From contig REEI01000081.1 of assembly GCA_007695145.1 (NCBI GenBank), positions 62,001 to 126,000 of the forward strand: a stretch of 64,000 bases of DNA. Direction: 5' to 3'. A model generated the notes under the pieces. That model made no database searches. It saw only the letters and a list, made by a program, of their open reading frames with translations, and was not told where the DNA came from. Made by a program: the position numbers and the translations under genes. Source of the stretch: Saprospirales bacterium (GTDB taxonomy: Bacteria > Bacteroidota > Bacteroidia > Chitinophagales > Saprospiraceae). Shown here piece by piece: positions 1 through 64,000 of this stretch (the first letter of the stretch is position 1; each line of letters starts with the position of its first letter).

Positions 1-746
1 GCCTGAGATTGCAATTCGGTCATTCCGTACTCTGAACCAATCTCTGCAACACCAAGGCCTGCTATCAGCATACTGTGCAGCTCTTCACGGGTAATTTCAT
101 CTCGCCTCCCTTTCATTCCACCGGTTTCAATTATCTGCCAGTTATCAGAAAAGGAGTACTTACCAGATTCTGCCAGGTCCAAGAGCGCAAAACTTACTCC
201 TATCAACATCCCGCGAACACCACTTTTTTGAATTTCGAGTATCTCTTGCCTGAATTTAGAGTCGGGCTTTTCAAAAATACCTCCCATCTGAAACTTACTG
301 GTCTTGTAAAATTTATTGACCATATGAACAAGCGAACTTTGGCCCTGTTGCAAATAATTTGGCAGTAGCCCAACCCAGCAAAACTCCTCAGGTGGACCAA
401 AATAGGGTAAAAAGGATTTCCGGGCAATACGATCATACCAATGAAGATGACGTATTGCATGTCTAGCTCTGGCAGAACTGCCTGTGCCACTGCTTAGAAA
501 CCATTTTTCTTCCTTCCACTCTCCCGTTTTCACATCCCTGGTCTTAAATAATTCTATCGGGAGGAAAGGTATTTCTTCAAGGGCGGAGATCTGACCAATT
601 TGAATAGAAAGCAAATTCAAATATTCCCTATAGACAGAATTGTTCTCAGCCTGATAAGAAAACACTTCAAGGGCTACGGATTCAAAATCACCACTGCCAT
701 TGATTAAATTTTCCAGAAGATGGACCAACTTTTTACGCTTACTCAC
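1..746 (-). CDS. LuxE-type acyl-protein synthetase family protein (partial, C-terminus off the window)
   Basis: The gene runs off the left edge, so only about 248 N-terminal residues are visible. LuxE-family proteins activate a fatty acid with ATP and pass it on as an acyl group; in luminous bacteria this feeds the fatty acid reductase, but in Bacteroidota the substrate is unknown. Visible family features are the phosphate-binding-type SSGTGSSARARH stretch, an ETGGMKGRRDEITREEL stretch and a SEYGMTEL stretch, the order expected for the LuxE/PaaK adenylating fold. The start is the GTG at 746-744: an in-frame TAA lies five codons upstream, and a TAnnTTTG promoter box sits at 765-772. No reductase or luciferase genes are nearby, so luminescence is not suggested. 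Family assignment is fairly sure; function is open. Confidence 0.75.
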   Translation of the reverse strand, partial: MSKRKKLVHLLENLINGSGDFESVALEVFSYQAENNSVYREYLNLLSIQIGQISALEEIPFLPIELFKTRDVKTGEWKEEKWFLSSGTGSSARARHAIRHLHWYDRIARKSFLPYFGPPEEFCWVGLLPNYLQQGQSSLVHMVNKFYKTSKFQMGGIFEKPDSKFRQEILEIQKSGVRGMLIGVSFALLDLAESGKYSFSDNWQIIETGGMKGRRDEITREELHSMLIAGLGVAEIGSEYGMTELQSQ

Positions 747-764
747 CGAGATGAAACTTTAAGA

Positions 765-772
765 CAAATGTA
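765..772 (-). promoter_or_regulatory. TAnnTTTG -7 box for the LuxE-type gene
   Basis: TACATTTG on the minus strand matches the Bacteroidota -7 consensus TAnnTTTG. Transcription would start about 7 bases downstream, leaving a leader of about 12 bases before the GTG start at 746. No good -33 TTG element was found. Confidence 0.5.
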
Positions 773-886
773 AGGTGAAAATTTGATCCTAATGGCTGCT
801 GAATGTATTGAACATAATTATGGGCCTGGAAAAAATAATTTTTCCTTCTGACTTAACAGATCGACCAAAATATGCGTTAAGCAGTT

Positions 887-1378
887 ATGAAATACTTCCT
901 ATTTCTCTTCTCGCTTACTCTTATAGTTGCTTCCTGTGCCAAGGCACCCGATTTTCCCAGGGAACCATTTATTGAATTTCGAGAAGTGCGAAACTACCAT
1001 ATTGCTCAAACAGATATGGCAGATACCATTGTTTTTACCATCTATTTTGAGGATGGAGACGGAGACTTAAGACCGGATCAAAATGGCAGCCCCAATGTCT
1101 TTCTTCGGGATCAGCGCGACAGTTCCATTGCTTTTTCCTTTGCCTCACCACCGATCCCTACTGAAGGATCAGGAAATGGAATAAGAGGTACCCTTGAGTT
1201 GAGAGCATCCTTCTTGAGAGGGGATATTTGCTGTCTCTATGAATCCGGCCAACCACCCTGTACTCCTGCTATCCCTATGCGCACGGATACAGTTTATTAC
1301 GACCTTTACCTATTTGACGAGGCAGGACATCAGAGTAACACCATTACAGCAGGCCCCATCTTTATTCGCTGCGACTAA
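887..1378 (+). CDS. small lipoprotein of unknown function
   Basis: A 163-residue protein with a lipoprotein signal peptide: positive N-terminus, hydrophobic core and a lipobox VASC with the Cys at residue 17. The mature part has an acidic EDGDGD motif near residue 58, which could bind calcium (inference), and a Cys-rich stretch (GDICCLYESGQPPC) around residues 112-125. I do not recognise a named family; short lipoproteins with an F-x-DGDGDL motif are common in Bacteroidota. It is probably anchored in the periplasm or outer membrane. It stands alone, more than 600 bases from the next large gene on the same strand. Confidence 0.7.
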   Translation: MKYFLFLFSLTLIVASCAKAPDFPREPFIEFREVRNYHIAQTDMADTIVFTIYFEDGDGDLRPDQNGSPNVFLRDQRDSSIAFSFASPPIPTEGSGNGIRGTLELRASFLRGDICCLYESGQPPCTPAIPMRTDTVYYDLYLFDEAGHQSNTITAGPIFIRCD

Positions 1379-1636
1379 TTCCTTTTTAATTCACTCACAC
1401 TTCAACTCCATAGGTCATTCTTTTAACTGGTTATTTTTGACCTAATCATACCTTTTGCCAAATTCCCTCTCATTAAAAGAATGGTTTCACCTCACCACTT
1501 TTATCTCAAAAAAAATTAATTCCCCAAAACTGAATTGCACGATTTAATCTCAATGAGATACATATTAAATTTATTTTATTTATGAATTTTACACATTTTC
1601 AACGCTAAACATATGGCATAATAATTTAATATGTTT

Positions 1637-1644
1637 TACCTTTG
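1637..1644 (+). promoter_or_regulatory. TAnnTTTG -7 box for the candidate small RNA
   Basis: TACCTTTG matches the Bacteroidota -7 consensus exactly and follows a very AT-rich stretch (about 1545-1636). It is placed to start a transcript at about 1651 that ends at the hairpin at 1760-1781. Confidence 0.55.
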
Positions 1645-1709
1645 CGCTGTCCTCATTAAAAAGACGTAGGGGACAGACCGTAATAATCTCTCCTAAAAGG
1701 GGCGATCTC

Positions 1710-1754
1710 ATGAAAAAATTTATGCGTTTCTTAGTTTTAGTTAGTATTGTTTAA
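1710..1754 (+). CDS. 14-residue ORF inside the candidate small RNA
   Basis: ATG-initiated ORF encoding MKKFMRFLVLVSIV, which looks like a membrane-inserting or signal-peptide-like segment. A GGGG purine run lies 7 bases upstream and could act as a ribosome site; it can pair with the CTCC at 1690-1693, so initiation might be controlled by RNA folding. This could also be chance. There is no codon run typical of amino-acid attenuators. Confidence 0.25.
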   Translation: MKKFMRFLVLVSIV

Positions 1755-1759
1755 ATGCA

Positions 1760-1793
1760 GTGCCGGATGACGTTCCGGCACTTGCTTTTTTTA
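1760..1793 (+). terminator. rho-independent terminator
   Basis: A perfect 8-bp stem, GTGCCGGA (1760-1767) with TCCGGCAC (1774-1781), has a 6-base loop and is followed by TTGCTTTTTTT. This is one of the clearest terminators in the window. Confidence 0.85.
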
Positions 1794-2029
1794 GCCCTCC
1801 TTCCAATATAGAACCCTTCTAATTAAGCTGAGAACATTCAAATACTCTATCTCCCCAATAATTGCCAGGCAAGATATATCCGAGTCTTTAGGCAACAAAT
1901 AGCACAATTAAAATCCATCTGGTTTCTATTTAAATTGCATAGATGAACCTTAATTCCATCTAAAATTCTGCGAGTGTATAGCCTTATTGGTAGAGACTTA
2001 CTATCTTGCGGCCTCAAAATTTGTATAAG

Positions 2030-3148
2030 ATGATAATTGGAGTACCTAAGGAAATTAAACAGAGCGAAAATCGCGTAGCAGTGACACCTGCAGGAGTCCT
2101 GGAACTGACCAAGAGAGGTCATGAAGTATATGTTCAAACTACCGCTGGTGAAGGGAGCGGCTTTCAGGATCATTTGTATATCGAGTCGGGAGCGAAAATC
2201 TTGCCAGACATTGCGTCTGTGTATAAAAAGGCGGAAATGATCGTCAAAGTAAAGGAACCCATTGAGCCAGAATACGATTTAATCAGTGAAGGCCAGTTGT
2301 TGTTTACTTACTTTCACTTTGCCTCTTACGAACCACTGACGAAGGCTATGATCAAATCCAGAGCGGTTTGTTTGGCCTATGAAACAGTAGAAAATCCGGA
2401 TAGGAGTCTGCCGCTTCTCATACCCATGTCAGAAGTTGCAGGCCGAATGGCTACACAACAAGGTGCAAAGTATTTAGAAAAACCTCAGAGGGGAAAAGGA
2501 ATTTTACTGGGAGGTGTACCCGGGGCCAGTCCGGCGAAGGTATTAGTGATTGGAGGCGGTATAGTCGGTACTCATGCCGCAAAAATGGCTGCAGGACTTG
2601 GAGCAAATGTGACAATTCTGGATATAAGCCTTCCGCGCTTGAGACAGTTGGCAGACATAATGCCACCAAATGTGACCACAAGGTTTTCTGACGAGTATAC
2701 CATCAGAGAGCTTGTACAGACCCATGAACTAATCATCGGGGCAGTATTGATACCCGGAGCAAAAGCACCAAACCTCATAACCAGAGATATGCTAAAAACT
2801 ATGCAGCCGGGTACCGTGCTCGTCGATGTAGCGGTAGATCAGGGAGGGTGTTTTGAAACTACCAAACCCACAACCCATGACGACCCCATTTATATCATTG
2901 ATGATGTGGTCCATTATTGTGTTGCCAACATGCCGGGAGCAGTACCATACACTTCCACGGTTGCATTGACCAACGCTACTCTACCCTATGTTCTCCAACT
3001 TGCAGAACAAGGTTGGCAGGAAGCTTGCATGAATGACGCTACCCTACTCCCCGGGCTTAATGTTGTCCACGGGAAAGTAGTTTACAAGGCAGTAGCTGAG
3101 GCTTTTGGATTGGATTATGTGCCGGTTTCGAAAGTTTTGTCTATCTAG
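2030..3148 (+). CDS. ald: alanine dehydrogenase
   Basis: This 372-residue cytoplasmic enzyme catalyses NAD-dependent oxidative deamination of L-alanine to pyruvate and ammonium, and the reverse. The substrate-site residues fall at the known positions: R15, K75 and H96. A Rossmann NAD-binding motif (VLVIGGGIVGTHAAKMA) covers about residues 171-187, and the family's HYCVANMPGAVPYTST segment follows near residue 300. Length is normal for the family. An in-frame TTG eight codons upstream (2006) would lengthen the N-terminus, but it lies in a promoter-like TATCTTGC (2002-2009), and MIIGVPKE is the conserved family start. It appears to be transcribed alone and ends before the terminator at 3266. 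Confidence 0.96.
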   Translation: MIIGVPKEIKQSENRVAVTPAGVLELTKRGHEVYVQTTAGEGSGFQDHLYIESGAKILPDIASVYKKAEMIVKVKEPIEPEYDLISEGQLLFTYFHFASYEPLTKAMIKSRAVCLAYETVENPDRSLPLLIPMSEVAGRMATQQGAKYLEKPQRGKGILLGGVPGASPAKVLVIGGGIVGTHAAKMAAGLGANVTILDISLPRLRQLADIMPPNVTTRFSDEYTIRELVQTHELIIGAVLIPGAKAPNLITRDMLKTMQPGTVLVDVAVDQGGCFETTKPTTHDDPIYIIDDVVHYCVANMPGAVPYTSTVALTNATLPYVLQLAEQGWQEACMNDATLLPGLNVVHGKVVYKAVAEAFGLDYVPVSKVLSI

Positions 3149-3265
3149 AAAATTTTTTCTGAGTTGTGTTATTTGCTTTGAGCTAACTCCAATTTATTCA
3201 ACACAACAAAAGAGCTCCTTGGTCTTACTATTTCCCTGCGAAATAGTATTGTTTACCAAAACCGC

Positions 3266-3297
3266 AACCCTCTGTCTACCAGGCAGGGGGTTTTTAA
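3266..3297 (+). terminator. rho-independent terminator after ald
   Basis: A 7-bp stem, CCCTCTG with CAGGGGG (one G-U), is followed by TTTTT and an A/T run. It lies about 120 bases after the ald stop codon; the intervening bases hold no gene I can support. Confidence 0.65.
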
Positions 3298-3424
3298 TTT
3301 TAAAAAAACCCCAAACTATAAACAAATTTACCGGATAATTCATCCAAAAAACATATTGGTATAATTATTGATATGTTCTAGTTTCAAAAGACGGTCATTA
3401 AGAATATCAATAAATCATAATGTC

Positions 3425-4240
3425 ATGATAAACAAAATACTGATCATCCAGATAATTGCTGCCTTAACCTTCACCAGCATTGCAGTTTCGGCTCAAAGCA
3501 TATTGAGTACGCCACACTTTCTAAAGGCCAAGCAGGAAGCAGCAGAGCGAGAAGTGAATATGTTGGTTCACTTCACAGCTAGTTGGAGCAATCCCTGTTC
3601 GAAGATGTTCGGTAAAACCTACCGCAATGAACATATTCGCCAAATTTTGATGGAAGAATTGGTTTTTACTTTGGTTGATATCGATGATTTTGATGGGTAT
3701 GTATTGGCACAGCACTACAATATTCAAAATCTTCCAACTCTGGTCCTTTTCACTCCAGATGGGCGCGTTTTGAGGAGCCAGAGAGGGTTTATGAATGAGG
3801 AGGAGTTGGCTGAGTTTTTAAATATGGAAATTGATTGGGAAGGAGAAATTTTGGCGAGCAGTAAAGAAAATGAAAGTCCCGGTCTGATGGAGCGGATAAA
3901 TGACTCTCCGGAGAATTCTCAGCAAGAATCTAAAACATCCCCGGAGACAGAAATCGAAATAAGCTCGAGTACCCCCTCCATTTCAGCAAAAGATTTCTAC
4001 TCTATCCAATTGGGTGCGTTCAGCCAAAAATCCAATGCTGAGCAAATGATAAATAATTTCGATAAAGCAATAGCTGATAAGTTACTTGTGCTTTCCGAGG
4101 AAAATGCAAGTGGAAAGCGATATTTACTCCTGGGTGGAAAATTTCAATCCCGCATAGAAGCAGAACGATTTCTCACTACTCTTAGGAATCAGGGCAAGGA
4201 TGGATTTATAAAGAAAATAGACAATCAGTCTAACAGCTAA
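3425..4240 (+). CDS. secreted thioredoxin-like protein with C-terminal SPOR domain
   Basis: This 271-residue protein has a cleavable signal peptide (about residues 1-24, ending VSAQ), a thioredoxin-fold domain (about 30-140), an acidic Ser/Glu-rich linker and a SPOR-like domain (about 195-268) starting at FYSIQLGAF. SPOR domains bind denuded peptidoglycan, which would place the protein at the cell wall or division site. The usual WCGPC active site reads W54-S-N-P-C58, so the first, nucleophilic Cys is missing while the cis-Pro loop (NLPTLVLF) is kept. A normal dithiol oxidase or reductase reaction is therefore unlikely; a chaperone or single-Cys role is possible. The start is the ATG at 3425, which gives a clean signal peptide; an upstream ATG at 3368 adds 19 residues that look non-coding. 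It is transcribed alone. Confidence 0.8.
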   Translation: MINKILIIQIIAALTFTSIAVSAQSILSTPHFLKAKQEAAEREVNMLVHFTASWSNPCSKMFGKTYRNEHIRQILMEELVFTLVDIDDFDGYVLAQHYNIQNLPTLVLFTPDGRVLRSQRGFMNEEELAEFLNMEIDWEGEILASSKENESPGLMERINDSPENSQQESKTSPETEIEISSSTPSISAKDFYSIQLGAFSQKSNAEQMINNFDKAIADKLLVLSEENASGKRYLLLGGKFQSRIEAERFLTTLRNQGKDGFIKKIDNQSNS

Positions 4241-4288
4241 TTCCCGGCTCGAAGGGGAAACCAATTTAAAGAAGACTGATTTAATACT

Positions 4289-4342
4289 AACCGGTACAAG
4301 TTCTATTCATCCCAAATACAAGAGCTTGTACCGGTTTTTTTT
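4289..4342 (+). terminator. strong rho-independent terminator
   Basis: A perfect 12-bp stem, AACCGGTACAAG (4289-4300) with CTTGTACCGGTT (4325-4336), encloses a 24-base loop and is followed by a T run. It closes the thioredoxin-SPOR gene. Confidence 0.85.
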
Positions 4343-4376
4343 ATTGCAAAGGGCGCCTTAAGCGCGGGGCCATACT

Positions 4377-5510
4377 TTATGGACTCAAAAGATTCAGTAA
4401 AAAGGATCCTCCCTTTATCTCTCCAGAAAATCTAATGAGTCCCTCTCCGTTTTTGTGCTTAATAATGGTTCTGTTGCTGCCAGGTGATTCCCATTCAATA
4501 TCTGGAATAACAAGATGAGTAAATTCATCTTTTTTAAGCTCAAGTACTAGCCCACATGCTAATGGCATAATAAAAATGTAATTCGACTTCACACTTTGCA
4601 AATCAATTGAAATCATTGCACATTGTTGAAGACCACAAAAAACATAGCTTTCCTCGGAAGTAATATTGGCAAATTTTTCCAATTCCATTACCCTGAGACT
4701 GTCATTTATAGATTGCAATACCTCAAGGCCACCTATTCGATGAAAGAAAAAATTTGAAGAAGCGCTTTCAACCTTTGCATTGCCACAATAATAAAATCTC
4801 AACTCCGGGTCAAGGACAGATGCAATGTCAGCTGAGTTGCATTGAAAAACAACAACTTCCGAATGACTACTATTTATTTCAAGGTGATTACTCTGGAGAA
4901 AAAAAAGCCGGGAGTGGGTAGAAAATATGCTGGCAGAGTCTACAAATTCTACCTCAACCTCAGAGTGATCCAGAATGAAAGTGGTGCCTCCAGTAAAGAC
5001 ACCGCCGCTGAGCGTACTATTGTTTAAGTTGAAATGGGAAGCTCCAGAAAAGTTTCGGATAGAAATATCTCCATTCCTATGGTCAACCATTATTTTCAAA
5101 TCAGGTGGAAGATGCAATTCAATGCGAAGGGAAATATTCTTATCTGCAAATGAAACACCGAATGTTCTCCACCACATTGATGGTGCATTAGCAATGAGGT
5201 TATCTATTTTCAACTTGTAGTCCTGCTCGTACAATCCTATTGCATGGTACTCGCGAAATTCATCCATTGGAAAAACAACACTCTCAGAGATAGCCAAATT
5301 AACTATCATCAGTATTTCTTCTCCTTCAGATGGAACAATTGCAAGGTCACCAAAAAAGCTGCGTATTTCAACAATACTCACATTTTTGCTTAAGGTGATT
5401 TCTTCGCGATAGATTTCGGTGATCGCAAATGAATCAGCGCATAAATCTGTGGGTACAATAATGATCTTTGCCAGATGAATAAGTAAAATGAGGGCTGTGA
5501 TTTTATACAT
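4377..5510 (-). CDS. secreted beta-rich protein, unrecognised (DUF4097/DUF2807-like appearance)
   Basis: A protein of about 377 residues with a signal-peptide-like N-terminus (MYKITALILLIHLAKIII). The rest alternates hydrophobic and polar residues, with recurring S/N-rich strands such as DISIRNFSGASHFNLNNSTL. This pattern resembles the single-stranded right-handed beta-helix of DUF4097/DUF2807 putative auto-transporter adhesin-like proteins; that comparison is inference. The start is the ATG at 5510. A TTG nine codons upstream (5537) lies inside the TAnnTTTG box and would not be transcribed. No neighbour suggests a role, and it is convergent with the thioredoxin-SPOR gene. Confidence 0.6.
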   Translation of the reverse strand: MYKITALILLIHLAKIIIVPTDLCADSFAITEIYREEITLSKNVSIVEIRSFFGDLAIVPSEGEEILMIVNLAISESVVFPMDEFREYHAIGLYEQDYKLKIDNLIANAPSMWWRTFGVSFADKNISLRIELHLPPDLKIMVDHRNGDISIRNFSGASHFNLNNSTLSGGVFTGGTTFILDHSEVEVEFVDSASIFSTHSRLFFLQSNHLEINSSHSEVVVFQCNSADIASVLDPELRFYYCGNAKVESASSNFFFHRIGGLEVLQSINDSLRVMELEKFANITSEESYVFCGLQQCAMISIDLQSVKSNYIFIMPLACGLVLELKKDEFTHLVIPDIEWESPGSNRTIIKHKNGEGLIRFSGEIKGGSFLLNLLSP

Positions 5511-5534
5511 GGTATATGAGTATTTCAGGAAATT

Positions 5535-5542
5535 CAAAGCTA
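5535..5542 (-). promoter_or_regulatory. TAnnTTTG -7 box, secreted beta-rich protein
   Basis: TAGCTTTG on the minus strand matches the consensus. The predicted start of transcription near 5528 leaves a short leader before the ATG at 5510 and decides the start codon. Confidence 0.55.
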
Positions 5543-6196
5543 TGTTATTTAAACAATTTCCAATTGATTAATGATCATTTAAAAGCTATTATCCATCCAA
5601 TCCTACTACACATCTCCTGAATCTATTCTATCCTTAAGAGGTCAATTCCGGGGAGTAATTCAAAGGACTCTGGATAGTAGTTCGCCTCATCTTAAATTAA
5701 GTATATTTTTCGCTCCCGGAAGCTATCCTGGAATTGGTTGATTCAAAAGAATTTATTCTTAGAGACTTTGAATTATCAGAGCCTTAAATTGGCCTAAAGG
5801 CCACAGACTTCAATTGGGGGTTGCAGTGGTTTGGCTTTGGATTTCAAACTAATTTTTTGAAACAATTTTCTGCTCATCTCACAATTGGCTTGTTCTAACC
5901 TTTGGCCTGAGACTTTTTAGCAATAAAATGCCAAGTGGTTTTAGGATTCCAAAATAGCTAAAATCTAAAGGATGTGCCTGCAATTGAAAGAGGTTTATTC
6001 CATTGTTTGGTAAGTGTGGAGGCATCTCCATTTTCAAGATTTCGCACAGCGACCACTTTACCACCCATCAATTCAACAAATACTAGAGGGCCTGTTAAAG
6101 GTAAAAGGTCAAGCGAAAGTCAATAATTTACAAGTATATAATTTGATAATATATTGCTTTGCTTGCCGTTCTATAGCGGTCAATTAAACATTTGCT
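5543..6196. other. 650-base divergent intergenic region
   Basis: There is no gene I can support here. It holds the promoter boxes at its two ends and a GGCCTAAAGGCC inverted repeat (5791-5802) without a T run. A minus-strand open stretch (5958-6114) could be read as protein, but it has no convincing start or family match. It may be eroded coding sequence. Confidence 0.4.
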
Positions 6197-6204
6197 TACT
6201 TTTG
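6197..6204 (+). promoter_or_regulatory. TAnnTTTG -7 box for the PorG-like gene
   Basis: TACTTTTG matches the consensus. Transcription from about 6211 would exclude the TTG at 6192 as a start codon and favour the TTG at 6219. Confidence 0.55.
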
Positions 6205-6218
6205 CGAAAATTTTTGAA

Positions 6219-7055
6219 TTGAGGCTAATTATCATATTCTCTGTTTTATACTTCTGTACTTTAGATGCCTACTCCCAGCGAGGATGGGAAGTTGGTGCGG
6301 GACTTGGATTTGCGTGGTATTTCGGTGATCTCAATCCCAATTTTGATTTGGGGCATCCCGGTCCGGCGGCAAGTATATTGGGCCGTTATAATTTCAACGA
6401 CCGGATTGCAGCGAGGTTTTCATTGAGCTACGGTCTGATTGATGGGGACGATACCCGCTCAGACAACAACTTTCAACTTGCTAGAAATCTCAGTTTCAGA
6501 TCCAATGTATGGGACGCCACTACCCAACTGGAGTTCAACTTTTTTAGATTTGTCCACGGCCACAGAGATTTCTTTTTTTCTCCATATGTTTCAGCAGGCT
6601 TAGGTGTTTTTCACTTCAATCCAAAGGCAAAACTAGATGGCACCTGGCACGAACTTCGGCCGCTCGGGACTGAAGGGCAAAGGCGCGGTCAGGAATATTA
6701 TGCTATTCAACCTGCCATAGTGTACGGTGGGGGGTTGAAATTCTCCGTTAGTTACAGGTGGAGCATCAACGTTGAAATAAATGCCAGGTTACTTTTCACA
6801 GACTATCTTGACGATGTAAGCACTACCTACCCGGATCGCAATCAACTGAGACAACAAAGAGGTGATCTTGCAGTTGCACTGTCAGACAGATCAGTTGAGG
6901 TCAATGGTGATTTTCAGATCGGTGAGCCCGGCCGTCAAAGAGGGGATGCCTCGAGGAACGATTCCTACGCTTTTGGTATAATCAGCCTAAATTATTATTT
7001 TGGGCGCTTAGATTGTCCGCGCATTTCGCGTCCAGACCTATTGTATCGAAGATAA
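6219..7055 (+). CDS. PorG-like (DUF6089) outer-membrane beta-barrel protein
   Basis: About 278 residues: a signal peptide ending DAYSQ, then the opening WEVGAGLGFAWYFGDL that is typical of the DUF6089 family, followed by alternating beta-strands and a C-terminal strand ending in NYYFG. Members of this family include PorG, an outer-membrane component of the type IX secretion system. The window also encodes a T9SS cargo protein (57772-59589), so the system is probably present. The start is uncertain: TTG at 6219 gives a clean signal peptide and lies just after the promoter box; the longer TTG start at 6192 overlaps that box. The next gene, yjbQ, follows after 7 bases and is probably co-transcribed. 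Confidence 0.75.
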   Translation: MRLIIIFSVLYFCTLDAYSQRGWEVGAGLGFAWYFGDLNPNFDLGHPGPAASILGRYNFNDRIAARFSLSYGLIDGDDTRSDNNFQLARNLSFRSNVWDATTQLEFNFFRFVHGHRDFFFSPYVSAGLGVFHFNPKAKLDGTWHELRPLGTEGQRRGQEYYAIQPAIVYGGGLKFSVSYRWSINVEINARLLFTDYLDDVSTTYPDRNQLRQQRGDLAVALSDRSVEVNGDFQIGEPGRQRGDASRNDSYAFGIISLNYYFGRLDCPRISRPDLLYRR

Positions 7056-7062
7056 TCAAAAC

Positions 7063-7473
7063 ATGATCCGTTATACAAGCATTCAATTACCTCCCTATCC
7101 ACGGGGATTTCATCTGATAACAGAGAAACTAATTCAAGCAATTTCCCCTTTGCCGACTACGGGACTTCTTTACTTTTTCATTCAGCACACCTCCGCCTCT
7201 CTCACCATCAATGAGAACGCTGATATTACAGTACGAAGAGACTTTGAAAAACTGTTGAATGCCATTGTCCCTGAGAATTTTCCGGGACTTGAACACACCT
7301 TTGAAGGACCCGACGATATGCCTGCACATATCAAGGCTGCATTCCTCGGAAGTTCCATCAGTATTCCCATCACTCAAAACCGTCCGGCCCTTGGAACCTG
7401 GCAGGGGATATACTTGTGTGAATTCAGAAACAGTGCTCCAGGAAGGAAAATTGTGGCTGGAATAATAAGTTAA
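7063..7473 (+). CDS. YjbQ/UPF0047 family protein (secondary thiamine-phosphate synthase-like)
   Basis: A 136-residue protein matching the YjbQ/UPF0047 family over its full length, including the hallmark HTSASLTINENAD near residues 43-55 and the C-terminal TWQGIYLCEFR segment. Family members can show weak thiamine-phosphate synthase activity and may bind metal through conserved His residues; the true cellular role is not settled. It lies 7 bases after the PorG-like gene, so a shared transcript is likely without implying a shared function. Confidence 0.88.
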   Translation: MIRYTSIQLPPYPRGFHLITEKLIQAISPLPTTGLLYFFIQHTSASLTINENADITVRRDFEKLLNAIVPENFPGLEHTFEGPDDMPAHIKAAFLGSSISIPITQNRPALGTWQGIYLCEFRNSAPGRKIVAGIIS

Positions 7474-7532
7474 ATTAGTCTTTAAACAAGAAACGAACTT
7501 AAAAGTAGTTACCGCCAACTAATCGTTCCCTT

Positions 7533-7679
7533 TTATAATTTATTCCCAAAATCACTTTCTAAATTTGGCAGATTGGTCGCAGGAAAGACCGAAGGCAGCA
7601 GGTCCTTCAAAGTTTTCATCAAAAAGGCATACCGATCCTGACTTGAAATGGAGAGAAAATCACCTCCATTCTTCTCCAT
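7533..7679 (-). pseudogene. possible decayed gene remnant, unrecognised
   Basis: The reading frame from the ATG at 7679 gives 48 residues (MEKNGGDFLSISSQDRYAFL, then MKTLKDLLPSVFPATNLPNL and a short tail) that look like ordinary coding sequence rather than a chance ORF. An in-frame TAG stands ten codons upstream (7709-7707). A different frame just upstream also reads like protein, which suggests a frameshifted 3' remnant. It sits in the 316-base gap between yjbQ and atpG, which otherwise holds nothing. It could also be a genuine small gene or chance. Confidence 0.25.
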
Positions 7680-7789
7680 AATCTGCGCATAGAGAAGGAT
7701 CCCAGTCTAAGGAGTTTGTATTCACATGAGAGTCGGTATTCCCCACACAACAAATGTGAAATAACAAAACTGAGGCAGCATAGTTCTTA

Positions 7790-8692
7790 CTAAGAAGAAA
7801 GGGCATCTGCTCCTGCAACTATTTCAAGCAATTCGCCTGTAATAGATTCCTGACGAGCTTTGTTATAGTGTATCTTTAAATCCTTCAAAAGTTCATTCGC
7901 ATTCTCAGTTGCTTTGTCCATGGCGGTCATTCTGGCAGCATGTTCAGCGGCATGAGTATCGAGCAAACATTTCTGGAACTGAATTTGTAGGATGGTGGGC
8001 ACCATTTCTTTCACCAGTTCTTCCTTACTCGGTTCTATGATATAATCAGCATTGAAGTCATCTTCATTCTCGTTTGCCTCTGTGGCCTGAATCACCTCCA
8101 CAGGGAGAAACTGTTCTACAACCGGAAGTTGCACTCCTGCATTTTTAAAGCTACCATAAACGATATCGACCACGTCATACTTTTCCTGTTCGAATCTCCA
8201 CATTATGAGTTTAGTTAGATTCGACACATTTTCAAATGAGAGATTTGAGAAGAGGTCGACATAATCGTTTACAACCTTTACTTTCCTATATCGATTTTTG
8301 AAGTAATCATAGCCTCTTTTTCCAATACAGGCCAACACCAATTTACCACTATTCCTCTCTTCTGCATAGTCGCTTTCAATTTTTGCTACTGCTGCTTTAA
8401 TGATATTTGAATTAAATGCCCCACACAAACCCCTATTTGAGGTAACAATAACCATAAGCACCTGATCGACATTTCGCTTTTGGTTGTACACCGTAGAGGT
8501 ATCACCTTCGAGACCAGCCAATAGTTTAGCCATCATTTCTTCAAGCTTTTGGCTGTAAGGTCTTAATCTGGTAATAGCATCCTGAGCCTTCCGAAGTTTG
8601 GCAGCAGAAACCATTTTCATAGCTTTGGTAATCTGCTGGGTAGAGTTTACCGAAGCTATTCTCTCTCTTACTTCTTTAAGGTTAGCGCCCAT
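7790..8692 (-). CDS. atpG: ATP synthase F1 subunit gamma
   Basis: This 300-residue subunit is the rotating central stalk of F1, coupling c-ring rotation to ATP synthesis by the alpha3beta3 head on the cytoplasmic side of the inner membrane. The family N-terminus (LKEVRERIASVNSTQQITKA) and C-terminal helix (RQESITGELLEIVAGADAL) are both clear. It is the last gene of the atpB-E-F-H-A-G operon, 51 bases after atpA. The beta and epsilon genes do not follow; in Bacteroidota atpD and atpC commonly lie elsewhere. Confidence 0.96.
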   Translation of the reverse strand: MGANLKEVRERIASVNSTQQITKAMKMVSAAKLRKAQDAITRLRPYSQKLEEMMAKLLAGLEGDTSTVYNQKRNVDQVLMVIVTSNRGLCGAFNSNIIKAAVAKIESDYAEERNSGKLVLACIGKRGYDYFKNRYRKVKVVNDYVDLFSNLSFENVSNLTKLIMWRFEQEKYDVVDIVYGSFKNAGVQLPVVEQFLPVEVIQATEANENEDDFNADYIIEPSKEELVKEMVPTILQIQFQKCLLDTHAAEHAARMTAMDKATENANELLKDLKIHYNKARQESITGELLEIVAGADALSS

Positions 8693-8743
8693 GCATTAAT
8701 TTTTTAGTCGGCATATCGATCAGTCCGAATTTCACTTAAATTC

Positions 8744-10345
8744 TTATTTATATCTTGCGGTCATTTCTGCTGCGAGATCTACTACAGCTTTTATGGCTGA
8801 ATCAGTGAGTTTACCTTCTTTGAAATCTTTTAGAGCTTCGGGAAAACGCTGCTCTAGATTATTCAGGAATACACTTTCAAATTCTTGTATATGCTCCACT
8901 GGAACATCTCTCAATAAGCCTTTTGTGCCGAGGTAAATCATAGCTACCTGCTTTTCGACTGATACAGGAGAATACTGAGGTTGTTTGAGTATTTCAACAT
9001 TTCTTTTACCTTTATCCAGGACTGCTGTAGTCGCTGCATCCAAATCAGATCCGAACTTTGCGAAGGCCTCTAGTTCCCGGTATTGAGCCTGATCGAGCTT
9101 CAGCGTTCCAGATACCTTTTTCATTGATTTTATCTGAGCTGAACCTCCTACACGAGAAACTGAAATACCAACGTTAATGGCTGGTCTGATACCAGCGTTA
9201 AACAAACCGGACTCAAGGAATATCTGTCCATCCGTAATAGAAATTACGTTGGTCGGAATATAAGCAGAAACATCACCTGCCTGAGTTTCAATAATTGGAA
9301 GTGCCGTCAAAGACCCTCCTCCTTTAACCAGGGGCTGACCATTTGCATCCTTAGCATTCTTCAAGCTATCAGGAAGGTCGTTCATCTCCCGTGCAATATC
9401 ATCATTCTCAATCACCTTGGCAGCTCTTTCCAACAGTCTTGAGTGAAGATAGAAAACGTCGCCCGGATATGCCTCACGACCGGGAGGTCTTCTTAGAAGC
9501 AGAGATACCTCGCGGTAGGCAACTGCCTGTTTAGACAAATCATCGAAAATGATCAAAGCAGGTCTACCAGTATCCCTAAAAAACTCTCCAATTGCCGCAC
9601 CAGCAAAGGGAGCGTAAAACTGAAGCGGTGCAGGATCAGAGGCAAAGGCAGAGACTATAACAGTATAGTCCATTGCACCGTTGTCTTTCAATACTTTTGC
9701 TACCTGAGCCACAGTTGAGGCTTTTTGACCGGAAGCGACGTATATACAGTAGACCGGTTCGCCCTTCTCATAAAATTCACGTTGATTTATGATGGTGTCA
9801 ATAGCGATTGCGGTCTTACCGGTTTGGCGGTCCCCAATAATGAGCTCTCTCTGGCCACGACCGATGGGAATCATAGAGTCTATTGCCTTGATACCGGTCT
9901 GAAGAGGCTCATAAACAGGCTGGCGGTATATAACACCAGGGGCCTTCCTCTCTAGCGGAAGCTCATATTTTTTTCCTTCTATCGGACCAAACCCATCAAT
10001 TGGTTGTCCAAGGGGGTTGACTACCCTTCCGATGAACTCTTCCCCCACCTCAATGGAAGCGATCCTTTTGGTTCTTCTTACGGTTGAACCTTCACGAATG
10101 CCCTCACCGGATCCCATCAAAACCACTCCAACATTATCTTCTTCAAGGTTGAGAACGATGGCCTGTACTCCATTTTCAAATTCAACCAATTCCCCGGCTT
10201 GAACACTTGTGAGGCCATAAATTCGGGCAATACCGTCACCCACTTGCAAAACAGAGCCTACTTCTTCGAGCTCCGCCTGAGATTTATGCCCGGCTAATTG
10301 TTGTTTGAGGATTGCTGAAATTTCGTCTGGTTTAATTTGACTCAT
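8744..10345 (-). CDS. atpA: ATP synthase F1 subunit alpha
   Basis: A 533-residue subunit forming, with beta, the catalytic head of F1; alpha carries the non-catalytic nucleotide sites. Visible landmarks are the Walker A motif GDRQTGKTA, the [16 protein letters not shown] segment, and the alpha signature [17 protein letters not shown]. Length is slightly above the usual 500-515 because of an insertion around [17 protein letters not shown], typical of Bacteroidota proteins. It follows atpH by 49 bases in the operon. Confidence 0.97.
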
Positions 10346-10394
10346 CTTTATTGAATTTAATACTTACACGTTTGATCAAAATATAATAAACTGC

Positions 10395-10946
10395 CTAAGC
10401 AGAGATACTCGCTGTGGCAAACTTTTTTCTCAATAGATTTAATTCATGCCTAACCGATGCATCAATTCGCTTATCACCAAAGTCGAGAACCATACCACCA
10501 ATAAGGTCTGGATCAACCTTGCTTTTTATTTCCACTTGATTTATAGATGGAATACTTTCAATAGCCGATTTGACCCTAGAAATAAGTTCATCATCCGGCT
10601 GAACCGTGGTAATAAGAGTCATGGCTGTAATACCCTTAACTTCCATATACTGCTCTATAGCTCCCTTCAAAATTTCAGGAAGCATTTGCTCCCTCCCTTT
10701 TCGAACGAGAATATCGATAAAGGCAAAAGTTATTTTATTGACCCTTTTTTCGTAGAGAGCTGAAAAGACGTTTCTCTTGGAAGTTGGTTTAACAATAGGG
10801 CTCTTAACCATCAGGTAAAGATCGCGATCATTAAAAGAATCCAAGATTAGATTGACATCATTAATGACTTCGTCCAGAACTTTCTGCTCCGAAGCGAGAT
10901 CGATCAGACTTTTTGCGTATCGCTGTATAATTCTGTGAGCTGACAT
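10395..10946 (-). CDS. atpH: ATP synthase F1 subunit delta
   Basis: A 183-residue peripheral-stalk subunit that joins the top of F1 to the b subunits. The opening IIQRYAKSLIDLASEQ and the C-terminal DPDLIGGMVLDFGDKRIDASV are the family's conserved ends. It lies between atpF and atpA, the normal place. Confidence 0.95.
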   Translation of the reverse strand: MSAHRIIQRYAKSLIDLASEQKVLDEVINDVNLILDSFNDRDLYLMVKSPIVKPTSKRNVFSALYEKRVNKITFAFIDILVRKGREQMLPEILKGAIEQYMEVKGITAMTLITTVQPDDELISRVKSAIESIPSINQVEIKSKVDPDLIGGMVLDFGDKRIDASVRHELNLLRKKFATASISA

Positions 10947-11000
10947 AGTTTCAATTAGACTTTAAGGTAGACCGGTTCAATCAGCATGGAATGACAAAAA

Positions 11001-11513
11001 TTAATTCATTCCTATTTCGTCAACCAGTTTTTTAACATACTCTTTTTGAGCCTCATCAGAGTTGAGCTTCTCACGAATAATCTTTGAAGCTACTTCCAAT
11101 GCCATGTTACCTACCTCCATTTTCAATTCTTTAATAGCGGCAGATTTTTGGCTTTCAATATCATTTCTGGCATTGCGGACAATTATTGCGGCTTCTTCCT
11201 TCGCTTTTTTCTTTGCTTCACTGATCATGTACTCCCTCGCCTCTTTGGCTTCCTTTAGAATCTGAGTGCGCTCTTCACGGGCTTGGGCCAAAAGTTCCTC
11301 GTTCTCTTCCTTGAGATTTTCCATCTCGGTGCGAGCAATCTTAGCGGCATCCAGGGCATTCTGAATATCATCCTCCCTTTTCCGCAAAGCAGCTACGATC
11401 GGCTTGAAGGCAAATTTTCCTACAATAATCCAAAAAGTAGCAAAAATGATAGTAGTCCAAAAAACCAATCCAGGATCTGGCTTAATCACAGAGAAATCTA
11501 CTAAAAAAATCAT
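11001..11513 (-). CDS. atpF: ATP synthase F0 subunit b
   Basis: A 170-residue peripheral-stalk subunit. One N-terminal transmembrane segment (about residues 13-32, GLVFWTTIIFATFWIIVGKF) is followed by a long charged coiled coil rich in Lys, Glu and Ala. It dimerises and holds F1 against the rotating ring. It sits between atpE (62 bases upstream) and atpH (54 bases downstream). Confidence 0.95.
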   Translation of the reverse strand: MIFLVDFSVIKPDPGLVFWTTIIFATFWIIVGKFAFKPIVAALRKREDDIQNALDAAKIARTEMENLKEENEELLAQAREERTQILKEAKEAREYMISEAKKKAKEEAAIIVRNARNDIESQKSAAIKELKMEVGNMALEVASKIIREKLNSDEAQKEYVKKLVDEIGMN

Positions 11514-11575
11514 AGTATTAATTTTTTAGGAAAAAAATGTTGCACTGACCAACCGTCAGTGCAACAAATGAATCA

Positions 11576-11782
11576 TTAGGCAGAAACGAACATGAGGATC
11601 ATAGAGATCAAAGCAGCACCCTCAACGAGAGCAGCAGCGAGAATCATGTTTCCTCGAATATCGTTTGCAGCCTCAGGCTGTCTTGCAATGGCATCCATTG
11701 CTTTTCCGCCAATTTGGCCAATACCAATAGCGGCAGCTAATGCAGCCAGGCCCAACCCAATAGAAATTAAAGTACCAGTCAT
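11576..11782 (-). CDS. atpE: ATP synthase F0 subunit c
   Basis: A 68-residue hairpin of two transmembrane helices joined by the polar loop ARQPEA, forming the proton-driven rotor ring. The ion-binding Glu is in the second helix (ALVEGAAL). The residues that mark sodium-coupled rings, a Gln 12 positions before ARQPEA and Ser/Thr after the Glu, are Ile and Gly here, so proton coupling is likely (inference from known c-ring motifs). Confidence 0.96.
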   Translation of the reverse strand: MTGTLISIGLGLAALAAAIGIGQIGGKAMDAIARQPEAANDIRGNMILAAALVEGAALISMILMFVSA

Positions 11783-11806
11783 ATTAACAGGTTTTATATG
11801 AAAAAA

Positions 11807-13051
11807 TTAATGATGTGCTTCTTCCGTAGCAGCGGCCAGATAGGAGGCGGTTAAAATAGTAAATACAAAGGCTTGCACCAAAGCTATGACCAACTCTATC
11901 GCCAACATAAAAAGTGTTAATGGGAATGCAACTAATAAACCAAGCATTGAGCCACTCAGGCTTTCCCCTGCATTTCCAAAAATAAATATCAGACTCACAA
12001 AAGCAACAATAACGATATGGCCTGCAGTAATACTTGCAAACAAACGCAGCATTAAGGTGAAGGGTTTTATGAACATTCCTGCAACCTCAACAGGAGTCAA
12101 AATAAATTTTACTGGGACTGGAATACCCGGCATCCACAATATGTGTTGCCAGTAGTGCCTATTGCCGCTAAAATTAACTGCAAAAAAGGTAAACAATGCC
12201 AAAACCAGGGTAACCCCAAGATTCCCAGTTACGTTGGCGCTACCGGGAAAGAATGGTATTTGCCCCAATAAATTCAGTCCCAAAATAAAGAAAAACAGAG
12301 ACAATAAAAGGGGCATGAACCGCTGGTAATTGTTACCGAGGAAAGGCTTTGCAACATCATCCTGAATGAATACAATAATTGGTTCTATAAACGATTGAAA
12401 TCCTTTTGGAGCCATTCCGTCCCTCCTGCGATAGGCTTTAGCTACACTAAAAAACGCCCAGGTCAAGAGGATGAAGGTCAACAACATGGAGAAGACATTC
12501 TTTGTAATCGAAAAATCGTAGTAAGAAGTGATTTTACCACCAAAGAATCCACCATCTATAGTACTCTTAGAATCAAGATCATAATTATTACCCCGGTATA
12601 CCACCTGCAAAACACTTATTTCATTACCATCATCATCTTTTTGATAATCGTAGTGAAAACCATCTATTTCAACCGTCTCAAGAGGAAATGAGGGATCGTT
12701 CACCCTGTAAATTGCCCCGTAGTATAATACATATCGGTCTATTGCAAGTGTTCCATTGCCCTTGGATGCAGGCTTGAATTTCCTGGTAGAAGATAGAATG
12801 GTCCATCCATAACCCGGCGCGAAAAGGAAAGCAGGTAAGTGAAAATAATAGTCAGCAAAGAGGTGAAAGGCATTGGCATCCACGATATGCCCAATGGCTT
12901 TTTCGCCAGGATCAAAAGCCTTGGTATCATAAACCTCTTCAACCACTTCTTTCAAAGGACTGGGCTGATCGTCCGTTTGGGCAGTCAAGTGACCAAAGGT
13001 GATTCCAAAAATCAAACAAAAACTGAATAAAGAAAGGATAAGTCCCCTCAT
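11807..13051 (-). CDS. atpB: ATP synthase F0 subunit a
   Basis: A 414-residue membrane subunit that forms the two half-channels for protons beside the c ring. The C-terminal two-thirds holds the transmembrane helices, including the essential-Arg segment (KPFTLMLRLFASITAGHIV). The first 180 residues are an extension with a signal-like N-terminus and an extracytoplasmic domain, a known feature of Bacteroidota subunit a and longer than in proteobacteria. It opens the operon; a promoter box lies about 40 bases upstream. Confidence 0.95.
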   Translation of the reverse strand: MRGLILSLFSFCLIFGITFGHLTAQTDDQPSPLKEVVEEVYDTKAFDPGEKAIGHIVDANAFHLFADYYFHLPAFLFAPGYGWTILSSTRKFKPASKGNGTLAIDRYVLYYGAIYRVNDPSFPLETVEIDGFHYDYQKDDDGNEISVLQVVYRGNNYDLDSKSTIDGGFFGGKITSYYDFSITKNVFSMLLTFILLTWAFFSVAKAYRRRDGMAPKGFQSFIEPIIVFIQDDVAKPFLGNNYQRFMPLLLSLFFFILGLNLLGQIPFFPGSANVTGNLGVTLVLALFTFFAVNFSGNRHYWQHILWMPGIPVPVKFILTPVEVAGMFIKPFTLMLRLFASITAGHIVIVAFVSLIFIFGNAGESLSGSMLGLLVAFPLTLFMLAIELVIALVQAFVFTILTASYLAAATEEAHH

Positions 13052-13090
13052 CTATATATCTATTTTCCTAACGGTTATCAAAAATCGCTG

Positions 13091-13098
13091 CAAAGGTA
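13091..13098 (-). promoter_or_regulatory. TAnnTTTG -7 box of the atp operon
   Basis: TACCTTTG on the minus strand gives a predicted start near 13084 and a leader of about 33 bases before atpB. Confidence 0.6.
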
Positions 13099-13162
13099 TA
13101 ATTTCTCCCTATTATTTCACCTAAAATAATGTAAATTTTGGAAGAATATAGAGGGCGTTTAA

Positions 13163-13203
13163 AAGTAAAAAGCCGAAGGTGAGCGTATTTCCCACCTTCG
13201 GCT
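13163..13203 (-). terminator. rho-independent terminator after rny
   Basis: On the minus strand a perfect 11-bp stem (AGCCGAAGGTG, 13203-13193, with CACCTTCGGCT, 13181-13171) is followed by TTTTTACTTTT. It separates the coiled-coil-zapA-rny operon from atp transcription. Confidence 0.88.
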
Positions 13204-13235
13204 ATTGTAAAATCTAAGTAAATTTTAAAAAATTA

Positions 13236-14903
13236 CTATCTAGCGTAGCTAATAGCCCGCTTTTCTCGAATAACCGTCACTTTAACATGACCGGGGTATT
13301 GCATCTCATCTTGAATTTTTTGAGAAATCATAAAAGAGAGGTCATCGGCATACTCATCAGTCACCTTTTCGCTCTCAACGATCACCCTCAATTCCCTACC
13401 TGCCTGAAGTGCATATGCTTTCTGCACACCGTCGTAAGACATGGCCAACTCCTCCAGTTCACCAATTCTCTGTAAATAACTCTCCAGGATTTCTCTACGT
13501 GCACCAGGTCTTGCTCCGGATATGGCATCACAAGCCTGCACAATGGGAGATATAATATTGTTCATCTCTATCTCATCGTGGTGAGCACCCACCGCATTGC
13601 AAATAATATTGCTTTCCTTATGCTTTTCGCACATTTTCATTCCCACCAGAGCGTGAGAGAGTTCAGTTTCTTCTTCAGCTACCTTACCGATATCATGTAG
13701 GAGACCCCCTCTTTTCGCCAGTTTGATCAGTTTGGGGCTCAATCCAAGTTCTGCAGCCATCATGGCACATAGGTTAGCAGTTTCAATTGAGTGCTTTAGC
13801 AGGTTCTGTCCATAAGAAGACCGGAAGCGCATTCTTCCTACCATCTTAACCAGGTAAGGGTGCAATCCATGTATATCCAGTTCCAGTACACTCCTTTCAC
13901 CTATTTCAACGATTTGTTCATCTAACTCCTTTTTCACCTTGTTGACTACCTCCTCAATTCTTGCAGGGTGAATTCTGCCATCTGCAACCAGTCTTTTTAG
14001 CGCCTGCTTACAAACCTCTCTTCTGATCGGGTCAAAACTAGAGATTACAATAGCTTCAGGTGTGTCGTCGACTACAATCTCAGCACCGGTTGCTGACTCC
14101 AGCGCCCTGATATTTCGGCCCTCCCTTCCAATAATCTGTCCTTTGAGGTCATCGGATGTGAGATTGAAAACAGTGACAGTATTCTCAATGGCGACCTCAG
14201 CACACATTCTCTGAATAGACTGAATGACAATTTTTTTAGCTTCCTTGGATGCATTGATCTTTGCCTCTTCAATGGTGCTTTTCACCAATGCCATTGCATC
14301 GCTTTCAGCCTTGGCCTTAACTGCCTCCAAAAGCTGCTCTTTTGCATCTGCCTCAGACATTTTGGCGATGGTTTCCAGTTTTTTGATTCGCTCTTCATTG
14401 ATGTGCTCCAGTTCCTCTCTCTTTTTTGCCAGGATTTTCAATTGAGTCTCGAGATTTTGTCTTATGGTTGCCACTTCAGCCTCCTGTTGTTCAAGGTTGT
14501 CCTGTCTGTCACTTAGACTCTGATTTTTGCGGTTGATCTCCTTTTCTTTGTCAACAATTGCAATTTCTCGCTCTCGAAAATCAATTTTCAACTGTGCCCG
14601 CTTCTCTTCCAATTCGGATTTCAATTTGGAAAAGCGCTCTTTGGCTTCCTGAATCTTCTTCTGTTTGATCGATTCGTGCTTGGTCTCAGCTCTGGATAAA
14701 ATTTTCTCTGCCTTGGTTTCAGCCTCATCAATCATCCGCTTGGCAGTCAGTCTCGCTTCTTGTATTTCAAGATCTGATTTCTTATTGATCTCCTCAATTT
14801 TTTGCTTCTGAACTTTTTTTAAGCTAGACGAGACAAGAAAATAGCTGATAATTCCTCCGACCAAAGCAGCAATGATTCCAATAATAATTATACTTACTTC
14901 CAT
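13236..14903 (-). CDS. rny: ribonuclease Y
   Basis: A 555-residue membrane-anchored endoribonuclease that starts mRNA decay. In order: an N-terminal transmembrane helix ([20 protein letters not shown]), a long Lys/Glu-rich coiled coil, a KH RNA-binding domain ([15 protein letters not shown]) and a metal-dependent HD domain with LLHDIGKV and the later AHHDE. Length is somewhat above the common 520. The start is the ATG at 14903; the open frame extends 26 codons further up, but those residues would precede the normal membrane anchor. It is the last gene of an operon with zapA and a coiled-coil protein. Confidence 0.96.
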
Positions 14904-14999
14904 GATTCTATTTATTATATGATATATAAGCCATAACCGTTTAACAGCGGTTAAGACCAGTTTGTAACAAATCAAATTCAAAACAGAATTACACCTTAA

Positions 15000-15293
15000 T
15001 CAAGAGGAAAGGGCCTTTTGCAAGTCGGAATTTATGGAGTGGATGATTTCCTTGATTTCAATGGATTGACCATCGGACTCTGATTGGTGAAAATCCAGTG
15101 CATAAGTCAATAAAGTCATTGTAAGCAAATCCTGGAGGTCTCTATTTTTATAACTCGATTGAAACTCCCTGATTTTCTCATTGATTTCCTTTGCGATGGA
15201 CTTCATGAGTTCTACATCGCCTTCCTCCACCCTCAACGGATAAGTTCTGCCACAAATGGTAACAGACACACTAAGAAGATTAATTTCACTCAT
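15000..15293 (-). CDS. zapA: cell division protein ZapA
   Basis: About 97 residues. ZapA binds FtsZ and bundles its filaments at the division site. The N-terminal VSVTICGRTYPLRVEEGD and following helix match the family, and the C-terminus is a coiled coil. The ATG at 15293 is preferred over the TTG at 15299, which overlaps the stop codon of the upstream coiled-coil gene. That gene ends 2 bases before this ATG, so translation is probably coupled. Rny follows in the same transcript. Confidence 0.88.
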   Translation of the reverse strand: MSEINLLSVSVTICGRTYPLRVEEGDVELMKSIAKEINEKIREFQSSYKNRDLQDLLTMTLLTYALDFHQSESDGQSIEIKEIIHSINSDLQKALSS

Positions 15294-15295
15294 GT

Positions 15296-15574
15296 TCAAC
15301 TCTTTTCAATCCACCGGATACAGTCATCCAATTCTTTCGTATATTGATCCAATTGCTTGATTGCCCTCTTCAATCTTTCCATTCGCTCCCCGTTCCCATT
15401 CCCCACATTCTGTTTTGAAGGGTTATTGCCATCCCTAAGTTTATCTATAGTTTTTTGAGAAAGGTCGAGCTCTACTTTAAGCTGCTCATTCTCTCTTTTC
15501 AACTGTTCCTTTTGGTCAATTAACGCTCTGACCATCTGTTGAATTTGGTTTAGATCATTAACTGCGGAACTCAT
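15296..15574 (-). CDS. small coiled-coil protein upstream of zapA
   Basis: A 92-residue, highly charged protein predicted to be almost entirely helical coiled coil (QQMVRALIDQKEQLKRENEQ), with a Gly/Asn break near residue 50. I cannot assign a family. Its size, its coiled coil and its tight coupling to zapA suggest a ZapB-like division partner, but that is inference from context only. A promoter box at 15603-15610 makes it the first gene of the operon. Confidence 0.65.
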   Translation of the reverse strand: MSSAVNDLNQIQQMVRALIDQKEQLKRENEQLKVELDLSQKTIDKLRDGNNPSKQNVGNGNGERMERLKRAIKQLDQYTKELDDCIRWIEKS

Positions 15575-15602
15575 AGAAGCACTTTAGAGATAAATTTCAC
15601 GG

Positions 15603-15610
15603 CAAATTTA
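15603..15610 (-). promoter_or_regulatory. TAnnTTTG -7 box of the coiled-coil-zapA-rny operon
   Basis: TAAATTTG on the minus strand gives a predicted start about 22 bases before the ATG at 15574. Confidence 0.55.
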
Positions 15611-15700
15611 GGTTATTTATATAAATTTTTTATAATATTTTTGTTGCATTGCTTCAAAAGCTCTAAAAAGTATTAACGTCCTGGTACTAAAATTTAGTTC

Positions 15701-18124
15701 CTAACGAAGTTTGGCTCCCAATTCCCTGCCCAGGGATTGAACAATTTTTGAAGTGAATTTATCCACTTCTTTATCTTTCAAAGTTTTATCTCGATCCGAG
15801 AAAACTACATTTACGGCATATGACTTCATACCCTCTCCGAGTTTATCTTTATCCCGGTAGATATCGAACAATTGGACCGACATTATTTTTGAACCGCCAA
15901 TTTTCACAATGATCTCTTCTAACTGAGAAAAATTAATTTCCTCGGGAATAACCAATGCAAGATCCCTTTGAACCACAGGAAATTTACTGACAGGTTCTGT
16001 GAGAACAACGTATTTTTTACTGGCTTTTTCAACTGAAGTCCAATTCAGGTCAGCAAAAAAGACATCCTCACTGAAATCGCGCTTATGCGTTATCTCGGGG
16101 CTAATCTTTCCAAGCCTTGCCAGAACTTGCTGATCCAGGACCAGATCAACTGAATATTCAAATTGATCATCTGGTCCGGAATCAATGAATTTGTAAGCTT
16201 TTATCCCGAGATTGGACAGCGTACTTTCTACTATCTCCAACAAGTCGTAATAGTCAGACTTCCTTTTCGCCAGCCGCCAATTCCCCTCTGAATAAAGCCC
16301 GCTAAGAACTATTGCAAGATGCTCCCTTTCAATTATTTTTTTTCCCTGCAAAACGTAGGTTCTCCCAAATTCAAAGAGTTTTAAGTTTTTCTGATTGCGG
16401 TTGTAATTGTAAACGATAGTGCCGAGAGCCGGGTGGATCATATCCGGCCTCATAATATCGAGACTTTCGTTAGAGGTATTGTGGATATATACAAGATCTT
16501 TTCTCCCTTTTGGATAGTAATCTGAACTGACAAGTGAAAGGTTCATCATCTGCAGCATACCCCTTCCGCTCAGGAAATCAGCAATTCTATTTTTTAGAGT
16601 GTAGGAATCAGGAAATTCATCTGAAATAAGCGGAATACTAACGTGATTACTGAATGGAACTCTATCGTAGCCGTATATGCGGAGAATTTCTTCCACCAAA
16701 TCAGCTTCTCTGGTTACATCCGCCTTGTTAAGGGGAACCTCCACTTTGTAAATTCCTTCCCTTAATACATTCACCTTCATGTCCATTGCCTCGAGAATGT
16801 TCTCAATCTCCGAATCACTTATATTTAAACCGATTAATTTTCGGACGCGTTGTGTGTTCAGATCAATCTGAACTGGAATGGCAGGCTGTGGATAAAGATC
16901 ATAAATCTTAGAGGCAACAGTGGCATTTGCATATTTCTCCAGAAGAAAGGCGGCCCTTTTTAGTGCCTCAACAACAATGGTTGGATCGCTACCCTTTTCA
17001 AAAATCCTTGCGGCATCGGTCCTCAATACATGCCGGGTACTGGTTTTTCTGATTGTAATGGAATGAAAGTGAGCCGATTCGAGAAAGATTCTTTTTGTTG
17101 TTTTAGTGACTCCACTGCCGAGGCCACCAAAGACCCCTGCCATGCACAGGGGATTCATTTCAGCATCACAAATCATCAAATCATCTTCATGCAATACCCT
17201 TTCTTTCTCATCCAGAGAAATGAATGGAGTCCCTTTATCCAGGGTACGTACAACTATACCGCCTCCCTTAATCGCTTCCAAATCAAATGCGTGAAGGGGT
17301 TGACCGTATTCATGAAGGACAAAATTGGTAATATCCACCACATTATTCAGCGGGCGGACCCCAATAGAACTCAATCTGTTTTTTAGCCATTCTGGGCTAT
17401 CTTTCACCTCTATATTTTCAAAAATGACACCAGCATATCGCGGGCAAAGCTGCGCATCTATCACCTTTACATTGAAGTTCTTCGGAAACCTCTCAGAAAT
17501 TTGTTGAACTTCAGGATAAGCAATACTGTGATTATAAACCTCATTGACCCTGAGATAGGCGAGCAAGTCCTTGGCTACACCGAGATGAGAAGTAGCATCT
17601 GAGCGGTTGGGAGTCAAACCTATATCGTAAACATAGTCAATTTCAATTTGAAAAAGGTCACTTATCATCTTCCCGGGCTCAACATCAGGATCCAACACCA
17701 TTATACCCGCATGTGATGTTCCCAATCCGATTTCATCTTCCGCGCATATCATGCCCTCTGAAACTTCGCCTCGTATTTTTGCCCTTCTTATTTCAAAAGG
17801 ATGGCCAATCAAAGGATAAATGGTACAACCAACCGGAGCAACCACTACCATCTGATCCTTATCGACATTTGGCGCTCCGCAAACAATACTCAATAAGGTA
17901 CCCCCTCCAACATCTACCTTTGTAAGCTTCAATTTATCGGCATTGGGATGTGGTTGACACTCCATTACTCTGCCGGCAACCAATCCTTTCAGCCCTCCTT
18001 CTATAGATTCAAATTTTTGCACCCCCTCCACTTCAAGACCTATGGCGGTTAAAATTTCAGAAAGCTGTTCAGGACTGTGATCAATTGTTAAATACTGTTT
18101 CAACCAATTGTATGAAATATTCAT
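15701..18124 (-). CDS. pheT: phenylalanyl-tRNA synthetase beta subunit
   Basis: An 807-residue subunit of the alpha2beta2 enzyme that charges tRNA-Phe. In order: an N-terminal EMAPII-like tRNA-binding OB fold (about residues 40-150, with CQPHPNADKLKLTKVDVGGG), the B3/B4 editing region (about 210-390), the B5 domain, a catalytic-like core and a C-terminal ferredoxin-fold anticodon-binding domain (KFPVVQRDLALVIPEEI and ending near GRELGAKLR). Full length for the family. pheS is not in the window. A promoter box lies 35 bases upstream. Confidence 0.97.
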   Translation of the reverse strand: MNISYNWLKQYLTIDHSPEQLSEILTAIGLEVEGVQKFESIEGGLKGLVAGRVMECQPHPNADKLKLTKVDVGGGTLLSIVCGAPNVDKDQMVVVAPVGCTIYPLIGHPFEIRRAKIRGEVSEGMICAEDEIGLGTSHAGIMVLDPDVEPGKMISDLFQIEIDYVYDIGLTPNRSDATSHLGVAKDLLAYLRVNEVYNHSIAYPEVQQISERFPKNFNVKVIDAQLCPRYAGVIFENIEVKDSPEWLKNRLSSIGVRPLNNVVDITNFVLHEYGQPLHAFDLEAIKGGGIVVRTLDKGTPFISLDEKERVLHEDDLMICDAEMNPLCMAGVFGGLGSGVTKTTKRIFLESAHFHSITIRKTSTRHVLRTDAARIFEKGSDPTIVVEALKRAAFLLEKYANATVASKIYDLYPQPAIPVQIDLNTQRVRKLIGLNISDSEIENILEAMDMKVNVLREGIYKVEVPLNKADVTREADLVEEILRIYGYDRVPFSNHVSIPLISDEFPDSYTLKNRIADFLSGRGMLQMMNLSLVSSDYYPKGRKDLVYIHNTSNESLDIMRPDMIHPALGTIVYNYNRNQKNLKLFEFGRTYVLQGKKIIEREHLAIVLSGLYSEGNWRLAKRKSDYYDLLEIVESTLSNLGIKAYKFIDSGPDDQFEYSVDLVLDQQVLARLGKISPEITHKRDFSEDVFFADLNWTSVEKASKKYVVLTEPVSKFPVVQRDLALVIPEEINFSQLEEIIVKIGGSKIMSVQLFDIYRDKDKLGEGMKSYAVNVVFSDRDKTLKDKEVDKFTSKIVQSLGRELGAKLR

Positions 18125-18158
18125 CCAAATTACTTAATCATCAATTAAAAATAAACCG

Positions 18159-18166
18159 CAAAGATA
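18159..18166 (-). promoter_or_regulatory. TAnnTTTG -7 box of pheT
   Basis: TATCTTTG on the minus strand gives a predicted leader of about 28 bases. No attenuator or T-box-like structure fits in so short a leader. Confidence 0.55.
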
Positions 18167-18425
18167 GACTTAAGCCTATAATAATAAAGCTGAGTAAAGG
18201 CATAATTATACTCCCTGATCAGGAAAACTATTTCATTTGAATAAATAAATGCCTCAATTGGTCTAAATTATTTCCCATTCCTGCCAACAGCTGCGGGCTT
18301 TAATCACTGGTCAAATCCTATTCACTTTAGAACCTCAGGTCTGGATAATTATTTTTAGCCCTATTACACCCGGGTGGTTTACCCCAATTTAGGCAAAAAG
18401 GTTTTGTGGTCAGCAATGATTTTCA
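18167..18425. other. divergent intergenic region between pheT and paaZ
   Basis: About 350 bases separate the two start codons. Apart from the promoter boxes at its ends I see no gene, strong hairpin or repeat. Confidence 0.4.
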
Positions 18426-18433
18426 TACTTTTG
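18426..18433 (+). promoter_or_regulatory. TAnnTTTG -7 box of the paaZ operon
   Basis: TACTTTTG gives a predicted start near 18440 and a leader of about 39 bases. Confidence 0.5.
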
Positions 18434-18478
18434 AACCCTCTTAAAAAATCTGCATTAGTTAATTAAACAATTCATTTC

Positions 18479-20530
18479 ATGCAAAAATTAGGTAATTACG
18501 TACTTGGAAATTGGACTGAGGGAGAAGGAGAGGGCACCCCTTTAAAAGATGCTTCCACAGGACAACTCATAACATACGCTAGCGCAGATGGAATTGATAT
18601 TGGGGAAGTCCTGGAATACGGCAGAAAAATAGGAAACCCCGCTCTTAGAAATCTAACTTTTCAGGAGAGGGGTAGAATGCTTAAAGCCCTTGCACTACAC
18701 CTTTTTTCACTGAAAGACAAGTATTACGATATATCCTATCAGACCGGTGCTACGAAAGGTGATAGTTGGATAGATATTGAAGGGGGTATTGGCAACTTAT
18801 TTGCAAATGCCTCCCTTCGTAAAAAGTTTCCCGATCAGCCCTATTTTATTGATGGTGAAGTTGCACCACTCTCCCGTCACAATACTTTTATCGGCCACCA
18901 CATTATGGTACCAAAGGAAGGGGTCGCCATTCACATAAATGCCTTTAATTTTCCAATTTGGGGTATGCTGGAGAAAATTGCAGTCAATTTGCTCGCAGGG
19001 ATACCTGCAGTGGTAAAACCAGCCACCTTGACTTCATACCTGACAGAAGCAATGGTAAGAGATATCATCAAGTCTGAAATTTTGCCGGAAGGAGCCCTAC
19101 AACTAATTTGTGGATCAGCCCGCAATATACTGGATACCATTACTTCTCAAGATGTGGTCACTTTCACCGGTTCCGCAGATACCGGAAGACTGCTCAAATC
19201 ACATCCGAGGGTTATTTCTGAATCAGTCCCCTTCAACATGGAGGCAGATTCTCTCAATTGCTCTGTCCTTGGCCCTGATGCTGTGCCCGGCACTGAGGAA
19301 TTTGATCTATTTATTAAGGAGGTGAGAAGGGAGATAACCGTCAAGTGTGGACAAAAATGCACAGCAATCAGAAGAATAATTGTTCCGGAAAATTTTGTAG
19401 AAGACGTTCAATTACACCTCAGCAAGCAATTGGAAAAAACTACTATCGGTGATCCTCGAGTCGATGGTATCAGGATGGGAGCTCTGGCCGGCAAGGATCA
19501 GGTAGAGGAAGTAAAACAGCGAATTGCAGAACTCACCAAAACAGCTAGTATTGTATATGGTGATCCGGAGAATTTTGAGTTGAACGGAGGTGATAAAACC
19601 AGAGGTGCCTTTTTACCTCCTATAGTGCTGGTTGAAAAAAATCCTCTGAAAAACAAGGCTGTACACGAGATTGAGGCTTTTGGCCCTGTGAGTACAATTA
19701 TGCCCTATAAAACTCTTGAGGAGGCCATTCACATTTCAAAATTGGGTAAGGGCTCTCTTTGTAGTTCCATAGCAACTTACGACAATAAAGTCGCGAGGCA
19801 ATACACACTTGGTGCAGCAACACATCACGGTAGAATTCTAGTATTAAACCGGGATTGTGCAAGGGAAAGTACTGGCCACGGATCGCCAATGCCCCTCTTA
19901 ATTCACGGAGGACCGGGAAGAGCAGGAGGAGGTGAGGAAATGGGTGGACTGAGAGGAGTTAAGCACTATATGCAAAGATGTGCAATACAGGGAAGTCCCA
20001 CTACCTTGACCGAAATCACTCAGCAATATCAGGTTGGTGGAAAATTTAAAGATCCAGGCAAACACCTTTTCAGAAAACACTTTGAGGAACTGGAGGTTGG
20101 AGAGACTGTAATCACCCACAAGAGGACCATTACAGATGCGGATATTATCAACTTCGCCAATGTGAGTTGGGATCACTTTTATGCTCATACCGATGAAACC
20201 TCTTTGGATGAAACCATCTTTGAAAAAAGAGTTGCTCACGGGTACTTTATTCTCTCAGCAGCAGCTGGTCTTTTTGTAGACCCAGCCAAAGGGCCTGTTC
20301 TACTGAACTATGGACTTGAAGAATGCAGGTTCACCAAGCCAGTTTACGCAGGCATGACCATAGGCGTGAAGCTCACTGTAAAAGAAAAAGTAGATCAGGA
20401 AAAGAGAGCTGAAGATGATATCGCTAAGGGAATCGTAAAGTACCTGGTAGATGTCTATGACGAAACCGGTGAAACTGTGGCTATTGCAACCATTCTTACC
20501 ATGGTGAAGAAGTTAGACCAAAGTAATTAA
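18479..20530 (+). CDS. paaZ: PaaZ-type bifunctional aldehyde dehydrogenase / enoyl-CoA hydratase (MaoC)
   Basis: A 683-residue two-domain protein. Residues 1 to about 520 are an aldehyde dehydrogenase with the catalytic Cys in VKCGQKCTAIRR. Residues about 535-680 are a MaoC hot-dog domain with the hydratase motif SWDHFYAHTDE. In phenylacetate breakdown, PaaZ opens the oxepin-CoA ring and oxidises the resulting semialdehyde. Both active sites look intact and the length is normal. The usual phenylacetyl-CoA epoxidase genes (paaABCDE) are not beside it; the next genes are a crotonase and a fused E1 dehydrogenase. The pathway may be completed elsewhere, or the enzyme may act on a related substrate. 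Confidence 0.9.
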   Translation: MQKLGNYVLGNWTEGEGEGTPLKDASTGQLITYASADGIDIGEVLEYGRKIGNPALRNLTFQERGRMLKALALHLFSLKDKYYDISYQTGATKGDSWIDIEGGIGNLFANASLRKKFPDQPYFIDGEVAPLSRHNTFIGHHIMVPKEGVAIHINAFNFPIWGMLEKIAVNLLAGIPAVVKPATLTSYLTEAMVRDIIKSEILPEGALQLICGSARNILDTITSQDVVTFTGSADTGRLLKSHPRVISESVPFNMEADSLNCSVLGPDAVPGTEEFDLFIKEVRREITVKCGQKCTAIRRIIVPENFVEDVQLHLSKQLEKTTIGDPRVDGIRMGALAGKDQVEEVKQRIAELTKTASIVYGDPENFELNGGDKTRGAFLPPIVLVEKNPLKNKAVHEIEAFGPVSTIMPYKTLEEAIHISKLGKGSLCSSIATYDNKVARQYTLGAATHHGRILVLNRDCARESTGHGSPMPLLIHGGPGRAGGGEEMGGLRGVKHYMQRCAIQGSPTTLTEITQQYQVGGKFKDPGKHLFRKHFEELEVGETVITHKRTITDADIINFANVSWDHFYAHTDETSLDETIFEKRVAHGYFILSAAAGLFVDPAKGPVLLNYGLEECRFTKPVYAGMTIGVKLTVKEKVDQEKRAEDDIAKGIVKYLVDVYDETGETVAIATILTMVKKLDQSN

Positions 20531-20548
20531 AATTTAAACTAAAACCAT

Positions 20549-21331
20549 ATGAGCCAGGCTGCAAAAGAAGCTTATGTTAAGATGCGAATCGACCAATCAG
20601 TCGCGATAATTGAATTCTACCACCCCTCACATAACAGTCTTCCGGGTGATATCCTCGCAAAATTGGCAGACAGTATATCAGAGGCGGGCAGAATGGAAGA
20701 AGTATCAGTCATACTGCTCAGAAGCGGAGGTGATAGAACATTTTGCGCGGGGGCCAGCTTTGATGAGATGATATCAATAGAAGACGGAGTAATGGGCAAG
20801 AGATTCTTCATGGGCTTTGCCAATGTAATCAACTCCATTAGGAGCTGTGGAAAACTGGTTATTGGAAGGGTACAGGGAAAAGCTGTCGGAGGAGGAGTAG
20901 GACTCATAGCAGCTGCCGACTTTTGCTTTGCTACAAAATACTCAGCTCTTAGACTGAGTGAATTGGCTGTAGGCATTGGACCCTTTGTTATTGGGCCTGC
21001 TGTTTCTAGAAAAACCGGATTGGCAGTTTTTTCAAAAATGTCACTAACCCCAAATCATTGGGAGGACCCTCAAAGAGCAAAAGAAATAGGGCTCTACAGT
21101 TCAGTTCACGAATCAGCTGAGGAAATGGATGCCGCCATCACCACCTTTCTCGATGAACTACGAGCCTATAACCCGGAGGCACTTAATGAACTAAAGCGCG
21201 TATTTTGGGAAGGCACTGAAAATTGGGGTGAATTATTGGAAACCAGGGCCACTATTAGCGGTCAATTAATCCTATCGGATTTTTCCAAGCGAATGATGTC
21301 AGAATTTAAGGCTGCCAGGAAAAATAATTGA
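20549..21331 (+). CDS. enoyl-CoA hydratase/isomerase (crotonase) family protein
   Basis: A 260-residue crotonase-fold enzyme with oxyanion-hole segments RTFCAGASFDEM and GKAVGGGVGL. Of the two classic catalytic Glu residues, the second is kept (LSELAVGIGP) but the first is Gly (GGGVGLIA instead of GGGCELA). Single-acid crotonases are often isomerases, so a PaaG-like isomerase or an unrelated acyl-CoA step is more likely than a plain hydratase (inference). It lies 18 bases after paaZ, so co-transcription is expected. Confidence 0.85.
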   Translation: MSQAAKEAYVKMRIDQSVAIIEFYHPSHNSLPGDILAKLADSISEAGRMEEVSVILLRSGGDRTFCAGASFDEMISIEDGVMGKRFFMGFANVINSIRSCGKLVIGRVQGKAVGGGVGLIAAADFCFATKYSALRLSELAVGIGPFVIGPAVSRKTGLAVFSKMSLTPNHWEDPQRAKEIGLYSSVHESAEEMDAAITTFLDELRAYNPEALNELKRVFWEGTENWGELLETRATISGQLILSDFSKRMMSEFKAARKNN

Positions 21332-21374
21332 TTCCTGAACTACCAATCTATAAAAAAAACTCAAAGGGAGGAAT

Positions 21375-23468
21375 ATGCCAACAACCATCAAGAATAAAAA
21401 TAAGAACAAAGATACCCAACTGGATTCAAGCCTATTAATGGAGGCTTTCCGTCTAATGGCCACCTCAAAATCCATGACCGAAATCTACGAGGAAAATTTT
21501 AAGGTGGTTTCAAAGTACGTGCACGCGACCTCCAGGGGCCATGAGGCTGTTCAGCTAGCACTTGGCTTGCAATTACAGCCTCAGGATTATCTTTCTGCTT
21601 ATTACAGGGATGAGTCCATCTTACTGGGCATTGGTATGGAGCCCTATGAATTGATGTTGCAACTGATGGCCAAAAAGGACGATCCATTTTCCGGAGGTAG
21701 GACCTATTACAGCCACCCCTCCCTTAGAAGAGATGGCTTCCCAAAAATACCGCATCAATCTTCTGCTACCGGAATGCAGGCCATCCCAACAACCGGAGTA
21801 GCACTGGGTTTTCAATACCGTGAACAAACCGGATTGAGCAAGTTCGATGAAATCCATGAAAAACCCATAGCTGTTTGCTCACTTGGGGATGCCTCCATAA
21901 CAGAAGGAGAAGTTGCTGAAGCCTTTCAAATGGCAGCCCTTCGACAATTGCCTATTCTTTACCTTGTGCAAGATAATGAATGGGACATTTCAGCAAATGC
22001 CGCTGAAACGCGGGCCCAGGACGCCCGTGAATTTGCTATGGGATTTAAAGGTCTGGAAGCTCTGACTATTGACGGTTCAGACTTTGTCGAGTCCTATACG
22101 ACTCTGAGAAAGGTCATAGAGATTATCAGAAATGAGAGGAGACCCTTTTTAATCCATGCTAAAGTCCCACTTTTGAACCACCATACCTCCGGCGTTCGAA
22201 AAGAATGGTATCGGGACGATCTCGAAGAGCATCAACTGCGGGATCCCTACCCAAAGTTGCGAAATCTGATGTTGAGTTATGGCTTTAAAGAAGATGAACT
22301 AAAAAAGGTTGAACTCGAGCAATGGAGCCTGGTGCGAGATCACTATCAAAGGGCAGTGAGTGCTGCGGATCCTATGCCAGAAGACTTGTTTACACACGAT
22401 TTTGCTCCAACACCAGTTACCCTGGAAACGGGAGAACGTTCACCAGAGGGAAATGAGGAAAAGGTAATGGTCGATTGTGCACTTTTTGCCATACAGGAAC
22501 TAATGGAAGATCACCCAGAATGCCTTCTTTACGGGCAGGACGTAGGGGCTAGACTAGGCGGAGTATTCAGGGAGGCTGCCACCCTTGCCCAGAAATTTGG
22601 CGATGCCCGCGTATTTAATACACCCATACAAGAAGCTTTTATTGTAGGCAGCACTGTAGGAATGTCAGCAGTAGGTCTAAAACCAATAGTGGAGGTTCAA
22701 TTTGCAGATTATATTTGGCCGGGCTTGAATCAATTGTTTACTGAAGTTAGTCGATCTTGTTTTCTGTCCGAAGGAAAGTGGCCGGTCAGCATGATACTGC
22801 GTGTTCCCATAGGTGCATATGGAAGTGGAGGGCCCTATCACTCATCTAGTGTAGAGTCGGTTCTCACTAACATCAGAGGAATAAAAGTGGTTTATCCCAG
22901 CACAGGAGCAGACCTAAAAGGTTTATTAAAGGCTGCCTACGAAGATCCCAATCCGGTTGTTTTTCTAGAACACAAGGGCCTATACTGGTCTAAAGTCCCC
23001 GGAACTAATGCTGCTCGAACCATTGAACCTTCCCGCGATTATAAGATACCCATCGGAAAGGGACGAATGGTAAAAATGGCGGCTGAAAACTCAAGCCATC
23101 CCAAATTGAGTGTAGTCACTTACGGCATGGGAGTTCATTGGGCTCTAAATGCTGCAAATGAATTTCCGGACAAAATAGAAATCCTTGATTTGCGGTCTTT
23201 GTATCCCCTGGATGAGGAGCTTATTTTTGATTCCGTAAGAAGAAACCACCGGTGCCTTGTGATTACCGAAGAACCGGTTCACAACACCTTTGCACAAAGC
23301 ATTGCAGCCAGAATCCAGGAAAATTGCTTTGAATACCTTGATGCTCCGGTTAGAACTATCGGCTCTGAAAACATGCCTGCCATCCCCCTCAATGAAGTAT
23401 TGGAAAAAACTATGATACCCAATGCAAAGAAGGTAGCAAAGGCAATGAAAAGTCTGTTGGAATATTGA
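21375..23468 (+). CDS. fused alpha/beta E1 component, 2-oxoacid dehydrogenase (branched-chain type)
   Basis: A 697-residue fusion. The N-terminal half (about residues 15-345) is the E1 alpha domain with the thiamine diphosphate motif, read as GDASITEGEVAEAF...DNEWDIS. The C-terminal half (about 365-697) is E1 beta, with LYGQDVGARLGGVFREA and VGMSAVGLKPIVEVQFADY. E1 decarboxylates a 2-oxoacid and acylates the lipoyl group of E2. Fused E1 proteins of this type are common in Bacteroidota and usually act on branched-chain 2-oxoacids. No E2 or E3 gene is adjacent. It follows the crotonase by 43 bases, with a GGGAGGA run 7 bases before the ATG. Confidence 0.9.
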   Translation: MPTTIKNKNKNKDTQLDSSLLMEAFRLMATSKSMTEIYEENFKVVSKYVHATSRGHEAVQLALGLQLQPQDYLSAYYRDESILLGIGMEPYELMLQLMAKKDDPFSGGRTYYSHPSLRRDGFPKIPHQSSATGMQAIPTTGVALGFQYREQTGLSKFDEIHEKPIAVCSLGDASITEGEVAEAFQMAALRQLPILYLVQDNEWDISANAAETRAQDAREFAMGFKGLEALTIDGSDFVESYTTLRKVIEIIRNERRPFLIHAKVPLLNHHTSGVRKEWYRDDLEEHQLRDPYPKLRNLMLSYGFKEDELKKVELEQWSLVRDHYQRAVSAADPMPEDLFTHDFAPTPVTLETGERSPEGNEEKVMVDCALFAIQELMEDHPECLLYGQDVGARLGGVFREAATLAQKFGDARVFNTPIQEAFIVGSTVGMSAVGLKPIVEVQFADYIWPGLNQLFTEVSRSCFLSEGKWPVSMILRVPIGAYGSGGPYHSSSVESVLTNIRGIKVVYPSTGADLKGLLKAAYEDPNPVVFLEHKGLYWSKVPGTNAARTIEPSRDYKIPIGKGRMVKMAAENSSHPKLSVVTYGMGVHWALNAANEFPDKIEILDLRSLYPLDEELIFDSVRRNHRCLVITEEPVHNTFAQSIAARIQENCFEYLDAPVRTIGSENMPAIPLNEVLEKTMIPNAKKVAKAMKSLLEY

Positions 23469-23603
23469 TCAGAAATTACTGAGATTGTTCGTGACAATTC
23501 AGCAGGTCGCAGCCACGTCAGAACATTGAAAATAATTCAACAATGCTTTTCTTTTGTTGAGCGATTATCATGAAATTCACGGGATTGCTTTGCGGAAAAC
23601 TGT

Positions 23604-25280
23604 TTACCTCCAGTCCCCGACTTCAAGGTCAGAAGTTCGAATGGCTCTAAACTCAGAGTGATCATTCCACTCAGGCCAATCATCGCTCTCAGCTAATTTA
23701 ACTCCCAATCTTAAAAACAACTGTCCATCCTGTGCAATTCCACCAATATTCCATGTATCGGGATCATAAACATCTCCGGGCCGGTGATACCTTTCGCGAT
23801 TGTATTGTTCTCTGAGAGGACGGCCTACTTCGTGCCCACCATCAACCAGATCGGTGCCACCCAGGCCGTAAAAGGCAGGCACTCCCACCTTTGCAAAACT
23901 AAACTGATCTGATCGGTAAAAAAATCCTTTCTCAGGCTCCTGATCAGGCACCAAATACCTGCCTTGAGTTTCGGCAATTTTCTTTCCCCAATCGGTCAAT
24001 TCGGATTGATCATAGCCCATTACAATGAAATCATTGGTTGGGCCGAATGGATAAATTCCATCTACATTTAAGTTGGATACTGTTAAAGAAGTTGGGAAAA
24101 GAGGATTGTTTGCGTAATAAGATGAGCCCAAAAGGCCTTGTTCTTCGGCAGTAACGAACAAAAAGACCAATGATCTTGCAGGCGCTTCAGGAAGATTTTT
24201 TACTGCGCGGGCAATTTCCAAAAGAATGGCTACACCGGTTGCATTGTCTACTGCACCGTTGTAGATACTGTCTCCATCCACGGGCGCTCCTACACCCAAA
24301 TGATCCCAATGAGTGCTGTACACGATGTACTCCTCCGGTCTTTCCGATCCTGGGATGATACCGACTACATTGCTCGATGTACCCCTTTCAAAAGAATTGT
24401 GCATCGTTGCACTCAAAGTAAGCCCCATTGGTACGGGAGTAAAATCAGCGCTGAGAGCATTATTGAATAGTTCTTCCTGATCTAAACCGCTTATTTCAAA
24501 TAAGCGGGCTGCCACTTCCGAGTTGATCCAACCTTGTAATGGTGACCGCTGAATAGTTCCGGCAGGAAGATCAAGCTGCATTTTTGGACCGGACCAACTC
24601 CTTTCTACCACTGCCCAGGGGTAACCTGCAGCAGCATCTTCATGGATGATGATCACACCTTCAGCTCCTTGCCTTGCAGCTTCTTCATACTTGTAGGTCC
24701 ATCGTCCGTAATAGGTCATTGCTTCTCCGGTAAACAGATCGTCATCTCCAAGCAAGAAACCTGGATCATTTACAAGGACGAGGGCAATTTTACCGGTCAT
24801 GTCAATACCTTCAAAATCATTCCAACCATATTCTGGGGCAACAACACCATATCCACAAAAAACGATTTCGGCATTTTCTACCCTTACTTCATCCTCTTGA
24901 AGTTGAGAATAAATAACGTAGTCGGGGCCAAAAGTGATAGTGAGAGGCTCACTTCCTCCGCGAATGGTAAGTTGATCGTCCGATTTCGAAGTAACCTCAA
25001 GCAATCCAACCTCCTGCAAAAAGGAGCCGTTATTTGCGGGTTCAACCCCTATAGCCTCCAATTCAGAGGTCAGGTAATTCAATACCAGTTCTTCAGATTC
25101 AGTCATCGGCAATCTTCCCATGTAGCGGTCAGAAGCCAATTCAGCAATGTGGCGTTCGAGGTTCTCTTCGCTGAGTTCTACAGACATTATCGGGTGCTCT
25201 GTTTCAAGTTGGGCACATCCGATTAATAAGAAAAGGCAAAAGGCTCCAAAAGAGAGCAGAAAAGACTTGTTTAACATCAT
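23604..25280 (-). CDS. M28 family metallopeptidase lipoprotein with PA domain
   Basis: About 558 residues. A lipoprotein signal peptide ends at LLIGC. A protease-associated (PA) domain is inserted in the first half (about residues 130-290), and the M28 catalytic domain follows. The two-zinc ligands are visible in order: THWDHLG, AVDNATG, TAEEQG, NLNVDG and YHRPGD. The family cleaves N-terminal residues or short peptides; here it would act in the periplasm or at the outer membrane. The ATG at 25280 is chosen because the promoter box at 25300-25307 lies inside the longer open frame. It stands alone and is convergent with the E1 gene. Confidence 0.88.
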   Translation of the reverse strand: MMLNKSFLLSFGAFCLFLLIGCAQLETEHPIMSVELSEENLERHIAELASDRYMGRLPMTESEELVLNYLTSELEAIGVEPANNGSFLQEVGLLEVTSKSDDQLTIRGGSEPLTITFGPDYVIYSQLQEDEVRVENAEIVFCGYGVVAPEYGWNDFEGIDMTGKIALVLVNDPGFLLGDDDLFTGEAMTYYGRWTYKYEEAARQGAEGVIIIHEDAAAGYPWAVVERSWSGPKMQLDLPAGTIQRSPLQGWINSEVAARLFEISGLDQEELFNNALSADFTPVPMGLTLSATMHNSFERGTSSNVVGIIPGSERPEEYIVYSTHWDHLGVGAPVDGDSIYNGAVDNATGVAILLEIARAVKNLPEAPARSLVFLFVTAEEQGLLGSSYYANNPLFPTSLTVSNLNVDGIYPFGPTNDFIVMGYDQSELTDWGKKIAETQGRYLVPDQEPEKGFFYRSDQFSFAKVGVPAFYGLGGTDLVDGGHEVGRPLREQYNRERYHRPGDVYDPDTWNIGGIAQDGQLFLRLGVKLAESDDWPEWNDHSEFRAIRTSDLEVGDWR

Positions 25281-25299
25281 GGCTGTTTTAAATTTCAGG

Positions 25300-25307
25300 C
25301 AAATATA
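25300..25307 (-). promoter_or_regulatory. TAnnTTTG -7 box of the M28 peptidase
   Basis: TATATTTG on the minus strand gives a predicted start near 25293, which rules out the upstream frame extension to 25340. Confidence 0.55.
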
Positions 25308-25415
25308 CAAATTATTAACCTTAACGAAAGCAGCTATCAAAATATGATGGGAAGATCAATTCAAACCATCGGTATAAGCTATTGACAAATAGCCCATTCA
25401 CAATTCTTTCAAAAG

Positions 25416-26477
25416 TTAATTTAAAGTCGTTGAGCCCTTAGCGAGGGTAAACCCAAAAGTGGAACCAACGTTTACTGTTGACCTGACGGTGATGGTTTGC
25501 TTATGAGCTTCCATTATGTGTTTAACGATTGACAGCCCCAGACCAGAACCTCCCTGATCTCTGGATCTGCTTTTATCCACCCGGTAAAACCGATCAAACA
25601 CATGATTTAAATGTTTGGATTCAATGCCGATGCCATTGTCAGAAACTTCGACAAGTACGTAGTCATTCATGTCGTAAAACCCAATTTTGGTCCGGCCACC
25701 TTCTTTGCCATACTTGATGGAATTTACAACCAGATTGGTTAGGACCTGGCGGATATTTTCCCTATCTGCCCTTACCCAGAAACTCTTTTCAGCCCCCTCT
25801 TTCAAAGATACTGTAATGTTTCTCGCTTTTGCAGTCATTTCCAAGTCCTCAATTACTTCCAGTGAAAGCAACTTAATATCAAAAGATTGCAAGTCGAGCA
25901 CCATAGTCTCGTTTTCAAGTCTGGCGATAATTTCAAGGTCTTCGACTATGGTTTGCAATCGCTCAACATTATTTGCTGCCCTCTGGAGATAGTCATAGTT
26001 GATCTTTTCATCGTACAAACCTCCATCTAAAAGGGTGTGGATATAACCCTGAATACTGAAAATCGGAGTTTTTAACTCATGTGAGATGTTTCCCAAAAAA
26101 TTCCTCCTGTACTTTTCGAGATTCTTAAGTGATTGAATTTCTTTATGCTGGTCTTCCATCCACCTTTTAACCTCGTCTTCCACCTTGTCAATTACATTCT
26201 CACTCAGTTTTATATCCTGGTCTTCCCGGGCAGATACTTTCGATCGATGTATAATTTTATAGATGAGTTTTACTTTCCGATAGATGTACTTTTCGAGAAA
26301 AAAAATATTGACAAAGTAGCTTATGAGAAATGTCCCAAGCGCAGACAACAATAGGAAAAACCAAGAAAAGAGAATCAATCCTGTAAGGGAAAAAAACAGG
26401 TAGACCGCTACCAATAAAACACTGATAGAAAACGCTGAGAAAATAGTAACCTGATGTGGCGTTAAATTTTTATACAT
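25416..26477 (-). CDS. sensor histidine kinase (PhoR-like)
   Basis: A 353-residue inner-membrane kinase. Two N-terminal transmembrane helices (about residues 11-34 and 36-60) flank almost no periplasmic loop. A helical linker, the HisKA domain with phospho-acceptor H133 in GNISHELKTP, and a HATPase domain (VVNSIKYG, DNGIGI, GGSGLGLSIVKHIMEAH) follow. With so short a periplasmic part it probably senses through a partner protein or from within the membrane. It follows its response regulator by 8 bases. It resembles PhoR, but I see no phosphate genes nearby, so the signal is unknown. Confidence 0.9.
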   Translation of the reverse strand: MYKNLTPHQVTIFSAFSISVLLVAVYLFFSLTGLILFSWFFLLLSALGTFLISYFVNIFFLEKYIYRKVKLIYKIIHRSKVSAREDQDIKLSENVIDKVEDEVKRWMEDQHKEIQSLKNLEKYRRNFLGNISHELKTPIFSIQGYIHTLLDGGLYDEKINYDYLQRAANNVERLQTIVEDLEIIARLENETMVLDLQSFDIKLLSLEVIEDLEMTAKARNITVSLKEGAEKSFWVRADRENIRQVLTNLVVNSIKYGKEGGRTKIGFYDMNDYVLVEVSDNGIGIESKHLNHVFDRFYRVDKSRSRDQGGSGLGLSIVKHIMEAHKQTITVRSTVNVGSTFGFTLAKGSTTLN

Positions 26478-26485
26478 CGAAGAAT

Positions 26486-27175
26486 TTAGAAATCGAACTT
26501 ATAACCAATGCCTTTTACGGTTTTAATGTACTGGCTGCCCAACTTTTCCCTGAGTTTTCGGATGTGTACGTCAATGGTTCTATTGCCAACGATTACATCT
26601 TTGCCCCAGACTTTGTGCAAAATTTCAGAACGTTTAAAAACCTTTCCGGGTTTACCGGCCAGCAAACTTAACAGTTCAAATTCTTTCTTGGCGAGTTCTC
26701 TTTTCTTTCCACTTTGGTAGACCAGGTACTCTTCGCGATCTATCAAAAGGTCACCCACTTGTAGTTTCATTCCTTCCTCTTCAGCAGCCTCATTAGATGA
26801 GGTCCTCCTCAATAATGCCTTCACTCTACTGATAAAGACCCCCGGCTTAATCGGCTTGGTAATGTAATCATCCCCCCCGGTCTCAAGAGCGGAAATTTGG
26901 GTATAATCCTCATCGCGGGCAGTGAGAAAAGCTATTATTGGTTGCTCATTTCCAGCCTGCTTTCTAATTTGCCGACATACTTCAACCCCATCCATTTCGG
27001 GCATCATTATGTCCAGAATGATCAGGTCTGGCTTGTAGGTCTCAATTGTTTGCAGTGCCTGCTTTCCATTGAGAGCGGACTTGACCTGATAACCTTCCTT
27101 TTCCAGATTATAACGAAGAAACTCAATGATGTCTTCCTCATCATCTACCAAAAGGATATTGGCTTTATACTCCAT
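26486..27175 (-). CDS. OmpR/PhoB-family response regulator
   Basis: 229 residues: an N-terminal receiver domain with the acidic pair D11/D12, phospho-acceptor D55, T85 and K107, and a C-terminal winged-helix DNA-binding domain (about 130-229) ending in the characteristic RTIDVHIRKLREKLG and VKGIGYKF. It activates or represses promoters when phosphorylated by the kinase encoded 8 bases downstream. The pair is of the type often named phoB-phoR in Bacteroidota; the regulon cannot be read from this window. Confidence 0.93.
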   Translation of the reverse strand: MEYKANILLVDDEEDIIEFLRYNLEKEGYQVKSALNGKQALQTIETYKPDLIILDIMMPEMDGVEVCRQIRKQAGNEQPIIAFLTARDEDYTQISALETGGDDYITKPIKPGVFISRVKALLRRTSSNEAAEEEGMKLQVGDLLIDREEYLVYQSGKKRELAKKEFELLSLLAGKPGKVFKRSEILHKVWGKDVIVGNRTIDVHIRKLREKLGSQYIKTVKGIGYKFDF

Positions 27176-27194
27176 TTATTAAGATTTGGTTGGT

Positions 27195-27202
27195 CAAAAT
27201 TA
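27195..27202 (-). promoter_or_regulatory. TAnnTTTG -7 box of the response regulator-kinase operon
   Basis: TAATTTTG on the minus strand lies about 20 bases before the ATG at 27175. Confidence 0.5.
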
Positions 27203-27331
27203 CTACCATGCACGGCATTAAATTCAATAACTAAATTAATTCTGTGTTAATTTGAAAGCGGCACAGATTATCACTAGTGGACTAATCAATCAGACCTCAA
27301 TCAAATGGCTAAAAAAGTAAGCTAGCAATCT

Positions 27332-27664
27332 TCACTCACGTCTCTCATTTCTCGCCCGGATACTATCTGCTGCCGAATTGAGAAATAGTTGAAATCTCAC
27401 AGGATCTTTACTTAATTGCTCCAATGTTAGGTCTATCTGTTCTACCTGGATGTTGCGAATAGTGGCGATCTGCTCATAATATCCCACCCTAATGCTGTCG
27501 CCAATTTCTGCAGGAAGTTGTGAAACCGCAGCACGTGCTATACTCAAATCAACCAGCAACTCAATAATTTCATCGTCATTCAGGTAGTTTTCTAAGGGCT
27601 TATCATCACCGGCACATGATAATAACGGGATAAAGAGAAGCAGGAGCAGAATTAGCTTTTCCAT
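27332..27664 (-). CDS. DUF4296 lipoprotein
   Basis: About 110 residues. A short lipoprotein signal peptide ends in the lipobox LLSC; a helical domain then begins LNDDEIIELLVDLSIARAAV, matching the DUF4296 family, which is restricted to Bacteroidota and has no known function. The ATG at 27664 is preferred over the ATG three codons upstream because it gives a compact signal peptide. Probably a periplasm-facing lipoprotein, transcribed alone. Confidence 0.75.
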   Translation of the reverse strand: MEKLILLLLLFIPLLSCAGDDKPLENYLNDDEIIELLVDLSIARAAVSQLPAEIGDSIRVGYYEQIATIRNIQVEQIDLTLEQLSKDPVRFQLFLNSAADSIRARNERRE

Positions 27665-27803
27665 ATGGCACATTGAGATTTAATTTTCAAACGGGTCTAT
27701 CATCAAAATAATTCTTGCAGTTTTGTAGAGTATTGAAAGACTATTGCGCAGATAATTATTCAAAAAGCATATGCTGAAAAAAGTGCTTAAGCCGGCAACC
27801 GGA

Positions 27804-28313
27804 TTATCCATACAACTGAGGCAAATTATTTTTTGGGTAGAGAAACTGCCTCAGAGAGCAATTCCCGTCTTCAAAATTAGCCCAAAATTCCGCATCTGAT
27901 TCAACCACCGCGATAGCACAGGTAGGCATATGACCTGCAGCAAAATAACACAATCGATCCACTAAATCAGTCAGTCCGGGATTGTGACCAAATACAATGG
28001 CACTGCCAGTTTGCTCATCAATTCGGTGAACAACAGAAATCAAGCTTGAAACTGAAGCGTGATAGAGGCTTCTGTCGATTATTAGATCAGTGGATTCTCT
28101 ACCATAAGCCTTTAAAAAATAATTGGCAGTCTCCTTGGCTCTTGCCGCACTGCTAGAAACCCAAAATTCGGGTTCAGGATATTTATTGGTCAAAAGTTCA
28201 GCCATCAATGGAGCGTCCCTTTTTCCTCTTGAATTGAGTACACGGTCATGGTCCCCTCTACTGAGGTCCTTCCAACTTGATTTTGCATGGCGCACTATGA
28301 ATAATTTTTTCAT
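27804..28313 (-). CDS. sixA: SixA-type phosphohistidine phosphatase
   Basis: A 169-residue member of the histidine phosphatase superfamily. The RHG-type motif is VRHAKSSW with H9 as nucleophile, and the second His is in VFGHNPGL. SixA removes phosphate from phosphohistidine, for instance on phosphorelay or PTS-type proteins. The single-domain length fits SixA rather than a phosphoglycerate mutase. A promoter box at 28322-28329 suggests an own, almost leaderless transcript. Confidence 0.88.
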   Translation of the reverse strand: MKKLFIVRHAKSSWKDLSRGDHDRVLNSRGKRDAPLMAELLTNKYPEPEFWVSSSAARAKETANYFLKAYGRESTDLIIDRSLYHASVSSLISVVHRIDEQTGSAIVFGHNPGLTDLVDRLCYFAAGHMPTCAIAVVESDAEFWANFEDGNCSLRQFLYPKNNLPQLYG

Positions 28314-28321
28314 ATCAGGGT

Positions 28322-28329
28322 CAAAATTA
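28322..28329 (-). promoter_or_regulatory. TAnnTTTG -7 box of sixA
   Basis: TAATTTTG on the minus strand ends 8 bases before the ATG at 28313, so the message would be nearly leaderless. Confidence 0.45.
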
Positions 28330-28524
28330 CAACTTAAGTCACATTTCTTTGGTTGAAAACGCTTTACGGATAAAAAAATGGCCTTTTCAAAGGACAGTTT
28401 CTAAAAATCAAGCTAACTTTACGGTTTGTCCGGCTTGTACTTTTAAAATTCCATTCCGGAGCTAGTTTTAATTAGTTGTGTATAAATCGACAATTTCGTC
28501 AATTAAACTCGCCAGGTGTAAACC

Positions 28525-29916
28525 ATGTCTGTTAAAAGAACTAAATTGAGGGGACTTACTGGAAAAATTCTTGATAACGTTTCAGAGAGTGATCTCCGAT
28601 ATGCGGTTGCTCAATTTGCACGACAAAATAAGGATTTCAAAAACTTTTTGCATCTGCGCTTTTTACACTTGCTGCCGGATGAAAACCCGGCAAAGAAGTA
28701 TGCCCACTTTCTATCTCATTTTCTCAGAATATATCTGGACCGACCAGATAAAATAAACAGTCGATCCTCCAAACAGATATACCGGGCCTTAGAAGAACTA
28801 AGACAACAGGCAAAGGACCTGATAACCGTCAAGAACTACATTGAATCCTACGGTATTTTTATCAATCTGATGCTTTACAACTCACTCCTTATAGAAAAAA
28901 CCTCGCCGGATACTCCGGTAGAGTTTGATGAATTTCAGAGGGACTTCATGGAATCCTTTTCTTTGATGCTCGAAATGGATGTGCCAAGACCACTTTTACT
29001 CGAGCTGGAGGAAGACATGAGAAATTTGTTGTTGTCAGGCAGCATCTTTTTATTGGACCCTCGATCCAATGCTTTGGATCTCCTTTTAAAAAGAGCAGAT
29101 TCAGATGACAGGCGACTCAGTTTGCTGGTGGAATACACAGCTTACCTCCAACACAAAGCCCTGAAGCCGGAAATACTCAAGAACAGTTGGGTAGCTCTCA
29201 TTCACCAAAGCCTGAAGTACGGCTATAAGGACCACTTAATTCACCTGATTAGCCTTGAGAAATTGAGGGGCAAAACGGTCTATCGATTGATCTTTGATTA
29301 TATGGATGAGGATCAAATTATTTTCTCGGAAATGTTGATTGAGGCGAGCCTTGCGCACTATGGTAATAAACTAGAACACTACTTTCTAGAGCCCCGGCTA
29401 CTCATTGGATTAAAGTACGGCTATCCCGAAAAAGCCCGGGCTTGTATGCTAAAAGTTGTAAAATCACCTTTTCAGGATTATAAAACTCTGAGAAAACTAT
29501 TGAGGCAAATACCAGAAGACGAAAGGGACCTATTTATTCAAATTACCGCTGAGCTGATTCCGGATCAGAAAATTTCTCCTGCAACCCTAAGGGTTTACGC
29601 CACTTTTTTGACCTGGGTCAATGAATTAGAGCAAACGTTTGAGTTGATTCGGGACTACGGAAATATTTGGATAATGATTGAGTTCAGCTCTTTACTACAG
29701 GGAAATTTGAAAGAAGTACTCGTAAATTATTACTCGGAATACATCAATCAATACCTTGAATCGCACATAGGTAAAATGAGCATTGAACACATCAGAAAGA
29801 TTCTATCGGGTCTCAGGGATAATGGTGCCTATGCAATCGCAGACAGTCTTGAAAAAAACCTGCGATCCAACTTCAGTCATCGCAAAAGTGTCTCAAAATA
29901 CGGAAGAGATTTATAA
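28525..29916 (+). CDS. unrecognised helical repeat-like protein
   Basis: A 463-residue cytoplasmic protein without signal peptide or membrane segment. It is rich in Leu, Glu, Lys and Arg and looks all-helical, with no enzyme motif that I recognise. The opening (VSESDLRYAVAQFARQNKDF, then FLHLRFLHLL) resembles the helical N-terminal regions of proteins that accompany SWIM zinc fingers or helical-repeat scaffolds, but no CxCxnCxH motif is present. It lies 9 bases before rlmH and probably shares its transcript, so a ribosome-related scaffold role is conceivable; this is context only. Confidence 0.7.
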   Translation: MSVKRTKLRGLTGKILDNVSESDLRYAVAQFARQNKDFKNFLHLRFLHLLPDENPAKKYAHFLSHFLRIYLDRPDKINSRSSKQIYRALEELRQQAKDLITVKNYIESYGIFINLMLYNSLLIEKTSPDTPVEFDEFQRDFMESFSLMLEMDVPRPLLLELEEDMRNLLLSGSIFLLDPRSNALDLLLKRADSDDRRLSLLVEYTAYLQHKALKPEILKNSWVALIHQSLKYGYKDHLIHLISLEKLRGKTVYRLIFDYMDEDQIIFSEMLIEASLAHYGNKLEHYFLEPRLLIGLKYGYPEKARACMLKVVKSPFQDYKTLRKLLRQIPEDERDLFIQITAELIPDQKISPATLRVYATFLTWVNELEQTFELIRDYGNIWIMIEFSSLLQGNLKEVLVNYYSEYINQYLESHIGKMSIEHIRKILSGLRDNGAYAIADSLEKNLRSNFSHRKSVSKYGRDL

Positions 29917-29925
29917 ACAAGCTTT

Positions 29926-30405
29926 ATGAAGATAGACCTGATCGCCCTGGGGAAAACGGGAGAAAAGTACCTTAAAATAGGGATAGCTGAGTACACAAAG
30001 CGACTTCAGCATTTTAAACCTGCAGTAAACTATCAAGAGATTCCAGTTCCTTCAAAAATATACAGTTGGAAAGAAAAGGCTAAAATCCTTGAGGCCGAGG
30101 CTGCCTTGATCTTAAAAAATTGCAGCGATGGAGACCGATTGACCCTCTTGGATGAAAAAGGAGACTTGTTTAATTCAATTCAATTTGCTGCATACTTCTC
30201 TAAAATCTTACTAAGTTCGCACCGCAAATGGATACTGGTCATCGGGGGGCCATATGGATTTTCGCCTGATGTTTATAAAAGAGCAGATGATACTATTTCA
30301 CTGTCGGCCCTAACCTTTTCTCATCAGATGGTGAGACTTTTTGCCCTTGAACAACTTTACAGAGTTCAGACCATTATCCACAATCAATCTTATCATCACG
30401 AATAA
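29926..30405 (+). CDS. rlmH: 23S rRNA (pseudouridine1915-N3)-methyltransferase RlmH
   Basis: A 159-residue SPOUT methyltransferase that methylates pseudouridine 1915 in helix 69 of 23S rRNA on assembled ribosomes, using S-adenosylmethionine. Visible features are the LLDEKGDLFNSIQFA segment, the knot motif VIGGPYGFSPDVYKRAD and the C-terminal FSHQMVRLFALEQLYR with the terminal HNQSYHHE tail. Length is exactly the family norm. It sits between an unknown helical protein and a rhomboid protease, with gaps of 9 and 2 bases. Confidence 0.96.
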   Translation: MKIDLIALGKTGEKYLKIGIAEYTKRLQHFKPAVNYQEIPVPSKIYSWKEKAKILEAEAALILKNCSDGDRLTLLDEKGDLFNSIQFAAYFSKILLSSHRKWILVIGGPYGFSPDVYKRADDTISLSALTFSHQMVRLFALEQLYRVQTIIHNQSYHHE

Positions 30406-30407
30406 AT

Positions 30408-31040
30408 ATGGAACATTTTTCGGCAACTATAGTCATCGTCATTTTTACTTGCATTGTCTCTTACAGGGCATTTAATCATCCCTATCTGATCGAAAAGTTC
30501 AAACACTACCCTGTGAGGGAGGCTTCACTGGGTGAGTTCTACCGTATGCTATCCTCCGGATTTTTGCACGGGGGCTGGCTGCATCTGTTGATCAATATGT
30601 TTGTGCTATGGCAATTTGGTGAAATTGTGGAACAAATGTATATGGTCCTCTTTGGCAATACCATGGGAATATTATTATATGTGGCGATGTACCTGAGCTG
30701 CGTAATTGTCGCCAACATCGGCACCTTTCTTAAACACAGAGCCAATCCCTCATTCGCCAGTATTGGAGCCTCGGGAGCAGTCAGTGGCGTTGTGTTTATT
30801 TACATTCTTCAAGATCCCTGGGCGATGCTTTACCTATATGGAATTTTACCCATACCGGGCATAATTGCAGGTGTACTATTTTTGTGGTACTCTAGTTGGG
30901 CCAGCAAAAAGGGCGGAGACCTAATCGATCACGACGCGCACTATTACGGAGCAGTTTATGGTGTCGCCTTTACCCTGCTGTTGCATCCCTCTCTCTTTTT
31001 TCACTTTGTCAACAATCTATTTGCCGGTATAGGAGGTTAA
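30408..31040 (+). CDS. rhomboid family intramembrane serine protease
   Basis: A 210-residue inner-membrane protein with six predicted helices. The catalytic dyad is S122 in GASGAVSG (helix 4) and probably H178 in DAHYYGAVYG (helix 6). The family motif GWLHLLINMFVLWQFG is intact in the first loop and helix 2. Rhomboids cut transmembrane substrates in their membrane plane; the substrate here is unknown. It starts 2 bases after rlmH and is surely co-transcribed. Confidence 0.9.
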   Translation: MEHFSATIVIVIFTCIVSYRAFNHPYLIEKFKHYPVREASLGEFYRMLSSGFLHGGWLHLLINMFVLWQFGEIVEQMYMVLFGNTMGILLYVAMYLSCVIVANIGTFLKHRANPSFASIGASGAVSGVVFIYILQDPWAMLYLYGILPIPGIIAGVLFLWYSSWASKKGGDLIDHDAHYYGAVYGVAFTLLLHPSLFFHFVNNLFAGIGG

Positions 31041-31175
31041 TGAGGTGTGCTGAAGGGAAGTATTTTTGAAAAGCATATTATGCCGATTTACCAGCTGAAA
31101 TAGATCTAAAGCTCGGTGCAGAAAAGTTGCATCTCTTTTATCTTGATGATCTTACTTTTTGTTTCGAATCTTCGA

Positions 31176-31403
31176 TTAATGCTTAAGTTCGACTGTGCCC
31201 GATAGAAGGTAACCAAGGTAGAAAGCATTAAAAACCGAAGCAGTCAAGTAATTCATAAAGGAAATTAAATTTGTGTCTAATATTTTCCCCAGGTAATTAA
31301 GCCCCAGAAGAAATATACACAACCACGCACCACCTGTGCATATCCAGACCTGGCAAGTGCTCTTGAAGTTGGAATTTGTAAAAATTGGAATGATAGTACC
31401 TTT
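31176..31403 (-). pseudogene. remnant of a small membrane protein gene, unrecognised
   Basis: This minus-strand frame is open for 75 codons between TAG (31406-31404) and TAA (31178-31176) and reads like a membrane protein: a hydrophobic run (AWLCIFLLGLNYLGKIL), a second one (LTASVFNAFYLGYLLSG) and a polar end (TVELKH). There is no ATG near the beginning; the first is at codon 42. A degraded gene or a 5'-truncated C-terminus is the simplest reading; a TTG start at codon 26 is possible. It fills most of the 455-base gap between the rhomboid gene and the next membrane protein. Confidence 0.3.
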
Positions 31404-31495
31404 CTACACCAAATAATCAACTGACAGAAAAGCGATGTTTGTTGGTTTATAGTAATCTTCGCAAATCCTTTTCCACAAGTCAAAAAAATAGGGGT

Positions 31496-32038
31496 ATGGC
31501 AATACCGATTATATTGAATTTTCGAGGCATAATCTTAGTAACAATTATCTTCACAGGATTAGGGATTTACATGGTTAACCTTCATTCCAAAGCCAAAGAA
31601 ACCTACGATAAATCTACAGGAATCATTGAATATTTCGCCAAAGAATATCAAAACTTACCATCAAGACACAAAGGAGACTTTCGATATCTAAAAATCAACT
31701 CTTATCCATATCTCTTTGAAATCTACGAACCAAATAGTGAGCCTACGGAAATGTCCATAGACGATTTAAAGATTGGGGACAAAATTGACATCTACTTTTA
31801 CGAAACTTACAATACTAAAAATATTGGACTGAATAGGTTTGCTCAATTTATCGATAAAGATGGACAACCTTTCTTTGTTCGCAGTGGATTTCAAATGCAC
31901 CTTGGGCTTACAATTATTACACTGGCAATAGTGCTTCAAATTATGGCCTTTGCTTTTTGGTGGAATAGTGGAAAACTGCAATGGTCGGGTAAATGCAATG
32001 GGCACTCACCTAGTTATAGCAAATTCGCGCCACCTTAA
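31496..32038 (+). CDS. small two-helix membrane protein, unrecognised
   Basis: About 180 residues: an N-terminal transmembrane helix (FRGIILVTIIFTGLGIYMV), a soluble extracytoplasmic domain of about 100 residues and a second helix (LGLTIITLAIVLQIMAFAFW) near the end. The topology resembles DUF3592-type proteins, but I cannot confirm the family. The ATG at 31496 follows a GGGG run. The last 20 residues are Ser/Gly/Pro-rich and unlike the rest, which could mean a 3' frameshift or junction. Base composition is more AT-rich than its neighbours, and the flanking sequence looks degraded, so this may be an accessory insert. Confidence 0.55.
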   Translation: MAIPIILNFRGIILVTIIFTGLGIYMVNLHSKAKETYDKSTGIIEYFAKEYQNLPSRHKGDFRYLKINSYPYLFEIYEPNSEPTEMSIDDLKIGDKIDIYFYETYNTKNIGLNRFAQFIDKDGQPFFVRSGFQMHLGLTIITLAIVLQIMAFAFWWNSGKLQWSGKCNGHSPSYSKFAPP

Positions 32039-32178
32039 AAGCTGCGAAGATAGTTCGACCAACTAAATTTTCTGTGGCCAGAAAAAATGGCTGCAAAATC
32101 CTGTCTTTTGCTTGCTCAGGCAGACCGGGTTTACCAAAAATGAATTGAGCTTATTTTTCACAAGCTGAAATATTCGGC

Positions 32179-32186
32179 TAATTTTG
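32179..32186 (+). promoter_or_regulatory. TAnnTTTG -7 box of the surE-lpxB operon
   Basis: TAATTTTG gives a predicted start near 32193, about 15 bases before the surE ATG. Confidence 0.55.
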
Positions 32187-32207
32187 CAGGTAAATTAAAT
32201 ATTAGGA

Positions 32208-32990
32208 ATGAAGAACAGACCATTGATACTGGTGACCAACGACGATGGCATGTTTGCCCCGGGAATAAAAAACCTCATACAGGTGGCTAAGGACCTTGGA
32301 GACATAGTTGTGGTTGCTCCCGATTCACCACAATCGGCCAAAGGGCATGCCGTCACCATGAGTTTACCATTGAGATTAAATAAAGTAGAGGCATTTGGCC
32401 CTGAAATTGAAGCTTACGAATGCAGCGGGACCCCGGTGGATTGTGTCAAATTGGCGAAACATGTTTTGCTTAAAGAGCGCAGTATTGATCTTTGCCTGAG
32501 TGGTATCAATCACGGAAGCAACGCATCGGTCAATATCATTTATTCCGGCACTATGTCAGCCGCTATGGAGGCATCGATAGAAGGGATTCCCTCTATTGGG
32601 TTCAGTCTTTTGGACTACTCGTTTGAAGCGGACTTCAGCGCTTCTGTCCACTACGCCCGCATCATTACAAAGTTTGTGCTGGAGCATGGAATATCCAATT
32701 GCAATCTTTTGAACGTTAATATTCCCAGATTGCCGCTTGGTGACATTAAGGGGATAAAAGTTTGTCGTCAGGCAGAGGGACGCTGGATAGAGGAATTTAC
32801 TGAGGGGCTCGACCCGAGAAGTCAAAAATACTACTGGCTCACAGGAAACTTTGTAGTGGATGACAATGGAGAAGACACCGACATTCACGCGCTGGAGAAT
32901 GGCTATGTTTCCGTGGTACCCTCCTGGCATGATTTGACCAGGTACCCGGCCATCGAATCAAATAAGGGCCTTGAATCATTTTCGGAATAG
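32208..32990 (+). CDS. surE: 5'/3'-nucleotidase SurE
   Basis: A 260-residue metal-dependent phosphatase that removes phosphate from nucleoside monophosphates. The N-terminal metal site VTNDDGMFAPG holds D12 and D13, the Ser loop is DSPQSAKGHAVT, and the further ligand Asn lies in SGINHGSNAS. Length is normal. It opens a likely operon with a small membrane protein and lpxB; surE next to lpxB is a recurrent arrangement in Bacteroidota. Confidence 0.95.
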   Translation: MKNRPLILVTNDDGMFAPGIKNLIQVAKDLGDIVVVAPDSPQSAKGHAVTMSLPLRLNKVEAFGPEIEAYECSGTPVDCVKLAKHVLLKERSIDLCLSGINHGSNASVNIIYSGTMSAAMEASIEGIPSIGFSLLDYSFEADFSASVHYARIITKFVLEHGISNCNLLNVNIPRLPLGDIKGIKVCRQAEGRWIEEFTEGLDPRSQKYYWLTGNFVVDDNGEDTDIHALENGYVSVVPSWHDLTRYPAIESNKGLESFSE

Positions 32991-33039
32991 GGCCCAAAAT
33001 TATAAAATCGGCTGCATTATCTAAATAAAAGAAATTCAC

Positions 33040-33372
33040 ATGAATCAGGTAAGAAGACCAATGCCTAAGAAGCCACCTGCAGACAAGTACTGGAAAGGTC
33101 TGGCAGCAGGCTTTTTGTTTCCCTTTGTGGGGTATGCTATTCTGTTGTTAATATACGATCAGTTGGACTCAATTGGAGTGATTTCAGATATGGGTCTTTC
33201 ACCTAATTTTAGGGAGAGGACACTTGCTTTGATTTCTATATGTCTCATCATTATTCCAGCACAGTATTTTAAAAAAAACTACATGACCGATTCAATCAGG
33301 GGCCTTACCATTCCAATGATTATTTATGTGGGTCTCTGGGTATATTTCTATGTGCCCGGACTTTTCTCATAA
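33040..33372 (+). CDS. small membrane protein between surE and lpxB
   Basis: A 110-residue protein with a basic, Pro-rich N-terminus and three predicted transmembrane helices (about residues 22-40, 62-80 and 88-106). No family is recognised. The second ATG (33061) could also be the start. Its place between surE and lpxB, 49 and 45 bases away, suggests an envelope role, but nothing in the protein shows one. Confidence 0.65.
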   Translation: MNQVRRPMPKKPPADKYWKGLAAGFLFPFVGYAILLLIYDQLDSIGVISDMGLSPNFRERTLALISICLIIIPAQYFKKNYMTDSIRGLTIPMIIYVGLWVYFYVPGLFS

Positions 33373-33417
33373 CATTCAAGAGCAGATAAATTTGCTTAAT
33401 CAATAGAGTCCATTTCA

Positions 33418-34524
33418 ATGAAATACTACATCATCGCCGGTGAATCTTCCGGTGATCAACACGCAGCCTACCTCATTCGATCTCTAAAAAATATTGATCC
33501 TGAATCAGCTTTTAGATTTTGGGGTGGCGAACGCATGGCAGCTGTAAGCGGTTCAGCACCTGAGAAGCACATAGATGAGCTGGCATTTATGGGATTTTGG
33601 GAAGTGTTTATCAACCTAAGGTCCATCCTGAGAAACTTCAGGCAGGTAAAAGCTGATATTCTGAATTTCAAACCTGACTGTCTGATCCTGGTTGACTATC
33701 CGGGATTTAACCTCCGAATGGCTGAATGGGCCCATAAAAAAGGAATTAAAGTAGCGTATTTCATTGCGCCCCAGGTGTGGGCCTGGAAAGAAAACCGGGT
33801 CAGTAAAATACAGAAATACTGCGATTTATTATTGACTATACTTCCTTTTGAAGAGACTTACTTTCATGAGAAGGGAGTTGAGCAGGCAAAATTCGTCGGA
33901 CATCCCTTGCTGGACCATTTTAGTGAATTTCAAGCCGATCAAACTGGTTTTGAAGCATTGCCCAAGCTATTCGGCATATTTCCCGGCAGTCGTTTGCAAG
34001 AGGTAAGACACATTCTACCTCCGGTCTCCCCTATTTTTCATAAAAATCCCGATATTCAGTTCGGATTATCCGCAACCCCAAAATTAATGGAAGAACCGCG
34101 TCTTTATTCACGGTTTACTAAGGGTGCCAAAAACGTAAACTTATTTAGAGGAAGGCAGCACGATTTACTGGCGAACTGCTATGCTGCATTTGTCAAATCA
34201 GGTACCAGCACACTCGAAGCAGCTCTACTCGGAGTACCGCAAGCTGTAATTTACAAAGGCAATCCAATCTCTTTTCAAATAGCCAAAAGAGTGGTAAAAG
34301 TACCTTACATCTCTCTGGTAAACTTAATTTTGGATGAGAATCTGGTAGATGAACACATTCAGTCAGAGGTCAATCCAAAGGTACTTGAAAGGGCCTTTGA
34401 AAAATTGCAGGATGATAGAGAGAGACAAAGAATCCGTGAGGGATACAATCGTTTGAGAGAAAAACTAGGCGGCCCCGGAGCAAGCGACCGGGCTGCCAGG
34501 GAAATATTCAAGCTGATCACCTAA
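33418..34524 (+). CDS. lpxB: lipid-A-disaccharide synthase
   Basis: A 368-residue GT19 glycosyltransferase that joins UDP-2,3-diacylglucosamine and lipid X to form the lipid A disaccharide, at the inner face of the inner membrane. Family markers: GESSGDQHAAYLI at the N-terminus, APQVWAWKENRV, GHPLLDHF, LFGIFPGSRLQEV and VKSGTSTLEAALLGVPQAVIY. Slightly shorter than the E. coli enzyme but complete. It shows that the organism makes lipid A. Confidence 0.95.
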   Translation: MKYYIIAGESSGDQHAAYLIRSLKNIDPESAFRFWGGERMAAVSGSAPEKHIDELAFMGFWEVFINLRSILRNFRQVKADILNFKPDCLILVDYPGFNLRMAEWAHKKGIKVAYFIAPQVWAWKENRVSKIQKYCDLLLTILPFEETYFHEKGVEQAKFVGHPLLDHFSEFQADQTGFEALPKLFGIFPGSRLQEVRHILPPVSPIFHKNPDIQFGLSATPKLMEEPRLYSRFTKGAKNVNLFRGRQHDLLANCYAAFVKSGTSTLEAALLGVPQAVIYKGNPISFQIAKRVVKVPYISLVNLILDENLVDEHIQSEVNPKVLERAFEKLQDDRERQRIREGYNRLREKLGGPGASDRAAREIFKLIT

Positions 34525-34536
34525 TCATCTGAAAAT

Positions 34537-34884
34537 TCAACTGATCAATTCAAGCACCTTTTGAGGAGGCCTGCCTATGACAGCTTTATTGCCTTTTACA
34601 ACAATGGGTCTCTCCATTAATTTAGGATGATCGGCCATCGCCCTCAATGCCTTTTGGTGTTCCATTTTTTCACCACTGAATTTCTCTTTAAAAATGGCTT
34701 CATTTTTTCTAAGGAGCTGACTTGCTTCTATTCCAAGCTTTCGACATAGCTGATCGAGCTGATCGACTCCCAAAGGTTCATCGAGATACCTGACCACCTT
34801 GGGTTCTATTCCATTTTCAGATAAGATTTCCAGGGTCTCCCTGCTTTTTCGACATCTGGGATTGTGATAAATAATGTAGTCCAT
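34537..34884 (-). CDS. arsC: ArsC-family reductase (glutaredoxin-type arsenate reductase)
   Basis: A 115-residue thioredoxin-fold protein with the ArsC active site HNPRCRKSR (Cys 11) and a C-terminal RPIVVKGNKAVIGRPP that supplies the substrate-binding Arg residues. It would reduce arsenate with glutaredoxin or a similar donor. No arsenite pump or ArsR regulator is nearby, so resistance is not proved; the related YffB/Spx-like proteins have other roles. It is convergent with lpxB with only 12 bases between. Confidence 0.85.
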   Translation of the reverse strand: MDYIIYHNPRCRKSRETLEILSENGIEPKVVRYLDEPLGVDQLDQLCRKLGIEASQLLRKNEAIFKEKFSGEKMEHQKALRAMADHPKLMERPIVVKGNKAVIGRPPQKVLELIS

Positions 34885-34935
34885 AATGGGAATAACGAAT
34901 TGTGAATAATTTAAAATTCTGAGGCATTATTGAGG

Positions 34936-35751
34936 TCAAATATCCTTGGCCAACCTAAAACCTACGAAAATGAAAGTACCCTCCGGATCCGCACTCATTC
35001 TTCGGGCGCATCGGCACATACTCGCACTGCTGTTCCATCCACCTCCCCTAATCACCTTATGCTCGGCCACTTCCCTGGCTACCGGATTCACCCGAAGAGT
35101 ATCGGGATAAAGATGAAACCAATCCTGGGTCCACTCCCAGACATTTCCGTGCATATCGTGCAGCCCAAGAGGGTTTGGATCAAAACTTCCAACTTCTACA
35201 GTGCGTCTCCTATACTGACCGGGATCACAATTGTGGTAGGCATTACCTCCATTGTAGTTGGCTTGACTGGTACTTAGACACCTACCCGTACTAAATGGTG
35301 TGGTAGTACCTCCACGACAGGCATATTCCCACTCTGCCTCTGTTGGCAAACGCAACCCCATCCATTCCGCGAAAGCGACTGCATCCTCCCAGCTGACATT
35401 TATTACCGGCCGCTCCCCCCTGCCCCAACCCTTATCATCGGGTAATTCCCGGCCGGTTTTTCTACAGAACTCATCAAATTGTGCAAAAGTTACAGGGTAC
35501 TTACTGAGCTTGAAAGAATTCAATACCACCGGGTGTTGTACCTCATTGAACAAGCGCTCAGGCTCATTTTCGGGACTTCCCATTGTAAACTCTCCTCCCT
35601 CTATGGATATCCATTCTACCTCAATCCCGTGAATCAATTGAGGATCGCCTTTATCTCCCGATTTTCCATTTCCCTCTCCAGCATCCGACCGACATGAGAA
35701 AATGAATGCGAGGAGGATAACACCAAAGGTCAGCAATAAACTTTTAGTCAT
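34936..35751 (-). CDS. formylglycine-generating-enzyme-like (SUMF1-fold) lipoprotein
   Basis: 271 residues: a lipoprotein signal peptide ending FIFSC, a short Gly-rich linker and a full SUMF1/FGE-sulfatase domain from ISIEGGEFTMGSP to FVGFRLAKD. Motifs kept are PVINVSWEDAVAFAEW, RLPTEAEWEYACRGG and GLHDMHGNVWEWTQDW. Of the two active-site Cys residues of true formylglycine-generating enzymes, the second position is Cys but the first reads Ser (RGGGWNSSASMCRC), so sulfatase activation is unlikely. Surface lipoproteins of this kind in Bacteroidota often have unknown binding roles. It begins 12 bases after the DUF5686 gene and is probably co-transcribed. Confidence 0.85.
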   Translation of the reverse strand: MTKSLLLTFGVILLAFIFSCRSDAGEGNGKSGDKGDPQLIHGIEVEWISIEGGEFTMGSPENEPERLFNEVQHPVVLNSFKLSKYPVTFAQFDEFCRKTGRELPDDKGWGRGERPVINVSWEDAVAFAEWMGLRLPTEAEWEYACRGGTTTPFSTGRCLSTSQANYNGGNAYHNCDPGQYRRRTVEVGSFDPNPLGLHDMHGNVWEWTQDWFHLYPDTLRVNPVAREVAEHKVIRGGGWNSSASMCRCARRMSADPEGTFIFVGFRLAKDI

Positions 35752-35763
35752 ATTTCTATATTT

Positions 35764-38304
35764 TCAAATTCGAATTTCCATTCTAAGCCTGATGCCAATG
35801 GGTGACGAATCCCATTGATGGGTGGCCCTCCAAATGGCATCCACCCTGAAGAAGCGAAACAAGTTTTCCACTCCAAACCCTAATTCCCCGTAGGGCTGGG
35901 TATTCCCTTCAGCCAGTCTAAGTGGAAGGTCAAGCAAGCTTCTGTGACGCTCATCCAATCCACCAACAAATCCCTTGAATGAAATAACCTCTCTTAGGTT
36001 CAGGCTCCTCACTAGTGGAATCCTGTTAAAAAGAAACCCATTGAGACGATATTCAGCGTAGACCCTTATGTAGCGATCGTGAAGGAACTCCATGGCATTT
36101 ACCATATTAAAGTTGTAGGTCTGAAAACCGTAGGTTTGGTTGGCACGCGGCATGTCCAATAAAGGATAGGGAACGGCTCCAAAGACCAAACCTCCCTCAA
36201 GGGCATAATTCAGTCGTGCCTGGCCGGTAAAAAAATGATGCTTCACACTGGCGTGAACCCTGCTGAATGGCTCACTGCCTCTACCTACTTGAGTCATTCC
36301 AAGTGACAAAGATAGGTTGACAATGGGGTGTGGTGTCCCCAGGTACAGTCTTCTAAATCCATGGTCGAAGAATTTTTCCTCCCATGACCACCGGAAGTTG
36401 ACCCCCACTTCAGCACCCTCAAAGTTATTAACGGGTTGATCGTTATTGAGGAAGGGGTAAAACTCCGGGGAATGCATACGCAACAAAGAAGCGGAAGCTG
36501 AAACATTAAATCCCGTACGAATCTCCCTCTCTGCAACAATTCTTAGACGCTGCCTTTGGTGTAATTCATTTATGATTCTTCGCTTAAGGATATGAGAAAG
36601 CAAATTGCTTTCCGAACTGTGTTGTTTGTTTTCATATAGCAGTAGAATCCTTTCGTTTTCGCCGACTTGAATAATATCATCGGTATATTCAGCCTTCATT
36701 ATTGTTCTTCTTGGAGAGGGAAACAAGTAACCGGCCCCTAGCCTTCCAATCCATTTTTTATTTCTGGTTCCATAACCTACCCCACCCCAGATTGAAAAAT
36801 TTTCAGAAATTTTACGTCCTGTCCTTCCTCCTAGGAACAAGTGGGTTCCCTGAACTTCATTGAAATTGATCAAATAGTCGTAAGGCCCCAATTCCCATTT
36901 GCCAAAATCATAGTAACCGGTAATGGCCATTTGAGCAATATTATCGAGAAACCGAACAAATCCGAGTTGATTTACCGAATCTATGGCAGCCATAAACAAA
37001 CGCTCCTGATCGCTTAGGTCGGCAGGTCTCACTCCTTCCCAATAATCCTCCCCCCTACTGTACCAATCTCTTACCCTTTGTGATTCGTAAGTGAGATTGC
37101 GGTGACTCAATTTAACCTCTTCTTCCAGACCAATTTGCACATTGGAATAACTTCTGTGTTGAATGGCCTTCAGCTCTACACGCTGGTCTTTCCTTGTCTC
37201 AATGGGAGAATAATCCACCACTGTATTTAAAATGAAGTTCGAAAAAAATGGAATGGAATCATCGACCAGTTGGTAGGAAAGGTCAATGGAAAGATGTTTA
37301 ATAAAGTTGAGATGGGCTGTATTGGAGAGCTTCGCATTGACTTCCCTTACTGAATAGAAATTATCTTCAATCAACATCTCTCCCCTCAGTGTATTGTCGC
37401 CTCTTCTCTTTGGTACAAAACGCACTAGTTGATCGTAACCACTTTCAGTTTTGATGGAGTCCAAAAGGTAATAATCGTAGTAAAACCATCCGTTCGGAGC
37501 AAGGGGGCTGATAAAGTTATGTCCTAAAAATTTTATGGAGGGGTCGTACACATTTACACCTCCCTCCAAACCAGCAGTTACTCCTGCTATCTCTGAGTCC
37601 TCCAGCATTCCCAATCCCCTTGTGTGGTCTGCCTCAATTATTGAGAGTTGTCTCCTTGGGTCCTTCTGAAATTGATTGGAAACCAGCTGTTCTGAAAAAT
37701 AAACCGGAAGGAAGCGGGTACTGTCATCCGCATACTGAAATGCCCCCTGTGCATCGCGAAAAATGCGCCAGTTTCTCATGCGATCAGTCACATTGTTTAT
37801 CTGGTACTCCCACCTGCTGTAACGCTGATAAGAATAACTGCCGAGATTGTCGGGATTGTTTCTCTCGATATTCTCCTGTACTTTTTGCAAAAGACGTCGA
37901 ACTGGTCCATCATCAGGTTGTACCAAAATCTCATCTAGCGCAAACTCTTCTGCTTGAAGAATGACTTCCAAATGATTGTCCTGACCTGTTTCTATCTCAA
38001 AAACCTGAGACTTGTAACCCATAAAACTGACAACAATTCTTTCAAAGTCCCTATCCGTTTTTAGAGAAAATTCGCCCAGAGAATCAGTTGTGGTACCTGT
38101 ACTACTCCCCTCAAAAACAACATGCACAAACTCCAGCACTTCATCACTTTTTGCATCCCTGACAATTCCATTAACAGTAGTTAATTGACCGAAGAGGTAA
38201 GTGGGAGTGATGAGAAGAAAAAAAGTAACTAGTAAATCTATCTTCACTGGGTTGATGAATTGAGGTAATATTCGGATGCTGAAAAAGCTGCGTTGAAATT
38301 CCAT
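35764..38304 (-). CDS. DUF5686 outer-membrane protein with carboxypeptidase-like regulatory domain
   Basis: 846 residues: an N-terminal signal or anchor region ending LFGQ, a CarboxypepD_reg-like beta-sandwich (about residues 42-115, VNGIVRDAKSD...DSLGEF), and then the long DUF5686 region, which contains many beta-strands and ends like a barrel (GIRLRMEIRI). Members are Bacteroidota outer-membrane proteins of unknown function, often near surface-carbohydrate loci. It is 92 bases downstream of the maltodextrin operon but has no proven link to it. Confidence 0.85.
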   Translation of the reverse strand: MEFQRSFFSIRILPQFINPVKIDLLVTFFLLITPTYLFGQLTTVNGIVRDAKSDEVLEFVHVVFEGSSTGTTTDSLGEFSLKTDRDFERIVVSFMGYKSQVFEIETGQDNHLEVILQAEEFALDEILVQPDDGPVRRLLQKVQENIERNNPDNLGSYSYQRYSRWEYQINNVTDRMRNWRIFRDAQGAFQYADDSTRFLPVYFSEQLVSNQFQKDPRRQLSIIEADHTRGLGMLEDSEIAGVTAGLEGGVNVYDPSIKFLGHNFISPLAPNGWFYYDYYLLDSIKTESGYDQLVRFVPKRRGDNTLRGEMLIEDNFYSVREVNAKLSNTAHLNFIKHLSIDLSYQLVDDSIPFFSNFILNTVVDYSPIETRKDQRVELKAIQHRSYSNVQIGLEEEVKLSHRNLTYESQRVRDWYSRGEDYWEGVRPADLSDQERLFMAAIDSVNQLGFVRFLDNIAQMAITGYYDFGKWELGPYDYLINFNEVQGTHLFLGGRTGRKISENFSIWGGVGYGTRNKKWIGRLGAGYLFPSPRRTIMKAEYTDDIIQVGENERILLLYENKQHSSESNLLSHILKRRIINELHQRQRLRIVAEREIRTGFNVSASASLLRMHSPEFYPFLNNDQPVNNFEGAEVGVNFRWSWEEKFFDHGFRRLYLGTPHPIVNLSLSLGMTQVGRGSEPFSRVHASVKHHFFTGQARLNYALEGGLVFGAVPYPLLDMPRANQTYGFQTYNFNMVNAMEFLHDRYIRVYAEYRLNGFLFNRIPLVRSLNLREVISFKGFVGGLDERHRSLLDLPLRLAEGNTQPYGELGFGVENLFRFFRVDAIWRATHQWDSSPIGIRLRMEIRI

Positions 38305-38396
38305 TCCAATGCAGCAGCGCTAAATTAATAAATTACTCAACAACCACAAAGGTTTCAATAGATTAAATTATTTTGTCATCAACGGAATCCTAGTTC

Positions 38397-40379
38397 TCAA
38401 TCACAAATCAACTTCAGTATCATTCCGCCTGCTTCGGGTAAAAACACATCAGTTCTATTCTCAATTGCTTCATTGGTCAAAACATTAATTACTTTTAAAG
38501 GGGTGCAATTCAATTCACTAAGGTACCTCTCAAGAGAGTGGGTCCTCGAACTACCCGATGCGTGAATCAATATTAAATAGTTTTCCCCTTCATCCGATCT
38601 GATGAATGCGTATACTTCATTGTCTGGAACAAACTGGATCATTTTCCCATTCTGAAATGCAGGGGTGGAGGTTCTCAGGTTAATAAGTTTGCGAATGAAT
38701 CCAAATACCTCATTTTCTAGTTCTGTTCTTCCTGCTTCCTCAAATTTATTCACAGCATCTTCTCGCCATCCGCCGGGAAAGCCCTCCCTGACCCAACCAT
38801 CTGGATTTGCCCTATTTTTCATCGCAATTTCAGTACCGTAATAAATCATTGGGATTCCCCTTGTAGTAAAAAGAAAGACCAGACCGGCTTTGAATTTTTC
38901 GACATTATCCCCAACGGCTGAAAGAAAGCGGTCTAGATCGTGATTATCAACAAATGTCACGTGGGCAAAGGGATTCTTGTAAAGATGATCCTGAGCAAGA
39001 GTGTAGTAAAGTTTTTCAATGCCGGTGGTCCAGCCATGGGGTTCATTCAAAGCCTCTAATATGGCATAGTACAATTGAAAATCCGTAAGGCCTTCCATTC
39101 CGGAGTTGAATGGTGAGAAGGGATTGGTTTGCTCAGCAAACCAGGCCTGGACACCCGGACCATGTACCCAGGTCTCTCCAAAAATGCCAATTTTGGGATA
39201 TTCATTGTATACTCTTTGCACCAATTCGGACATAAAATCGAGATCTGAATAAGAGTAGGTATCTATTCGCAGCCCATTCAATTTGAAGTACTCGATGGCC
39301 CAAATGGTATTTTGAATCAGAAAATTGGCTACCCGCTCATTGTTCTGATTGAGATCAGGCATGTGATTATCGAACCAACCCTGTTGATAAAGGTCGCGGT
39401 CGACACCAGATCCATATGGATCCATCAAGGTAGTAGACCGATATGTAGTCCTGGTAAATTCATCGTGCCAGTGAAACCAGTCTTTGTCCGGCAAATCACG
39501 AAATATCCAATGGTGATCGCCTATGTGATTATAAATCACGTCGTGAACCATCTTGATACCTCTATCAAGTGCCTTTTCACTCAAAGAGCGATACAGATCA
39601 TTGTCCCCAAACCGACGATCCACATTGTAGTGGTCTGTGATGGCATAACCGTGATAAGATTCATAGGGCTGGTCATTTTCAAAAACAGGATTTAGCCATA
39701 GGGCCGTAACTCCCAAATCCTCCAGGTAATCTAATCGATCAATTATCCCCTGAAGGTCACCTCCGTGCCGGTAGTAAATCCTTCTTCGATCAATCCCTTG
39801 TTGATTCATTTCCTTGAAGCTATCGTTGGAATAGTCGCCATTGGCGAAGCGATCTGGCATCATAAGATATATTACATCCCCTGGAAAAAGTCCCTGAATA
39901 TTCAGGTGATGGTCAGTTCGGTCCTTGAGTTCCCAGTTCATACTTCTACTGATTTCTTCGTCGAAGTTCTTTTTGAAATGAATATCCACATTGCCCGCTA
40001 AGGCATCTTCATCTATCTTAATTCTCAAAACCTTATAGTTTGGACTTTCCATCCTGATTGATTCCAAAACAGTAACACCTTGGTGATCAATCTGCGCCAT
40101 ATAAGCTGCTATATTCCGATCGTAAATTAGCAATTCCACAACAGTTTCTTCCATTCCGATCCACCAATTTGGAGGGTTGATTCGCGCGTGGCTAAATTCC
40201 CCGGGTATTAGCGGAAAGTAATGAGGGGACCTATCGATACCGGGAGGCAATCGTCTCTCTTTCTCCTCGAGACTCAGGTCACTTTCAGTCTCATAAATCA
40301 ATTCCTGTGAAAAGGAGTACTGCCATGGAGAAAAGAGGAGTAAAGTAAGTAAAAATTTCACAACAAGTCTGTACATCAA
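38397..40379 (-). CDS. GH13 cyclomaltodextrinase/neopullulanase-like alpha-amylase
   Basis: A 660-residue enzyme with a cleavable signal peptide ending YSFSQ, an N-terminal immunoglobulin-like domain as in cyclomaltodextrinases (about residues 40-160), a GH13 barrel and a C-terminal beta domain. The catalytic triad is visible: nucleophile Asp in GLRIDTYSY, acid Glu in GIFGETW and the third Asp in FVDNHDLDRF. It resembles SusA of Bacteroides, a periplasmic enzyme that cuts imported maltodextrins to smaller sugars. It is the last gene of the maltodextrin operon, 30 bases after the transporter. Confidence 0.92.
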   Translation of the reverse strand: MMYRLVVKFLLTLLLFSPWQYSFSQELIYETESDLSLEEKERRLPPGIDRSPHYFPLIPGEFSHARINPPNWWIGMEETVVELLIYDRNIAAYMAQIDHQGVTVLESIRMESPNYKVLRIKIDEDALAGNVDIHFKKNFDEEISRSMNWELKDRTDHHLNIQGLFPGDVIYLMMPDRFANGDYSNDSFKEMNQQGIDRRRIYYRHGGDLQGIIDRLDYLEDLGVTALWLNPVFENDQPYESYHGYAITDHYNVDRRFGDNDLYRSLSEKALDRGIKMVHDVIYNHIGDHHWIFRDLPDKDWFHWHDEFTRTTYRSTTLMDPYGSGVDRDLYQQGWFDNHMPDLNQNNERVANFLIQNTIWAIEYFKLNGLRIDTYSYSDLDFMSELVQRVYNEYPKIGIFGETWVHGPGVQAWFAEQTNPFSPFNSGMEGLTDFQLYYAILEALNEPHGWTTGIEKLYYTLAQDHLYKNPFAHVTFVDNHDLDRFLSAVGDNVEKFKAGLVFLFTTRGIPMIYYGTEIAMKNRANPDGWVREGFPGGWREDAVNKFEEAGRTELENEVFGFIRKLINLRTSTPAFQNGKMIQFVPDNEVYAFIRSDEGENYLILIHASGSSRTHSLERYLSELNCTPLKVINVLTNEAIENRTDVFLPEAGGMILKLICD

Positions 40380-40409
40380 TATAAATTATTTTAAACCCTC
40401 AAATAAACA

Positions 40410-42176
40410 TTAGCCTTCCTGAATTTTGGCGTGATCGGGATCGTCGACATCATCCACAAGAAAAGTTAGTCCTGCTGCCAACACCCATGTTAGACCACCT
40501 AGGATGAGTGCATAAACTGCCTGGCCGCCGAATAAGGAGCCAACCACAAATCCCAAAACAGAAGCGGCCAAAATTTGAGGCAATACAATGAAAAAGTTAA
40601 AAATACCCATGTAGGTGCCCATTTTTGCAGCGGGAAGCGATCCGGCTAAAATGGCATAAGGCATGGACAAAATACTTGCCCAGGCAAGGCCAACCCCTAC
40701 CATTGAAACCAATATCCACAGAGGATCTGTGATGAAGTAAATAGAAATCAAGCCAATGGCACCACCGACCAGAGCGATGGCGTGGGTTATTTTGCGATTG
40801 GTCCTCCTGGCAATCACCGGTAGAAGAAATGCGACAAGGGCAGCAAATCCGTTGTAAATTCCAAAGGCAACCCCCACCCAATCAGCGCCAATATTATACT
40901 GAGACTCAACCCTGTGAAGACTGGACCTCAGTTCAGGGCTCAAGTCCACCCTACCCTCTTCTAAAAAGAAATTGACCACCCTCATAGTGGCGGGAATTTG
41001 AGCTTCTCCAGCATCGATTTTTTTCCTAAAAGCTGCAAGGTCAGAGCGCACAGCCGGAAGCCTCCTGTACCATTCAGCATCAACCTGATCCTCAAGTATA
41101 GAAAGGGCCTCCTCCATCTCCATGATCTCAGATTCTTCAATTCCCATATCGTAAATGTGAGCAGTAACGGCAGCTGTCGTGTAAATCCACATGGCAAAAA
41201 GTGCAAACCACGAAAAAAATTGCACAACGGCCAATTGCTTCATAGTCTTAGGCATCATATAAAGGTCATCAGACACCACTACCAGCCCATTTCTGTTTCC
41301 GGATCGCTGTAAAAGTGAAGTAATAATGAGCAAAACACCTACCGATGCGAGGCCTAGTGTCAAAATGTAGAGTTCTTGCTCGAGCTTGTAAAACCATACA
41401 GCAAAAGAACTCAACAATCCAATAGCAGTCACCATAGGTCCATGCCTGAGTTTTTGCTGAATGAGACTTTTCTCAGGAACCTCTTCACGGATTTGATCAT
41501 CATCCACCCCAAGTCGCTCTTTTTCAGCCTCTTCAAATGCTTTGAGTTCTTCAGGACTGTATTCTTTTGTGCTATAAACAGTCCACATCACAGCCAGAAA
41601 GAATATAATTCCGCCTATGTAAAAGGAAAATTTTACAGAGTCGGGAATCATGCCCTCCGGTGCTGTATTAGAAATATTAAAAATATTGGTCATGATCCAG
41701 GGTAGGAATGATCCCACAAAGGCGGCAACACCTATAAAAAAGGATTGCATTGCAAATCCTTTGGTCCGCTGTTCAGATGGTAGCATATCCCCGACAAAAG
41801 CCCTAAAGGGCTCCATCGTAATATTAATGGATGCATCCAGTATCCACAGCATTCCGGCAGCAACCCACAAAACGGGTGAATTCGGCATGACAAATAGAGC
41901 CAGGGAGGCGAAAATAGCACCAATGAGGAAATATGGCCTCCTTCTTCCCAGACGGTTCCATGTATTGTCGCTGAGGTACCCAACAATGGGCTGTACAATC
42001 AGTCCGGTCACAGGTGCGGCAATCCACAAAAGAGGAATTAGAGCTATATCAGCTCCAAGGGTTTCAAAAATCCTACTGACATTTGCATTCTGAAGTGCAA
42101 AACCAAACTGGATTCCGAGGAAGCCAAAACTCATGTTCCATATCTGCCAAAATGACAATCTGGGTTTACTTGCCAT
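40410..42176 (-). CDS. SLC45-like MFS sugar (maltose/sucrose-type) transporter
   Basis: A 588-residue inner-membrane carrier with about 12 helices. The opening SFWQIWNMSFGFLGIQFGFALQNANVSRI and the loop SDNTWNRLGRRRPYF are typical of the SLC45/GPH-related sugar carriers that Bacteroidota keep in maltodextrin loci; they move disaccharides with protons. A charged stretch of about 90 residues (about 365-460) between helices of the second half is unusually long and probably faces the periplasm. The operon context between two GH13 enzymes supports maltose as cargo, delivered to the cytoplasmic GH65 enzyme. Confidence 0.9.
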   Translation of the reverse strand: MASKPRLSFWQIWNMSFGFLGIQFGFALQNANVSRIFETLGADIALIPLLWIAAPVTGLIVQPIVGYLSDNTWNRLGRRRPYFLIGAIFASLALFVMPNSPVLWVAAGMLWILDASINITMEPFRAFVGDMLPSEQRTKGFAMQSFFIGVAAFVGSFLPWIMTNIFNISNTAPEGMIPDSVKFSFYIGGIIFFLAVMWTVYSTKEYSPEELKAFEEAEKERLGVDDDQIREEVPEKSLIQQKLRHGPMVTAIGLLSSFAVWFYKLEQELYILTLGLASVGVLLIITSLLQRSGNRNGLVVVSDDLYMMPKTMKQLAVVQFFSWFALFAMWIYTTAAVTAHIYDMGIEESEIMEMEEALSILEDQVDAEWYRRLPAVRSDLAAFRKKIDAGEAQIPATMRVVNFFLEEGRVDLSPELRSSLHRVESQYNIGADWVGVAFGIYNGFAALVAFLLPVIARRTNRKITHAIALVGGAIGLISIYFITDPLWILVSMVGVGLAWASILSMPYAILAGSLPAAKMGTYMGIFNFFIVLPQILAASVLGFVVGSLFGGQAVYALILGGLTWVLAAGLTFLVDDVDDPDHAKIQEG

Positions 42177-42187
42177 GACGTGTCGGT

Positions 42188-43567
42188 TTATTTGTGATTA
42201 TTAAAGGTAAATACTCGGAATTCGTTTGAGCTTATTTCAACTGCATCCCCCTCAGACATCTGTACCTCTTCTCCGCTGAACCAATTCACACCGGAACCTG
42301 GAGAATTCTGGAGAACAAACTGAACAGGGTTTTCATCTAAGTTCAAAAGCACCAACACCTCATTTTCACCGGCACTTCGGGAAAATGCAATCAGGTGGTC
42401 TACCTGATTGAAAAATTGGACTTCTCCACCATGGGGCTGATTCCAAAGCGCAGGGTTTTGCTTTTTCAGCCGAATCAGGTCGGTATAAAATTCCTGAAGA
42501 GAATATTCGCCCCATGGGATTTCAGATTTTTCAAAAAAGGGAAGTCTGAAGTCAAGTGCAGCTTCCTGACCGGTATATATCAAGGGCATCCCTGGAAAAG
42601 TAAAGCTAAAAACAGCCATCGCATCAGCATTCAGGCCCATGCGCTCCTCTATGGTTCCGTTCCAGCTATTTTCATCGTGATTATCAATAAATACCATCCT
42701 AATGGCATCCTCAGGAAACCGCTCTCGCTCCCTTTCCATGTACTGCATCAAATCACTTATGGAGGCTTCCCGCTGAGCCAATTGATTCATTATGTGATGC
42801 AATTCCCAGGCATAGGACATATCAAACCCCAGATCGTGGTGCTCAGGGTCTTCCCATTCTGCCAACATAAAAATAGGCTTTACTGACCTCAATTCTGCAA
42901 TGGCATCTTCCCAAAAATCATTGGGTACAAAACCAGCCACATCACATCTGTAACCATCGATATCAAACTCTTCCAACCAATACATCATCGCATCCTTCAT
43001 GGCTCTGCGCATTTCTTGATTATTGTAATCCAATTGGATGACATCTGTCCAGTCCGTATCGGGGGGAATAATAAAGGAGCCGTTCTGTCTCACATAAAAA
43101 TCTGGGTTTGTTTCGGTCCAAACAGCATCCCATGAAGTGTGATTGGGCACCCAATCCAGTATGACTATCATGCCCAGACCATGAGCTTTGCTGATCAACC
43201 TCCTTAAGTCATCTTCAGTTCCAAACTCAGGATTAACTCCTTTGTAGTCCCTAACTGAATAATAAGATCCGAGTTCACCCTTTCTCTCCTTTTCTCCAAT
43301 GGGATGTATGGGCATTAACCAAATGATATCGACCCCCATACCGGCAAGTCTGGGGAGGTGACTAGAAAACGCATTAAAGGTACCTTCAGAACTGAATTGG
43401 CGAATATTGACCTCGTAAATCACCCCGCTTTTAAGTATTTGTTGCATATCGACATTTTTTGCTGAAAAATCATCAGCTTCATGTTGATAAGAAGAACTGT
43501 CGCCACAGGAGACCATCATTAACAGGCAAAAGGCCGCAAACAAAAAAGATAAATATTTTTTCATCAT
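42188..43567 (-). CDS. GH13 alpha-amylase-family lipoprotein (short)
   Basis: 459 residues: a lipoprotein signal ending MMVSC, then a compact GH13 barrel. Catalytic residues: Asp in DGYRCDVAG, Glu in MLAEWEDP and Asp in FIDNHDE. There is no N-terminal carbohydrate-binding domain, in contrast to its operon neighbour. It is likely periplasm-facing or at the cell surface and cuts alpha-1,4-glucans; the precise specificity cannot be read. It ends 11 bases before the transporter gene. Confidence 0.9.
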   Translation of the reverse strand: MMKKYLSFLFAAFCLLMMVSCGDSSSYQHEADDFSAKNVDMQQILKSGVIYEVNIRQFSSEGTFNAFSSHLPRLAGMGVDIIWLMPIHPIGEKERKGELGSYYSVRDYKGVNPEFGTEDDLRRLISKAHGLGMIVILDWVPNHTSWDAVWTETNPDFYVRQNGSFIIPPDTDWTDVIQLDYNNQEMRRAMKDAMMYWLEEFDIDGYRCDVAGFVPNDFWEDAIAELRSVKPIFMLAEWEDPEHHDLGFDMSYAWELHHIMNQLAQREASISDLMQYMERERERFPEDAIRMVFIDNHDENSWNGTIEERMGLNADAMAVFSFTFPGMPLIYTGQEAALDFRLPFFEKSEIPWGEYSLQEFYTDLIRLKKQNPALWNQPHGGEVQFFNQVDHLIAFSRSAGENEVLVLLNLDENPVQFVLQNSPGSGVNWFSGEEVQMSEGDAVEISSNEFRVFTFNNHK

Positions 43568-43572
43568 AGAAT

Positions 43573-45945
43573 TTATTGTGGTTCACTTGAAATTATTTCA
43601 AAAGACCGGGGCGGCAAAAGCACTGACAAGGACTGATCCTTTAATTCATATTCCAGGTCGTTAAAAAAAATAGGGGTCCCGTATTTTTCCAACCAATCGA
43701 ATTCAATTTCCACCGGTTCATCACCTGAATTGAGGAGCATCCAGGATTGGTCAGAAAAATAGTTTCTGGAGGCCAGCATGGTTTCATCGCTGACTTCCAA
43801 TATGCGAAAGTCGCCATAAATGAGTTCCATTCTGTTATTTCTCAGATAGGCCAGACGAGAAACTGCACTCCTGAGGCTTTCCTGATCGGCATCCAGATTT
43901 TCAAACTGCATCATCCGTCTATTGTCGGGATCATTTCCACCGGGCATGCCGATCTCATCCCCATAGTACAATACCGGAATCCCCGGAATAAAAAAGTTGA
44001 TGGCATGAATCATTGCTACCCTGGAAAAACCTTCTTCGTTGGTCTTGTTAATATCGCGCGTCCAGCCCGCGAGTTTACTGTCCTCATCAAAAGCAACTTC
44101 ACCGGTGGCCAATGACATTATTCGCGGCTTGTCCTGATTGCCGCTCATATTCCCCATCAGGTGATTGGTGCCATAGTATTTTTGGCTCTCCAGCAGGCGT
44201 TCAGCCAGACGGCTCATAGGTATTTCAGGTCTAATCACTGAATTGATTACCGCATCGTAAACATTGAAATCAAATTGAGCATTCAACATTCCGGGACTGA
44301 TATAGGAACTGATCAATTCCGGGGAACCGTAAGTTTCTCCGATCTGCAAGTAATTTCTACCGGTAGTAGCAGATAGTTCATTGATTTTTTTTGTGAGCAT
44401 TCTCCAGAAGGAAAGTGGCACATGCTTGGTAGCATCGTGACGAAATCCATGAACTCCAAAGCGTTTCAACCAAAAAACGGCAGAATCAGACACCACTTCC
44501 GCCACTTCTGGATTTCTCAATTCCATGGTGGGCATAAAGGTGTCAAACCAGGTGGTAAGTCGATGATCATCCCACCTTTCAGTATTTAGACTGCCGTCCG
44601 GCAGATACAAATCGGTAAAATAATTTTCCCTATCCTTATTTTCCTGATAAAATGGGTGCTTTTCATGCAGGTGATTTGCAACCAGATCGAGCAGCAGGGT
44701 CATTTCATTCTGATTGATCAGGCTGACCATTCTCTCTAAATCATCCTCGGTCCCAAAGCGATCATCAATACGGGTAAATGAAATCGGCCAGTAACCGTGG
44801 TATCCTGAAAACATACTCTGCACTCCTCCTTTATCCCAAAAACCATAAGCCCCTTCAGGGTTCTGAATAATTGGGGAAAGCCAAATCGAGTTCATATTCA
44901 AATCTCTGAAATACCCTCTAATGATGGCCTGATTTACTCCTGCCAGATCACCCCCAAAGTAATTTGCTATGGGTAAAATGCGGTCATCCTCTACTATCCG
45001 GTCATTGTCCGGGTCTCCATTGATAAATCTGTCCACCATCAGAAAATACATGGTGGTCCGGTGCCAATCCTCAGGACTCAACACAAATGGATTCTCCACC
45101 CATGAACCATTTTTCACGGGGATAAGCAAATCCGGTCCTGCTCCTAATTCATTGGCGGCCTGAACCAGCATAAAGCCCTCTGAAAGTCGATATCTTTCAG
45201 GTAATTTACCAAGGTAATAGGTCCCATCCACATCAACCTCAAGTTCAATCGATTTTCCACCCATCATAGCAAATAGCTGATCGAATTCACCCTCAACCTT
45301 TATGAAAAAAGAGCCTGATTCATCTCTAAATGTATAAATATGGGGGAGCTCACTTTGAGGCGGAGACTCCAAACTCAACAAACTGTTATATCCTCCCATG
45401 CCATTGTCCAATTCTTTGGGATTCTCCGGGTCTAGTATTCTCTGTCCGTCCACCTCAAACTGATAGCCGTAAGTTCCAGGATTCACCCACAAAGCGGTTC
45501 TCCAGATTCCATTCTCAAGTTGCATAGTTCCTTCATCAGGATTCCAGGAGTTGATGTCCCCTACCACTGATACAACTGCAAACTCGGCATTTGGGTCAGC
45601 CAGTTCGAACTCAACCTTTTGCTTTTCAGACCTTTTGAGAAGAAAATCAATCCTATTGCCCTGGGTCTCGAGGGATAAAATTCCAAGTACCTTAGGAAAA
45701 GCGGACGCCTCAATCAAGATACTGTCTCCATCCATGAGAAAGCAATCCAGACCTTCAGTACAAGAAATTATTTTCACTTCACTGAAATCATTCAAATAAT
45801 CAGATAGCTGTAAAACAGTCTCTTTAGGCTGCAATTGGATACTCACAGGATGAGTGAAGGCAACTTCCTCTTCAAATTCCTCATCACTACAGGCAGCTAA
45901 AAGTAAAGAGGATAACAACAACATTGTGTAGTACTTAAAATTCAT
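43573..45945 (-). CDS. GH13 lipoprotein with N-terminal starch-binding-like domains
   Basis: 790 residues: lipoprotein signal ending LLAAC, a beta domain (about 25-110), a CBM48/E-set-like domain (about 115-195, SVVGDINSWNPDEG...YGYQFEVDG), a second beta domain, then the GH13 barrel from about residue 300. Catalytic Asp is in GFRHDATKH, Glu in QIGETYG and the third Asp in SGNQDKPR, which replaces the usual NHD form. A NQD-type third motif also occurs in other secreted Bacteroidota amylases. It is probably a surface amylase (SusG-like role), matching the glucan-binding proteins at 57.8-64 kb. It follows the GH65 gene by 12 bases. Confidence 0.9.
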   Translation of the reverse strand: MNFKYYTMLLLSSLLLAACSDEEFEEEVAFTHPVSIQLQPKETVLQLSDYLNDFSEVKIISCTEGLDCFLMDGDSILIEASAFPKVLGILSLETQGNRIDFLLKRSEKQKVEFELADPNAEFAVVSVVGDINSWNPDEGTMQLENGIWRTALWVNPGTYGYQFEVDGQRILDPENPKELDNGMGGYNSLLSLESPPQSELPHIYTFRDESGSFFIKVEGEFDQLFAMMGGKSIELEVDVDGTYYLGKLPERYRLSEGFMLVQAANELGAGPDLLIPVKNGSWVENPFVLSPEDWHRTTMYFLMVDRFINGDPDNDRIVEDDRILPIANYFGGDLAGVNQAIIRGYFRDLNMNSIWLSPIIQNPEGAYGFWDKGGVQSMFSGYHGYWPISFTRIDDRFGTEDDLERMVSLINQNEMTLLLDLVANHLHEKHPFYQENKDRENYFTDLYLPDGSLNTERWDDHRLTTWFDTFMPTMELRNPEVAEVVSDSAVFWLKRFGVHGFRHDATKHVPLSFWRMLTKKINELSATTGRNYLQIGETYGSPELISSYISPGMLNAQFDFNVYDAVINSVIRPEIPMSRLAERLLESQKYYGTNHLMGNMSGNQDKPRIMSLATGEVAFDEDSKLAGWTRDINKTNEEGFSRVAMIHAINFFIPGIPVLYYGDEIGMPGGNDPDNRRMMQFENLDADQESLRSAVSRLAYLRNNRMELIYGDFRILEVSDETMLASRNYFSDQSWMLLNSGDEPVEIEFDWLEKYGTPIFFNDLEYELKDQSLSVLLPPRSFEIISSEPQ

Positions 45946-45957
45946 CTTAAAATACTT

Positions 45958-48276
45958 TTATTTAACAGGGTATGACAGTTCAGCTTTTTCCCCTTTTTTC
46001 AACAAATATTCCCGGTCAAAAAGAACAACTTTTGCCTCTTCTTCTGCATTGTTACACACCTCAACAGTAGAGTGGTTGATGCTGACCTTAATATTTGCTC
46101 CTCGGAAAAAGACATTAAAATTGCATTCCTTCCAATGTTCCGGGATCAAAGGATCCAAATGAATGGCATCATTCTTAATCCTCATGCCACCAAAACCCTT
46201 CACCACTGACATCCAGGTGCCGGCCATGCTGGTGATATGCAGTCCTTCAGCTACCTCCTTATTGTAATCATCAAGATCCAGGCGACTGGTTCTCAGATAA
46301 AGTTCATATGCCTTTTCTAATTCTCCGATAGCAGCAGCCAGAATGACGTGAACACAGGGAGACAGAGAAGACTCGTGAACGGTTAATGGTTCGTAATAAT
46401 TGAAGTGATCCCTGATCTGTTCCTCGGAAAACTCATGCTCAAAAAAATAGATACCCTGGAGCACATCAGCTTGTTTGATATAGCAGGAGCGAAGAATTCT
46501 GTCCCAGGACCAATTTTGATTAATGGGCCGCTGATCAGCTGGTAATTCAGCTGCGGGGATGATTTCTTTATCGAGAAAACCCTCTTGCTGAAGGTAGATA
46601 TTCAGTTCCTCGTTTCGAGGATAATACATATTTTTACTGATCTCATCCCAACGGGCAATTTCAGCCTCCTCATCAAAGGCCGTTTTTTCAAGGATTCGAT
46701 CATAGTCGTCTTTTTTTCGACTCTTTACATACTCCAATGCCTCTATGGTATATCTGAAACACCAAATTGCAGCATAATTGGTGTACCAGTTATTGTTGAC
46801 ATTGTTCTCATATTCATTTGGGCCAGTCACTCCCAGCATAACATACTGCTTTTTTGCCTCTGAAAAATTGACCCGCTGCGCCCAAAATCTACTGATGGCA
46901 ATGAGCACCTCCAGGCCGTATTCGTGCAAATAGGAATAATCACCCGTGTACCGAATGTAGTCAAAAATAGCATAGGCAATGGCGGCATTTCTGTGAATTT
47001 CTTCAAAGGTAATTTCCCACTCATTGTGACACTCCTCACCGTTCATCGTCACCATGGGATAAAGTGCAGCTCCCTTTGAAAAACCTAATTTTTTAGCATT
47101 CTCAATGGCCTTTTCAAGGTGGTTGTACCTGTACTCCAAAAGATTTCTCGCGACTTGTTGTTCAGCACTGCTCAGGTAAAAAGGCAGACAATAAGCCTCT
47201 GTATCCCAATAGGTAGATCCCCCGTACTTCTCCCCGGTAAATCCCTTTGGTCCAATATTCAGCCTGGGATCATCCCCGGTATAGGTTTGGTAGAGATGAA
47301 AAATATTGAACCGAATCCCCTGCTGGGCTGCGAGATCTCCCTCAATCACTATATCGTGTCGGTCCCACTTTTCTCTCCACAGGGTTGTGTGTTCATCCAA
47401 AATTTTTTGAAATCCGAGGTCCCTTGCCTCCTTCAATTGTTTTCGGCTAATTCCCTCAAAGTCATCAACAGGATAGTAGAAGTTAGATACAACTGAGGCA
47501 AATTTTTCAATTCTCAACACCTGACCCTCAGAAACCGGGATGTTTAATTGGTGAGCTACATACTTTTTTCTGCCTGATGGCAAAAAAGTGGCTTTCAACT
47601 CTTGTCCATCTTTAAAAATCCGATATCCCATGGTTGCTCTTACCCTAAAATCCAATTTTTTAGTCCGCGCCTCAACAAAGGGGAAATCAACATCCTGATC
47701 TTTTGAAGTCTCCTCCCAGAACTTCTCCTCGTAATTGGAATCTTCATTCACCACATCAAAATCCAGATAAGGGGTCAGACTGATCTCTCCACTAAAATTC
47801 AAAGCCTCTATACTATAGTCTATGAGTCCCATATCCAACCTTTTGATGGAGTAAAACCTGCGAGCTACCACCTTGATCTTTTCACCTCCAGCCAATTTGG
47901 CGGTAAATTCCCTGGTGAGCAGGCTCTTCTCCATATCCAGCTCACGCACAAAATCGTATATCTTACAGGTATTCAGGTCCAGTTCAACCCCATTGATGGC
48001 AACCCGGATGCCGATCCAATTTACCGAATTGATGACCTTGGCGTAATATTCCGGATAGCCGTTTTTCCACCAACCGACCCTCGTTTTATCCGGAAAGTAG
48101 ACCCCCGCTATATAGCTTCCCTGAAGGCTGTCTCCACTAAAGTGTTCTTCAAAATTGGCCCTCTGCCCCATTCTACCATTGCCGATACTGCAAACAGACT
48201 CGGCTGCTCTGTTAAAGTCAGCATTATAGCCTCTTTCAATCACTTTCCATTCGTGTAGTTCAAAATAGTTTTTCAT
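45958..48276 (-). CDS. GH65 glycoside phosphorylase, maltose phosphorylase type
   Basis: A 772-residue cytoplasmic enzyme without signal peptide. GH65 has an N-terminal beta-sandwich (about 1-270), a helical linker, an (alpha/alpha)6 barrel and a C-terminal beta domain. The catalytic acid is the Glu in GVTGPNEYENN; the WDTEAYCLPF and MNGEECHNEW segments are also family markers. Maltose phosphorylase splits maltose with phosphate to glucose and beta-glucose 1-phosphate. The adjacent beta-phosphoglucomutase makes maltose the best guess over kojibiose or nigerose, but trehalose-type phosphorylases share the fold. Confidence 0.92.
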   Translation of the reverse strand: MKNYFELHEWKVIERGYNADFNRAAESVCSIGNGRMGQRANFEEHFSGDSLQGSYIAGVYFPDKTRVGWWKNGYPEYYAKVINSVNWIGIRVAINGVELDLNTCKIYDFVRELDMEKSLLTREFTAKLAGGEKIKVVARRFYSIKRLDMGLIDYSIEALNFSGEISLTPYLDFDVVNEDSNYEEKFWEETSKDQDVDFPFVEARTKKLDFRVRATMGYRIFKDGQELKATFLPSGRKKYVAHQLNIPVSEGQVLRIEKFASVVSNFYYPVDDFEGISRKQLKEARDLGFQKILDEHTTLWREKWDRHDIVIEGDLAAQQGIRFNIFHLYQTYTGDDPRLNIGPKGFTGEKYGGSTYWDTEAYCLPFYLSSAEQQVARNLLEYRYNHLEKAIENAKKLGFSKGAALYPMVTMNGEECHNEWEITFEEIHRNAAIAYAIFDYIRYTGDYSYLHEYGLEVLIAISRFWAQRVNFSEAKKQYVMLGVTGPNEYENNVNNNWYTNYAAIWCFRYTIEALEYVKSRKKDDYDRILEKTAFDEEAEIARWDEISKNMYYPRNEELNIYLQQEGFLDKEIIPAAELPADQRPINQNWSWDRILRSCYIKQADVLQGIYFFEHEFSEEQIRDHFNYYEPLTVHESSLSPCVHVILAAAIGELEKAYELYLRTSRLDLDDYNKEVAEGLHITSMAGTWMSVVKGFGGMRIKNDAIHLDPLIPEHWKECNFNVFFRGANIKVSINHSTVEVCNNAEEEAKVVLFDREYLLKKGEKAELSYPVK

Positions 48277-48348
48277 CTGTTGTAATTCAAAGTTTTTATA
48301 CCAAATTATCTATTTAGTTCGAGAAAACTTAAATTCAGGCATCAAATT

Positions 48349-49017
48349 TCACAAAGACGGCAATCCATCCAATAAATTGCAAAGGCCAAAACCCTCCCAG
48401 GATCTGAGCGTAAAATGGGCGAGCTCACTCAGTTCAGGATCATCTCCAAAGCCTACTGCCAGAAAACCACCCTTAAGGGCTGCAGACAAACCTGCAGTTG
48501 AGTCTTCAAACACCACGGTTTCGGATCTTCTCACATTCATCAAATCGGCGGCCTTAATGAACAATTCGGGATCAGGCTTTCCTCTTTTTATGTCGTTTCC
48601 ATCTACTACCCATTTAAACCGCTCTGCCAACCCAATTTTGTTGAGGATTTTCCGTGCATTTTTGCTACCCGACCCAAGACTGTACTTGATACCCTCATTT
48701 TCTAGCTCATCCAGAAATTCTGTCACGCCTTTAAAAAGATCACCTTCAGACACCTTTTCAATTTCCTCGAGATACCACTGATTCTTCCTATCCATCATTC
48801 TCCTCCTCTCTTCCAAACCCATTTGAAGTCCGGCCCATTCCAATATCAATTTAAGAGAGCCCCCCCTGCTAACACCTTTGAGCAATTTATTTTTTTCCTC
48901 GGTCAACTCATAGCCAATCTCTCTTCCCAGTCTTCTCCATGAAATAAAATGATAATGTGCAGTATCCGTGAGAACGCCGTCTAGATCGAAAATACAGGCA
49001 GCCAATTTTCGCTTCAT
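48349..49017 (-). CDS. pgmB: beta-phosphoglucomutase
   Basis: A 222-residue HAD-superfamily enzyme that turns beta-glucose 1-phosphate into glucose 6-phosphate, the step after maltose phosphorolysis. The nucleophile D11 and acid/base D13 are in FDLDGVLTDTAHYH, the cap domain follows, and the later motifs are GSGSKNARKIL and KPDPELF with VFEDSTAGLSAA. The ATG at 49017 is preferred over the TTG two codons upstream. It is the first gene of the six-gene operon, and the 19-bp palindrome at 49060-49078 lies 42 bases upstream. Confidence 0.94.
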   Translation of the reverse strand: MKRKLAACIFDLDGVLTDTAHYHFISWRRLGREIGYELTEEKNKLLKGVSRGGSLKLILEWAGLQMGLEERRRMMDRKNQWYLEEIEKVSEGDLFKGVTEFLDELENEGIKYSLGSGSKNARKILNKIGLAERFKWVVDGNDIKRGKPDPELFIKAADLMNVRRSETVVFEDSTAGLSAALKGGFLAVGFGDDPELSELAHFTLRSWEGFGLCNLLDGLPSL

Positions 49018-49045
49018 GGTCAAGTGATTAGATGAAATATTGAGG

Positions 49046-49053
49046 TAAATGTA
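49046..49053 (-). promoter_or_regulatory. possible -7 box of the pgmB operon
   Basis: TACATTTA on the minus strand fits the Bacteroidota box except for the last base. It begins 6 bases downstream of the palindrome, so a bound regulator would reach RNA polymerase. Confidence 0.35.
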
Positions 49054-49059
49054 CTACCT

Positions 49060-49078
49060 TATTGTATTTTATACACTA
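49060..49078. promoter_or_regulatory. operator-like palindrome upstream of the maltodextrin operon
   Basis: TATTGTA-TTTTA-TACACTA: two 7-base arms with one mismatch to perfect symmetry around a 5-base spacer. The same pattern recurs at 56465-56483 and 59620-59638. It is proposed as the binding site of the Nudix-related regulator encoded at 56648-57376. Confidence 0.65.
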
Positions 49079-49341
49079 AGTTCGCTGAACTTTTTTGAAA
49101 AAGATTATAAACTACTGGTTCACAAAAGGGTGCCCATTGAAGCAGGACAAATACTTAAAAAGAGAGGGGGCAATCACCTAATCCTTAAAAAGATAGGAAA
49201 CTCTTAATTCAGTATTGTTCAAAATAAAAAAAGGACAGGCCCTTTAACCATTCTAAAGCAGAGCAAAAAAAAAGACCAGACCGGAGAAAATATTAGACGG
49301 TACGAAACGGTGCTTAAAAAAGGGAATTAAATATTAACCTC
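49079..49341. other. intergenic region with short T-run hairpins
   Basis: No gene seen. It holds three copies of the word CTTAAAAA (near 49154, 49183 and 49314) and weak minus-strand hairpins followed by T runs, one of which may end transcription of the 49342-50013 gene's right-hand neighbours or simply be AT-rich filler. Confidence 0.3.
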
Positions 49342-50013
49342 CTATTCGATTGCATTGATTTCATCTGAAGCATAGTAAAACACTCCTCCCTGTAAAGCTG
49401 AAGCAGATCTTACCATTTTAATTGCAACCCTTTCAGCATGAACCGGTTGATACTTTCCAAGAATGGAATTTGATATCTTATTCAAAGCTCCACCTAAAAT
49501 CACTGCTATTTTTTCAAGCGGTCTATTCTCATCTCTTGATCCCAACAAAATAGAAGGCCTGAAAATGTGAATGGCCCAAAAGTTGAGCTTTTCCGCCTCT
49601 ATTTCAACCTCTCCTTTAACCCGGCTATAAAACACCTTTGAAGATGAATTAGCATCCACTGCGGAAACCAGAAAAAGTTGATTCACTTTTTTCTCTGCGG
49701 CTATTTCCGCGATCTTCAGAACATACTCTTTATCAATTCTTTTAAAGGCCTCCCGGGAGCCGGCCTTCCTGATGGTAGTACCCAGACAAATAAAAATATC
49801 ATGTCCATTCATATTTTCAAGCTCACTGTCCAGCTTTGAAAAATCAATGATTTGATGGTCTAATTTTGGGTGGTCAAAGGAAGCTTTACGTCTGCCATAA
49901 CTCAATATTTTGATGTAATGCTCACTGGCGCATAAGTGCCTGAGCAAATAGCTACCTATTAGACCTGTTCCGCCAAACACCAGGGCGGTTTTATTCGATT
50001 TTGCAATATCCAT
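49342..50013 (-). CDS. NAD(P)-binding oxidoreductase, HTATIP2/TIP30-like
   Basis: A 223-residue Rossmann-fold protein of the atypical short-chain dehydrogenase type. The dinucleotide motif is LVFGGTGLIGSYL near residues 11-23, followed by a Asp-rich second strand and the YSRVKGEVE segment holding the Tyr-x-x-x-Lys pair. It resembles the TIP30/HTATIP2 group; a substrate is unknown and some members act as NAD(P)-sensing proteins rather than enzymes. It stands alone on the minus strand, 30 bases after the CoA pyrophosphatase gene. Confidence 0.82.
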   Translation of the reverse strand: MDIAKSNKTALVFGGTGLIGSYLLRHLCASEHYIKILSYGRRKASFDHPKLDHQIIDFSKLDSELENMNGHDIFICLGTTIRKAGSREAFKRIDKEYVLKIAEIAAEKKVNQLFLVSAVDANSSSKVFYSRVKGEVEIEAEKLNFWAIHIFRPSILLGSRDENRPLEKIAVILGGALNKISNSILGKYQPVHAERVAIKMVRSASALQGGVFYYASDEINAIE

Positions 50014-50043
50014 GGTTTTGTAAAGTTAAAGCCCACCCCCTCA

Positions 50044-50721
50044 CTATTCCTTCCTAAATTCTCTTCTCAAAAATATACTTTTTTTAAAGCCGCAACAATC
50101 AATAACTCTAATGAGTTCAGCCGTCATCATTGCGGTGGCACCCCAGAGAATCTTCCCTCTCAAATCGAAATAGGGCACATTCTCAAGATGGATTCCACTA
50201 GATATTTGGATGCGGGTCCTCTTACGTGACTCTTTGGATAATAGTCTGGACAATGGAAAAGTAATGATCTCATTGATTTCGGCCGTCTGAAGTGTAAATT
50301 CAGGCCGGGTTTCAATCACACCCACAAAAGGGTAAACCAAAAAATTACTGACGGGTATGTAAAGGTGGCTCAAATTCCCAAGTACATTGATGCTATCAGA
50401 AGAAACTCCAATCTCCTCCTCAGTCTCTCTTAGTGCAGTTCTAAGGATATCGATATCTTCGGGCTCTCTCTTACCTCCCGGAAAACCAATTTGTCCCTTA
50501 TGTCGGTCATCCTGATATTGAGTACTACGTTTTATAAAAACCAATTCCATACCAGCCTTTTCACCTGGCACGAATAAAGCCATTACAGCTGCATGGCTTG
50601 CGTTGACTGGTGGCTGTCTTCTACCGTGGTGCCCGATTACGGCCATTTCAAGATGTGCCTCGTGACCGGGAAGATTCCCACTGAGACCTTCCCTTACTTT
50701 TTCTTCAAATTCTGAAAACAT
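50044..50721 (-). CDS. CoA pyrophosphatase (Nudix hydrolase, NudL-like)
   Basis: A 225-residue cytoplasmic hydrolase that cleaves coenzyme A or its derivatives to phosphopantetheine and adenosine bisphosphate. The CoAse-type Nudix box is at residues 82-105 (GGKREPED...ALRETEEEIG), preceded by the CoA-specific stretch HKGQIGFPGG. Catalytic Glu residues are intact, in contrast to the Nudix-like regulator at 56648. It precedes the TIP30-like gene by 30 bases and may be co-transcribed. Confidence 0.88.
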   Translation of the reverse strand: MFSEFEEKVREGLSGNLPGHEAHLEMAVIGHHGRRQPPVNASHAAVMALFVPGEKAGMELVFIKRSTQYQDDRHKGQIGFPGGKREPEDIDILRTALRETEEEIGVSSDSINVLGNLSHLYIPVSNFLVYPFVGVIETRPEFTLQTAEINEIITFPLSRLLSKESRKRTRIQISSGIHLENVPYFDLRGKILWGATAMMTAELIRVIDCCGFKKSIFLRREFRKE

Positions 50722-50947
50722 TCAATCACTATCTGCTGAGTAAAAAACCCATACAACTGCAAATAGTTTACTGAATTTTCTCATTAGGTAATTAGCTGGA
50801 TATCTATAGTTTATATAGCAATAAAATACATAATTTAATCATCCTTTCAGTTATTTATTGACGAATTGTACTCATTTTCAACTTCTCATCCATTAGATCT
50901 TTATTGGTATTAATAGTTATCCCGCGTTCTCCCTTTCTTTTTGTATT

Positions 50948-51054
50948 GATACTTCGATAAACACTCGATACAATTGCTACGACAGGCTCAGCACAAGTTC
51001 AAAAAGAAAAAAAATCAAGGCTGTCAAGTACTTGGCGGTTGGCTTTTGGCGTAC
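50948..51054. repeat. dispersed repeat, copy A (two CTTCG-type units plus tail)
   Basis: Two related units of about 24 bases (50951-50975 and 50976-51000; cores ACTTCGATAAACACTC and GCTACGACAGGCTCAG) are followed by a tail containing AAAATCAAGGCTGT and GCGGTTGG. The same order occurs at 57403-57515. It fills the end of the 333-base gap between the CoA pyrophosphatase and mnmE; the remaining bases (50722-50947) show nothing. Confidence 0.6.
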
Positions 51055-52440
51055 TTATTTCCCAATGCAAAAGCGGGAAAAAATGTTCTGAAGCAGGTCA
51101 TCACTGCTAATGCCTCTCCCGAGAATTGTATTGAGCTGCCCCATAGCATGTCTAATATCCATAGCAACCAAATCTGCTGGAACCCCTGCCTTAAGTCCTT
51201 CTATAACTTTTTCAAGAGACTCCCTGCACCTAAGCAATGCATTGTAATGTCTGGAATTATGCAATACTGTATCCGTTTGTCCGGAATCAAGCTCGTGAAA
51301 GTGTTCAATAAGGAGGTTTTTTAATTCCTGAAGCCCTTTTTTTTCTACCGATGAAACAGGCAAAAAATGATAAGGTAATACAATCTTACCTTGGGCCGCT
51401 TTCAACTGAGATTCATTTGCTAAATCTAATTTGTTGCCAACGACGATAACTTTAATGCCGGGTTTCGCCACATTTTCTAAATCGGCTAACACCTCATCTA
51501 TCGAGCTTAAGGCGAGATCGAAGAGATAAATAAGTATAGCGGAATGGGCAATTTTTTCCAGGGTTATCTTGATGCCCATTTCCTCCACGACATCTCCAGC
51601 TTCTCTAATACCCGCCGTATCAATCAGCCGAAAGGCAACACCATCTAAGTGGATGACCTCTTCTATCGCATCCCGTGTAGTGCCTTCAATATCAGATACT
51701 ATGGCCCTTTCCTCTTCAAGTATGGCATTCAGCAGGGTTGATTTACCGGCATTAGGTCTCCCGGCAATCACAGTGGATATTCCTTTTTTTATGACATTTC
51801 CCATAGAGAAGGAGTCAATTAAGTCTGAAATAAATGAATTGATTTCAATGACTGACTTTTCTAATTCTCCTTTGTCGGCAAACTCCACATCTTCCTCTCC
51901 GAAATCCAATTCCAATTCAATGAGGCTGGCGAAGTGAATGAGGCGATCCCTCAGACCGGCAATTCTCTCACTGAATCCCCCTCTCAACTGACCAATAGCC
52001 AACTGATGCTGTGACCTATTTTCAGAATCGATCAAATCGATTACTCCTTCTGCTCGTGCCAAATCCATTTTCCCATTAAAAAATGCCCGCATTGTGAATT
52101 CACCCGGACCTGCTGGTCGGGCTCCATCGCGGACAAACTGTTCGATGATTTGTTGAACGATGAAATTTGACCCGTGGCAACTTATTTCAATAATATTCTC
52201 TCCGGTATATGAATTTGGTTCGGGAAAACAAGCCAATACCACCTCATCCAGAATCTGTCCTTTGTCGTCAAAAAGCGTGGAAAAAAAAAGCTGTCTTTTT
52301 GGAGGTGCTTTAAATTTTTTATTACCCGCTCTTCTAGCAACCAGATCAAATACACCAGGTCCACTCATTCTGATTACAGCAATGGCAGAACGGCCGGGTG
52401 GAGTACTCCTCGCAATTATATTATCTGAGTGATGGTACAT
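51055..52440 (-). CDS. mnmE: tRNA modification GTPase MnmE
   Basis: A 461-residue GTPase that, with MnmG, adds the carboxymethylaminomethyl group to U34 of several tRNAs. In order: an N-terminal tetrahydrofolate-binding domain (about 1-120), a helical domain interrupted by a Ras-like G domain (about 218-380; P-loop GRPNAGKSTLL, switch DIEGTTRDAIEE, VGNKLD), and the C-terminal FCIGK tail that carries the catalytic Cys. Full length. A promoter box lies at 52496-52503, just after the preceding gene. Confidence 0.97.
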   Translation of the reverse strand: MYHHSDNIIARSTPPGRSAIAVIRMSGPGVFDLVARRAGNKKFKAPPKRQLFFSTLFDDKGQILDEVVLACFPEPNSYTGENIIEISCHGSNFIVQQIIEQFVRDGARPAGPGEFTMRAFFNGKMDLARAEGVIDLIDSENRSQHQLAIGQLRGGFSERIAGLRDRLIHFASLIELELDFGEEDVEFADKGELEKSVIEINSFISDLIDSFSMGNVIKKGISTVIAGRPNAGKSTLLNAILEEERAIVSDIEGTTRDAIEEVIHLDGVAFRLIDTAGIREAGDVVEEMGIKITLEKIAHSAILIYLFDLALSSIDEVLADLENVAKPGIKVIVVGNKLDLANESQLKAAQGKIVLPYHFLPVSSVEKKGLQELKNLLIEHFHELDSGQTDTVLHNSRHYNALLRCRESLEKVIEGLKAGVPADLVAMDIRHAMGQLNTILGRGISSDDLLQNIFSRFCIGK

Positions 52441-52495
52441 ATATTCCAGAACGGTTCTTATCTAAAACAACTTCTTCAACAAGCATCGGGCTTCA

Positions 52496-52503
52496 CAAAC
52501 ATA
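52496..52503 (-). promoter_or_regulatory. TAnnTTTG -7 box of mnmE
   Basis: TATGTTTG on the minus strand gives a predicted start near 52489 and a leader of about 49 bases. Confidence 0.5.
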
Positions 52504-52509
52504 GTCAAC

Positions 52510-53400
52510 TTATTTCATCCTACCCTCCAAAGCAAATTGTGCGGGAGTGCTGCCAAACCTCTTCTTAAAGGCAGCAATAAAGTGACTGGGGTTACTGTAG
52601 CCAACCCGGTAGGCAACATCATTTACCGAAACATCAGCGGTATAGAGCAATTCCCTTGCCCGCTCCATTTTTATCTCATGACAAAAATCACGTATTGATT
52701 TACCAAAGGTCTGTTTAAAACCTGTGCGCAATGCATGACCAGATATTTTCCATTCAGCAGCAGCAATATTAACGATGGAATCTGGTTCAGGGTACTCAGT
52801 CAGCCGGTTCTTCAACTCTTTCATTCTTCCAAACAACTCAGTATGCTGAAGAAAAGGACATCTGCTTCCCTCTGACTTCTGAACCCCACTGTCTAATGAC
52901 ATAGCAAAGAATTCAGTTATTTTTGCTCTTACCCAGGTCATCAACATTTTATTCCCAACAGGTGGGTGGATAATTTGATGGAGCACTAGTTTTAATTGTG
53001 GGGAGATTTTTGTGACCTCTACTGCAGCCCCTTTGTTGATAGGAAAATATCCCTTCCTGACAATATTCTTGTAGTCGGGCTCACTGTCACCTGTGAGCAG
53101 TGAATGGAGTGCCACTACATCAACCTTTATAAGAATTACAGCATACTCTCCTGTGGCTATCAGTTGGGTTTTCCAGGAGCCCATAGGGTAAAACAGAGTG
53201 ACAGACTCATTCTCCTTCAGAATATAGAAGGAATTGTTGTATTCTGAATCAATGGTGCATTTCCCCTCTAGGCTGTTGATGATCAAAATATCGTTGGGCC
53301 CCGGAAAAATATCCTCCCTACAATCACCACCACTTTGACTTGCCAGGTATCTGAAAGAAATCCCCGCTTCGGTACAGCTGAATACCATAATCCTTCTCAT
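52510..53400 (-). CDS. AraC-family transcriptional regulator
   Basis: About 296 residues. The C-terminal AraC DNA-binding domain (about 200-290) shows both helix-turn-helix units; the second carries VNDVAYRVGYSNPSHFIAAF and FGSTPAQF. The N-terminal domain has no clear ligand motif and resembles the proteins related to PchR that sense small molecules. Start uncertain: ATG 53400 is chosen over GTG 53427; ATG 53388 is also possible. It follows the VTT-domain gene by about 40 bases, perhaps in one transcript. Confidence 0.82.
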   Translation of the reverse strand: MRRIMVFSCTEAGISFRYLASQSGGDCREDIFPGPNDILIINSLEGKCTIDSEYNNSFYILKENESVTLFYPMGSWKTQLIATGEYAVILIKVDVVALHSLLTGDSEPDYKNIVRKGYFPINKGAAVEVTKISPQLKLVLHQIIHPPVGNKMLMTWVRAKITEFFAMSLDSGVQKSEGSRCPFLQHTELFGRMKELKNRLTEYPEPDSIVNIAAAEWKISGHALRTGFKQTFGKSIRDFCHEIKMERARELLYTADVSVNDVAYRVGYSNPSHFIAAFKKRFGSTPAQFALEGRMK

Positions 53401-53439
53401 TGCATTTAAGGGGTGCGAAATTAACACTTATCCTCGAAA

Positions 53440-54195
53440 TTAACGCGACTTTACTGCAAACACTTTTTTTGCGATAAAAAGAAGACCTCCAAGTGACAAT
53501 AATACGAACACAATTGGGAAAAGTTGCCAAACTCCCTCCAGAGTGGGTTGCTTAACAAACTCCCACAAATCGCGGGCATTCATCCCTAACCAGAAAAAGA
53601 GCAGTGTCCGTGGTAACATTCCAACCATACTTCCTAAAACATACCATCCGATCTTTATAGGTAGGGACGCAAGAAACACATTCATCATGGCGAAAGGCAA
53701 GACCGGTGAGATTCGAAGGTATACAATCATCTGAAAGTAATAACTCTCCAATTTTTCAACATAATCCTTCAATTCAGCAAAATGATGAAGGGGGCGGGTT
53801 CCAGTGTAATGAAGTAATAAGCCAGAAAACATTAAACCAAGCAAAGCTGCCAGGGGATAAGAAATAAAAACCGGAATTAATCCCCAATATTGTAGGTAGT
53901 ACCCCAGTACAATGGCAGCAACGGTGGAAGGCATTAATGCCAGTCCAATTAGAAATATTGCACTGATGGTAGATAATACCAAAAGCGGAAAAAGTTCCAA
54001 CTCAAATAATTGAGGATTGGCCTCGATGTAAATGATGAACATGGACGAAAAGGCCAGGGGAATACCACCCATTAACACCATCAATAAAAGGAGTCTACCA
54101 TTGTTGGAACCGTGCTTAAAAAAAAGACTCTTACCCAATCTCTTCCACCACCTATCAGGCCTAAATCGCATAATGTAGAATTGAGGGACAAGCAT
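53440..54195 (-). CDS. VTT-domain (TVP38/TMEM64, DedA-like) membrane protein
   Basis: A 251-residue inner-membrane protein with five or six helices and the VTT core: GYYLQYWGLIPVFISYPLAAL, then the YFQMIVYLRISPVLPFAMMN segment with its re-entrant Arg/Pro pattern. Related DedA proteins help recycle lipid carriers; the precise cargo is unknown. A second ATG eight codons in (54171) is an alternative start. It may be co-transcribed with the AraC-family gene. Confidence 0.82.
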   Translation of the reverse strand: MLVPQFYIMRFRPDRWWKRLGKSLFFKHGSNNGRLLLLMVLMGGIPLAFSSMFIIYIEANPQLFELELFPLLVLSTISAIFLIGLALMPSTVAAIVLGYYLQYWGLIPVFISYPLAALLGLMFSGLLLHYTGTRPLHHFAELKDYVEKLESYYFQMIVYLRISPVLPFAMMNVFLASLPIKIGWYVLGSMVGMLPRTLLFFWLGMNARDLWEFVKQPTLEGVWQLFPIVFVLLSLGGLLFIAKKVFAVKSR

Positions 54196-54410
54196 TTCAT
54201 TTTTGCTGAAACAACAGATGAATCAATGGATTATCTCCATTAGACTGTGTTGTAGTTGCCCTCTTTCTAAAAAGTAGTGGCAATTGAACTATCCGTTTAA
54301 GTTTTGCAAAAAGCCAGACTTGATGCTAAGTGGGTTAAAAATTCATTACCACATAAATCATCATAATTTAATCTTCACCCACTACCCAAAAAGCGATCGG
54401 CTTTTTTCAT

Positions 54411-55415
54411 TCACAATCTCACTGCATACTCCATTAATTCTACGGACCTTTGGGCGTAGGCAAACTCATTGTCATACCAGGCCATGACACGGTAGAGGTC
54501 GCCCACTTTAGAAGTCAGTAGCGAGTCAAATACTGAGGAATGAGAATTACCGATGATGTCTGTAGAGACTAGTGGTTCGTCTATGTATTGAAGTATACCA
54601 TTGAGTGAGCCATCAGCTGCTTCTTTCATTGCACCATTAATAGCTTCAACAGAGGCTTCTTTGTCTAACATAAAGGTAAACTCGGTGGCAGATCCGCATA
54701 CAACCGGGACTCTCATTGCCGACCCCGACAGTTTCCCCTTAAGAGAAGGCAGCACAATCTCGGTGGCCTTGGTGGCACCAGTCGTTGTGGGAATAATGGA
54801 GACCGCTGCAGACCTGGCCCTTCTCAAGTCCTTATGAGGAGCATCCATCAACCGCTGATCAGCGGTATAGGCATGAATAGTGGTCATGAAACCCTGTTTA
54901 ATTCCAAAAGTTTCTTCAAGCACCTTTGCAACCGGAGCGAGACAATTGGTTGTACAGGAAGCATTTGAAATAATGGTATCTTCAGGATGCAGGGTATTCT
55001 CATTCACTCCCATTACAATAGTAGGTATATCCCCTCCTTTTCCGGGAGCTGATAGAACCACTTTTTTAGCACCTGCCTGACGGTGTTTGGAAGCAAGTTC
55101 CTTAGTGAGAAAAATTCCAGTGCTCTCAAGGACAACATCGATATTCAAATCTGTCCAGGGCAGTTGTCTGGGGTCTTTTTCGTTATAGCATTTGATCTTG
55201 ATGCGATCATCTATTACCATGTCAGCACCATCTGCTTCTACCTTGTAAGGAAAATGCCCGTGAGCAGAATCGTATTTCAAAAGGTGAACAAGTGTTTTTA
55301 CATCAGTTAGATCATTGATCGCAATGCATTCCATAGCATCGTTCAACATCATCGCTTTGAGGCTCAATCTACCAATTCTTCCGAATCCATTAATAGCTAC
55401 TCTTATCTTTGTCAT
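54411..55415 (-). CDS. gap: glyceraldehyde-3-phosphate dehydrogenase
   Basis: A 334-residue enzyme that converts glyceraldehyde 3-phosphate, NAD and phosphate to 1,3-bisphosphoglycerate. The Rossmann motif is INGFGRIGR, Asp in AINDLTD favours NAD over NADP, the catalytic Cys is in SNASCTTNC, and the His is in HAYTADQ. It follows pfkA by 24 bases, so both glycolytic genes probably share one transcript whose promoter region carries the 19-bp palindrome. Confidence 0.97.
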   Translation of the reverse strand: MTKIRVAINGFGRIGRLSLKAMMLNDAMECIAINDLTDVKTLVHLLKYDSAHGHFPYKVEADGADMVIDDRIKIKCYNEKDPRQLPWTDLNIDVVLESTGIFLTKELASKHRQAGAKKVVLSAPGKGGDIPTIVMGVNENTLHPEDTIISNASCTTNCLAPVAKVLEETFGIKQGFMTTIHAYTADQRLMDAPHKDLRRARSAAVSIIPTTTGATKATEIVLPSLKGKLSGSAMRVPVVCGSATEFTFMLDKEASVEAINGAMKEAADGSLNGILQYIDEPLVSTDIIGNSHSSVFDSLLTSKVGDLYRVMAWYDNEFAYAQRSVELMEYAVRL

Positions 55416-55439
55416 ATTCCAATTTTTTACTAAAGTTTA

Positions 55440-56420
55440 TTAAATAGAAAGTATCTGAGCAATTTTAACCAAATTTTCGTTCAGTTGTTTTTTCTGAGTG
55501 TAACTAGTTTCAAGCGGTTCTTCATGAATTTTTCCACATTGATAAGCAGTCATGAATCCGGAATTCCCATTCAGCAAGCCCTCAACTGCTCCCACACCCA
55601 TTTCACTTGCGATTACCCGATCAAAACATGTAGGGTCTCCTCCCCTTTGGAGATGGCCCAGAATCGTGACCTTGGTCTCGTAATCATTGTATTTTTCGCG
55701 TACAGATTTTGCCAGTTCGTAGGCTCCTCCATTCTCATTTCCTTCAGCAACCACCACGATACTGGAAGATTTTTTGTTGCGATATCCCTTCCTCAGTAAA
55801 GCCACCAGCTCTTCCACTGAGGTCTTTCGCTCGGGCATCATAATACAGATCGCACCACTTGCTATTCCAGATCTCAGAGCAATAAACCCTGTGTCGCGGC
55901 CCATTACTTCGACAAAAAACAGCCGGTTGTGAGATAGTGCCGTATCACGGATTTTATCTATGCAACTTACGACTACGTTTGAGGCTGTATCATAGCCAAT
56001 TGAATAATCTGTACCCGCTATATCATTGTCGATGGTTGCAGGAATTCCTGCAACCTGCAAGCCAAATTCTTTACTAAATATATGCGCCCCTGCAAACGAG
56101 CCATCCCCTCCAATGACTACCAGACCATCAATACCTCTTGATTTTAGCTCAGAATATGCTTTTTTCCTACCTTCTTCAGTCCTAAACTCAGGGCTTCTCG
56201 AACTTCGCAAAACAGTACCTCCATTGCCCAGAATGTTATTTACCGATCGGACACTTAGCTGACGGATATTCCCTTCGATCAACCCCTTATATCCCTCATA
56301 AATCCCAAAAACCTCAGTATTGTAGTAAACAGAAGCACGGACCACTGCTCTTACTGCTGCATTCATCCCGGGCGCATCTCCACCGGAGGTCAAAAGCGCA
56401 ATTTTCTTTAAGTCATTCAT
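55440..56420 (-). CDS. pfkA: ATP-dependent 6-phosphofructokinase
   Basis: A 326-residue enzyme that phosphorylates fructose 6-phosphate, the committed step of glycolysis. The N-terminal GGDAPGMNAA, the GGDGSFAGA motif (Gly rather than the Asp of pyrophosphate enzymes) and the catalytic PATIDNDIAGTD are intact, so ATP is the expected donor. Length is that of the short bacterial form. It opens a pfkA-gap operon and is divergent from the Nudix-type regulator, with the perfect palindrome 45 bases before its ATG. Confidence 0.96.
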   Translation of the reverse strand: MNDLKKIALLTSGGDAPGMNAAVRAVVRASVYYNTEVFGIYEGYKGLIEGNIRQLSVRSVNNILGNGGTVLRSSRSPEFRTEEGRKKAYSELKSRGIDGLVVIGGDGSFAGAHIFSKEFGLQVAGIPATIDNDIAGTDYSIGYDTASNVVVSCIDKIRDTALSHNRLFFVEVMGRDTGFIALRSGIASGAICIMMPERKTSVEELVALLRKGYRNKKSSSIVVVAEGNENGGAYELAKSVREKYNDYETKVTILGHLQRGGDPTCFDRVIASEMGVGAVEGLLNGNSGFMTAYQCGKIHEEPLETSYTQKKQLNENLVKIAQILSI

Positions 56421-56464
56421 AATTGTAATTATAAGGCAAAGAAACTAATTTTCAAAGGATTTCT

Positions 56465-56483
56465 TAGTGTATTTGGTACACTA
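56465..56483. promoter_or_regulatory. perfect operator-like palindrome between pfkA and the Nudix-type regulator
   Basis: TAGTGTA-TTTGG-TACACTA: both 7-base arms are perfectly complementary around a 5-base spacer. It is 45 bases before the pfkA ATG and 165 bases before the regulator ATG, suited to controlling pfkA-gap and perhaps the regulator gene itself. Confidence 0.75.
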
Positions 56484-56647
56484 TCTAAAAAAATAATATC
56501 TTTATATTCATTTTTCAAAAAGCTATAAAAAATTTAGGTAAATAAAGTTGTAACTGACCTATAAAACGATGCAATTATTTTGAAAGACCCTAATACCAAA
56601 AATTATCCGTTCAATTAAAATGAGTCAGCTAAATTGGTACAAAATTA

Positions 56648-57376
56648 ATGATCGAAAGAGAAAATATTAACTTTCAACTCCGCGAGATAGACGAGCACCT
56701 GAAAGCTGCCATATCGGTTGATTGCGTCATTTTTGGATACGATCAATCGGAACTAAAAGTACTTACTTTGGAATGCAATATGGCCCCCTATGTTGGGATG
56801 CCCTCGCTAATTGGAGATTTGGTCAATGAAGATGAAAATCTCGACCAGGCAGCCACCAGGATACTTTACGAAAGAACGGGAATATCAGATATATTTCTTG
56901 AGCAGGTAAAAGCCTTTGGAGAAACTGACCGCCATCCACTGGAAAGAGTAGTCACTATAGCTTATTACGCATTGATTAAGGTCGATGAGTTTAAAAATGA
57001 CAATGGGGCTTTGAGACAACACCAAGCCAAATGGTCTCCCCTCAATCAATTGGAAGAAATGGCTTTTGATCACCGCCTTATTCTTGAGAGTTCTCTTCAC
57101 CTCCTAAGAAAAAGGTTGATCGAATACCCTCTCTGGATGAAGCTTCTTCCAAAGTATTTTTCTCTCCCGGATTTGCAAAATCTATTCGAGGCCATTCTTG
57201 GCACTACCCTGGATAAGAGGAATTTCAGAAAGAAAATTTCCAATCTCGAATTGGTTCGCGAAGTTGGAAAAATGCAGAAAGATGTACCCCATCGACCTGC
57301 CAAGCTCTATGCTGTCAACGAGAAAAAGCTTAAAAAGGATTTTTCTTTCTTACTGCAAAACCCTTTTATCAACTAA
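56648..57376 (+). CDS. Nudix-related transcriptional regulator (NrtR/AraR family)
   Basis: A 242-residue regulator: an N-terminal Nudix-fold ligand domain (about 15-150) and a C-terminal winged helix (about 165-240) with the family core LPDLQNLFEAILGTTLDKRNFRKKI and RPAKLYAV. The Nudix box is degenerate (GDLVNEDENL...ATRILYERTGI lacks the RE and EE glutamates), which fits a sensor that binds a sugar or nucleotide without cutting it. NrtR relatives regulate NAD genes, and AraR of Bacteroides regulates arabinose genes; here the context (pfkA-gap, maltose operon, susCD) points to a glucose/maltose signal. The three 19-bp palindromes are its likely sites. The ATG at 56648 gives the standard length. 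Confidence 0.88.
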   Translation: MIERENINFQLREIDEHLKAAISVDCVIFGYDQSELKVLTLECNMAPYVGMPSLIGDLVNEDENLDQAATRILYERTGISDIFLEQVKAFGETDRHPLERVVTIAYYALIKVDEFKNDNGALRQHQAKWSPLNQLEEMAFDHRLILESSLHLLRKRLIEYPLWMKLLPKYFSLPDLQNLFEAILGTTLDKRNFRKKISNLELVREVGKMQKDVPHRPAKLYAVNEKKLKKDFSFLLQNPFIN

Positions 57377-57402
57377 AGATTCTCCCTTACTTGTTTTCTT
57401 AA

Positions 57403-57515
57403 TGCTTCGGCAGGCTATCACAAGTGCTTCGATAAATTCAGCAAAGGTTCAAAAGTAACATAAAATCAAGCCTGTTGTATATATTTGGTTTTTTAAAAAT
57501 TTGCGGTTGGTGGTT
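57403..57515. repeat. dispersed repeat, copy B (two CTTCG-type units plus tail)
   Basis: Units with cores GCTTCGGCAGGCTATC (57403-57424) and GCTTCGATAAATTCAG (57426-57450) are followed by TAAAATCAAGCCTGT and GCGGTTGG, in the same order as the copy at 50948-51054. It begins 27 bases after the Nudix-type regulator. The rest of this 395-base gap (57516-57697) shows no gene. Confidence 0.6.
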
Positions 57516-57697
57516 GGTGATTCTGGAGGGCTTTAACTGTTACCTGGCTGCTGCTAATAGTCCTGTATGCCCTGGTGAGACAAGAATGCACTTCTTTTCG
57601 CAATCGCAATCCATTAATTGATCCTTTGGCAATTCAATCTGGATGCCATTAACTAATGGCTAGAAAAGGCATTTTTTTCATATTGAACCAAGCCCAC

Positions 57698-57741
57698 AAA
57701 AAAACGAGGGAAGGCACTGGTCAATTACAACCGGCCTTCCC
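57698..57741 (-). terminator. rho-independent terminator after the starch-binding secreted protein
   Basis: On the minus strand, GGGAAGGC (57741-57734) pairs with GCCTTCCC (57715-57708), followed by TCG and seven T. It lies about 30 bases after the stop codon at 57772. Confidence 0.8.
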
Positions 57742-57771
57742 CTGTTCACAAAACCCGCAATAAAACATCAA

Positions 57772-59589
57772 TTATCTACTGATAGAAAGTCTCTTTCCTA
57801 TAAAAAAGCTTCCATCCGTTATATTTACAATGTACATTCCGGAAGTCAGGTCCGAAACATTTAAAGCTATTTGACCGGCATCTGCAAAGACACTCGATAA
57901 AACTTCTTTACCTGTCATATCAAAAATTCGAACGACCAATTTACCACCTGGCTCAATATCTCTCAGATCAATGTGAACCTCATTCCCGGCGGGATTGGGG
58001 TAGAGAGAAACCTGTTCCGGTGAAATATAAATTTCACCCGTGGAGGTTGAAGGACTGAATACATATTCGCCTGTAGCAGCATTAAAAAACACATCATATA
58101 AACCTGCAGTAGGCTCAATATTTGGTCCATCTTGCGTACCAACACCCTCAGGAAAGTCAGCAGCACCCCAATTAACTGTCCAGGCAGTATCAGCTCTGAA
58201 CTTTATACCTCCATCGTCATCTGGGTCAAAGTCAAATAATTGAACACCCGCAGTATTCCACAAATTCCCGTCGTTGGGATCTTTGTCCATAAACCAATCA
58301 ACTGCACCCCCGTCATTCTCATCGGGCCATTCGCCAAAAGGACCTGACCTACCGACAATGCTGATGGAATTGAATTCAATGATTTCATCAAAGTGATATT
58401 CTCCTGTGGTAGAGTTAAAAGTAATTCTGTACTCCCCGCCAACTACGGGAATATTTACACCATCTTGAGTAGCAACACCTGTGGGAAAATCCGGTCCACC
58501 CCAGTTGATGGTCCATTCGTTATTGGCTCTGAATTTCATCTCTCCATCATTCAATACTACTCGAAGCCGCCAAACACTGCCATCCTCCGTGTCCTTTTCC
58601 ATATCAGTATCATCGTCCCAGCCTCCAGGTGTCGCGTCCCCAATTATACTCACCACATCAAAATCCTCAATTATCAAAAAACTGTACTCCAAGGTAGCAA
58701 CATTAAAAGTAACCAAATAGTCTCCCTCTTGATCCACTACAATATCATCACCATTGGGTACTGCAATGCCAGTTGGGAATGTCTCGCCACCCCAATTGAT
58801 AGCCCAGTCGTTTTCTGCCCTAAACTTCAATTCACCTTCCACCAAAAACACAGTGGTCCTCCAAACATCGGGATTGCCCGCATCTCTCTGTAAATGAGTG
58901 TCCTCATCCCATCCACCAGGAGTGGCACTTCCAATTATACTCAAACTATCGAATCCTACCACTTCATCAAAAAGGTATTCACCCGAAGTAGTGTCAAAGG
59001 TAATGCGATAAGTTCCAGCCATCTCAATTGGAATATTCGGTCCATCCTGAACAGCAATACCCGCCGGAAACTCATCACTGCCCCAATTTACAGTCCAGTC
59101 ACCATCTTTTCTGAATTTCGCATCACCAGCATTTAGAGGCATGGTGCCAAAAAACAGCCCGGGATTGTCCCTGTCCGGAAAAAGGAATACATCCCGATCC
59201 CATTCAAATCGAGTAGCATCCCCAATTATACCAATGGTCCCGGCATAGTCAAAAAAGTAATCCCCGGTAGCTGAATTAAAAGTAATTTCATAATTTCCAC
59301 CAATAATCTGGAAATTTGGACCATCTTGCTCTCCAGCTCCAATAGGGAGGTCAATCCCTCCCCAATTCACTGCCCAATCGTCGTCGGCGCGAAATTTAAG
59401 CTCTCCATCCACCAATTCGACGGAAATCGTCCATAAATCAGGATCTTCAACATCCTGAACCATTGGAGTGCTGGCATCCCAGCCCTCCGGAGTGGCAGTT
59501 CCTATAATTCCAACTGTGGAAAACTGCCCGTGCACTAGCCCGGTAAGGACCATGCAAACTGTCAAGAAAAGTAGTTTTAGTTTCATCAT
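57772..59589 (-). CDS. secreted five-repeat SusE/F-like starch-binding protein with T9SS sorting domain
   Basis: 605 residues. A signal peptide ends near VHGQ (residue 22). Five tandem beta-sandwich repeats follow at about 25-115, 118-209, 216-305, 313-403 and 410-511. Each shows the pattern IIG-A-P-GGW, then KFRA-(x)2-W-(x)-VNWGG and a final T-GEY-F strand, as in SusE/SusF starch-binding domains. The last 80 residues (523-605, VSLYPNPAGNEVHIDL...MYIVNI) are a type A T9SS sorting domain. The protein is thus exported and fixed to the cell surface by T9SS instead of by a lipid anchor. It is divergent from susC and shares the palindrome at 59620-59638. Role inferred: capture of alpha-glucan at the surface. 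Confidence 0.88.
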   Translation of the reverse strand: MMKLKLLFLTVCMVLTGLVHGQFSTVGIIGTATPEGWDASTPMVQDVEDPDLWTISVELVDGELKFRADDDWAVNWGGIDLPIGAGEQDGPNFQIIGGNYEITFNSATGDYFFDYAGTIGIIGDATRFEWDRDVFLFPDRDNPGLFFGTMPLNAGDAKFRKDGDWTVNWGSDEFPAGIAVQDGPNIPIEMAGTYRITFDTTSGEYLFDEVVGFDSLSIIGSATPGGWDEDTHLQRDAGNPDVWRTTVFLVEGELKFRAENDWAINWGGETFPTGIAVPNGDDIVVDQEGDYLVTFNVATLEYSFLIIEDFDVVSIIGDATPGGWDDDTDMEKDTEDGSVWRLRVVLNDGEMKFRANNEWTINWGGPDFPTGVATQDGVNIPVVGGEYRITFNSTTGEYHFDEIIEFNSISIVGRSGPFGEWPDENDGGAVDWFMDKDPNDGNLWNTAGVQLFDFDPDDDGGIKFRADTAWTVNWGAADFPEGVGTQDGPNIEPTAGLYDVFFNAATGEYVFSPSTSTGEIYISPEQVSLYPNPAGNEVHIDLRDIEPGGKLVVRIFDMTGKEVLSSVFADAGQIALNVSDLTSGMYIVNITDGSFFIGKRLSISR

Positions 59590-59606
59590 TAATTTATTGT
59601 GGTTAA

Positions 59607-59614
59607 GAAATTTA
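59607..59614 (-). promoter_or_regulatory. possible -7 box of the starch-binding secreted protein
   Basis: TAAATTTC on the minus strand matches TAnnTTTG except for the last base and lies 5 bases from the palindrome, the same arrangement as at pgmB. Confidence 0.35.
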
Positions 59615-59619
59615 TTAAA

Positions 59620-59638
59620 TAGTGTACTTTATACACAA
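59620..59638. promoter_or_regulatory. operator-like palindrome between the starch-binding protein and susC
   Basis: TAGTGTA-CTTTA-TACACAA: same 7-5-7 layout as the other two sites with one mismatch in the right arm. Its right edge is 18 bases before the susC -7 box, overlapping the -33 region; its left edge is 5 bases from the possible box of the divergent gene. One protein bound here could therefore control both. Confidence 0.68.
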
Positions 59639-59656
59639 AGTTAATTTAAAAATAAC

Positions 59657-59664
59657 TAACTTTG
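59657..59664 (+). promoter_or_regulatory. TAnnTTTG -7 box of susC
   Basis: TAACTTTG gives a predicted start near 59671, inside the open frame that begins with a GTG at 59669; the real start is therefore the ATG at 59702. Confidence 0.65.
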
Positions 59665-59701
59665 GCAAGTGATTGTGAAATTTTCTAAAAAAATCCTAAA
59701 C

Positions 59702-62695
59702 ATGGGTACTTTTACTATTGATTTTAAGCTAGTTGCGCTCCTGGGCATCCTCTTACTTTCCGGTAGCATACTCTGGGGACAAAGAACTATTACCGGGAAA
59801 GTGGCTGAAGCAGAGACGGGACTTGGCCTTATTGGGGCGACCGTTCAAGACCCTGAAAACCCCTCGGTAGGAACAGTTACAGATTTCGAGGGAAACTATT
59901 CAATAAACATATCTGAGGCTACCACTCATTTGCGATACAGTTATGTGGGTTTCCAATCGGTCCTGGTTGAAATTCGCGATCAGTCTGAGATCAATGTTCA
60001 ACTGTCAGCTGGCTCTGTGCTGGGTGAAGTAGTTATCATTGGCTATGGAACTGTAGAGCGCGAAGACGTGACCGGCTCTATTCAAACAATCACATCCCGT
60101 GAATTTAATCAGGGAGCAATAACCAGTCCTCAAGAGCTGTTGTCCGGAAAAGTACCGGGAGTAACAGTTGTCACCGGCGGAGGTGGTCCCGATGAGGGAG
60201 CACAAATAAGGATCAGGGGTTTGTCCTCTTTGGATGCGAGCAATGATCCGCTGATTGTAGTAGACGGAATTCCTCTGGCGTCTGGAGGCATTTCAGGAAA
60301 CAGAAATCCGCTGAACATCATCAACCCCAATGACATTGAGAGTATTACCGTATTAAAAGATGCTTCTGCAACTGCCATTTATGGTAGCCGTGGTTCAGCG
60401 GGAGTAATTCTCATCACTACGAAGAGAGGGTCGATGGGTAGTCGCCTTCAGGTCACTTATGATGGCAACATTTCCGTGGGCACAGCAATAAACAAAGTGG
60501 ACGTATTGAGTGCAGAGGAATTCAGAGCTGCGATGCTGGAAAAAGAACCAGATAGGATTGAATTTATGGGCGATGCCAATGTGGACTGGCAGGATGAAAT
60601 TTACCGAAATGCTGTGGGAACCGATCACACCATAGGATTAAGTGGTAGCATACGGGAGACTATGCCCTTTAGGCTTTCTCTCGGTTACACCAACAAGGAT
60701 GGCATTCTGCGTACTGATAATTTCCAAAGATATACTGCTGGCCTTAATTTCAGTCCACATTTTTTTGACAGTCGCCTTCAGTTTAATATCGGATTAAGGG
60801 GCATGCTCAATAAAAACCAGTTTGCCGAGAGGGGTGCCATTGGTGCGGCAGTCAGGTACGACCCTACTCAACCCATCCTTGATGAAGAAAGTCAATTCAG
60901 CGGTTATAGTGTGTGGACTTTGCCCAATGGAAACCCCAATTTACTCGCTCCTTTCAATCCGCTTTCACTCCTGGACAGGTCATTGCGACAGGACAATTCA
61001 GAGGTAAATCGCTATATTGTTAATGCCTCGGTTGATTACCGCTTTGAATTCCTTCCAGCTCTACGTGCCAATCTCAACCTCGGCTATGATTATTCAAAGG
61101 GAAGTGGTGGTGTAGATATCCTGGGAGGCAATATTGTGGCCTACAGCTTCAACCCCAATACGGAGGGTGGTCTTATGAGTACTTATGAGGAGGTTCGAAA
61201 AAATGAACTTTTAGAATTTTATCTCAATTTCAGAGAAAACTACGGGCAACACACCATCGACCTAATGGGAGGATATTCATGGCAACACTTTTTTGATGAG
61301 AATTCATTTTTCAGAACAGATGCAGCCATGACGCCTTCCGAAACCCAGCAGCAGGACAACATCGCACGTGAATTGTATTTACTTTCTATGTTTTCGCGGA
61401 TTAATTACAGCTTTAGGGATCGCTATCTGCTCACCTTTACCCTCAGGGCTGATGCCACCTCCCGCTTTGCCTCTGAAAATCGTTGGGGATATTTCCCTGC
61501 GGCAGCTGCAGCAGTTAAAATATTTGAAACCGAAAACACCTGGTTCAACAATCTAAAGTTGCGTGCCGGATGGGGAATAACCGGTCAGCAGGAAATTGGG
61601 GGATATTATATTTATCAGGCAGTGTATGAGGAGAGTCTCGAAAATGCACGCTATCGACTGGGTGATCAGTTTTATACCACCATTCGCCCCAATGGATATG
61701 ACAGAAACATCAAGTGGGAGGAAACTACAACTACCAATATTGGAATAGACTTTTCAATACTCAAAGACCGCATTGAAGGCTCTTTAGACATTTATCGAAG
61801 GGACACCAGAGATCTTCTCGGCTTTGTAGATGTGCCCGCAGGCACCAATCTGACCAATAGAATTTTCACAAATGTGGGTAATATGGTTTCTGAGGGAGTA
61901 GAACTCTCACTGGTTACCACTCCGGTAATTCGCAACAGACTGAGATGGGACCTCAGCACAAATTTCAATTACAACACCAATGAAATCAGTCGTTTGACTG
62001 CCACCAATGACCCGGATTTCCCCGGTGTGGAAGTGGGAGGAATTGCCGGTGGAGTCGGATCAAATATCCAAATACATTCAGTTGGTCACGAACCTTTTTC
62101 TTTCTTTGTATTTGAGCAACTGTACGATGAGGAAGGAAATTTATTAGAAGGTCAGTTTGCAGATAGAAACGGAGATGGAATGGTCAATGATGACGACAAA
62201 TACAGATTCCGAAGCCCCGCTCCTCGCATTACCTTTGGCCTAACAAGCAATCTAAGCCTGGGCAACTTCGACTTTTCATTCGCCGGGCGAGCTCACTTTG
62301 GCAATTACGTTTATAACAATGTGGCTACCGATATGGGCAATTTTAATGCACTTTATCACCCCACTAACTATTTGTCAAACATTCACCGGTCAGCTATAGA
62401 CAACAATATTCAAAGTCAGAACTCAGTCCTTTTTAGTGATCATTTTGTAACCGATGCATCATTTTTCCGAATGGATCACATTACCCTGGCTTACACATTT
62501 AATCTGTCTCAACTTTCAGGTCCCGGATTGATCCAAACCATAGGGCTGAATTCACTGAGATTGTATGCCACTGTTCAAAATCCATTTGTAATTACCGATT
62601 ACGATGGGCTTGATCCGGAGATACCCAATGGAATAGACAATAATTTTTACCCGCGACCACGGACTGTATTATTTGGAATATCAGCTACCTTTTAA
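59702..62695 (+). CDS. susC: SusC-family TonB-dependent outer-membrane transporter
   Basis: 997 residues: a signal peptide ending SILWGQ, a CarboxypepD_reg-like domain (about 28-110, TGKVAEAETGLGLIGATVQD), the plug domain with the SusC hallmark LKDASATAIYGSRGSAGVIL near residue 215, and a 22-strand barrel closing with a terminal aromatic strand. SusC forms a gated channel that pulls oligosaccharides bound by SusD into the periplasm with energy from TonB. Its substrate is inferred from context to be an alpha-glucan (starch, glycogen or maltodextrin). The ATG at 59702 is chosen because the promoter box at 59657 excludes the earlier GTG. Confidence 0.93.
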   Translation: MGTFTIDFKLVALLGILLLSGSILWGQRTITGKVAEAETGLGLIGATVQDPENPSVGTVTDFEGNYSINISEATTHLRYSYVGFQSVLVEIRDQSEINVQLSAGSVLGEVVIIGYGTVEREDVTGSIQTITSREFNQGAITSPQELLSGKVPGVTVVTGGGGPDEGAQIRIRGLSSLDASNDPLIVVDGIPLASGGISGNRNPLNIINPNDIESITVLKDASATAIYGSRGSAGVILITTKRGSMGSRLQVTYDGNISVGTAINKVDVLSAEEFRAAMLEKEPDRIEFMGDANVDWQDEIYRNAVGTDHTIGLSGSIRETMPFRLSLGYTNKDGILRTDNFQRYTAGLNFSPHFFDSRLQFNIGLRGMLNKNQFAERGAIGAAVRYDPTQPILDEESQFSGYSVWTLPNGNPNLLAPFNPLSLLDRSLRQDNSEVNRYIVNASVDYRFEFLPALRANLNLGYDYSKGSGGVDILGGNIVAYSFNPNTEGGLMSTYEEVRKNELLEFYLNFRENYGQHTIDLMGGYSWQHFFDENSFFRTDAAMTPSETQQQDNIARELYLLSMFSRINYSFRDRYLLTFTLRADATSRFASENRWGYFPAAAAAVKIFETENTWFNNLKLRAGWGITGQQEIGGYYIYQAVYEESLENARYRLGDQFYTTIRPNGYDRNIKWEETTTTNIGIDFSILKDRIEGSLDIYRRDTRDLLGFVDVPAGTNLTNRIFTNVGNMVSEGVELSLVTTPVIRNRLRWDLSTNFNYNTNEISRLTATNDPDFPGVEVGGIAGGVGSNIQIHSVGHEPFSFFVFEQLYDEEGNLLEGQFADRNGDGMVNDDDKYRFRSPAPRITFGLTSNLSLGNFDFSFAGRAHFGNYVYNNVATDMGNFNALYHPTNYLSNIHRSAIDNNIQSQNSVLFSDHFVTDASFFRMDHITLAYTFNLSQLSGPGLIQTIGLNSLRLYATVQNPFVITDYDGLDPEIPNGIDNNFYPRPRTVLFGISATF

Positions 62696-62712
62696 TCTAA
62701 AACCGATCCATC

Positions 62713-64000
62713 ATGAAACTATATAAATTTATCATCGCAATAATTCTCTTAAGTCTCACGGCAACCTCATGTTTTCAAGATCTGGACACAGTTCCTTTAG
62801 ATCCGACCCAAGTGACATCAGGTACCGTTTTTGACAATCCTGAGGCCTACAGGGGCGTCCTGGCCAAATTATATGCGGGGCTTGCTGTTTCCGGACAGGA
62901 AGGTCCGGCTGGGAGACCGGATATTTCCGGAATTGACGAAGGATTTGGTCAATATCTCCGAGGATTTTGGTACCATCAACAATTGACCACGGATGAAGCT
63001 ATTATCGGCTGGAATGATCAGACCATCTTTGATTTCCACAATCAGACCTGGACAGCTAGCGACGGATTTACCTTTGCTTTCTACAGTAGAATTTTTTATC
63101 AAATAGCACTTTGTAACGAATTCCTCAGAGAAACCACGAATTCCAAGCTCAATGAAAGAGGGGTTGGGGCCGCCCTGAGAGAAGAAATTCAGGGCTACAG
63201 AGCGGAAGCGAGATTCCTGAGGGCTCTCAGTTATTGGCACGCCCTGGACATCTTTAGAAATGTACCCTTTGTCACAGAAAATGATGTGGTAGGTGCTTTT
63301 TTTCCTGAGCAAATCTCTACGCAAGATTTATTTGAATACATAGAAAGTGAACTTCTGGAGGTACAAGATTTGCTTCCTCCGCCCAGAACCAATGAATATG
63401 CCAGGGCTGACCAGGCTGCGGCCTGGATGTTATTGGCTAAACTCTACCTGAATGCAGAGACTTACATCGGGCAGCCCAAATATGCTGAATGTTTTGAGTA
63501 CTGTCAGAGGATCATCAATGCAGGTTATGAGTTAGAACCTGAATATGAGCATCTTTTCCTCACAGACAATGATCAGTCCAGAGAGATCATTTTTCCCATC
63601 GCCTTTAACGGAGATAATACCAGAACCTGGGGTGGAATGACCTTTATTATCAATGCCGCAATTGGTGGAAATATGAATCCATCAGCACTCGGTATGGGAG
63701 GTGGATGGGGAGGAACCCGCGCAACCCGGCAGTTTGTAGAAAAGTTTCCCGAGGGATCTGATGGGACTGTTGTGTCCAGAAACATGGGGCAAACCGTTGC
63801 CTATCCCAAATTATATGTACCTGGTACCCATCAGGGCAATGATCCAACGGATACCAGAAATTCTCTTTCTTCTCCGATGAGTAACAATATCTTTGAGGGG
63901 CATAAATACTTTCCCGAAGCAAATACAGAAATAAGATTTACGAGGATTCCTTCCTCTACTGCACCTATTTACGGTGACAATACAGGAGGCGGCACCCTCC
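62713..64000 (+). CDS. susD: SusD/RagB-family nutrient-binding lipoprotein (partial, 3' end off the window)
   Basis: Open from the ATG at 62713 to the right edge: 429 codons. A lipoprotein signal ends LTATSC and the mature protein begins with the family-typical FQDLDTVPLDPTQ. The helical TPR-like motif region shows EEIQGYRAEARFLRALSYWHALDIF, RADQAAAWMLLAKLYLNAE and later REIIFPIAF. SusD caps the SusC barrel from outside and binds glycans. It starts 17 bases after susC and is co-transcribed. The C-terminal part, including most of the glycan-binding surface, is not visible. Confidence 0.93.
   Translation, partial: MKLYKFIIAIILLSLTATSCFQDLDTVPLDPTQVTSGTVFDNPEAYRGVLAKLYAGLAVSGQEGPAGRPDISGIDEGFGQYLRGFWYHQQLTTDEAIIGWNDQTIFDFHNQTWTASDGFTFAFYSRIFYQIALCNEFLRETTNSKLNERGVGAALREEIQGYRAEARFLRALSYWHALDIFRNVPFVTENDVVGAFFPEQISTQDLFEYIESELLEVQDLLPPPRTNEYARADQAAAWMLLAKLYLNAETYIGQPKYAECFEYCQRIINAGYELEPEYEHLFLTDNDQSREIIFPIAFNGDNTRTWGGMTFIINAAIGGNMNPSALGMGGGWGGTRATRQFVEKFPEGSDGTVVSRNMGQTVAYPKLYVPGTHQGNDPTDTRNSLSSPMSNNIFEGHKYFPEANTEIRFTRIPSSTAPIYGDNTGGGTL

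Follow-up and report, generated by a model that had tools for sequence, protein, structure and literature searches.

In our study, a gene for a 605-residue protein with five SusE/F-type domains and a C-terminal sorting domain of the type IX secretion system (T9SS) was found head to head with a susC-susD pair. The window, i.e., the whole stretch of 64,000 nucleotides that was analysed, contained this gene and its partners at the following positions.

57772..59589, minus strand: coding sequence of the T9SS-type protein with five SusE/F-type domains, 605 aa
59527..59589, minus strand: predicted type I signal peptide, residues 1-21, with Q22 after the predicted cleavage site and without a lipobox
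59239..59517, minus strand: SusE/F-type repeat 1, residues 25-117
58945..59238, minus strand: SusE/F-type repeat 2, residues 118-215
58654..58944, minus strand: SusE/F-type repeat 3, residues 216-312, with the best PF16411 stretch
58366..58653, minus strand: SusE/F-type repeat 4, residues 313-408
58051..58365, minus strand: SusE/F-type repeat 5, residues 409-513, with about 15 extra residues in two insertions
57775..58011, minus strand: T9SS type A C-terminal sorting domain, residues 527-605 (PF18962, TIGR04183 and structure match)
59702..62695, plus strand: susC, from the likely ATG start at 59702; its longest open reading frame begins at GTG 59669 (TIGR04056, 709 bits)
62713..64000, plus strand: susD, 728 aa, with a starch-type core; 896 of its bases lie beyond the window (L039:214-2400)
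63751..64000, plus strand: the part within the window of an insertion of about 205 residues in SusD (residues ~347-552), placed by alignment

The repeats of the T9SS-tailed protein were about 93-105 residues long, and all five contained KFR (at residues 65, 158, 255, 352, and 463) and NWG (at residues 75, 168, 265, 362, and 473). The SusF_SusE profile PF16411 matched the protein in four stretches with an E-value of 9.4e-30 and 104.5 bits, against a curated cut-off of 27.5. The end of the chain was matched by PF18962 (Por_Secre_tail; E=3.6e-13) and TIGR04183 (T9SS type A; E=6.6e-12, 45.2 bits, cut-off 23). The initial annotation had proposed five SusE/F-like repeats and a terminal T9SS sorting domain on one chain, and both were confirmed by these matches and by a frame that was open for 605 residues. 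No match to the SusE Ig domain (PF14292) was found in the profile search of the protein. A chance repeat as the origin of the pattern was ruled out by the strengths of the profile and Foldseek matches. A recent tandem duplication was also ruled out, by the pairwise identity among the five repeats (33-56%) and by the conservation of the array positions across species. The nearest solved chains by sequence profile were the dextran surface glycan-binding protein (SGBP) BT3088 (E=9.2e-9) and a T9SS C-terminal domain (CTD; 4e-7).

The AlphaFold model of the protein, made from an alignment of 22 proteins, had a pLDDT of 85.8 and a pTM of 0.37; therefore its single domains were trusted, but not their arrangement. 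In the Foldseek search against the PDB, SusF (4fe9) ranked first (E=2.1e-10), followed by the X25-2 module of Sca5 at rank 3 and by SusE with alpha-cyclodextrin and maltoheptaose at ranks 10-11, all with E<0.001. Ranks 2 and 4-9 were occupied by the sensor protein BT4663 with TM-scores of ~0.10, which we take as a chance similarity of beta-strands in an unrelated protein. SusF was also the top match in VIA-align (Z 12.9, 262 residues), where the rmsd of 10.6 A arose because several domains were superposed at once. The VIA-align list mostly contained matches to the C-terminal domain; residues ~517-605 were superposed on the mirolase CTD 8qb1 (Z 11.6, 1.9 A) and on the solved T9SS CTD 8glk_D (Z 11.3, 2.0 A). 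The predicted structures thus agreed with the SusE/SusF-like folding of the repeats proposed earlier (Foldseek, 4fe9; VIA Z 12.9), and the models support a SusE/F-type (X25-like) beta-sandwich fold for the modules.

None of the 22 aligned T9SS-tailed proteins contained a lipobox-like motif in the first 35 residues, and all 22 contained a Q directly after the signal peptide. In a comparison scan of the same kind, the lipobox-like motif was found in 18 of 21 partner SusD rows. Previous studies, which are cited throughout by PMC number and from the accessible parts of their texts, reported a Bacteroidetes Q-rule, in which Q follows the cleavage site of signal peptidase I substrates (PMC5837995). 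We also considered a lipobox hidden at C12 and rejected it, as LTVC lies outside the lipobox pattern and position 12 is not a C in 19 of the 22 proteins. The initial annotation had made its proposal depend on a T9SS in the genome. The genome (3.7 Mb, 144 contigs, 99% complete) was found by profile search to contain PorU (1190 bits) and SprA (SprA_N, 480 bits), from which the presence of the system was called. Export of the five-repeat protein by the T9SS is well supported by these sequence features. With 129 Por_Secre_tail matches at E<=0.01 in the genome, the tail is not peculiar to proteins that capture glycans.

The T9SS cargo of P. gingivalis loses its CTD and is then set free by PorU, except for a subset to which PorU links anionic LPS and which remains on the surface (PMC11285876). 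Because cargo of this system may leave the cell once the CTD has been cut off, surface retention of the five-repeat protein is uncertain, and any attachment could use the lipid of LPS, as in P. gingivalis. The placement was described in the initial annotation as lipid-independent. This description is questionable: the protein has a type I signal peptide and, like all 22 proteins, no lipobox, but the lipid of LPS may be added through PorU. Anchoring on the cell surface is likely, and the words 'starch-binding' and 'anchored' express predicted properties of the protein.

Scanning genome contigs for relatives of the protein yielded 33 loci, of which those with a name were mostly Saprospiraceae/Saprospirales records; L014, L018, and L027, from records titled only Bacteroidetes/Bacteroidota, were counted among the Saprospirales-type relatives. 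The window protein was aligned with the proteins of 21 loci (22 proteins). L021 and L028, which are cut at the 5' end, and L029-L038, with short, partial or tail-only matches, were kept out, and three of the 22 rows (L008, L018, and L024) are cut by contig ends and miss all or part of the tail. Five repeats were found in 21 of the 22 proteins and six in L022, and a related 908-aa frame in L081 contained eight repeats and a T9SS tail. The 111 repeats of the 22 proteins contained conserved W12 (97%), K40 (96%), F41 (100%), R42 (97%), W47 (97%), and W51 (98%). Among the 21 five-repeat proteins, the best match between species lay at the same position in 1389 of 2100 cases, against 420 expected at random, and this conservation of repeat positions indicates that the array is old. 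The T9SS-tailed gene was divergent from susC in 19 of the 22 aligned loci, as the initial annotation had described it for the window, i.e., here and in 18 of the 21 aligned relatives; in the remaining three (L012, L022, and L027) it was on the susCD strand. The locus is also present in Portibacter marinus (L026), a culturable relative. The divergent layout of susCD and a T9SS-tailed array is common in a clade, an aspect that had been overlooked earlier.

Of the 395 genomes sampled from the phylum, 47 contained a match at E<=1e-20, and model positions 1 to 594 were spanned in three only, all of them from the same family as the window. Among 398 genomes of this family, 109 contained a match at E<=1e-30. 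In 65 of them one match spanned most of the protein, counted among the listed rows as a single match from model position 24 or lower to 510 or higher; in four of the 65 (G693, G702, G748, and G774) the match ends at 510-533, short of the tail, and split or shorter matches, e.g., those of G683, G714, G550, G628, and G739, fall outside the count. Further T9SS-tailed proteins with one to four repeat matches were found outside the family; L045 was above the PF16411 cut-off whereas L044 and L052 were below it. Within the family, L043 contained a lipoprotein-like frame with several repeats and without a T9SS tail. In L089, a related repeat was fused to a GH13 amylase. As judged from these matches, the combination of SusE/F repeats and a T9SS tail occurs beyond the clade too, and the five-module form is concentrated in the family.

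No SusE was found after susD, where the next gene in the stretch that was read was sucC-like. The genome gave no match to PF14292 at E<=0.1, and no PF16411 match above the cut-off besides the 57772-59589 frame. A classical SusE after susD was ruled out by the sucC-like gene together with the absence of PF14292 from the genome. Among the 65 genomes with the near-full-length T9SS form, eight contained a PF14292 match at E<=0.001 and 57 did not; seven passed the PF14292 cut-off. A SusE-sized frame (355-397 aa) was present in six and absent in 59, and in five of those six it was near the T9SS gene on the same contig. The comparison set consisted of 47 family genomes, which were picked from the listed rows of the family search and not randomly; 12 of them contained a PF14292 match, 10 passed the cut-off, and six contained a SusE-sized frame. 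Replacement of SusE by the T9SS form is not demonstrated, because a SusE-sized frame was present in 6 of 65 genomes with this form vs. 6 of 47 in the comparison set. According to the profile matches, the T9SS-tailed protein usually occurs without a classical SusE and can coexist with one, and SusE is scarce in the family anyway.

The gap from the T9SS-tailed gene to the longest susC frame was 79 bp when GTG 59669 was taken as its start, and ATG 59702 is the more plausible start of susC. The partner SusD matched the SusD of Bacteroides thetaiotaomicron (BtSusD) with an E-value of 3.2e-89 and was superposed on it with a VIA Z of 36.1 over 441 residues at 2.9 A. The residues D73, R81, W98, Y296, and W320 of BtSusD, which have roles in ligand binding, were aligned with D75, R83, W100, W306, and W332, respectively. 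By alignment and by model, the core of the partner SusD is a close relative of starch SusD. The model had a pLDDT of 74.1, with 130 of the 728 residues under 50.

The ~205 extra residues were found in the partner SusD and its 16 aligned relatives (17 of 17) and in none of the four outgroup SusDs (L029, L030, L031, and L034). The partial SusD of L024, those of L032 (523 aa) and L033 (501 aa), and the second SusD of L029 were kept out of this alignment. The five-repeat profile matched the insertion in 12 of the 17 SusDs (L010, L012, L015, L016, L017, L019, L020, L022, L023, L025, L026, and L027), with up to 69 bits in L027; the insertion of the window's SusD gave no match to it at E<=1. The profile of all 111 repeats added L013 and, weakly, the window's SusD (E=8e-4 among 533 ORFs), which makes 14 of 17. 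The insertions of L006, L009, and L011 gave no match to the 111-repeat profile at E<=0.01, and these three are aligned with the other SusDs across the insertion. Profile matches, weak in the window's own SusD, suggest the SusE/F identity of the insertion, and its first half may be a second SusE/F-like module, as read from the alignment and from weak matches to the five-repeat profile in some SusDs. This insertion with its SusE/F-like module or modules lies mostly outside the window and was missed in the first description of the locus.

In the phylum sample, a SusD of this type was found at E<=1e-100 in 92 of 395 genomes. Frames above 700 aa occurred in three genomes only, all of the window's family. 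Eight frames of 639-670 aa all belonged to a single other family (f24) and five of 623-637 aa to family f5; the remaining frames were 520-609 aa long. Matches to the repeat profile lay within the SusD frames of L047 and L048 (f5) and L057 (f24), so shorter SusD insertions are not confined to the family. The more surprising feature is that, in many related species, SusE/F-type modules are present on the T9SS-type array and also, by profile, in the SusD insertion.

The region between the divergent genes and the genes on the other side of the T9SS-tailed gene contained the following features.

59622..59636, no strand: palindrome GTGTACTTTATACAC between the divergent genes (GTGTA-N5-TACAC), candidate operator
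59636..59643, minus strand: TAACTTTG, candidate Bacteroidota -7 box of the T9SS-tailed gene
59657..59664, plus strand: TAACTTTG, candidate -7 box of susC
56648..57376, plus strand: NUDIX-winged-helix regulator, AraR-like (PF21906, PF19368, PF00293)
56467..56481, no strand: second palindrome GTGTATTTGGTACAC, between the phosphofructokinase-like and regulator genes
54411..56420, minus strand: phosphofructokinase-like and GAPDH-like genes, downstream of the second palindrome (our reading of the ORFs)
38397..49023, minus strand: maltodextrin-type cluster, 8.7 kb from the T9SS-tailed gene (mostly our reading of the ORFs)

The candidate -7 boxes were assigned with the Bacteroidota consensus TAnnTTTG. 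In the whole genome, GTGTA-N5-TACAC was found at five places, compared with three for a control pattern, and was hardly enriched; two of the five places are in the window, 3.2 kb apart. L006 and L007 contained orthologs of the phosphofructokinase-like and GAPDH-like genes and the palindrome in both corresponding regions, where the regulator-side spacers were changed and the half-sites unchanged. The stretch upstream of the regulator ortholog of L026 contained the variant GTGTT-N5-AACAC, and the palindrome was absent from the upstream stretch examined for the ortholog of L015. Between the divergent genes, GTGTM-N5-KACAC was exact in the window and in eight of 18 divergent relatives. It was present with one mismatch in four more, in L026 overlapping the longest susC frame, and was absent from six of the 18 even with one mismatch. 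Because the motif was derived from this window, its test comes from the relatives alone, among which the close ones are not independent. The initial annotation had the T9SS-tailed gene share its control site with susCD. The shared intergenic region and the recurring palindrome are in keeping with this, and the control function of the site is not proven.

The nearest solved protein to the regulator was AraR (PDB 5bs6, E=1.1e-52), and its NUDIX-like domain and NrtR winged helix assign it by profile to the NrtR/AraR NUDIX type. In Bacteroides, the targets of NrtR regulators of the AraR branch include arabinose genes and SusC-SusD operons (PMC4666351). We infer that the AraR-like regulator uses the GTGTA-N5-TACAC sites and responds to a glucose-related sugar.

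The maltodextrin-type cluster contained three GH13-like ORFs, an MFS transporter, and GH65-like and beta-phosphoglucomutase-like genes; PF00128 matched the ORF at 43573-45945 only, and no GH13 gene was found directly beside susCD at this locus. Previous studies reported that the X25 modules of SusE and SusF and the Sca5/Sas20 module pair bind malto-oligosaccharides, whereas single Sca5/Sas20 modules did not (PMC9112005). With a probability of about three in four, we regard the five-repeat protein as a multivalent alpha-glucan binder that is exported by the T9SS, held at the surface, serves SusCD and is co-controlled by the AraR-like regulator. The protein would be exported by Sec first, would cross the outer membrane through the T9SS by means of its type A C-terminal domain, and would most likely be retained by the attachment step of PorU. 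Outside the cell, the array would then capture alpha-glucan and keep chains of starch or maltodextrin close to SusCD, which would import them. The AraR-like regulator would probably repress both directions from the GTGTA-N5-TACAC operator and tie the starch system to the glycolysis genes.

The protein could instead be exported by the T9SS and released after PorU has cleaved its tail, as a soluble multivalent starch binder that would coat granules or cross-link cells and starch. The absence of a lipobox is compatible with such release, as is the release of PorU-processed cargo, of which only a subset becomes linked to anionic LPS (PMC11285876). The gene is, however, paired with susCD (divergent in 19 of 22 loci and on the same strand in 3 of 22), and no other SusE was found in the genome, both of which fit a role at the importer; we consider the soluble form unlikely, though the most serious competitor of the surface-held binder. 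Still less probable is a ligand other than starch, either a different alpha-glucan (dextran, pullulan or glycogen) or another glycan. SusF ranked first by fold in both Foldseek and VIA, the SusD core, aromatic residues included, follows that of starch SusD, the window contains maltodextrin-type genes, and L089 has a GH13 amylase with a related repeat fused to it; these point to starch, whereas by sequence the closest solved protein is BT3088, a dextran SGBP. The SusF_SusE homolog FjDusE also prefers dextran, which it binds tightly, and binds starch weakly (PMC10316084), so the glucan may be one other than starch. Among the 111 repeats the three tryptophans and the lysine are kept in 96-98%, and the array positions are conserved (1389 of 2100 vs. 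420 expected). It is therefore very improbable that the protein is a T9SS adhesin or matrix protein with borrowed SusE/F-like folds and lost glucan binding, even though T9SS tails mark many adhesins and the repeat number varies (5, 6 in L022 and 8 in L081).

The surface-held binder can be placed in a wider picture, which we put forward tentatively and with some doubt. A Sus-type starch system would have been rebuilt without lipoprotein SusE/F, with modules in the SusD lid and five or more on the T9SS-exported array. Capture would be split between an importer-fixed and a long-reach part, under one AraR-like regulator that is also over upper glycolysis. The SusE/F-like modules within the SusD lid would move as the lid opens. 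The missing profile matches in SusDs and the frequencies of SusE-sized frames (6/65 vs. 6/47) are the reasons for not rating this picture higher. In the usual view, SusE/F-type proteins are lipoproteins that belong to the SusCD complex. A version that follows the T9SS route and is shared by many related species, along with the SusE/F-like modules of SusD, would mean that the binding modules can move to a new housing and leave the importer in place. It would also offer a natural comparison for the contribution of SusE/F, i.e., binding at the importer vs. capture at a distance, which is possible because the T9SS protein and the SusD insertion are separately removable.

Neither a T9SS-exported SusE/F-type protein nor SusE/F modules inside SusD were found in a literature search in which most subscription papers were beyond reach, and this is weak evidence of novelty for both features. 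In the accessible texts, SusE was treated as a surface lipoprotein within a SusCDE complex (PMC12611786), susC/D and T9SS were mentioned in Saprospiraceae (PMC9304909), and type IX secretion and SusE were named in the references only (PMC12016534).

The modules share the PF16411 fold and family with SusF and SusE of Bacteroides thetaiotaomicron (PDB 4fe9, 4fch, 4fem), which are likewise encoded with susCD, and glucan binding is also predicted for the T9SS-tailed protein. The latter contained five modules, compared with three in SusF and two in SusE (PMC9112005). Unlike SusE and SusF, it is devoid of the PF14292 Ig domain, and it contained a type I signal peptide and a T9SS tail instead of a lipobox. 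The classical SusE and SusF genes follow susD on the same strand, whereas the T9SS-tailed gene points away from susC in most of the loci seen here. FjDusE of Flavobacterium johnsoniae and BT3088 SGBPdex (9sji) are likewise SusF_SusE-type multi-module surface glycan-binding proteins; the likeness to BT3088 is a sequence match only. FjDusE differs in its type II signal peptide, Ig domain, three modules, and preference for dextran (PMC10316084). The Sca5/Sas20 X25 arrays of Ruminococcus bromii (PDB 7rpy; PMC9112005) also consist of tandem starch-binding X25 modules in a multidomain extracellular protein, but they are attached through dockerin/cohesin or sortase, and two X25 modules form one joint site (PMC9112005). 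The partner SusD has the same core fold and aromatic residues as starch SusD (BtSusD 3ck7-3ckc; B. vulgatus 3jys), from which it differs by the ~205 extra residues. Known T9SS type A cargo (TIGR04183) consists mostly of enzymes and adhesins; the five-repeat protein shares with it the signal peptide I, the C-terminal Ig-like sorting domain, and a genome that contains PorU and SprA.

The susD gene of this locus was found to be enlarged:

L039 (DNA reaching past the window end), 214–2400, from window position 62713 on: susD, 728 amino acids, the increase in size being due to an insertion of ~205 residues.

In the alignment, the insertion was present in 17/17 SusDs of the window type whereas it was absent from the four outgroup SusDs. 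SusE/F-like profile matches were found within the insertion in 14 of the 17 aligned sequences. The loci L047, L048, and L057, from other families, contained the insertion in a shorter form.

SusE/F-type repeats or AMPK1-CBM-like matches were also found in the following proteins, two of which are GH13 enzymes:

L081 (another locus), 1129–3852: an eight-repeat version of the T9SS protein, 908 amino acids.
L043 (same family), 457–2337: lipoprotein-like frame with three to four SusE/F-type repeats and no T9SS tail.
L089 (another locus), 1289–3508: GH13 alpha-amylase with a PKD domain and one N-terminal SusE/F-type repeat.
Window, 43573–45945: GH13 enzyme, an AMPK1-CBM-like match preceding the catalytic domain.

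The N-terminus of the window GH13 enzyme was lipobox-like, as read from the ORF sequence. The frame of L043 carries modules similar to those of the T9SS protein, putatively anchored by alternative means. Frames of ~1090–1120 amino acids, each with six repeat matches, were present in four further loci (L082, L083, L084, and L088); the two scanned for domains, L082 and L084, each contained a T9SS tail in addition to matches of the CBM9-like and CBM48/AMPK1-CBM-like types. These four frames may represent another group of T9SS proteins, acting as glucan binders or as enzymes.

The regulator gene was found in the following arrangement:

Window, 54411–57376: AraR/NrtR-type regulator gene together with the phosphofructokinase-like and GAPDH-like genes from which it is divergent.

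This arrangement, which was the same in the related loci L006 and L007, suggests that upper glycolysis is under sugar control. The palindrome GTGTA-N5-TACAC occurred five times in the genome, and two of these occurrences flanked the regulator gene, one on each side (56467–56481 and 59622–59636); the flanking pair was found again in both related loci.
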